NCBI GenBank assembly: GCA_030267965.1
Contig: BRYA01000208.1
Span: 1-37,500, forward strand
Source of the DNA: Triparma columacea
Taxonomy: Eukaryota > Sar > Bolidophyceae > Parmales > Triparmaceae
Length of the DNA: 37,500 nucleotides
Direction of reading: 5' to 3'
The notes under the pieces: model-generated
Told to the model about the DNA's origin: nothing
The model's database searches: none
Seen by the model: only the letters and a program-made list of their open reading frames with translations
Translations under genes and position numbers: made by a program
In this document: in pieces, positions 1-37,500 of the stretch
Layout: each line of letters begins with the position of its first letter
How positions within the stretch are numbered: the stretch's first letter is position 1

Positions 1-70
1 TAACCCTAACCCTAACCCTAACCCTAACCCTAACCCTAACCCTAACCCTAACCCTAACCCTAACCCTAAC
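1..70. repeat. Telomere, (TAACCC)n
   Basis: About eleven and two thirds perfect copies of TAACCC run from the first base, the C-rich strand of a TTAGGG-type telomere reading inward. This makes the window a true chromosome end. Shortly inside, at about 82-92, a single GGGTTAGGG occurs in the opposite orientation. Confidence 0.97.
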
Positions 71-918
71 AGGGTCGTCGGCAGGGTTAGGGAGAGAATT
101 AGAAGGAGGAGTTTGGGAAGATGTTAGGGGGGAGGGAGAAGGGCCAGCAGAGTAGGGCGCAAATAGGTAAATGAAGAGGAGGGCTCAAGGGGGGGTAACA
201 ATTGTGACATCCTGGGGGCGTGACATATGTTACGTGGTTGCAGGGTATGGTTATATAACCCAGAGACGCAAGGTTTTGGTCTAGTCACTTTGTGTTCATT
301 TGAATTAACCATTTAATCGATTCTGTCGTTGTAATAGCAAACCTACTGGTATCATTACATTAATGCTGCCTCCTCCGTCACCCTCTCAAACCCTCACACC
401 CCGGTTTTCACCTCCTTCCCCAACCTTGTTACCTATCCTCTCTCTCAACTGCCTTCCTGATACTTCATATGAACGCACTGGGGTATGTTTGTCGTTTGAT
501 ATCAATTCCCTCCCCTTAAGCCACTCCCCCTAACCCCCTCTCTGCCCCTCCAAATCGTTAAAAAGGGACAAGAATCTTACATTTGGCATCGAGGTCTCGG
601 AGAGGAGGATCTATTTCAATTTATACGCATATTTCGTGTGTAACAGAGGAATATTAATTAAGTTATATTGCTTATAAGCCCGTGAAGTCGTATAATATTG
701 AGAAATACCATGTATAAAAAGGAGAAAGTTGTGAATTTTGAGAGTCGAGTGTCGAGTGTGTTGAAGTCATTTTTACAGTCCTCTTGTTATTTTGCGGGGA
801 TTTTAATACAACCATGGCGGTAAGGATGGATGACATTACACCTATTTCAAAGAAGAAGCGAAATCTCCGAACCCCCGTTAAAAAAATCTAACCCAGAAGA
901 AAAAACATAGGCACTTTA
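71..918. other. Subtelomeric spacer, no gene recognised
   Basis: About 850 bp between the telomere and the degenerate repeat blocks. Only short reading frames of low plausibility occur, such as a 62-codon frame at 124-312 on the minus strand with no recognisable motif. The stretch has pyrimidine-rich tracts (about 365-550) and AT-rich tracts (about 610-720). I see no RNA gene or mobile-element ends. Confidence 0.6.
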
Positions 919-944
919 TTGCTTATTGTATCCACAGACTCCAT

Positions 945-1126
945 CCTACTCCTAATCCTAACGAGAATCCTAACCAGAACCAGAACCAGAATCCTAACCA
1001 GAACCAGAATCCAACCAGAACCAGAATTTAACCAGAGCCAGAATCCTAACCAGAACCAGAATCCTAACCAGAACCAGAACCCTAACCAGAACCAGAACCA
1101 GAATCCTAACCAGAACCTCCATCCTA
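945..1126. repeat. Degenerate telomere-like hexamer array, block 1
   Basis: An array built from six-base units CCTAAC, CAGAAC and CAGAAT (and variants), often arranged as an 18-bp higher-order unit CCTAACCAGAACCAGAAT. The CCTAAC unit is the telomere hexamer and the other units differ from it by one or two bases. The array stays open in several frames, producing spurious QNPNQ-type reading frames that are not genes. Confidence 0.85.
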
Positions 1127-1243
1127 ACCTAAATTTGGAGGCCTTAATTTCAACCGTTTTTATATATTTTTAGTGCAAAATGACCGCAACAACGAGACGC
1201 ATCATATCGTATAACCAAATTTGAATTCTAGCGTACCCTAATC

Positions 1244-1367
1244 TCCACCCTAACCCGAACCAGAATCCTAACCAGAACCAGAATCCTAACCAGAACCAGA
1301 ATCCTAACCAGAATCCTAATCCTAGTCCTAAGCCTAAACCTAACCAGAATCCTAATCCTAACCAGTA
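1244..1367. repeat. Degenerate telomere-like hexamer array, block 2
   Basis: A second block of the same CCTAAC / CAGAAC / CAGAAT hexamers, separated from block 1 by about 115 bp of non-repeat, AT-rich sequence. Orientation matches the terminal telomere. It ends about 70 bp before the 3' end of the first coding gene. Confidence 0.85.
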
Positions 1368-1436
1368 ATAACAACTATACCAAATCAAATAAATTTATCC
1401 TACAAATGTTGCTGCCCTATTAGTCATTCCCCAATC

Positions 1437-4400
1437 CTAATCTTCTACCGGTACAATGCTGCTTACTTTACCCTTTTCACCTCCTACTCCCATAATATCA
1501 CCACCATCAGAACCTCCAACACTTGCTCTTCTAATACTTGTTCTCAAAGTACCTGCTAGACCACCCTCAGCTTCAGCATCAACACTTGCTCTCCTGGCAC
1601 TCTCTCTTTTTCTAGCATCTCCTGCTCCTGGAATGTATTCAACTGGCACTCTAGCTCTTATCGCATCGTCAAACCAATTTGGCTTCTCCTCTTCCCATCT
1701 CTCCCAGTTTGCCTCTACCCAATCTCTTACTTCTGCTTCAATTGATTTCCAGTGATGTTTACTTGTATCTAAAGCTGCATCCACCTTTGCAACCTCGTTT
1801 CCTTCTTTGAATTTCCTAACTGTCAGGTCCTTTCCTCTTTCCAAACTGATGAAGGTGCTTCGAAAATTCCTCTCAATGCTAAAGAAAAATACTGCAAACA
1901 ACACAACTGTACATGGTATAAGTAATCCAACTACTCTCCATGCCAATTTGAGCCCATTCTCTGCAACATCTTCCCTTTCAGCTAGAATTATAGCTATTGG
2001 AAGACTTACCATTGTCAACACAAATCCAAACATCCAATACATCCCTCCAATCTCATTAGGATGCCTAAACTGCACAATTGATGTAAAGTCTCCCACCACT
2101 TTCACCATCACTCTCGCAATGATACTATTCACTATCTCTGCTTTGCCACCAAGAGGAATCCAATACCAAAAGTCTTCTCTCAAGATCTTCACCAACAAAT
2201 ACAGACCAAGATCGGCCCCAATATACAAAGAAACCCATCTACCACCAAGTAGCCCTAACACCACTATTGTCATGCACCTTACCATAAGCATACCTGCACT
2301 AAAGAATATCATTGACACAAATATGATTGATCTCTTGGTGGGATTTGCAGGCACATATCCATAAAAGTCAGGCACTTGCTCTCTCTTCACTGGGTCGGTG
2401 TCAAAGTCATAACTGATGGTTGCGGATACATATCCTGTAGACAAAGCTGAAACAATAAGTGAGACCCAAGCTGCATCCGCAACGTCTTTTTTACTTGTTG
2501 CAATAGCCCTAAGTTGGATAATAACTCCAGGTATGGCTTCAGCAAACATCTCAGCTCCTTTCATGAAAGCCATCTCTTGTATAGCATCAACTACTTGTCC
2601 AGCCTTTTGCTTTTCTCCCTTTGCAACCCTGTATGCATCAACAGCTGGCTTAAATCCAATTAATATTGGAAACCACTCCCTGACCACCCTCTTCATCCCT
2701 AACTTCCTATTCTGCCCCCAAACAGCAAGCATTTGAAACCCAATTGACACTACCAAACTTGCCAAAGATGCCTTAAAGTACCCATACTTCTTATCAGTCC
2801 AAAACATGTACGTCACATACACATCAGTGAGCAAATCAAACATAGATGTAACAGCACCAACAGTAACTCTCCACAACATTCCCCAGGGAGCCATTTTCAC
2901 GACGCCCTTCCCAATCTCCACAAACATACCCTCCATCCAAGGAAACTCCTCAAACAGCTCCCCAACAGCCCTGTTCTGCAATCTCCACATATCTACCCCA
3001 GCCTCAATCACCTTCCTGCTCTTCAAACAAGGCATCAAGTTGTTCCCAATCACCCTTGCCTCCTTCTCCTCCACACACTCAAGCTTTGTAGACATTGAGC
3101 TATTGGAGCTAAACTCACAAAGTCTTGCCCTCTTCAGCAAAGTGACAAACCAAGGGTACTTCTTCACAACCTCTCTCAATACTGCACTCTTTTTACAAAC
3201 CTCCTCAACATGTCTCTCTCTGTCCTTCCTTGAGTGTGCTCCTCCAAGCTGTCCTCCATCCCAAACCAAATCAGCACCCAAAGCCTCACCAACTTGCTGA
3301 GATGTCTCCTTTAAAGGGATAAGGTCAATAAAGTAGCGTTCTGCCTCAGCAGCCTCGTCTAGGTGCTTCTCCAGAGTTGATCTTGTTGCCTCCACTCTCA
3401 CAGAGCTACCAAGCTCTACCTTGGTGACAAATTCTACCTTGGTTGTCTTCTCTCCCCTTTTTGTGAACTTTATTGCGACTTCTTCAGATGCCCTTTGTGC
3501 AGTAGATCTCTGAGTGTTGCTCACAGCATCACTTCTCTCCATATACTCCATTATTGGCTCCATTATAATCACAATAGTATCTTCATCCATCTTGTGCAGC
3601 TTCATCAGATTCCAGAACTCCCTATCTCTGTTTTTGACACCTTGTTTTGACTCCGACTTCTGCCTTCTCCTCACAACCACTTCCCATGCCCCTATCTTCT
3701 CCTCAACAACCCTCTCAATATCTCCTGTTGTTTCTTGATGGACTCTGCTCTCAAAGTCCCAGAAGTAGGCAGCAGAATCCTCCAAACCTGCTCTAACTGT
3801 CACTGTTGTCTTTCCCCATCCCTTTCCCTTCTCTTCCACCTTAATCCAGGTATCTGAAAGAGGGAATGCACCTTTAACCTTTTGTTTGCCTTCAAGCTCT
3901 TTGAAATTGTTGACAAAGTTCTCTGAGGTTGTGTTCTTCATTGTCTTTATCTTTTTAATTATCTCTGTCCTTGCAAAGGCATCGACTTCTCTGCTCTTGT
4001 CAAACTTGTTTCTGATGTGAATCATATTAGAAGCAAACTTGTGAGCTTGTCTGTTCATTACAATATTCGGGACGTTTCCTCCAATATCAATTGTAGGTAC
4101 CATTACTGCTCTTGTCTGAGGGATCCATCCAACCTTTTCTAGTTCTTCAAAGAGCCACACTGTCTTTGAAGAGCCGAGAACATTTCCTTGCTTGAGTGGG
4201 AACTCCTTGTTTAGTTCTCTGGTGTCTGCGTATACAACCCAGCATCTTTCTTTTATTCCTTCCTCTTTTTTCCAGACGCAGCTTGCCTTAAATTCTCTGT
4301 TTGAGAATCCAGGAATGCCCAGGTTTCTCTCGCTCAAATAGAGTTGTGAGTGGTTGTTTAGCTTTTTAATCTCCTGCTTCACAACTCTCTTGTTTTTCAA

Positions 4401-7193
4401 CCCAGCTAGTTTCTCCCTCGAGTCCTTAGTGAATTCAAATGCTACACACTCTTCAAGAGAAGCGTCTATGACTGTCTCACCTACACCCGAAACAAGACTA
4501 TGGCCTTCAATGTGCACTGACTTCATCTTGACCCTTGGGTCAGGACTCTTCAGATCTTCAAAATGCTTACTTTTGATGCACTTCTCGTAGAACTCCTTCC
4601 CCTTCCTGATTGCATCCTTCTCCTCATCTGTATAATCTTGGGATCCATTCTTGATAATGTTGGCAAGAGAGGCCAGTGCAGCTTTATCAAACTCTTTATC
4701 CAGCTTGAAGGAGTCCCTCAGTGCTGCTATTGTACTTAGTACTCGTGGAGTAGATCTGTCAACAATTTTGACTGGAATATACCCCCCTGTGTCCATAAAT
4801 TGGGTCAATGTAAGTTTACACTGGAGAACACCATTTGAGTCCTTAATGTTCTTGGCAGTGAGAATGCCACTTGTTGTTGCCCGCACAAGCTTTCCTAGAT
4901 TTCCCCCATAGTCTACCTGCTCTTTAGCTGGAACAAATGCTACAGATACGTTGCCGTCTTGGTGTCCATTTTGCCAAACAAATCTCATGATGGCCTCTCT
5001 TTTCCGAAATGGGAAGGGAAGTTTCGTTACTACTGCAAATAGCTTCTCATTGATCCTTCCCTGTCCTTCCATCTTTATCTCAAGTCTTGCAGGCTGCCCT
5101 CTCTCTCTGCTCTTAAGCATCCTCTCCCTGCTGCAGGACTCAAAGAACCAAGCAGCTGCTTCCTCGGCTGAGCAGTCGGTAATGCACTCAGCTCTACCAA
5201 AACCGAGTGTCTTTTTTCCTCTCTCCTGCTGCTTGTGCTTCATCTCCATCTTCACTCCCTCATAAGGTGACTCAAGAGGCCCCCACCCTTCTTCATCCTC
5301 CCCACCAAAGAGCTTCTCCAAATCCCCAAACACCTTCTTCTGGTCCTCCTCCAACTCAACCCCCTCCCTCAACCTCTCCACCAAGGCCCCCCTGACCTCA
5401 GCATCAACCTCCTTCCCGTTCCTCTTGAACTTCTCCTGCACCACAGTGGCCCACTGTGTCTGTTTCTTAACAAATGATTTGAGGATAGGCACCGGAAGGG
5501 AACTGTTGAGGTCAGCGTGCTGCACGCGTAGAACTGAGCAGACTCGTGGGGCAATTTCCGTGATAATGTAAACACCATTTGAAGTCCCCTGCTCGTATTT
5601 GCCTGGGAAATGTACGTTTCTCTTCTGCCCTTTGTATTCACTTAAGGGGGCAAAAGCAAAAACTAAAGACACTGTTCCATTCCTGTTAATGACCCTCTTC
5701 CAGCACCGCCATCCCTCAAAGAGTCTTGGTGCCAGTGGAGTTGGCAGCTTCTTCCCTACTGAGTACTGCTGGCTCCTTGTTCCGTCAATTTCCCAAAGCT
5801 TTCTTGGTATGTCGCCGTTTTTCTTCTTGTGAGCAGCAGCCTCCTTGTACGTGTTAATGGCTGCCACTTCAGCCAAGAGGAATGACGCCGCAGTGTCAAG
5901 TACACAGAATGAGACCCCAAATACTTTGCTTGTTTCCTCCTCCACATAAATAAATTTTTCCACGTCTTCCTTTAAGGAACTGTACCTCCTCGCGTGAGAA
6001 GTGGTGCTCACAAGTGCCACTCTTCCATTGATCATGCTCTCCTCCTCAACTGTCAGCGGAGGCGGACTTGGAATAACCTCCTCCACAAAGCGCTTCTTCC
6101 TCCTCTCATCAACCACATCAGGCTTGTGAAAGTTCTTCTCAATCTCCTCCATTATTCCCTTGATTGACATGTAAACAGTATTGACGTCCCCCCTCCCCTC
6201 ACTCCTCATCTCCTTGGCTTCCATCGTTCCGACGAGGGTAAGGGCGGTTTGCCCGTGTTCATAGGCCGCTAGTCTGATCTCACCATCAACCCTCGCTTGC
6301 TGTGCATTCTTCGAACGCGTAATCTTGACGAGTTTCGTCTTTGACTCCTTCGGCAAGCCATTCTCTTCCTCTGACATTATCTCGACGCACTGGCGTGAGC
6401 CTTCATTGCGAACGGTTCTGATTCTAAGGAGATATTCGACGACCGTTGTTCCTTTCAGGAAATGCTGCCAAAGCACAACCTTTTCACCCTTCTCCTCATG
6501 GATAGTGTCACGTCGGCAAACTCCCGAATTACAATCGGTGAGAATATAATCGAGGACAAGCTGCTGCTCGTCATGAACGACTACGCCGACATTTGCTCTC
6601 TTGGTATCCCACGACTGTTCAATGATGCCTTCAATGGCACCGCGCTTGACAAGCACACCAACCATCTCCTCGTGGGCTTGTTCATGCTGGTATTTCATCT
6701 TATGGAAGGTGGTGTGACCAGTGTCATCGTCCATGGCACCCTCCTGGGCTGCAGCAAGGTCTTTTGCGTTCTCAGGGGCGGCAGTATTCTCTGCGGCAGC
6801 CTCAGGGGCGGCAGTATTCTCTGCGGCCTCAGGGGCGGCAGTATTCTCATCGGCAGCCTCAGCGGCGGCGGCACGGTCCACGGCGTCCTCGGGGGCAATG
6901 GCGTGGTGTTGTGTTGCCTTAATGGTCACATCGTAGTCAATCGCAGGCTCAGGAGCTGCTGCGCGATCTGCAGTGGCCTTAAGGGTAATGGCAAGGTCAT
7001 TTGCAGCCTTGCCAATGTCAGCTGCATTTTCGACAAAGTTAGCCGTGTCATTGACAGCAGCAGCAAGCTCGTTAGCAGCCATAGCGGTAGCAGCAATGTT
7101 GGACGCATATTCTGCAGTCGCAGCCTCGAGTTTTGCAATCTTCTCGTAACTCTGCTTCAAGATTGAGGAGAGTAAATCCTCGCGGTCCGACAT
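1437..7193 (-). CDS. Tandem START-like / XKR-like multipass membrane protein (1918 aa)
   Basis: A single uninterrupted frame transcribed toward the telomere. Residues about 20-80 are an Ala-rich predicted helix and about 107-145 an Ala/Glu/Pro repeat. Residues about 170-1290 hold tandem START-like (StAR-related lipid-transfer) modules. The clearest are at about 384-600, 650-825 and 890-1065, each with an arginine-containing 'P-x-P-x-x-x-RE' or 'GFSNREF' strand, and the last two with a late strand carrying GG-x-(I/V)-P (DTGGYIP, DIGGNVP). Weaker copies lie on both sides. From about 1432 come six to eight hydrophobic segments to about 1770, then a charged tail. The membrane part has FDLLTDVYVTY early and KGAEMFAEAIPGVIIQL later, recalling the D-x-x-TD-x and K-x-x-E-x-x-ES-x-P-Q-x-x-LQ signatures of XK-related scramblases. 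Lipid binding plus bilayer lipid movement is inferred. No intron, unlike most neighbours. The XKR match is moderate; the START match is stronger. Confidence 0.8.
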   Translation of the reverse strand: MSDREDLLSSILKQSYEKIAKLEAATAEYASNIAATAMAANELAAAVNDTANFVENAADIGKAANDLAITLKATADRAAAPEPAIDYDVTIKATQHHAIAPEDAVDRAAAAEAADENTAAPEAAENTAAPEAAAENTAAPENAKDLAAAQEGAMDDDTGHTTFHKMKYQHEQAHEEMVGVLVKRGAIEGIIEQSWDTKRANVGVVVHDEQQLVLDYILTDCNSGVCRRDTIHEEKGEKVVLWQHFLKGTTVVEYLLRIRTVRNEGSRQCVEIMSEEENGLPKESKTKLVKITRSKNAQQARVDGEIRLAAYEHGQTALTLVGTMEAKEMRSEGRGDVNTVYMSIKGIMEEIEKNFHKPDVVDERRKKRFVEEVIPSPPPLTVEEESMINGRVALVSTTSHARRYSSLKEDVEKFIYVEEETSKVFGVSFCVLDTAASFLLAEVAAINTYKEAAAHKKKNGDIPRKLWEIDGTRSQQYSVGKKLPTPLAPRLFEGWRCWKRVINRNGTVSLVFAFAPLSEYKGQKRNVHFPGKYEQGTSNGVYIITEIAPRVCSVLRVQHADLNSSLPVPILKSFVKKQTQWATVVQEKFKRNGKEVDAEVRGALVERLREGVELEEDQKKVFGDLEKLFGGEDEEGWGPLESPYEGVKMEMKHKQQERGKKTLGFGRAECITDCSAEEAAAWFFESCSRERMLKSRERGQPARLEIKMEGQGRINEKLFAVVTKLPFPFRKREAIMRFVWQNGHQDGNVSVAFVPAKEQVDYGGNLGKLVRATTSGILTAKNIKDSNGVLQCKLTLTQFMDTGGYIPVKIVDRSTPRVLSTIAALRDSFKLDKEFDKAALASLANIIKNGSQDYTDEEKDAIRKGKEFYEKCIKSKHFEDLKSPDPRVKMKSVHIEGHSLVSGVGETVIDASLEECVAFEFTKDSREKLAGLKNKRVVKQEIKKLNNHSQLYLSERNLGIPGFSNREFKASCVWKKEEGIKERCWVVYADTRELNKEFPLKQGNVLGSSKTVWLFEELEKVGWIPQTRAVMVPTIDIGGNVPNIVMNRQAHKFASNMIHIRNKFDKSREVDAFARTEIIKKIKTMKNTTSENFVNNFKELEGKQKVKGAFPLSDTWIKVEEKGKGWGKTTVTVRAGLEDSAAYFWDFESRVHQETTGDIERVVEEKIGAWEVVVRRRQKSESKQGVKNRDREFWNLMKLHKMDEDTIVIIMEPIMEYMERSDAVSNTQRSTAQRASEEVAIKFTKRGEKTTKVEFVTKVELGSSVRVEATRSTLEKHLDEAAEAERYFIDLIPLKETSQQVGEALGADLVWDGGQLGGAHSRKDRERHVEEVCKKSAVLREVVKKYPWFVTLLKRARLCEFSSNSSMSTKLECVEEKEARVIGNNLMPCLKSRKVIEAGVDMWRLQNRAVGELFEEFPWMEGMFVEIGKGVVKMAPWGMLWRVTVGAVTSMFDLLTDVYVTYMFWTDKKYGYFKASLASLVVSIGFQMLAVWGQNRKLGMKRVVREWFPILIGFKPAVDAYRVAKGEKQKAGQVVDAIQEMAFMKGAEMFAEAIPGVIIQLRAIATSKKDVADAAWVSLIVSALSTGYVSATISYDFDTDPVKREQVPDFYGYVPANPTKRSIIFVSMIFFSAGMLMVRCMTIVVLGLLGGRWVSLYIGADLGLYLLVKILREDFWYWIPLGGKAEIVNSIIARVMVKVVGDFTSIVQFRHPNEIGGMYWMFGFVLTMVSLPIAIILAEREDVAENGLKLAWRVVGLLIPCTVVLFAVFFFSIERNFRSTFISLERGKDLTVRKFKEGNEVAKVDAALDTSKHHWKSIEAEVRDWVEANWERWEEEKPNWFDDAIRARVPVEYIPGAGDARKRESARRASVDAEAEGGLAGTLRTSIRRASVGGSDGGDIMGVGGEKGKVSSIVPVED
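6774..6872 (-). repeat. In-frame Ala/Glu/Pro coding repeat
   Basis: Tandem 24-27 bp units in the 5' part of the START/XKR-like gene encode about three copies of an ENTAAPEAA-like block (residues about 107-140). Copies are nearly identical at DNA level, which suggests recent slippage; the reading frame is kept. Confidence 0.8.
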
Positions 7194-7804
7194 TAGCCTG
7201 TGAGAGCGCGACGGGAAACGAAAGTGCGGAGGAAAGAGCTGGGTGAGATGCCTCGAAAATACTTAGCAGGATAACGTTGCCGTAAAAGTCAAAAATAATG
7301 TTATTCCCCAGGCCCCAAATGAGAAAATCCTTTTCTCATTTTTTCTCATTTTTCTCCCGAAATCAACCGAGGCGTTGTACCCGAAGGAGGAAAGGTGGGG
7401 AGGCCTCCTTCCTCCCTCCTTCCTTCCTCCCCTCCACCATCCACTCCCCACCTCCACTCCCCCGGGCCCCCGATCCTACCGCGATCCCTCACCTTTACTC
7501 GTTCCTATCCTTCCCACTCCTTGACAAGAGTAATTCCCTGCCCTCCTGCCGGTGCCTCGAGAATGGAGAAGCTTGGTCTGAAGCCCCAAGTACCTCCTCA
7601 GTAAATTATAACGTTGTAGGGCTAATTGAATATATATATGGAAGACTTCGATGTGTACTTCGACGTGTTCAATCGAAAATAAGAGAATTCTCCTCTAAAA
7701 ATAGTTCTCTCAAACCTCATTTATCTTCTTGATTTCCAATAGTAATAATAAATCCACCGTTTGGTTGTGTTAAAATGCATTTGTACCTCAGATGCACGAA
7801 TCCG
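7194..7804. other. Intergenic region upstream of the START/XKR-like gene
   Basis: It carries the 5' flank of the START/XKR-like gene and the 3' flank of the EML-like gene, both on the minus strand. Visible structure: a TTTTCTCA short direct repeat at about 7331-7355, a strong pyrimidine tract at about 7405-7475 and an ATATATAT run near 7630. Open frames here are low-complexity and I do not call them genes. Confidence 0.6.
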
Positions 7805-10800
7805 TTATGCTCGACTACTGCTATGATCATTGTATCTGCCTTTGTAGTCACCATAAGGCTTCTCTGGCTCTTGCAGGATCATCTTGTAGGTGCCATCCTT
7901 CTGCTGCTTGTTGACCCACCCCATTGCTCTTGGGTTGGACTCATTGGCAAACTGGTCCGTCATTGCCCAGGCGGGTCCAACGCCCTCAAGCTCCCTCCCA
8001 TTGTCCCAGCCTCCTTGGGGCTTCCATTTTGTGGCGAGCCTTGGCTTGGGAGGTGCCTGCTTGTCCTCTAGGTGGTCGTTCCTATTCAGCTTCCAAAGCA
8101 TGATTGCCCTGTCCTTGCCCCCTACGCTAATGACGTACCCATCATCGCAGGTGAAGCGAACATTCATGACGTGCGCTGCGTGGCCAAAGTTGACCTTCTT
8201 TGCCGCGCTCTTGGCTACCGCGGGCCATCTCATCAAGTTGACCCCTCCAAAGTCGTCCGCAGTTACAATTAGCTGCCTCCTCTTGCAAACGTCAACGCTG
8301 TTTACGTCAGTTCCATCAGATTCAGGATCCCAGATTCCCATCACCGGAAACCCCAGCACGCATGTCCATGTCTTCCAGTCGGTGTCGGCCTCGAGGGAGT
8401 CGAGTGTGCTGCGATGCGAATTATGACGCCGGTTAGAGAGAAGGATGAGACGAGACGGGTGCATGCAATAATGTTCAAAAATTAAATGCCACGTACCTCC
8501 TAATCTGGACTCCCCTCTTGATGTCCCAGTAGAGTATCTCGTACGCTCCACAGTTGCTCTGGACGATCCTTCCATCCTTGGACCAGTCGAGGTGAGTAAT
8601 GTAACTCGTGTGTCCCTTGAGCCTCCACTTTCTCTGGTACTTCATTACCTTCTGCCACTTCTCCTCGACCCAGACATCGTAAATGTCGACGAAGTTGTCG
8701 TGACTCCCTACAGCGAGCATCGTCCCGTCTGGGCTGTACTTGAGGTCGTCAATGTCCTCCTCGCAATCTTTGATGACGAACTTCATCTTGAGTTCCCCGC
8801 TCTTGAAGAGTTCCTGCCAATCCACGATCAAGACGACACCGCTAAACATTCCGATGGCAATGTGGGATCCGTCAGGGCTGATCGCGACGCTTTTCCCGGG
8901 AGCAAAGAGAGTCCTCCGCTTGACACACCTCATGGTCCGCAGATCCCAGAGGCACAGAAAGCAGTCCTCGCCCACGGTCAAAAAAAGGCTGGCATCGGTG
9001 GGATGAGTGGTTAACCCGTAGACGTGAGCACAGTGCCCAGTCCTCGCCTCGCCTATGGCTTTGCCAGTCATGGGGTTGACCAGTGCCACCGTGCCTCTGG
9101 CCAAGCCCACTGCCAAGGTCACGGCATCCTCTCCGAACTGAGATGAAGTTTCCCCATCTTGGACTTGTTTCCTCCTCAGGATTGCAATATGCTTCAGCTT
9201 GGCTTTTGTCGCTTGAGGACCAACCCATACGTCACCATCCCCCCTCAGCGACCTTCCCTTCTTTGGTCCGGCCAACTTGCTAGGGTCCACGGGCGCTTCC
9301 TGTCTCCTTGCCGTAAATATGGTCTTTCTCTTGCACATTAATGTTGCCTTGTTTTCTAGGCTATCAGGGTGTTCCATGAAGCTGCGACGAACGTGCGACA
9401 TTATAAGATTTTTGACATTAGAACATTTTTGGCGAGCAACCGCTTCAATCATCCTTACCTCAACTTCTTCCTCTCCGGAGGGTTCAAGCTTGTTGACATC
9501 CCCTCCAGCATCTTAAGTTTCATATCCCACGTGTGAAGCATGCCATCATACCCTCCGCTGTATATGTACCTCGAAAGGGGATCAAACGTGATGCTGCTAA
9601 CAGGGTGACCAGCATGTGCTTCGACGAAGCTCATACAAGTCGCCGATGAGTTCCTGAAGAGGTAAACAAAGCCCGAGTTACCGTCGGTGCCGCTCACTGC
9701 AGTAACATCCCCGATGTCCTTCCTGAAATGTCGGGCTGAGGTGAGTATTTTTGTTGCCACAGTGCTCTTTATTGCCGATCTTCCTCCGAATCTTACCTCT
9801 CCTTCGAACAAATGGGCGCGCAGTCGGTGATGGTCTTGGGAAGTGGAGCGTTGCCGAATTTAGCGTTTTGAAATGTCAAAGGACCAACAGGATCTGTTGG
9901 TCGAAGGTTTTCCTTCGTTGGGTGCCACCTCCAAAACTTTAAGTGCTTTCCTTTCCCCGTGGTGACGAGGGCCTGTGTGGTCGCAGAGCTGCTGTTTGTG
10001 CTCCTGGCTGAAGAAGGGGGTGGTGGCGGCATGGTGACTACGAAAAATAAAGTGTGGCAACAGAATTGGTGGTTTTGCTGTGTTAGATACAACAAACGCG
10101 AAGTTTGATGCTCCTAAAGATGCTGAGCCGCCCTGCCCAAAGATGTTTTGTTGATTCTCACCTGTCCTTGACGCTGCCCGACTCCCCCCACCCCTGCTAC
10201 CCCCTACCCTGCTACCCCCTGCCCTGCTACCCCCTGCCCTGCTACCCCCTGCCCTGCTACCCCCTGCCCTGCTACTCCCTGCCCTGCTACTCCCTGCCCT
10301 GCTACCCCCCGTCCTGCTACCCCTCGACGGAGCAGCGGTAACAGGAACTTCGAATCCGCACCAGGCGATGCTCGTCAGCATCGGAGGCGTCCCCGCTTGT
10401 GTGTCCTTCAAACAGAGCAGCTTTGGAATGATTTCGTCCGTCTCTTTGTCCTTCCCGCCTACCAGGTTCCAGATACCGATCTGGTGACAGTCGTCCATCC
10501 CGACGGCTGCAACGTGCTTTCCGTCCCAGCTGAAGGAGATGCCCACTACGGCTCTTTGGAAGATCCCCTGACCTCCGAGCTTGTAGAGGGTTTCGCATGT
10601 ATTGACGTCCCAAATGTAGAACACAGGGGTGTGGCCCATCTGACCGCTCGCGGCCCTCGGAGACTTCTTAATTCCTTTAGCCCTCTCATCGGGTTCAAAG
10701 ACTGTGAGGCACGTAATGTCGTCATCATGTTCCCTGAAGAATGTCTGACTGTTGGTGGAGACATCGTAAACGATGCACACCGCGGCAATGGTGTAGACAA

Positions 10801-12360
10801 GACGGTCGTCGCTGTTGGGAGCGAGATGATCAGGACAAGAGGGTTGGTGTTGATGGGCCACGTGAGCAGGGTTTACATTATTATTTAGTGATAATTGGAA
10901 TGGCGCACGTTCTCACCTTACGGAGTACAAGTTGCACGTGTCGCCGTCGCCCTTGAAGCCCTGGATGTGCTCTAGGTTGAGGTCAGCGACAGGAGCCCTC
11001 CCAGAAAGCGCCACGCTGTTGGTGTCGAACCCTGTGGGAGGAGCGACTGGTGTTCTCGAGTACCTGTAAACAATTCTTCAGAAGGGACGAAGGGGGGTAT
11101 TTGTGGTCAGAACGCGATGTCATGCGACAATGCAGCAACGCCCTGTAGTCTCTCACCTGTTGGGCACCTCGGCTTCGTTAGGTGCGTAGATCCTTCTCTC
11201 TCCTTCTCCTTCCTCATCGAATGGGGCCGTCTTATAGTCTATGTTTCCGGCGTCGCACTTGTCAACCCTGTTCTTATAAACAGACTCAGTGTTTCCGTAC
11301 TTTTTGTTCGCATCAATTAGCTCGTGGGGCGTTGGCTTTGGTGGAAAGAGGGAGTCAATGAAAACTTCGACGTTCCCGTCGGAGCATTGCTTAAAGAGCT
11401 CCTTGAGATCATCCTCGTGGAGGGAGGGCTGGGTTGGGTTCTTGGTGATATGGTTGAAGACCTGCGCGGAAAAGGAAATGGTTGGTTCAAAAGTGCGATT
11501 GAGCAATCGTGCCGTTAGGGTCTCTCTCCCTCTCTCCCTCTCTCTCTCTCACCTTGATCCAAGTTGGTAAGTCAACGTTCGCCCCGTTTCTTTTCCCTCC
11601 GACTCTTTCGAATACTGCGAAGATGTTCTTTCTGGAGACCTCGGCTGTGAGGTCAGAGTCGATTGAAGAGCTGTGGACTGTCATGCGCCTTTGGAGTGGG
11701 AGCTTCTTGCGTTCCTTTGGAACCTGGAAAGGGGGGTGAGTTGTGTTCAATGGTTAGCGACAATCTAGACGACCCAGGGTGCGTTCTTGTATAGTAAAAG
11801 CGAAGTAATACCTAGCCCATATTCCGGTTACCCACCTTGGAGGCGAAAAGACCCTTGACGCCAGCCCTGAACTTAGCCAACCTCTGGTCCAAGCTGCCCG
11901 TCATAGCAATCTGACTCATAGGAAGGACCTCGAAATGCTCCTTCCCAATATCCTCAACGGTTTCGCCACTCTTAACCTTGTTCTCCGCATCCTCAAATCT
12001 TTCCGGCACTCCAACATCAGGATCGAGCATTCTCTCCAAGAAAGCCTTGAGGTTGATCTTTTCGTTCGACCCTTGGCTGTACAAGCTCGCTACTCCCAAA
12101 ACCTCTCCCTCGTCTATTCCCACCAAAAAGCCCCTAAGAACCACGGAAAAGTCCTCCATACCAACGCTCCCTGTCTTTTCAGGGTCAAACTGGTTGAACA
12201 ACTTATTCACCCCGAGTCTCATGTTGCTATACCTGCTAGATAGCTTGGTCCTGACCATATTCTCGTACCTGAGGAATACCACGTCGCTGATGTCCTTCGG
12301 TTTCACCTCATTTCTCATCCTGTTCATCATCGTGGCCCTCTTTTGGCCAGCAGACACCAT
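7805..12360 (-). CDS. EML-type WD40 protein with EF-hand region (1263 aa, 9 exons)
   Basis: Exons, 5' to 3' on the minus strand: 12360-11836, 11723-11553, 11461-11157, 11063-10917, 10811-10162, 10037-9797, 9722-9459, 9381-8497, 8408-7805. All junctions are GT-AG and phase is kept; the total is 3792 nt. The N-terminus is EF-hand-like, with one clear loop at residues 59-70 (DPEKTGSVGMED, degenerate at several ligand positions). Residues about 334-420 match the HELP/TAPE start of echinoderm microtubule-associated protein-like (EML) proteins (LNLEHIQGFKG, VYTIAAVCIVYD, EHDDDITCL). WD40 blades fill the rest (KHLKFWRW, FLCLWDLRT, AIMLWKLN). EML proteins bind microtubules and are common in cilia or the mitotic apparatus. 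The start is the first ATG in the open frame after a stop, 98 bp from the divergent U-box gene. A Gly-Ser-Arg-Ala repeat (residues about 544-590) lies between blades. Confidence 0.87.
10191..10335 (-). repeat. 15-bp coding minisatellite (Gly-Ser-Arg-Ala repeat)
   Basis: About nine copies of a 15-bp unit, read on the plus strand as TGCTACCCCCTGCCC, sit inside exon 5 of the EML-like gene. On the coding strand they give repeated GGSRA. The frame stays open and matches both flanking WD40 parts, so I treat it as an insertion in a propeller loop rather than an intron. Confidence 0.85.
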
Positions 12361-12458
12361 GTTCCAACTGAGTTTTGGCTTCCTTTCCTCGACTTTCAAA
12401 AGTTTGGAGCGGAGCAACCTGCCCCTGTATGAATAAGGAAAACGCTTCTAACAACACG
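12361..12458. promoter_or_regulatory. Compact divergent promoter region, EML-like / U-box genes
   Basis: Only 98 bp separate the proposed ATG of the minus-strand EML-like gene from the ATG of the plus-strand U-box gene, so promoters and 5' UTRs must overlap. No TATA box is obvious. The minus-strand frame is open for about 90 bp upstream of its ATG, but a stop and the absence of another ATG argue against an earlier start without a further exon. Confidence 0.55.
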
Positions 12459-15400
12459 ATGTCTGCACGGTAAGTTGTTGGTTGGGCGGGTATCATAACT
12501 GGGGGGGTCGCCTCCGTGGTAACCTCCTTGGGTCAACTGCCACCCCTCCCCCCCCCCCCCACAAACGAAACCTCCGACCCCAAATGTTCACCCCCCCCTC
12601 GCTCCCCCTCGACTTTCCACCCGGTCGCTGCAGGAAAAATAGTAAACTTTCCCCATCATGGCTTCTAAACGCTGCTCTACTGTCTAGGCCTGCTGATCTC
12701 ACTGCCTTGGTCTCCCTTTCGCAGACCAAGCCTGAGGCATTTGTTGATGAGTTGGATGCGTCGAGCGGTAACATCATGCAGAGGATGGTCGACAAGCTTC
12801 TGAACTCCACCAACCAGATGGTTAGCGACAAGGATACAAAGCTGGATGTTCTCTCCATCCTTTCAAATGTTGCTATAGTGCAGACGGGTGGGACCAGGGA
12901 GGCGGTCAGGTCGGTGCTCCTGTCGGTTTCAGAGTGGTTTGATGAATACCTGGCCAATGAGGAGGGCTCGGGCCGCTACGATGACGACGATATTGAGGCT
13001 GAACCTGAATTGCACAAGGCTATGCTGCTCCTCCTTTGCCGATGCTATGACTACCGCCTCAAGACCGAGGACGTCTTGGAGCTCACCCGTGGTGACAGGT
13101 GAGCATACTTTGCCTAGGAGCTGGTACGGGAAGGCTCTTTGGTGGCGTGCGAATGACGTCGGGTCTCGGTGGCGTTTCGTTTGAGAATACCCCTCAACCC
13201 CTTGAACCCCCCTCCCCTCAACTCCCCCCCTCACCCTCCCCTCCCCTCCACTACCCAAGAACTCTGGCCCTCGAGACGGTTGTTGGGATCCTCGAAGATG
13301 GAGAGACTTACGCTACTGAGCTCGTGCAGCGCGCAAAGCCCGGGTCCGGCCAGGTCGGTCAGTGGGAGCACGAGCTCGTCACGAAACGTCATGAGAAGCC
13401 CCTAATCCTCCAAACCTGCCGGCTCCTCAAAGGCTTTACCTCTGCACCTACGTACTTTTCTGACACTTCTTTGGATGCGGAGATAACTTTGCACGAGGTT
13501 GACGGCTTTACCAGTGAAATTTCCAATCTCCTTGCCATCACTCTGAAGTCGCGGCTCGTAGAGAAGCTCGCCCTCGCCCTTCACGACGTGCTCTTCTCCT
13601 CAGACTATGACGAGTCGGACTCAGAAGAGGATGACTGGGACTCCGAGGACGATGACTGGACCGCCGAGAAGGCTACCCTTCGTCAGCAGAAGGCCCTTCG
13701 TCAGCTAGAACGCGGCCTTTTGGATGGTTCTGACCACAGGTCCATTTCCTCGGGTGAGTGCGACAAACAAATATGACAACGCGTATGCTTGGTTTGTATC
13801 CCTTCCTAACCCACACCCTTAGTCTTTGCCTTCTTGCAAAACCTCTACTCCTTCGCTGGACCTGAGCGCGCTGACGTTTACCGACAGCATCTACTCGCCG
13901 ATACCCTGCTTGTTCCGCGCCTCGTCCTTCCTTACCTTAATCGCTGCGTCGCCGCGGCAAATCTGCTGAGCAGGAGAGCGGAGACCTACGAAAGTCTCCT
14001 CTCCAACAGGGGCGAAGGCAAGGATGACGGGGAAAGTGGCGGGCTAGACAATGACGTTGCAATGGCCTTGGATGACATGAACCTCGTGGCCGGCTGCGCC
14101 GCCGCCCTGCGTGTCCTCATCATCGCTTCCTTCAGGGCTCCTCCAACTCGCTTCGTCCTCGGCCTTCTTCGTCGCCTCAACCCTACTGCATCCCTCCTCC
14201 GTGCCGCGGTATTCGTCGCGCGCCATGACTACCTCTTTGCTCTCCTCTGTCTTCTCAATGTCAACATGGGGGCGCTCGACTTGTCGATCCGCTCAAATTT
14301 CAGCTCGAAGAAGAAGAAGACTGACAACGAGGATGCTGACGGTGATGAGGGGGAGGGCGAGGGCGAGGGCGAGGGCGAGTACGAGGAGCTCACTGACGAG
14401 AACGACGAGAATCTTGTTGAGGCTTACTACGCGCACTCGCTGCTGCACGATATGGCCTCGGTCCACGCCATGATGGACGCTAACGCACAGCAAAGAGTTA
14501 TGAACAGGTGAGCCTTTGATTGGTTGGTCGGTTTGGTCCATTATTCGATATGGTCGGTTAAGCGTTGAAGCGGTTGAGGGGTCAAACACAGGTCAAGAAG
14601 AAGGCAACGCGCTCGCAGTCAATTTAACTCCTTCCATCCGTGATACCCTTCCCTCATCTCCCTTCCCTCATCTCAGAGTCCTTGTCGCCGGGGCCCTCCC
14701 CGTGTCCAGGGACACAAGTAGCTTTGCTGCCGTCAAGTCAATGCTCGAAGGGGGGTCCGCGTCCGGGCAGGCATCGTACGTTGCAGCCCAATTCGGAAAG
14801 GACTTTGACTCCGCGGCGGGAGGGAAGCAGATGATGGGGGCTACCATGGACGAGGACATGTTCAGGAATAACTTGAGGGCAGAGGCCAAGCAGCGCTCGT
14901 CGGCCGCCCTCACCAATATTGGGGAAAACAGCGCCGCCTCCCCAACCGCTGAGTCCAAGGACGAGGAGAAGGAAGAAGTTGACGAGGAGGAGAGGGCAAG
15001 GAGGAAGAAGGAGAAGAAGGAGAGAAAGAAAAAGAAAAAGAAGAAGGAGAAGAAGCAGGCCATGGGCCTTCTCGGGGATCTCCCCTCGTTAGACGGGGGG
15101 AGAGGCAGCGGCTCTGACAGAGGCAGCTTCCTGCAGCTCGACCTCGAACTTCCAGAGAAGATGAAGAAGATGAATTTGGCAACAAAGAGTGGCGATGCCG
15201 TTCCCAGGAAGGGCGGCCTAAAGGCAAATGAACTCACCCCTAGTAAGTACTTCCACGAGGAGACTGGGGTACCTTCTGAGTTCGCCTGCGCAATCAACGG
15301 CCACCTCATGAAGGAGCCAGTTCGCACTCCTGGAGGGATAGTCTTTGAGAAGGACACCATCCTTCTCTGGATCAAGACGCGGGGCCAAGTGTGCCCAATC

Positions 15401-15559
15401 TCCGGCGATGTGCTCACCGAGGACATGCTCGAGGAAGACAAGGACCTTGGCATCGAGATTCTGCGCTGGAACATAAAAAAGACGGCAATGGGCGGACAAA
15501 GGGACTCTGTCATCGGAATTGGCGGCGGGGAGGTAGAAGACGATGTCTACGATTTCTAA
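12459..15559 (+). CDS. U-box domain protein, likely E3 ubiquitin ligase (827 aa, 5 exons)
   Basis: Exons: 12459-12469, 12688-13098, 13260-13753, 13823-14507, 14677-15559. Total is 2484 nt with phase kept at every GT-AG junction. The first exon is only 11 nt (ATG TCT GCA CG) and the spliced start reads MSARPADLTALVS. Residues 1 to about 480 are leucine-rich helical repeats of HEAT/armadillo style, broken by acidic linkers (about 270-285 and 460-480). A long Lys/Glu stretch (residues about 680-705) follows. The C-terminus (about 750-805) is a U-box: FACAINGHLMKEPVRTP, a VCPISGD turn, then a closing helix. U-box proteins recruit E2 enzymes without zinc and the helical part would bind substrate. 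Substrate unknown. The family beyond 'U-box' was not recognised. Confidence 0.85.
12470..12687 (+). other. First intron of the U-box gene, with poly-C run
   Basis: A 218-nt intron between the GTAAGT donor after the 11-nt exon and the TCTAG acceptor. It contains a 13-base C run at about 12548-12560 and more C-rich sequence downstream, so the opposite strand is G-run rich close to the divergent promoter. Confidence 0.75.
14349..14380 (+). repeat. (GAGGGC)n microsatellite in coding sequence
   Basis: About five hexamer copies in exon 4 of the U-box gene encode alternating Glu-Gly in an acidic linker between helical repeats. Length is a multiple of three, so the frame is kept. Confidence 0.85.
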
Positions 15560-16029
15560 TAGAATAGCAATTAATGCATAGCACGTTTGTTTAATGCGTG
15601 AGAAGGTGACCAAGCTTTTTTACCAGGAAGTGACCAAACAACAGTTCCCTTTGAAAATTTTCTCGTGGCGTGCTCTGTATCCCGGGACCGGGCCCGGAGG
15701 CCTGTCGGGATGAGCGCACGCCTTACTTCCAATTAAAATAACTTGACCAAAATTGCTTCGTTTCTTTTTTCTCATATGCCATTTTCCCCTTATCAAAACC
15801 CAAGTCCGAACGCAGGCTAGGAAAAATGGAAAAATCCTTAAAACCCCTTCTATTACTGCTTCATCCTCTCACCTCCTCCTTCCTCCCATCGCAAAGTAAT
15901 CTTATCTAGGCTGTCCTCCGTACATCGACATTTCTGTCGATTCTCCGCTCTCACGGAAACTGTGTAACAGGATAACAGCAACCAAGCAACCCATCCCATC
16001 CCACACATCGCTCGGATACTTCACATATC
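15560..16029. other. Intergenic region between U-box and IP3R-like genes
   Basis: 470 bp holding the 3' flank of the U-box gene and the 5' flank of the channel gene, both on the plus strand. A GC-rich imperfect inverted repeat stands out at 15667-15722 and is listed separately. The remainder is AT-rich to pyrimidine-rich. No TATA box or RNA gene is evident. Confidence 0.6.
15667..15722. repeat. GC-rich inverted repeat / hairpin
   Basis: Outer arms GGCGTGC (15667-15673) and GCACGCC (15716-15722) pair, then ATCCCG (15679-15684) with CGGGAT (15706-15711), enclosing the palindromes CCGGGCCCGG and AGGCCT. It begins 108 bp after the U-box stop codon in otherwise AT-rich sequence. It may be a 3' UTR hairpin, a boundary element or a miniature-element remnant. 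Confidence 0.65.
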
Positions 16030-19000
16030 ATGAGCTCTGCCATTTCTGACAAAGGCGAAACTGATGTTTCTCCGCCTCTTGAAGACAATTCATTGCACGG
16101 CTCGGCGACTCCGGCTCCTCCAAACCCACCTTCCCATAAGGGGTTTGGTGCAGAAAAGCCAAAGATCCGCCGGTTTTCTTCGGGCCCTGTGCTACCATCT
16201 ACAGGACGCGTGAGCCCAATGGCCCAAGATGGCGCAGGTGACAAGGAAAACCTTGAGTCTGTCAAGTTTGGAGATATTATCTACCTTCGAAGCTCGTCCA
16301 AGCTCGAAGGAGGGGATAAAGGCTTCGTATATGCCGATCCATGTTTTGGCAAGGTGGGGTTCATCAAGAATCAGGTCTCTACCGCTGAGGAGCTCTCGGA
16401 GTTCCAGTCCTGCCTTTTTGTCATCCATCCCCAACTCCTTTACGAATCTTCCGCCACTCGCAAAGAGCTGCGACGCCGTTCATCCTTTCAAGGAGGCACT
16501 GCAGAAATGGATATGGTTAACATCCGTATCGAGCAGGAGAAAGCTCAGAACAAACAGACTGTCGAGCGCTGCAAGAAGTGCGACGAGAGTGTGTTGTACG
16601 GCCAAGTAGTGCAACTGATGCACGTTGCCACCGGAAAGTACCTCATGGGTGATCGGCACACTTCACAGTGTCAGCGCGACTGCCTTGCCCTCTCTGTTGG
16701 CCAAGGCGACGAGGTGAGCACTGGAAAAGGCAAAGCGAAGGAGCACAGCAGTGACACCTACTAATCCATCACCCCCTCTCCTTTTTTTTTTTTTTTTTCT
16801 TTTTTTTTTTTTTTAATAGCTTTGCCACTTCCGCATCACACCTCGCTTCCGCGTGCGCCAGGAAGGCTCGCCGGTCTACTATTCAGACCAGATTCAACTC
16901 CTCAACGAGCGCTTGGACGGTTACGCTGTTCACACGACACACGAGCGGTACCTGGATGAGAACGACAGTGAGGGTATGAGGGAGATCGGAAATCAATCAA
17001 CCATCTACGAACTGAACCTATCCTCCATCAAGACTTCCATGAAGATTTTTAAGTTCACCCGTTACGATGCGTTAGACCCTGACGCCTTAACCTCATCTTC
17101 AACGCTTGTGAGATTTTTTCATCCAGAGTCAGATTCCTTTCTCTCTGCCTCGTGCTCCTTCGTAAAGCACAACCCCGTCGCCTACCTAAGAAAGATCCCC
17201 TCAGAGACTAACCCAAGCGCCAATGAGTGCATGTCTGCGAAGTCTATTTTCGTCTTCGAGTACCAGACGAGGATGAGGGGCGGTGCAGTGAAATGGAATT
17301 CGAACATTCGCATCAAACATATCCCAACCGACAGATACCTCACCGTCGACCCTGAGCCCCAGGAAGGCAACTATCACTGCAACCTCGTGAAGGAGCGAGA
17401 CGTTGCAATTGAGCGCACGCTTTTCTCTCTCGTTCCCACTGACGAGCAAGGTAGTACTGTCCCAGAGGCTCGCGTGTCTATGCGGCTTGAACACACGGTC
17501 AAACTCCCGAACGGTGAAGAGCGTGTCGTCCACTTTTCCTCTATCCCAAAGCGGTTTCGACAGCAGAGCAAGATGGGGAAAGAGAACCGTGAGGTCGTCT
17601 TCGTGCCGTCCCGGCCCGATAATGATGCTGTCCTTCTCATGCCTGTTGACCCTGTGACCGATAGTGACTTCGTCCACAAACTTAAGAAGGCCCTATCCAT
17701 GATCCCCTTCACGCGGTGGTTTACCAACAGAATCGTGAAACTGGGGAACGAGGAGGAAGGGGGCCTGAAATGGGACGATATTGAGTCAATGGAACAGCTT
17801 CTCGTCGATCTTATAAAGTCTTGCGGTGAATTCAGCGGCAAGGTCGAACGCAGGTTCGAAGTTATGACGATGGAAGATGCAAAGGCACCAGAGGCCAAGG
17901 AGGATTCCTCAGTTATGTTTCAGACTATTGCGTGTGACGTCAAGCTCATGGATGTTATTTTTGGTCTTGTGGCCTCTCCGACACTCACAGATGGGGGGGG
18001 GCTAGACATGACATGGGACGATAAGCACAGGAGATTCAAGGACATTAAGTTCGAGAAGATTGGGTTGATTGCAACGCTCGGGTGGAAGGCACTAAGGACG
18101 TTGTTCGCGAAGAACAGGAGAGGTAAGAACTGGTCACCCTTCGTGCGCAATCTTAGTCTCCCTCTGAGCTTCAGAAAAGAAACAAAAACAAAAACAAACC
18201 AACACTCGCCTTCCCTCGTCTTTGCAGCGGAGAACTACTTCGCACAACACAAGGCGTGGATCAATCCAGGGATCATCAAACAGATCCCTTACAAAGTGGG
18301 TGCAGCCCGTGCGTTCGAAAAGCTCATCTCTGACAACGTCAGCTTGCTCGAAGAAGAAGTTGATGAGACCATCATTCAAGCGTTTATGAGCTTGATTTCC
18401 AATCACGGGCCTGAAGAGCGACTCATGAACTTCTTTGCATCCATTTGCACGGTGCAGTCCAATCCTATCAAGTCCAATCAAGAGGAGTGCCTCAACCTCC
18501 TCTTCTTGGACAAAGATAATTACGGCTCCATGTTTTTGCACACGTTTGAGGATCCCAGCCCTGGAGTCAAACGGGTTCCCTGGAAACTTTCAAAATTCAG
18601 TGACAATTATCCTGAGGAATTCTTAGGGAAGAGCGTCCTGGACGATGGGGGGTTCAAGCCGGTCATAGTCTCGTGGGCAAGCATGAAGAGCATGAAAGGG
18701 CGAGCCAATGGCGGCAATCTTCTGACTCATGACTTTGTCATTGACGGCGAGCAAGTTTGCGAGGTTACGGAATTCTGCAAGTATGTTTCGAAGACGAGCG
18801 CCGAGATGGAGGACGAGTGCTTCACCAAGTTCGGCGATAATGATACATTTGACAGCGAAGATGAGAGCGAGGACGAGTCGTCCGAGCTGCCGGGTCGTCG
18901 AAAGCTAATGTTACAGTGGGAGCTGAGCCAGTACTACGTAGCCCAAATTAAAGTATTTGCCAGCATGTGCCAGGGTCGATCGTACAACTGCATTGCTCAT

Positions 19001-22000
19001 CTTTCCAAGGCTTTTCCGTACGCGATGCTCATGCACTTGGTGTCCAACGATAAGCTCGCTTACGAGGTGCGCACTGCATTCTGCATGTTGCTGCAGGTCT
19101 TGTGGGTCGACCGCTATCCCCACGCTCCTAACTGCGGAAGACCTTCTCTCCCGAACCTGGTATGGGTCTATAACGACCTTAAAAAGACGAATGTCGACGA
19201 GGAGGGCGCATTGCTCCACTTCTCGCTCGGAGATGGTCATCCTTGTCTCGACTTGGAGTTTTCGGCGAAGAATTACGAGTTCTTGAGCATGAAGTCCCAC
19301 ACGAAATTCTTTCTTCTTCGAGACTTCCTCGTCGGATGGTTGGCGTCCCTCAACGGGGCTCAGACGATAGGGAATAAGTCAAAGAACGGTAAGAAAGGGT
19401 CTTGGCTTTTTGCTTTTTGTTTTTGCAAATTTTCGCTCGAATTAGCTCTAATCTCCCCACTTCTTCTCGCAGACATGTGCCTAATTGTTTTGATGGTAGC
19501 TGCGGACCTCATCAGCTTTGGCTTTTTCAGCACTCGCAAGAAGATCGTTGAGATGTGCATTCCCCTCTTGGAGGTGCTTGATGGAAGGGCTGACATCACA
19601 ATTGAGTTGCAATCAGCTGTTGTAATCTTGAAGGAAGAATTGTCCAAGCGCAGGACAACAGCATCCAACATCCTTAAGCCTAAGTTGCCTGCAATCGATC
19701 TTCCCTTCGGTCGTAGTAACTCCGAAGATGGAGTTGAAATGATGACCAATCCAATGATGTTGAACCAATCTTCTTCCACTTCTTCCAAACCCATGAAGGG
19801 TGACGACGACCGCCGTTTCGGCAATAGATCCGGAAGTAGACTTTCCATGAAAAGCCGAGGCTCTGTGATGAGCAGACAATTAGAAAATAGAACGTTACTT
19901 CAAGTCCCTCCATTAATGGGGGGCGTCAACGTCCACGATCTCTGTACAACGGGCAAGGCAACCCCAGAATACCTTGACCTTTTGGTCAGACGAGAAATTG
20001 GAAGCAGCAGGTGGTCTATGGACTCCGATAACGTACGCCTCATGAACTGCAAGATGAACATGCTGAGAATCCTGGGGTCTGTCGCCAATCTCCGAGTCAA
20101 CCACCGACTCGGCGACCTCCTCCTGAGCTTCAAGGAGTTCTTAGAGGAAGGAAAGCAAATCTTGGACGATGAGAATGGGGTTACCGATGACTTCTATGAT
20201 AGGTTCGAGACCCTCTTCACAAAATCAGCTCACGATGGGGACTACGATGGGACGAAACTCGACATTAACGCCTTCTCTCTCACGCCACTTGATGTCGTGT
20301 GCGTTGACTTGATGCTCTACGAGTCCGATTCCCTTTTTGAGGCTGCTCTTTCCTTCATGAGCCGGAGGTGGGGTCAAAGGAAGGCGCTTCTGGGTTTCTT
20401 TCCGCAAGTCTCCCTTCTCATCGATCAGTCGTTGCCCGTTTTCGGGTCCTTTCGTAGACTCGATTTAGATCTGCAGCAATTGAGGTATTACGTTCGCAGC
20501 TACAACATCTGGGGGGTCCAAAGTGGAGCGTCAGGCTTCGACGAGGACACAAGAAAGAGAACGAACGAGATTTTGAACCGTCTACTGCGATTCGTCTACA
20601 GCCCGAGCGAGGACCTGAGTAAAGATGGGGAACCTACAGAATCTAGGAGGATGAGCAGCCACAAGAGGACAAGCTCTGTGTACAAGATCAAGAGTGTCGG
20701 GGGCAGCTTGAAAGCCCTTCCACCCTCTTTCTCGTCATCTCTCAGGTTTGGGAAACGGGCCAAGGGAGAGAACAATGTTGCAGGAGGTGCTCCGAGGAAT
20801 CGGAGAGTCAGCGTCGAGGACATGCAGGAGATCAACCCGGACATTAGCGACGAGAGAATATTCCAGCTCGAGAAGAACTTGCCGCCAAGTGCTGTTTTAG
20901 GGAGCTACGGCGTCGACGTTGTTGCAAACCACCTCCATCAAGATATCCTCAGGAACATGGGGATGGCTAGGGAAGTGTTGTTCCACGCACTCGGGATTGA
21001 TTACTGCATCATGGAAAAGGTTCTTAATGACGACCAAAAAGCAGACCCAAGATTTGCGGGTAACGTACAGAAGTCCAAGGACTGGCTTTATGAGGTCCTT
21101 AGGAAGACAATTTTTGTTCTTAGCGCTTTCGCCGACGGCAGCAACAAAAACCAGCAAGTTCTCTTCTCAAAGCTTGATATATTTAGGGAGAGGCTCGGGG
21201 ACAAGGTGACTGGAGATGATAGCGAAGAGTCGCTCTTCTGTTGGGATGTTGTAATCAGTATCTTCCAGGGGAACGAGAAGTTGGTCAGGGTCTGTCCGGA
21301 ATCTCTCGTAGCACAGTACACGACCTTGCTTGCAGACTCAATGAACGCCAAGAACCGATGCAGGCTCTTGGATTTCTTTATCAATATTTGCAATCCCACT
21401 GACAACGGGAAGGCCATAGTTCGTAACCAAGACCTCTGCTTAAAGTTCCTCTTAGGAAGTTTCGAGACCTATGGCAAACCCCTTTTGAAGTACCACTTCG
21501 CAGAAAACATTGGAGGTGCAGACCTGGACGAGACCGAGACTGAGGCCCTCGAAGTTGCAAAATGTTTACAAGTCTTGGCGTACTGCAGCAAGGACAAGAA
21601 TAACCTCGCCGTAGCAAAATGCCAGGCGCAGCTGACTATCGATGAAGTTTGCGACCTGTACAAAGCTGACAAGAAAGGCGACGAGGAACTCACAGTAGCG
21701 CAGGGTTTGTACTTCAAGAGTACTATCATGGACTTCTTGCAAAGTTGCTACGTCGACACTCCACTACGTGACAGAAACTTGGAGCGAATGGAGAAGTTCT
21801 GGTTTGTGCTCGAAGATGCCACTACGATATTGATCGAAGGATGGAAGGGAGATCACTGGAGTTGCGAGGTTGAAGTGCCTTCGCTTACTTTGAACGAGTC
21901 CTTTGGTGGCAACGAACCCACGGGTGATAGCGAGTCAGAGTTTATCAGAGAGAAGTTCGCAAAGTCAGTTCTCAACTTAGCTGCTTCCTTCTTCTCTTCC

Positions 22001-25000
22001 AAAAATGGCATTCTAGGGGACGCCGGAGGCTGGCTCCAAGACAAAAATCACTTCACCTACAAGACATGGATAGCTGTCAGTAACTGTTGCAAATTCATCA
22101 GTCGAAGTAATGGTGACACAGACTTCGTAATCACGAGAGCCTCCAAGGACGCTCTTGCTAACATCGCGGTGCAAATTCTTGATGACTTTGAGATCACCGT
22201 CGATCCCATGGCTGCGACTGGCATGTTCATGCCTCGTTCAAAGAGTTTCGCCAATGAGCAATTGTACAGGGCGAGGAGCGAGACCAGGGCAGCGCTGACA
22301 AGAGAAGAGCGAATGATGGCGAGTACAAAGGAGGAGAAACAGTTGTATTTGTTTGAGGTGGCTAACGCTCTTGCGACTAGTAAGAGGGCGCAAGATGCGG
22401 TTGGAAAAAGAGACCACGAATTCATTGAAGCTCTGGAGCAAATGGAGAACGTGACGGATCCCGAGGATGCAGAGTATACCGAGCTCGCAACGGACTTCAA
22501 GGAGAATCATCAATATGACACGGGTGTTGGCAATGATGACGAGGATGAGGATGAGGATGAGGATGAGGATGAGGATGACGTTGAAGGCAAACGTGACAGT
22601 GATGCTGCCAGTGCTAGAGGAGTCGAGAAGAATGAGGTATCACCAACCAACAGTGTGGCTGGAGAAGGCAAGGCGATAAAGCGAAAGAGAAGGCAAAGTG
22701 GCGTCAAGCCTTGGTTGAGGAGGAGGGAACGAAAGTTGCGAAAGCTTTGCGCCAAGTTCTTGAAGATCTCAGAAGGCATTCCAATGATTTCTTGGGTCCT
22801 TTTTCTCGTTGCTGTTGCCACGATTACGACCATATACCAGATGCTTACTTATGACGTCGAGTTCTTGATCCATATTGAGTTTGCCATCTCGATGTACTTT
22901 GTATGCGAGATATTGCTCAAAATTTTCTCTTTCATGGTGGTGGATGGAGATATCGATAACTTTTGCTTCAATGCACTTAACATGGTGGACTTCGTTGTCG
23001 TTGCGATAGACGTCTTGCTCCTCGTTGCTGAAGGAGAGGGCGAGGAGTCGGGGAAAGGAGGGCTTCTCAAGAGCTTGAGAAGCTTGCGCGTAATTAGGCT
23101 GATTAGAATGACGAGGGGAATGAGAGCTATGAATTTGATGAAAGCGCTGAAAAACAATGATAAGGAGGAGAAGAAAGCTTTGGCCAAGGCCGACCCCCGC
23201 TCAGTTAAGATCAACTTCGACATGATTTCAGGGCGATTCCTGAAATACCTCAAGGATAATGCGGGTAGGGAGATGGACCTCCAGAAGCTGGCGGCACTCA
23301 ACAGAGTGTTGACCGTGCTTGTCATGTATTTGAAGAAGTACAGGGACCGAACTGAAGTCAAGGAGGACGATAGGAGCGAAGAAGAGAGAGGGGATCCGAA
23401 CGATGAAGAAGGTATCATTCTGTGGGAGGACGAGTTGAAGAACAGGCTTGACACTCTCAGGGCAAAGCAGACGGCATTCCTTGCTAATGACGCCCCTTCC
23501 GTCATCATCTACATGGTAGCAAACACACTCGACGCTGACATTCTCAAGTTGGCTTTCGAGCTCGCCACGGAGTTGCTGAGAGGAGGAAACCGCGAGGTGC
23601 AGGACTTGTTCCTCAAGGAGCTTAAGTTCAGCGACGCTGATGGTATCTTCTTCAGCGTCGTCCGAAAGACTCTGCGAGATTCGGCTCAAGCTCTAAAACT
23701 TTACAGACTGTCAAGACAAGGACTCAAACAACGAGGCAAAGGTAGTGGAACGAGTGAGGATCAGGCTGGGAGGGGGACTGATCCGCACACAGTGACACTT
23801 GTTGCTGAGATAAGGAAGTGCAATGCTATGCTCGACTTTCTCACCCAGCTGTGCGAGGGTCATAACTTGGATAGTCAGGTGAGGGTCCGGCGAGCGGAAG
23901 AGTAGCGTGCGACGCAAAGCCCTAAAAGGGTCTCAGAAAGGGTTAGAGGACGGCGAGCGGAAGAGTAGCGTGCGACGCAAAGCCCTAAAAGGGTCTCAGA
24001 AAGGGTTAGAGGACACCAGGTCGGGATGAGGAAAAGCGTCGTTTCGTGAGAAATCTAACCCTTAACTGCCACTAAATTACCTTTTTGCGCTGCTCGTGAC
24101 AGAACTTACTGCGAGTGCAGGAGAAATCAGTCCAGAGTTTCAACATCGTTGAGGAGGTGTGCGACCTACTTGGCCAGCAAGGAAAGAATTTGCAAGTTTG
24201 TCGTGAGTTTGACGATATCCAAGCTGAGTGCACCATTGCGAGTATAGAGTTCCTGGTCGAGGTCTGCCAAGGTCCTTGCGCGATGAATCAGAACCTGATT
24301 TGTTCGAACCAGAAGAGCGTCAGCGTGTGCAAGAATCTGCTCACTTGCAACTTCAAGGACAACATCTTGAAAAATCCTATTTTGAAATACTCCCTTTACG
24401 CGCAGAGTGCAATGTTAATCGCCTCTCTCTTGGAGAACAGGGAGGACGGCTACTGCCATAAGTACCTTTGCGAACAGATCCCACAAAGGATGATCGAGCA
24501 GCGCATGACGATGATCGAGAAGATCAAGAAAAACTTGAGGAAAGAGGAGGGCGCAAGGGATAAAATGAGGAGGCGTGGGACCATCGCTGCGGGGATGGAG
24601 TTCCTGCCAATGGGGAAATTGGTGGGGGGGATGGTGCTGGGGATGGAGGAGGGGAGGGGTAAGAAGAAGTTCGAAAAGATTGACACGAGGTAAGCACCAT
24701 AAACGTGATGAGCGAAGATAACAAAGCTACCAAAACTGCAACCGAACTAAAATAATCCTGCTCTCCCGTGCGCTCACTGCAGCACGATTACAAAGCTCGT
24801 CGACGTCCTCGATTCCGAAGCCCGTGCGCTATTAGAAGTTAAGCAGGAACTTTCCAACGCCATCGTCATGGCCGGTGACAACGTAGACATGACGCTTTTC
24901 AAGCAGCTGGAAGGAAGAGGGATGGTTTCTGTGGAAATCAACTGGCACGGCAAAACTGTCAAGGCTTTTTTCAACAAGCCAGTGGAGTTCAAAAGTTTGA

Positions 25001-26931
25001 GCGAGCTGTCTAAGAGGGACTTCATGAACAACGTGGATTTGACGAGTAGTGAGGGAAGGATGAAGGCATTGATCGATGAGGTCGACGAATTGAAGGACGG
25101 GATGAGGTGAGCGAGCTGCTGAAAGGGGTTGAAGTCACAACAATATGTATTTATGTTGCCGACGATATTCAAACGTACCCACTTAACTCAATTTATCCCC
25201 TCTCTCACTTGGCGATTTACTTCGCCCGTCACAGGTTCAGACACTGGCTTAGCACCTTCTGGCTTTACAAAGCAATGAGGGAGGGTTACAGCCCCATCAA
25301 GAAGCTAGTCTTCTTCTTGGTAGTGCTCTTGAATTTCAACGTGCTCTGGTCGGAGTTCGACGATGACGAGGACGCCGTCGGAAAGGTCAAGTTCCAGGAG
25401 GAGAGCGTTAAGATTACCGAGCGCTTGAGCAAGCTTGTAGCAATTGGATATTGCATCATCATCATATACGTTGTTGTCAGCTTCTCTAGTTTGAAGTATA
25501 GAGCATCCGTGAGGAAAAGACAGGTGCTTCTCAACTACAAGGTCGAGCACATGAACTGGCATATTCTTCAAATGACATTAAACGCAGTTTTGGGTTACAG
25601 TGGCTTCTGCTACATTTTCAGCATAATGAATAAAAGTTACGTTTTCAAGGATTACGCCACTCTAGGGTTGAAAGTCCTCTTCGCAGCCTCCCCCTTTCTC
25701 CTTCGAAAGCTGTACAACGTCCCGCAATCAAGACTCATGCAAAACTACTGCCATTTGTACGAGGTGCTGATGGATCCGCCACTAAGGTGAGTATTGCGAA
25801 AAGTTCAAGGAATGAATACATCACACACATTGGAATCAACTCACAAGTGCCATCCTATCTTGTCATTTACTCTCGCAGAAACCACATCCTCCTTCTGGTG
25901 ATAATTGTCGCCGGGAACAGCAACCCGATCTTCTACTCTATGGCGCTCCTAGACATTCTGACAATGTCATCCGCCCTCCAGAGCGTTTTGCAGGCCGTTA
26001 TAAAGCCCGCGAACCAGCTGTCCCAGACCCTCTTCCTCTTCGTGATTGTCATCTGCATCTACACAGCTGTGGCATACTACTCTTTTGGGGTATTATCTTT
26101 CGGCAACCTCGATGACGACGCTCCTGATGAGGTAAGTGCGGGTAGGGTAAGCAAATCAAAGCATCCTCAAATCCTCACCTATCACCGCTACAATTTTTCG
26201 CAGGCTTACGAGGACAAATACTGTACGAGCTTGATGAGCTGCTTCATCTACACACTGTACGTGGGCATTAGGAGCTCCGACATGGCCGAGGTGCTCAAGG
26301 ACTACAACGACTATGACAGTTATGGTGCCGAGGACAAGATGGGCACCAGGGTGCTCTACGACCTGTCCTTCTTCCTAATCCTCGGCGTGCTCCTATTCAA
26401 TATGGTGAGCGGTATCATTTTGGACACGTTTTCGCAACTCAGAGGTGAACAGGAGGACAGGCAGAACATCGTTGACAACGAGAGTTTCGTATCGGGTTTG
26501 AGCAGGGGAGAGTACGAGGAGCACGGGCCGGAATTCAGGTAGGCAACAGGAAACTTAACGCTGAGAGTGTCGAGGAATTATGACTTGCTCTGTCACTTCT
26601 CACCCCGTCTAACCCCTCCTTACACTCCACACTTAGTTTTGAGGAGCTCAACAAGAAGGACCAGAACGTGTGGAATTACTTCTTCTACATCGTCTACATT
26701 CTCGAGAAAGACCCAAGCTCCTACAACGGGTGCGAGAGCTACGTCGCTGAGTGCCTAGAGAAGAACGAAATCTCGTGGGTACCGACGAAGACGAGCTGGA
26801 AGCTAGAAAATGGTGGCGGAAGCTCCAGAGAGAAAAGCATGGATGAGTGGTTCGAGGAGTTGGCAGGGAAGGTGGATGAGATCGGGAAGAAGGTCGGATA
26901 TGATGATGAGGATGGTATAGAGGGGGCGTAA
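16030..26931 (+). CDS. IP3 receptor-like Ca2+ release channel with embedded voltage sensor (3299 aa, 10 exons)
   Basis: Exons: 16030-16713, 16820-18122, 18228-19388, 19473-23878, 24103-24689, 24783-25106, 25235-25786, 25879-26131, 26204-26538, 26637-26931. The total is 9900 nt, all GT-AG, phase kept. Domains in order: IP3R N-terminal suppressor-like region (about 77-228), MIR region (about 310-500, e.g. RIKHIPTDRYL at 392-402), first RIH domain (about 640-830), second RIH (about 1540-1760), an Asp/Glu run (about 2069-2085), a four-helix voltage sensor (about 2152-2276), RIH-associated domain (about 2385-2630), six membrane segments (about 2845-3169) with pore loop near 3099-3121, and the conserved C-terminal helix (NVWNYFFYIVYILEKDP). 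IP3 receptors release Ca2+ from the ER. The sensor insertion, the altered filter (GIRSSDMAEVL) and the lost zinc ligands are unusual. Introns at 18123-18227 and 19389-19472 are stop-free multiples of three, so a track may show them as coding; flanking homology favours removal. Confidence 0.92.
16780..16816 (+). repeat. Long poly-T tract at intron acceptor
   Basis: The first intron of the IP3R-like gene (16714-16819, 106 nt) ends with over 30 near-continuous T residues interrupted by one C, followed by AATAG. It is an extreme polypyrimidine tract compared with the other introns in the window. Confidence 0.85.
22539..22580 (+). repeat. (GATGAG)n coding microsatellite
   Basis: Hexamer copies in exon 4 of the IP3R-like gene encode an alternating Asp/Glu run just before the voltage sensor. 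The run could bind divalent cations loosely, but this is only an inference from charge. Confidence 0.85.
22780..23155 (+). other. Voltage-sensor domain (S1-S4) inside the IP3R-like protein
   Basis: Encoded wholly within exon 4, residues about 2152-2276. S1 is the hydrophobic run starting MISWVLFLVAVATITTIYQM. S2 carries F2192-x-x-E2195-x-x-x-K2199, the charge-transfer-centre pattern of cation-channel sensors. S3 carries N2219-x-x-D2222 and a second Asp at 2229. S4 has K2249, R2252, R2255, R2258, R2261, R2264 and R2267, seven basic residues exactly three apart. No pore helices follow; the chain returns to soluble IP3R regulatory sequence. It most resembles sensors of NaV/CaV-type channels. Four helices keep both ends on the cytosolic side, so the topology of the rest of the receptor is unaffected. 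Confidence 0.93.
23888..24013 (+). repeat. Perfect 63-bp tandem duplication within an intron
   Basis: Two identical 63-bp copies (23888-23950 and 23951-24013) start nine bases after the GTGAG donor of the intron at 23879-24102. Each begins CGGCGAGCGG and ends GGGTTAGAGGA. The intron (224 nt) is the longest in this gene, and removing one copy brings it to 161 nt. Identity of the copies implies a recent event. Confidence 0.95.
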
Positions 26932-27118
26932 GGGGTTAGGGGCAGAGGAGGGGAATGGGCGTGGGAGTGGGGTGAGTGGGCAGAGGAGGGAATGGGCGGG
27001 GGGGAACTGGGCGGGGGGGGGGGGCTGAGCGGGGGGGAGACTGGCCGGGATGGGAGTTGGTGAGGGGGGTTTCGCCGAATAGACGTAATATAATAGGACG
27101 TTTAACATAGGCAACAAG
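26932..27118. other. G-run-rich spacer between convergent genes
   Basis: 187 bp between the stop codons of the IP3R-like and TMBIM genes. Plus-strand sequence from about 26934 to 27070 is packed with G runs (up to about 13 in a row near 27013-27026), meeting the simple pattern for G-quadruplex formation. No gene. Confidence 0.75.
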
Positions 27119-28241
27119 TCAGTCTTTACTCCTTTGTGTCTCCGCCATAATCCTGAGAATGTAAATAAAGAGGTTGATAATGTCGTTGTACACGGCGACA
27201 GCACCAAACACGTAGTCATCCTCGTGCATTTTGTACTTGCTGTGAGACCCGCCGACGATTAGGGAAGTGTGGTAACCGAGCCAAGCAGAGGCTGTGAAGG
27301 GTTAGGTTAGAAAATTCCAAGACTTTTACGGCACCCCACTCCTTGCCCTTGCCTCACTCACCTATGCCCGCACCGACCGAGCACATCAACAACTCATTCC
27401 AAGGCAAACCTGCCTTGAAACCAAACAACCTCCCCAGCAAGTTGATTATCGAGTACCCCACAAAGACAGAAGTAACCGACATGATACCCTGCCCCATCTG
27501 CGTGAGGTCGTACTTAGGGTTCTTGTTCGCTACCGTCGCGATTGTTACACCCCCGACACCAACTGCGGTTGTCATGGCTGCGGAGACTACCATGCGGGAG
27601 GGGAAGAAGGCCGTGAACATTGCGACCAGGAGGCTCTGGAAGATTGTGAAGACTGAAAGGTACTTGTACTTGTCAGGACCGCGACGACGGGTGGGATCGG
27701 ACATTAGAGCGTACATTGAGACGAAGGAACATACGCACAAGGAAAGGTGGATGAACGGACCAAGTTGGGAGGAGAGGATGCGGAGGATGGGAGCGCGATT
27801 GAGCTGAGCGAGGAAGACGAAGGTGGAGGTAGTGAGGAGTTGGATTGTGAGAATCGTGTAGACCTTGGTGATGAAGTTTTTACGACTATCACGGGTTAGG
27901 AACTGGTTGATGCTAGTCTTGGGGTCGATCTGAGTGGAATCACTCTCGAAGATTGTGCCCTTGAGGACGCCCCTGCTACGCTTCCTCTTGGTGGTGGTGG
28001 TGGTGGTGGTGGGTTCAGAGTGGGGCAGGCGGGCCTGGGGGATTGTGGAGGGAGATTGTTGCGTTGTAGAGGTCGTCGTAGGAGATAGAGGATTTGAAGA
28101 TCCCCCACGAATTGATAATATTGAGGGGTTAAGGGAAGGTGAAGGGGTAGAGAATGATCTGCTGCATCGGCGGCATCCCTCGGTCGAGTATTTGGAAAGG
28201 AGAACAAGGACGATAATAAAGGATTTAAGGGCAACAAACAT
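27119..28241 (-). CDS. TMBIM / Bax inhibitor-1 family membrane protein (350 aa, 2 exons)
   Basis: Exons 28241-27362 and 27291-27119 (1053 nt, phase 1 junction, GT-AG). Residues 1-16 are a hydrophobic leader (MFVALKSFIIVLVLLSK), followed by a Ser/Thr/Pro-rich linker to about residue 90. From about 121 come six to seven membrane helices typical of the family. The C-terminal block (LGYHTSLIVGG, then EDDYVFGAVAVYNDIINLF) is the best-conserved signature of TMBIM proteins, including the Asp near the end of the pore region. Family members sit in ER, Golgi or mitochondrial membranes, leak Ca2+ in a pH-dependent way and influence stress and cell death. The leader suggests targeting to ER or an organelle; which one I cannot say. 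The gene is convergent with the IP3R-like gene. Confidence 0.9.
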
Positions 28242-28512
28242 GTTGAATGGTGAGGTTTCACGTCAGTAGAGGTGACGGGGTTGAAGGTTTGTGGAGGGAT
28301 GGGGAATTGTTTCAAGTGGAAGTGAAATGGGCCTTTCTGACCTTGTGAATTTTGGAGTTCTTCTTTGAGCCTTGTCCCTAGCCTCACGGACGTCTTAATA
28401 CATGTGCAAATAAAAGAGACCAAATTGTTATCTTAAGATAAGCCAGTCACTATTAGTATCCCTCTCAAAACGTGCCTCCAAACCCATTCACAACCCTAAA
28501 TAACCCTAACCA
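28242..28512. other. Spacer between TMBIM and CHI-like genes
   Basis: 271 bp containing the 5' flank of the TMBIM gene and the 3' flank of the chalcone-isomerase-like gene (both minus). A short telomere-like CCCTAAATAACCCTAACC lies at about 28493-28511. Nothing else recognised. Confidence 0.5.
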
Positions 28513-29415
28513 TCAAAGCTTCCTCAGTCCCTCCATCGTGTCGTCCTTGAGCCCTCCAATCACGCCCTTACCGTCGAAGTATACACCCTTGAGACCCCTG
28601 GCGAATTCCCTCGAGGCCAAAACGTGCTGGGGAGGAGCGAAGGAGAAGTCAAATGAAAACTATTAAGTTAGAATGAAGTTAGGGACCGGCATAAACAACT
28701 GAAGCGCCTTTCTCACCTGCTTCCCTTCCGGGTGAGTGTATTTGGTAACGCTGTCTCCAACGTCGAAGCGGAGCACAGAGTTGACGGCGAATGTGGCATC
28801 CTTCGGGTTGAATCCCTCAAACTTCTTAGCGCTCTCCTTGTCGTTAGTTAAGAAGGGGGTGAGAGCAGCCATGAGACCGGATATCATCTTCTGGCTAGAT
28901 AGCTCGCGAGACAAGACGATGTAGAGCGTAATGGGAGTGGTTGGGTCGTTCAGCCTAATGGAGGGAGGGGTGTTAGAGCCCAAACATTTCTTCTTCCTTT
29001 TTCAGGGTTTCTGGGGTACGCAGCAGTAGTTATTCACTCACATGACATCCCACGCGTCCTTATCCTTCCCCTTCCACAGTCTCGGGTCAACGTAAACGCC
29101 GACACCGTAAACCTTGACGCGAAATTTCGTCCTCACGCCATTGGCGACAAGCATTGCGGAGGTGGACTGCAGAACCGTGGGGAAAACAAGTCCGGTGGAC
29201 TCTTGGGTGTAATCCTGAGACTCCGGAAGCACGTAGGCATCGGAATCATTACCGTCGGGGGGGGACTGGGCGTCTGGGGGCTCCTCGGCGATGATGAAGT
29301 TCGCGTGGGAGGTTTCACCACCATCCTTACCCCCTACCTCTTGTGAAGTGGTGGGTTTGGGGTCTTTAGAGCGAGATGCGGCTATACAACAAATACGGAG
29401 GCAACATAAAACCAT
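28513..29415 (-). CDS. Chalcone isomerase-like domain protein (241 aa, 3 exons)
   Basis: Exons 29415-29042, 28954-28717, 28626-28513 (726 nt, GT-AG, phase kept). After a Cys-rich start (MVLCCLRICC) and a linker, the block STGLVFPTVLQ to GVRTKFRVKVYGVGVYVDP (residues about 70-112) matches the core of the chalcone isomerase-like superfamily, and ITLYIVLSRELSSQKM continues it after the intron. The last exon gives HVLASREFARGLKGVYFDG, the usual closing helix and strand. Many protist, fungal and bacterial members lack chalcone isomerase activity; fatty-acid binding is known for some plant relatives. Catalysis on flavonoids is not supported here. The N-terminus may be incomplete, since an acceptor-like TATAG lies about 30 bases inside the first exon. 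Confidence 0.82.
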
Positions 29416-29928
29416 AGTTTGGGTAAATCTACGGAGCAGAAAGGGGAAGGGTGACGATAGGAGGGGACAGAAAGATGAGTGAGAAAGGATGAGCTCGGTG
29501 TCTCTTATTGAAAATAGGCTTTATCGTCTTTCTAGCAAATTCAGGGGGGTTGTATGTATTCCTTTAGCTTTCAGAAAGGTTTCAGAGCGATGTAGAGGAA
29601 ACAATCGTCACAGAGGAGGGTGTGGAAATGTCTCACCTGTTTTGGTGTTGCTTTCTGGGGATTTCCATTTTTCCACATTTTCAACAAATTTCAGAGGCCT
29701 TATTTTAGCCGTATTTTGGACGTATTTCCTTTCTTTCATAACCCTAACCCTAAGAAAGAGAGTTTAAACTTCAAATAAGACGCAAAGAGAAGCTTACAGT
29801 CACATAAACTCCTCATAAACTCCTCATAAACTCCCACAAACTCTTCACTCCTCTCAGCTCTACTTGAGACACTGCTGGTTGCCTCTACACTCACTGATTA
29901 CCTCTACACTCACTGATTACCTTTTCTA
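29416..29928. promoter_or_regulatory. Divergent intergenic region with short tandem repeats
   Basis: 513 bp between the CHI-like (minus) and tail-anchored protein (plus) genes. Structure seen: one AACCCTAACCCTAA at about 29740-29753 (interstitial telomere-like), an 11-bp tandem repeat of CATAAACTCCT type at about 29801-29843, and a 19-bp tandem duplication CTCTACACTCACTGATTAC at about 29883-29920, ending just before the ATG at 29929. No gene recognised. Confidence 0.65.
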
Positions 29929-30669
29929 ATGTCATCATCACCATCAATGAAAGTATCATTGACTAAAACAGAATCTAATACACTTCAAACCGACACTAGA
30001 AGAAGAGGAGGAGAGTGGAAGCCTGTCAAACTTGAGGATGTGATGGACAACAATGACAATGAGTTTGACATTGAGGACAGGCTTGATCTGAGGTTGGATG
30101 CCGAGGAAATGGGAGATAACAAGGCGGCAGCAGTGATTGAAACAAAGGTAGAAGAAAGGAATGAAAATACGTCAACTCTAGCGATACACAACAACACCAT
30201 CAACTCTTCCTCAACGCAATCCTCCTCCTCCTCAACCCCCTCCTACGAATGCGACGCTCCTATACCGTCGAACTCTCGCCCGCTGCAACACCCGTTCTCC
30301 CCTGGGTCCTCTGTTATAATTCCAACACCCCATAGGCAGACGACGAACGATGGTGATATTGAGCTCCGTGGTATATTACCCCAAGCTCGCGTCTACGTAA
30401 ACTCCCGCGGGAGAACGGTCTCATACTTTAGCCTCGCACGTCCCATCGACGGTACTCCCGGGAAAGGCGAGTACGACAATACAGAAGAGGGTGGTAACTC
30501 TTCCCCCGTCATGCTGTATAAACCTAACGGTGTTTTCAGTGAAAGGATCATGAACCCGATTACCATTCACAGCACCGGGGATGCGCGCTGCGACATCGTG
30601 TTCGCTTATGGTGTTCTCGTGGTTGTTTTGGCCATAATACTTATCCTCATTGTATGGTATCCGAACTGA
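29929..30669 (+). CDS. Predicted tail-anchored protein of unknown function (246 aa)
   Basis: A single-exon frame. The first about 220 residues are polar, with a Lys/Arg patch (RRRGGEW, about 25), an acidic stretch (about 40-62) and Ser/Thr-rich low complexity (about 80-120). A compact segment follows (RGILPQARVYVNSRGRTVSYF). The last 26 residues hold one strong membrane helix (FAYGVLVVVLAIILILIVWY) ending three residues before the stop, as in tail-anchored proteins inserted by the GET pathway or in some SNARE-like proteins. No SNARE heptads were recognised. The gene is convergent with the P-loop gene, with a 49-bp gap. Codon use and frame length support a real gene; function unknown. Confidence 0.72.
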   Translation: MSSSPSMKVSLTKTESNTLQTDTRRRGGEWKPVKLEDVMDNNDNEFDIEDRLDLRLDAEEMGDNKAAAVIETKVEERNENTSTLAIHNNTINSSSTQSSSSSTPSYECDAPIPSNSRPLQHPFSPGSSVIIPTPHRQTTNDGDIELRGILPQARVYVNSRGRTVSYFSLARPIDGTPGKGEYDNTEEGGNSSPVMLYKPNGVFSERIMNPITIHSTGDARCDIVFAYGVLVVVLAIILILIVWYPN

Positions 30670-30718
30670 CATTGTGTGGGCTACGTAAATAAGTCTTAAC
30701 CCTTTTGTTTATAATCCC

Positions 30719-32446
30719 CTAACGCTTCCTCTTACTTATCTCGTAAGCCCCAAGTCCCCTATCCTTCCCTTGCACATCTAGTTCCCTCCCCCCCCCGATC
30801 CAAGCTGGTACACCAACCTCAACCTCCTCCCCTCCTCTCTGTGCATGCAATATACTAACCCCGTTTATCGGTTGTAGGTACCTGTGCGCAGAGAAGCTCA
30901 TACCGTCCCAAATGAACGAAACCCTCGTCTGTCTAACCACGTGTCTCCGACCGTCCCGATTCCGTACGAGATTCCTATATTCACGGCCTGTGATAATCCG
31001 CTTAACCTCAATCACCTGACCCTCGGAGGTAGTCTGCACAGTCGTCTGACCATACGCTGTCGAGTCTCTCCCCTCCCGCTTCCTTACGAAGCTGTACTCC
31101 GCCTTTACGTTCGGAGGTTGTCTTGCCCCCTTTATCGGTGTGCTCGACATGGGAGATAAAGACCTGGGAGGTGGTGGGGGTGCTGCGGAAGTGTAGTCAC
31201 CCGAAACGACATGAACACCCTTGGGGGAACTTGAGGGTGATACTCTACCACCGCCGTAGTCACCGCCTTCGTATAAGTAAACCTTCTCTATCTGGAATGT
31301 CTGGCACTCGACACCGTTCTCCTTACATACAATCTCCCAGTCCCTGTCCTCGTCGAGCAGAAACTTTACAGTGCTCTTCTCGAAGCTCGGGATGCCGACT
31401 TGGGAGGACACGGTGGAGATTAGAGAACGAAGTTTGCCCTCAAAGTCGGTGTCGTTCCCGAAGATAAAGTGATGAGGGTGTCCAAGCCACGACCTCTGCG
31501 TGTCCGCGTCAAGTTTCCGAGCCTCCGGTATGCTCTCCGTCCTCGCGGTGTTGTTCTCCTTCGTGTAGAACGACTCTGCGCCCTCCGCAGCTGTGACGAG
31601 GTGGAATACGCTATTGTATCTATTGTCTCTGATGTCAACCTCATTGAGGGAGAGGTCCTCCAACATGCCGTCCCATTCAACCAAGTCCATGTAACCTTTA
31701 CCGTCCATCAAACCCCTATCGCAAAGCAGCACGGCCCTCTGCCCGCTCTTCTCGGCGATCTCCTGGAAGCTATCTTCCAGACGCTCCTGGAGTAGCAGCA
31801 GCTTCTCCTGGAAAACACGCGCCCATCCATTGATACCGAAGCACTGCAATGAGCAAAGCAAAGGGATGAGGAGTGTTAGCGACAACCTCCAGTGCGCGAA
31901 TGCTTTATCTGGCGACAATCTCCGCGAATGCTTTTATCTACAACCTCTGTCCCCCTCACCTTTGGGCTGCATCCATTGCTGAAGAGCATAGTGGCGGCCT
32001 CTGGTACAGTGTATACGGCGAAACCACGCTCACGGAGGTAGGAGGATATACGAGCTAATGCTGTCGTCTTTCCACCACACGGTCCACCAGTTAGGACTGA
32101 GGGGAGATTGAAGTTGGAGAGAGCGGGGGGTGGGGGAGGGGGGGTTAGGTTGGAGGGATTTCGTTTTTATCGTCCTTGACTGTACCGACTCGTCATCGTG
32201 GTTCATATCGGGGCAGTCTGCACCACTAATCTCTCACAGCTTTCAAAAAGGCTTAAAAATCCCCAACAAAACATCGCCTGCTCTTCCAGGTTTGTGCTCA
32301 CCAAATTTATAGACTTCTACTTTATTCAAGGACGTATCGACCTCCTCTTGCTCTACGATATCTCTACCTCCAAGGATGCTATGACATATGGAAGCTAATG
32401 GATGAAGTAAGAAGAACAAAGACATTTCCACTTTTGCACAGAACAA
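30719..32446 (-). CDS. TTD14-like P-loop NTPase with C-terminal CYTH-like domain (468 aa, 3 exons)
   Basis: Exons 32446-32302, 32096-31960, 31843-30719 (1407 nt, GT-AG, phases 1 and 0). The middle exon carries the Walker A motif GGPCGGKTT (residues 52-60), and the third exon a Walker-B-like AVLLCDRGLMDGKGYM with Asp136. The C-terminal part (TGREYRNLVRNRDGRRHVVR, then TRVSFIWDGMSFSAHRYLQP) matches the CYTH-like region of the AAA_28/TTD14 family. Drosophila TTD14 binds GTP and phosphoinositides and is needed for TRP channel trafficking; the same role here is inference only. A Pro/Ser-rich insertion (about residues 310-345) separates the domains. The ATG choice rests on frame and homology after the first junction; Met9 is an alternative start. 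Confidence 0.88.
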
Positions 32447-32634
32447 TTAATTGGGGAGAACAGGATCTTCACAAATAAATAGGATAGAGAGAAGCGAAGA
32501 AGGAATCAGTACAAGAAGGGCTCAGGAACACGCAAGTATATATACACTATCCACAAGTAAACTATCCATAAGTATACTAACCACAAACAAGTATACTTCA
32601 TACTCATCGAGCGCAAGAGAGCTCGAGCTCAGGA
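32447..32634. promoter_or_regulatory. Divergent promoter region, TTD14-like / hydrolase genes
   Basis: 188 bp between the two divergent start codons. It is AT-rich, with an imperfect repeat of the type ATATATACACTATCCACAAGTA at about 32535-32597 (ACTATCCA, AAGTATAC). No defined box recognised. Confidence 0.5.
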
Positions 32635-33483
32635 ATGGATGGAGTAATCCAACGCCTCGTGGTGATCCTAACGTGCCTCCCTCTCGCAGTTGCACTTTCA
32701 ATAGCTCAAACTGGCTTCGTTCCCATCGCCCCAACTTCGACGAACAAGCTTTGGTACACGCAGACGCCTTCCACAAGTCCCCTCCCACCCCTAGTAGTCT
32801 GCCACGGCGGACCGGGTGTCCCATCTGACTATCTCTTCCCACTAGCTGGCATAGGAAGGTCTGTGGTGTTTTGGGATCAACTTGGATGCGGACGGTCATC
32901 TTCACCTAAAAAGGAAGAGGCTGAAGGTGATTACAGTGTAGATGGGATGGTCCGGCACTTGAGTATGTTGCTGGAGACATTGGGGATTTCCGAGTATCAT
33001 ATGTTGGGACAAAGCTGGGGTGGGATCCTAGCGTTCGAACATGCATTAGCTTCAAAGACAAAGCCACTGTCGCTTACACTCTCCAACACTCCGACAAGTG
33101 TTAGCTTGGTAGAGAATGAAGCAACAAAACTGATAAATCAAGTAGGCGTGGAGGAATTTGAGACGCGGCATAACTGTAAGATAAGTCCCAGACCTCAGCC
33201 ATTGGTGGACGCTTATGCACACGCAGGGACGATCTGGAGAGGGACGTCTGTAATAAGTGATTGGGAGGTGGGGAGCAAGAAATTAAGAGATGAAGATTTG
33301 CCAGTACTGTGCGTGCGAGGAGAAAACGATTTTGTCACCAAAGTCTGTGTAGAGGGGTGGAGTAGGGTTGGCAAAAATGTTAGGGATGAGGAAATGGAAG
33401 GCTGCGGACACCATTGTCTATTGGAGAATGAGGAAGCGTATCTCAGGATGTTAAATGAGTTCATTCAAAAGTATGATCCGTAG
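32635..33483 (+). CDS. Proline iminopeptidase-like alpha/beta hydrolase, probably secreted (282 aa)
   Basis: A single exon. Residues 1 to about 24 are a signal peptide (VVILTCLPLAVALS core). HGGPG at 57-61 is the oxyanion-hole motif of the prolyl aminopeptidase (S33) family. VFWDQLGCGRS follows, then the nucleophile elbow GQSWGG at 125-130 with Ser127. Catalytic Asp is probably Asp232 (GENDF) and His is probably His259 (GCGHH). Length fits the family, which removes N-terminal proline or acts on related amide or ester substrates. Secretion or entry into the endomembrane system is inferred from the signal peptide. The gene is convergent with the HECT gene, 73 bp apart. Confidence 0.9.
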   Translation: MDGVIQRLVVILTCLPLAVALSIAQTGFVPIAPTSTNKLWYTQTPSTSPLPPLVVCHGGPGVPSDYLFPLAGIGRSVVFWDQLGCGRSSSPKKEEAEGDYSVDGMVRHLSMLLETLGISEYHMLGQSWGGILAFEHALASKTKPLSLTLSNTPTSVSLVENEATKLINQVGVEEFETRHNCKISPRPQPLVDAYAHAGTIWRGTSVISDWEVGSKKLRDEDLPVLCVRGENDFVTKVCVEGWSRVGKNVRDEEMEGCGHHCLLENEEAYLRMLNEFIQKYDP

Positions 33484-33556
33484 GGCTGGCTAATTAATCT
33501 TCATATTTTTTCATCTAAACTAAATATAAGCAATATACAGGGCCACTACTAAAACC

Positions 33557-36529
33557 CTAACTCAAGTCGAAGCCTTCCGTGTTTTCTATGGCCACCTTGA
33601 TCTTTTCTTTCATGATCCTGTAAGCCTTGTACCTCGGAAGCACGATCTGGTTGAAGCACGTGTGTGCTCTTGGCAGCATGTCGCCCGTCATGTCCTCCCC
33701 GTCTGTTATATTGAAGGGGGGGTGGAAGCCGTCCAACGGGACCCTATCACTACCAGTTACAAACTTCAATAGCTTCATCTTGTCCTCTACCTCCATGTCC
33801 CTCAAGAGCTGCCAGAACCAGAGGACCACCTTGCTGCCCCCGTCGATTTTGCCCTGGTATATTGTGTACGCCCTTATCTCGTCTGAATCTATGTTCTTCT
33901 TCCCATTGAATAAAAGCTCGAGCTCCTGGATGGTGAACTGATTCAAGAGATGTTCCGGAATCAACATGTTCAAGCCCTCCTTGAAGCTCTCAAGCTGCTG
34001 CATGACGCTGAAGTGCGTCCTCCACTCTCCCAACAGCTTTACGTACTCCCCCTTGTTTGCCTCCGTGACGTCCCTGTTCTCTCCGTCCTCGCACAGGGGC
34101 ATTTCCTCACTCTTCTTGGTTACCGGGTCGATCACGGTCACACTGAATGTCTCGTATATCACATCCGTCACGTCATTTTCCATCATCCAGCACAGGCTCT
34201 TGTGCAAAGTCTCGTCGACCTCCTTCAAGTCGTCTATCCCGACGTCTTTGCCCAAAACCAGCTTGTACATAATCTTGGTGAAGGGCATGTCCAGGAACTG
34301 TCTCTCGTAAAGAGCCTTCCCTAGTATCGTCCCCGCGAACTTGAACTTCTGCAGCTGCTGGGGCGTGGCCTCGCTGCCTTGGTGAATCTCGAGGTGCCCA
34401 TTGCTTGCTGCCTTAAATATTTTCTGCGCGTCCACGCTTAGGCTGTGATGCAGGGAGAAGAGCGACCGAAGGAGTTAGCTTTAGGGGGGGGTGATGGGGT
34501 GGAAACAATAAAGGGGGGGGTGCCCCGACATGACTCAAAGCCCATGAACGCCCATAAACTCCCATAAACGCAACCCTTTCGCTAGTTGCCCTCGCCCACC
34601 CCCTCACCTCCTGCTTAGGGCGAGGAACCAGTCCTTCGTCAAACCTCCGCTGTCTATTCCATCCTCGCCCGAAAATATTATTTTGGGCTTCCTCAACAAA
34701 TCGGTGCGGCCATAGTGGCTGAAGAGATTAAGGCTGTCAGTGAAGAGATGGGAACGCCTGATTTTTACGTCAATCAGCTTCGTCCTATCCTTCGGAGCCC
34801 TGTTCCACTCCCTCAAATCCTTGAAAAATTTGAACCTCTTCATTCTAAACCTCACTACCGGATCGACATCCTCCTCCCCCCCCTCCCCCTTTTTCTCCTC
34901 GCCTCCCCTCATGTGGGAGTTCCTGGCCTTCTCTAGTTTAAGATTCTGCTTGTACTCGGTCCACTCGGGTGGCGGCGTCAACTGCCTGTTGCCTGCAGGA
35001 GGAACATGGCGACGACCGAATCAGGTTTAGTAATGATATATTGAAAGACCAACCCTCTTAGGAACTCGCTCTGCTCGTGTTCTCCCCCCTCACCTGTGAT
35101 AGTGTGGAACCAGAAGTTCCTCTCGTCTCTCTGGTCCCAGCACTCTAACCACAAATGGCCTTTCCTCAGCTCCTCGCTGACATCTATCTTCGCATTCGGG
35201 TCTACCACTAGGGGAACGGAGACTGTAAAGGCCTGGCTGAAGTTGCTCTTCCCGCAACTATTTATTGCCCGCACCTCGTACATGTACTTGTTCCCCCCCT
35301 CGACCTCCGCGTCGACGTAAGAGTCCGCCCCACCGGAATACCGTTCCTGCCAAATTCCCCCTACCTGCTTCCCCCTCATGACGTAGCATGTGATTCTAGC
35401 CCCATTATCCCTTGGCGCGTGCCAGTGAAGATGTACCATGTCGGGATTCACCTTGGAGGCGAAGATCTTATTTGGTGTATCAGGAGGTGCGGCGTCCGTG
35501 GTTGCGACGTCGCTCTGAGGAGAGGAACGAAGCGGGAAAGCGGTCGGGGGTGATGGAGTGAGGATTGTGGTGCGGAGGATTGTGGTAGCGTTCACTCGCT
35601 CTGCCCCCCCTGCCCCCCTCACCTCTTTAGAAATGGGGCTCCACCCTATTTTATTTCTACACTTCATCCTAAATATGTATGAAGAGCACGGCATGAGGTG
35701 ATCAAGGACATGCAACAGATCATCCTCGCGGGCCCACTCCTTCACAACAGCGACCTTCCATTCGCTCAGGTTGTGGCCCACTTCTTTGTACTCTATGTGA
35801 TACTGGTCGACGAGCCCTGTGCCCTCGTCCGTCGCCTCCCACCCTATTGTAATTTTGTCCACCTCAGTCCCGACAATGTAGGGCCTGTTGGGCTCCGTCG
35901 GTGCCTCCCGCAGGTTGTCAAGCGCGCTGCCCAATATCCTGCGCTGCACCTTCTCCCCTCTGATTGAAACTAAAATGTCACCGATCTTATCGACGGAGCA
36001 GGCTTCGGGGTAGAAGCCGAACTCATCGTTTAAATCTACTGCCACTATGTCCGCCTCTGCATTAATAACCCCTGTCACCTCTCGCTTGTTCTTCGCCACC
36101 TCGTGCATGTCTATGGTAATGAAAGTCATGTCAGGATCCGATGGTAAACTCTCCTCTTTCCCCCCTCCCCTTGTCGGTGATTTTGAGATTATGCCCTTTA
36201 TCTTACAAGGCACGCCGTAATAAATGTAGTCCAGAACATACCTTATCGACTGGTCCCTCAGCCTCTGCCGCTCCTCAATGTCGTCGAGCTCTTCGATCGA
36301 CAGGTAAAGGCTGGGGGAGGAAGACTTCCCGAACACTGACTCAAACATGCTCTTCTTCCTTGGTCTCGCCGGCGTGGACACCTCCTCCTCCTCGGGGACA
36401 ATCACAGAAAGTAACACCTCATCACCACCCGCCGCACTTGCTGGTGTCCTCGCCTCCGGTGCGGACGCTCTCCTACCCAGCTTCGACGGGGAGTCGATCT
36501 CTGGCCTTTCAAGCTTGTGGTCCTGGAGG
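33557..36529 (-). CDS. HECT-type E3 ubiquitin ligase with FN3 and WW-like domains (5' end uncertain)
   Basis: Exons found, 5' to 3': about 36529-35623, 35514-35094, 34992-34608, 34442-33557, with GT-AG junctions and phase kept. The 36529 boundary is a predicted acceptor (TTTACCAG), so an upstream start exon is expected but not found. Order: PDZ-like segment (KIGDILVSIRGEKV), FN3 domain (PYIVGTEVDKITIGWEA to NKIGWSPIS), FN3 domain (NKIFASKVNPDMVHLHW to AINSCGKSNFSQAF), WW-like motif (WDQRDERNFWFHTITG then TPPPEW across a junction), and a full HECT domain with EDGIDSGGLTKDWF in the N-lobe. The catalytic Cys lies in RAHTCFNQIVLP (codon 33656-33658). HECT ligases take ubiquitin on this Cys before transfer. 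Substrate unknown. The intron 35515-35622 is a stop-free 108 nt and may look coding. Confidence 0.87.
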
Positions 36530-36970
36530 CTGGTAAACGAGGGGGTGGGGAGGGATGGAATGTAGTGTGATTCGGGTAAGTGTCGGGGATAACGCGAGTG
36601 GGGGTGTGAAACAGGACCGAGACCCCGAGCAGGATTTCGCCGTGAAACTTTGAGTGGTCATGAGAAGCAACAAATCATGACTTGTTGGCAGCCTCGGGGA
36701 ATTCCCCTTCCATCTGGGCAGCATCTTCAGCCCACACACACCTTTTCCGCCTTCCGACCTTCTCCTGTGAGTTCTCCTTCGCCGTAGACCCCGCCCCTCC
36801 CATAGCTATTGCCTAATTCTTTCTCAGGACGGTGTGGGTGGAAGAGTCCAACTCCCCAATCTTGTCTGGATTTCTTCTTTTGCCTTTTTGCTCCTTTTGC
36901 TCAAAGTCTCGAAGTCTCTTTCTTTTTGTCAAAAAAATCTTCAAACAGATCACCAAATTCAAACGTAAAC
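36530..36970. other. Divergent intergenic region upstream of HECT and lysine-rich genes
   Basis: About 440 bp that probably includes the missing first exon of the HECT gene on the minus strand. A minus frame at about 36509-36739 contains ATGs but I could not join it convincingly to the acceptor at 36529. Plus-strand sequence before 36971 is pyrimidine-rich (about 36845-36935), as expected for a 5' flank. Confidence 0.45.
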
Positions 36971-37500
36971 ATGGTTATCACTGAGAAAACAACTATCAAC
37001 GAGCCTAAGCCAGCTGAGGTACGTATTTCTGAGTCGCACGTGACGAGGAAGTCTTAATTTCAGTGACCCATCGTTGTCGGCGTCAAAGTTTGTCTTGAGG
37101 TTAATTTTGACTCAATTTGCCGTCGACCATGTCCCTGTGCCCCACCTGGAGGTCAAAATGTACATTAAGTGGGTCTAAATGGGGCAGTGGGGTTGATTGC
37201 TGGCCGCAAATGTTTTGAAACCTGCGATTGAAAAAATGATGCGGCCGAGGTTGTGTTGTTGTTGACATTATTTTACCATTATTGGGTGATTTCTCCCCAT
37301 GAGACTAACTTTCTTGGCGTGTCTAACACTCAACAACCTTTATGTACAGAACATGAAGATCAAGGCGACCCCCAAGGCTTCCAGAAGGAGCAAGAGAGTC
37401 TCTCCCGAGCAGCCCACTTCTGCCTCCAAGAAGAAGAAGATCAAGGTCAGTCTCGTCGATACGAATAAGGAGGACAAAGAAAACGAGGTCATTGATGAGA
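36971..37500 (+). CDS. Lysine-rich, probably nuclear protein, 5' part only
   Basis: Exon 1 is 36971-37018, encoding MVITEKTTINEPKPAE, ending at a GTACGT donor in phase 0. After a 331-nt intron (37019-37349, nothing recognised within), exon 2 starts at 37350 with NMKIKATPKASRRSKRVSPE and a KKKKIK cluster that looks like a nuclear localisation signal. The frame then stays open to the window edge and includes KEDKENE, a KEN-box-like string. A possible GTCAGT donor at about 37447 could end exon 2 earlier. The identity is not recognised; a chromatin or cell-cycle role is only a guess from composition. Confidence 0.6.

What the first reader, a model, noticed from the sequence alone, without database searches (positions are those of the whole stretch)
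22780..23155. Complete voltage-sensor domain embedded in an IP3 receptor-like channel
Seen: within one open 4.4-kb exon, the IP3R frame runs from the second RIH region through four hydrophobic helices with S2 F-x-x-E-x-x-x-K, S3 N-x-x-D and an S4 with seven basic residues at strict three-residue spacing (2249-2267), and straight on into the RIH-associated domain and the six-helix IP3R pore. Established: IP3R/RyR channels have six-helix pore units whose S1-S4 lack a gating-charge S4, and voltage sensors occur in NaV/CaV/KV channels, Hv1 and voltage-sensitive phosphatases. Inference: this is a ligand-gated Ca2+ release channel whose regulatory solenoid is coupled to membrane voltage, or a sensor of organelle membrane potential. 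Four extra helices keep topology intact. I know of no described IP3R with this architecture.
Basis: partly seen in the sequence, partly recalled or inferred. Interest (0 to 1): 0.95.

Follow-up and report, generated by a model that had tools for sequence, protein, structure and literature searches.

The report
Calcium-release channel with built-in voltage sensor
A genome that is likely from a parmalean alga (the sister group of diatoms) encodes IP3-receptor-like channels with a complete voltage-sensor domain inserted in their regulatory arm, an arrangement predicted to let membrane voltage control calcium release directly.

Summary
A ten-exon gene (16030-26931, +) encodes a 3299-residue IP3-receptor-like protein with a complete S1-S4 voltage-sensor domain (VSD) at 22778-23155, between the second RIH domain and RIH_assoc. 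It is no artefact: VSDs occur in 4 of the 6 RIH_assoc-bearing loci of this genome, in a 60%-identical ortholog, and, at a second position in the arm, in 8 of 8 relatives listed by a search whose query held the VSD, two of them named Triparma proteins. In paralog C147 one uninterrupted 2552-codon frame holds VSD, RIH_assoc, pore and C2. Across 13 VSDs the S2 acid-Phe-acid-base positions, both S3 aspartates and the seven S4 positions are conserved (one gapped row at each of two S4 positions), against a mean top-residue frequency of 0.51. The Ca2+-activation glutamates are kept; six of nine IP3-contacting residues are changed. Most likely mechanism (inferred): voltage moves S4, which acts on the Ca2+-sensing ARM3 and opens or primes the pore; voltage may have supplanted IP3. 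I found no description in the library searched. Function untested.

The parts
16030..26931 (+). IP3R-like gene, 10 exons (16030-16713, 16820-18122, 18228-19388, 19473-23878, 24103-24689, 24783-25106, 25235-25786, 25879-26131, 26204-26538, 26637-26931), 3299 aa
   Evidence: Spliced model without internal stops, GT-AG introns; exon 4/5 junction confirmed by ortholog P0006
16255..16692 (+). Ins145_P3_rec (N-terminal beta-trefoil), first part
   Evidence: Pfam E 8.5e-11
17105..17536 (+). MIR domain
   Evidence: Pfam E 1.7e-11
20966..21457 (+). RIH domain (best of two stretches)
   Evidence: Pfam PF01365 E 4.2e-21, 2 stretches
22535..22579 (+). Acidic Asp/Glu linker before the VSD
   Evidence: read from the sequence
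22778..23155 (+). Voltage-sensor domain S1-S4
   Evidence: Ion_trans S1-S4 half E 4.3e-11; AF2 model and fold matches to VSDs; conservation in 13 VSDs
22778..22846 (+). S1 helix (limits from the model)
22859..22945 (+). S2 helix with E2185, F2192, E2195, K2199
22973..23038 (+). S3 helix with D2222, D2229
23063..23155 (+). S4 helix (two segments in the model)
23069..23125 (+). Seven gating-charge positions K2249, R2252, R2255, R2258, R2261, R2264, R2267
23456..23707 (+). Solenoid segment aligned, through ortholog P0006, with human ITPR3 1721-1804 (weak, domain E 0.02-0.03)
23855..23857 (+). Glu equivalent to IP3R1 E1978 of the Ca2+-activation site (LCEGHN)
   Evidence: alignment; role from PMC9663519 passages
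24103..24339 (+). RIH_assoc domain (main part)
   Evidence: Pfam E 5.5e-11
24259..24261 (+). Glu equivalent to IP3R1 E2042 of the Ca2+-activation site (VEVCQGPC)
25235..26538 (+). IP3R-type pore module (Ion_trans S5-S6 part found by Pfam), without an i+3 basic array of its own
26264..26284 (+). Selectivity-filter stretch GIRSSDM in place of the GGGVGD type
   Evidence: alignment with ITPR2

Best explanation
The gene encodes an IP3-receptor-family channel with a complete S1-S4 voltage-sensor domain inserted in its solenoid between the second RIH region and the Ca2+-sensing part of ARM3, and the sensor is predicted to gate Ca2+ release by moving S4 against that region. Shown: the architecture, its recurrence in relatives, the conserved charge-transfer centre and gating charges, the kept Ca2+-activation glutamates, an IP3R-type S5-S6 pore, and about 100 residues between S4 and the first stretch alignable with ARM3. 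Inferred: VSD and pore lie in the same membrane (a four-helix insert leaves both flanks cytosolic, and one polypeptide is inserted into one membrane); depolarisation moves S4 and shifts ARM3, opening or Ca2+-priming the pore; in this class voltage and Ca2+ have largely replaced IP3 as the trigger. It would work like CaV1.1 coupled to RyR1, with sensor and release channel in one polypeptide.
Confidence: 0.6

Rival explanations
1. The VSD is a membrane anchor or lipid- or partner-docking module that fixes the long solenoid to the membrane; its charges are kept for fold or binding and it does not gate the pore.
For: It lies between solenoid parts, away from the pore in sequence, behind an acidic and basic linker; two different insertion points in two classes.
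Against: The charge-transfer centre and the S4 positions are conserved in 13 VSDs while most other positions are not; a plain anchor would not need regular i+3 charges.
Confidence: 0.2
2. The channel works in the plasma membrane (or a vacuole or vesicle membrane) as a voltage- and Ca2+-gated Ca2+ entry channel, not as a store-release channel.
For: A sensor is most useful where a large membrane potential exists; the filter of the window protein differs from the release-channel type.
Against: Animal IP3Rs are located mainly in internal membranes (PMC11085791 passage); nothing here gives the location of this one.
Confidence: 0.13
3. The VSD is itself a permeation path (proton channel of Hv1 type or a gating-pore current), separate from the pore.
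For: Pore-less VSDs can conduct; the IP3R VSDs group with two other VSDs of the same genome that are not CaV domains.
Against: S1 of the window VSD has no acidic residue in its core (Hv1's S1 aspartate is recalled), and gating-pore currents are usually seen when S4 charges are missing (PMC10651576 abstract), whereas these S4s are full.
Confidence: 0.05
4. Assembly or annotation artefact: two neighbouring genes, a chimeric contig or a pseudogene.
For: The gene model is predicted here, without transcripts; a near-identical database allele is split by its predictor inside S1.
Against: Open frame, ten clean exons; three further paralogs, ortholog P0006 and 8 class B relatives with VSDs.
Confidence: 0.02

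Closest known systems
Inositol 1,4,5-trisphosphate receptors (ITPR1-3; ARM3 Ca2+ sensor E1978/E2042 in IP3R1)
   Same: Ins145_P3_rec, MIR, RIH, RIH_assoc, IP3R-type S5-S6 pore and C-terminal region; Ca2+-site glutamates
   Different: An extra four-helix VSD in the solenoid; most IP3-contact residues changed; filter GIRSSDM instead of the GGGVGD type; C-terminal FICG motif reads FVSG
CaV1.1 coupled to RyR1 (excitation-contraction coupling; PMC13095418 passages)
   Same: A CaV-like voltage sensor would act on an IP3R/RyR-superfamily pore
   Different: One polypeptide instead of two proteins in two membranes; Pfam reports no RyR-specific domains here
SLC9C1/sNHE, voltage-sensing phosphatase (VSP) and VSD-cyclases
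   Same: A VSD joined to an effector other than its own S5-S6 pore; the IP3R VSDs group with the VSD of an exchanger-like protein of the same genome
   Different: The effector is an IP3R-family channel, and the VSD is inserted inside its solenoid

Membership tests
IP3 receptor family | Domain order Ins145_P3_rec, MIR, RIH, RIH_assoc, Ion_trans pore | tested here: met
IP3 receptor family | IP3-coordinating residues (T267, R269, S274, R504, K508, R511, Y567, R568, K569) | tested here: not met
   Window protein: S274 and R568 identical, K569 to Arg, the other six changed; the 504-511 part rests on a weak alignment (residue roles). So it belongs to the family by domains and pore, but is not shown to be an IP3 receptor by ligand
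IP3 receptor family | Ca2+-activation site glutamates E1978 and E2042 | tested here: met
   alignment of ortholog P0006 with ITPR3 (equivalence of ITPR3 and IP3R1 numbers partly recalled) and the same residues in the window
IP3 receptor family | Selectivity filter of GGGVGD type | tested here: not met
   GIRSSDM in the window, GIRAGDM in C329, TFRFSDI in C39; GGIGD in C147, P0002, P0009-P0011 and C66
Voltage-sensor domain | S2 F-x-x-E/D, S3 Asp and S4 basic residues every third position | tested here: met
   13 VSDs
Voltage-sensor domain | Four-helix VSD fold | tested here: met
   AF2 model, mean pLDDT 68; the 50 rows shown by VIA-align 2 are all VSD-bearing chains as far as their titles tell; Foldseek best E 4.5e-3; moderate confidence
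Voltage-sensor domain | Moves charge with membrane voltage | not testable with these tools
   needs gating-current recording
Hv1 proton channel | Acidic residue in the core of S1 | tested here: not met
   S1 read; the motif is recalled
CaV/NaV/Kv channels | VSD followed directly by its own S5-P-S6 pore | tested here: not met
   VSD is followed by solenoid; the Ion_trans match stops after S4

The most novel reading that the evidence does not exclude
A one-molecule excitation-to-calcium-release coupler: in class A of these channels the voltage sensor has taken over from IP3, so that a membrane potential change plus cytosolic Ca2+ opens an IP3R/RyR-type pore directly, and pore-less voltage sensors entered release channels at two different points of the solenoid during algal evolution.
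Probability: 0.4. Interest if true: 0.94.

Novelty: new variant of a known kind. Interest (0 to 1): 0.86.

Why it matters
In skeletal muscle, voltage controls store release through two proteins, CaV1.1 and the ryanodine receptor. Here the sensor and an IP3R-type channel are one polypeptide, which would be a new way of linking electrical state to Ca2+ signals and would give voltage sensing a place in IP3R gating. It also bears on the algae: diatoms are reported to lack IP3Rs, and their fast Ca2+ waves may need a novel channel type (PMC11085791 passages), while this likely parmalean genome has six IP3R-like loci, four with voltage sensors. The isolated VSD and the full channel can be tested directly by gating-current and mutant recordings.

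Tried and rejected
Considered and rejected: chance S4 pattern (in a scan of the three forward frames of the six loci, the only i+3 array of five or more basic residues in a hydrophobic setting inside a channel frame is the VSD's own in C206, C39, C329 and C147, and C66 and C192 have none; four other hits, C329 nt 455 and 12966 and C147 nt 19932 and 19933, lie outside the channel frames); separate genes; Hv1 membership; ordinary VGIC; the VSD lying in the plasma membrane while the pore lies in the ER (rejected by inference).

Led nowhere or against: a search of long proteins with the class A segment gave only 3 hits, class B protein P0002 and two bird CaV channels, so no full-length class A relative was found in that database at that sensitivity. 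A first AF2 model of VSD plus ARM3 from three rows was poor (mean pLDDT 52, VSD blocks 28-46) and was not used for fold search. In the whole-protein alignment behind the second model rows P0012-P0014 are partly misaligned; the counts come from the separate VSD alignment. The 8-of-8 count of class B VSDs comes from a query segment that held the VSD, which favours relatives with one. The VSD tree has few well-supported branches (4 of 21), and does not decide whether classes A and B had one origin or two. The hydrophobicity scan did not cover the N-terminal frame of C66. PDB search with P0007 gave no IP3R match. A viral-contig scan found no relative. NCBIfam gave nothing.

Literature: ten searches, eight aimed at the architecture or at IP3Rs and VSD fusions in protists (asked for Triparma, for IP3-site residues); no listed title or abstract start describes an IP3R with a VSD. 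Passages only were seen of PMC11085791, PMC7016017, PMC7399828, PMC12223298, PMC10328945, PMC9663519, PMC10651576, PMC13095418 and PMC7935092. In the two VSD reviews (PMC10651576, PMC13095418) 'ip3' and 'inositol' occur 0 times as word starts in the main text. Most subscription papers, and preprints, are not covered.

Full report
What is there. The window is part of contig C206 of a 37.85-Mb assembly. The region encodes a ten-exon gene on the plus strand, 16030-26931, with canonical introns and a 3299-residue product. Pfam finds, in order, Ins145_P3_rec, MIR, RIH (two stretches), an Ion_trans match that covers only profile positions 8-117 of 241 (S1-S4), RIH_assoc, and the S5-S6 part of Ion_trans. 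The C-terminal module aligns with ITPR1-3 and RyRs (best E 1.3e-30). So the channel has its own IP3R-type pore and, in addition, a separate S1-S4 domain at 22778-23155. The coordinates, the exon and the S4 numbering of the finding are right.

Is it real and not an artefact? RIH_assoc finds six loci in the own genome, one of them (C192) below the family cut-off. VSDs lie in four: C206 (window), C39, C329 and C147. C66 and C192 show no S4 array, and the solenoid frames that were scanned for hydrophobic segments (one of C66, three of C192) have none. In C329 one 1079-codon frame holds an EF-hand pair, the VSD and RIH_assoc; in C147 one 2552-codon frame holds the VSD (from codon 360), RIH_assoc, pore and C2. 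P0006, an unnamed protein 60% identical to the query, joins VSD and RIH_assoc in one frame and confirms the window's exon 4/5 junction.

Two architectures. In class A (C206, C39, C329, P0006) the VSD lies about 100 residues before the stretch that aligns with ITPR3 1721 (weak alignment). ARM3 of IP3R1 is given as R1582-H2192 in PMC9663519, so the insertion is near the ARM2-ARM3 border or in the first part of ARM3. In class B (C147 and relatives) the VSD lies between the positions equivalent to ITPR2 882 and 1047, inside the helical domain (E693-L1102 in IP3R1). Search with the C147 segment, which held the VSD, listed 8 proteins, all 8 with an S4 array: Triparma retinervis TrRE_jg12234 (89%), T. 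laevis f. longispina TrLO_g8656 (74%), and six unnamed proteins at 26-82%. The species of the window is therefore likely parmalean; its 37.85 Mb lies within the 31.0-43.6 Mb of eight parmalean genomes but equals none of them (PMC10328945 passages). The remote members (26-34%) suggest that class B is older than Parmales, but their hosts are unknown. In a tree of 24 VSDs both classes fall together with an exchanger-like protein (C35) and an unnamed multi-helix protein (C418) of the same genome, apart from nine CaV-type domains (100/99). This suggests a portable VSD lineage; whether there was one origin or two is not resolved.

How it most likely works. ARM3 of IP3Rs holds the Ca2+ sensor (E1978, E2042; PMC9663519 passages). 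Both glutamates are present here (LCEGHN, VEVCQGPC). S4 leads, through about 100 residues that a poor model shows as mostly helical, into this region. S4 movement would thus act on the Ca2+-sensing region and, through it, on the pore. IP3 contacts: of nine positions named in PMC9663519, the window protein keeps S274 and R568, has Arg for K569 and differs at six; the alignment around 504-511 is weak. C39 and C329 differ again at the positions compared, and the class B protein P0010 keeps the bases at 504, 506, 508 and 511. I therefore propose that in class A voltage and Ca2+ have largely replaced IP3. This step is inferred. Which membrane holds the channel is unknown; the VSD and the pore should share it.

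Comparison with the known. Known VSD effectors include channel pores, Hv1, VSP, sNHE and cyclases (PMC10651576, PMC13095418 and PMC12223298 passages; in the first two 'ip3' and 'inositol' do not occur as word starts). Skeletal muscle couples voltage to release with two proteins, CaV1.1 and RyR. The present protein belongs to the IP3R family by domains, pore and Ca2+ site, with two features not met in class A (IP3 contacts in the window protein, canonical filter). It is a new variant of a known kind; that it works like a voltage-gated release channel is likely but untested.

Noticed in passing
P0007 (end) and P0005 (start), near-identical alleles of window 22670-22860: Two near-identical predictions, each on a contig of 11323 bp, break inside S1 where the window is continuous; it looks like an intron in S1 that the window lacks.
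   Followed up: partly
window 23879-24102: Intron 4 contains a perfect 63-bp tandem duplication (23888-24014); a search of the own genome found only this copy of the intron.
   Followed up: yes
L018:6508-9744 (C329): An EF-hand pair sits upstream of the VSD in this paralog, so Ca2+ and voltage inputs may be adjacent.
   Followed up: partly
window 25235-26931: Class A channels have filters GIRSSDM, GIRAGDM or TFRFSDI and FVSG/FISG where C147, P0002 and P0009-P0011 have GGIGD and F[VI]CG: a divergent pore mouth and loss of a cysteine of the C-terminal finger.
   Followed up: partly
L012:673-2571 (C418): A 633-codon multi-helix protein with a VSD that groups with the IP3R VSDs; no Pfam family beyond Ion_trans.
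   Followed up: partly
L010 (C35): A Na+/H+-exchanger-like protein with a VSD and a cyclic-nucleotide-binding-like region, apparently sNHE-type (read by eye).
   Followed up: no
window 1437-7262 (-) and C147 15028-19281 of the reversed 1-20000 stretch: Similar large proteins (START domain, and a sub-threshold XK-related match, in the window copy) lie near an IP3R-like gene at both loci; likeness of the two judged by eye.
   Followed up: partly
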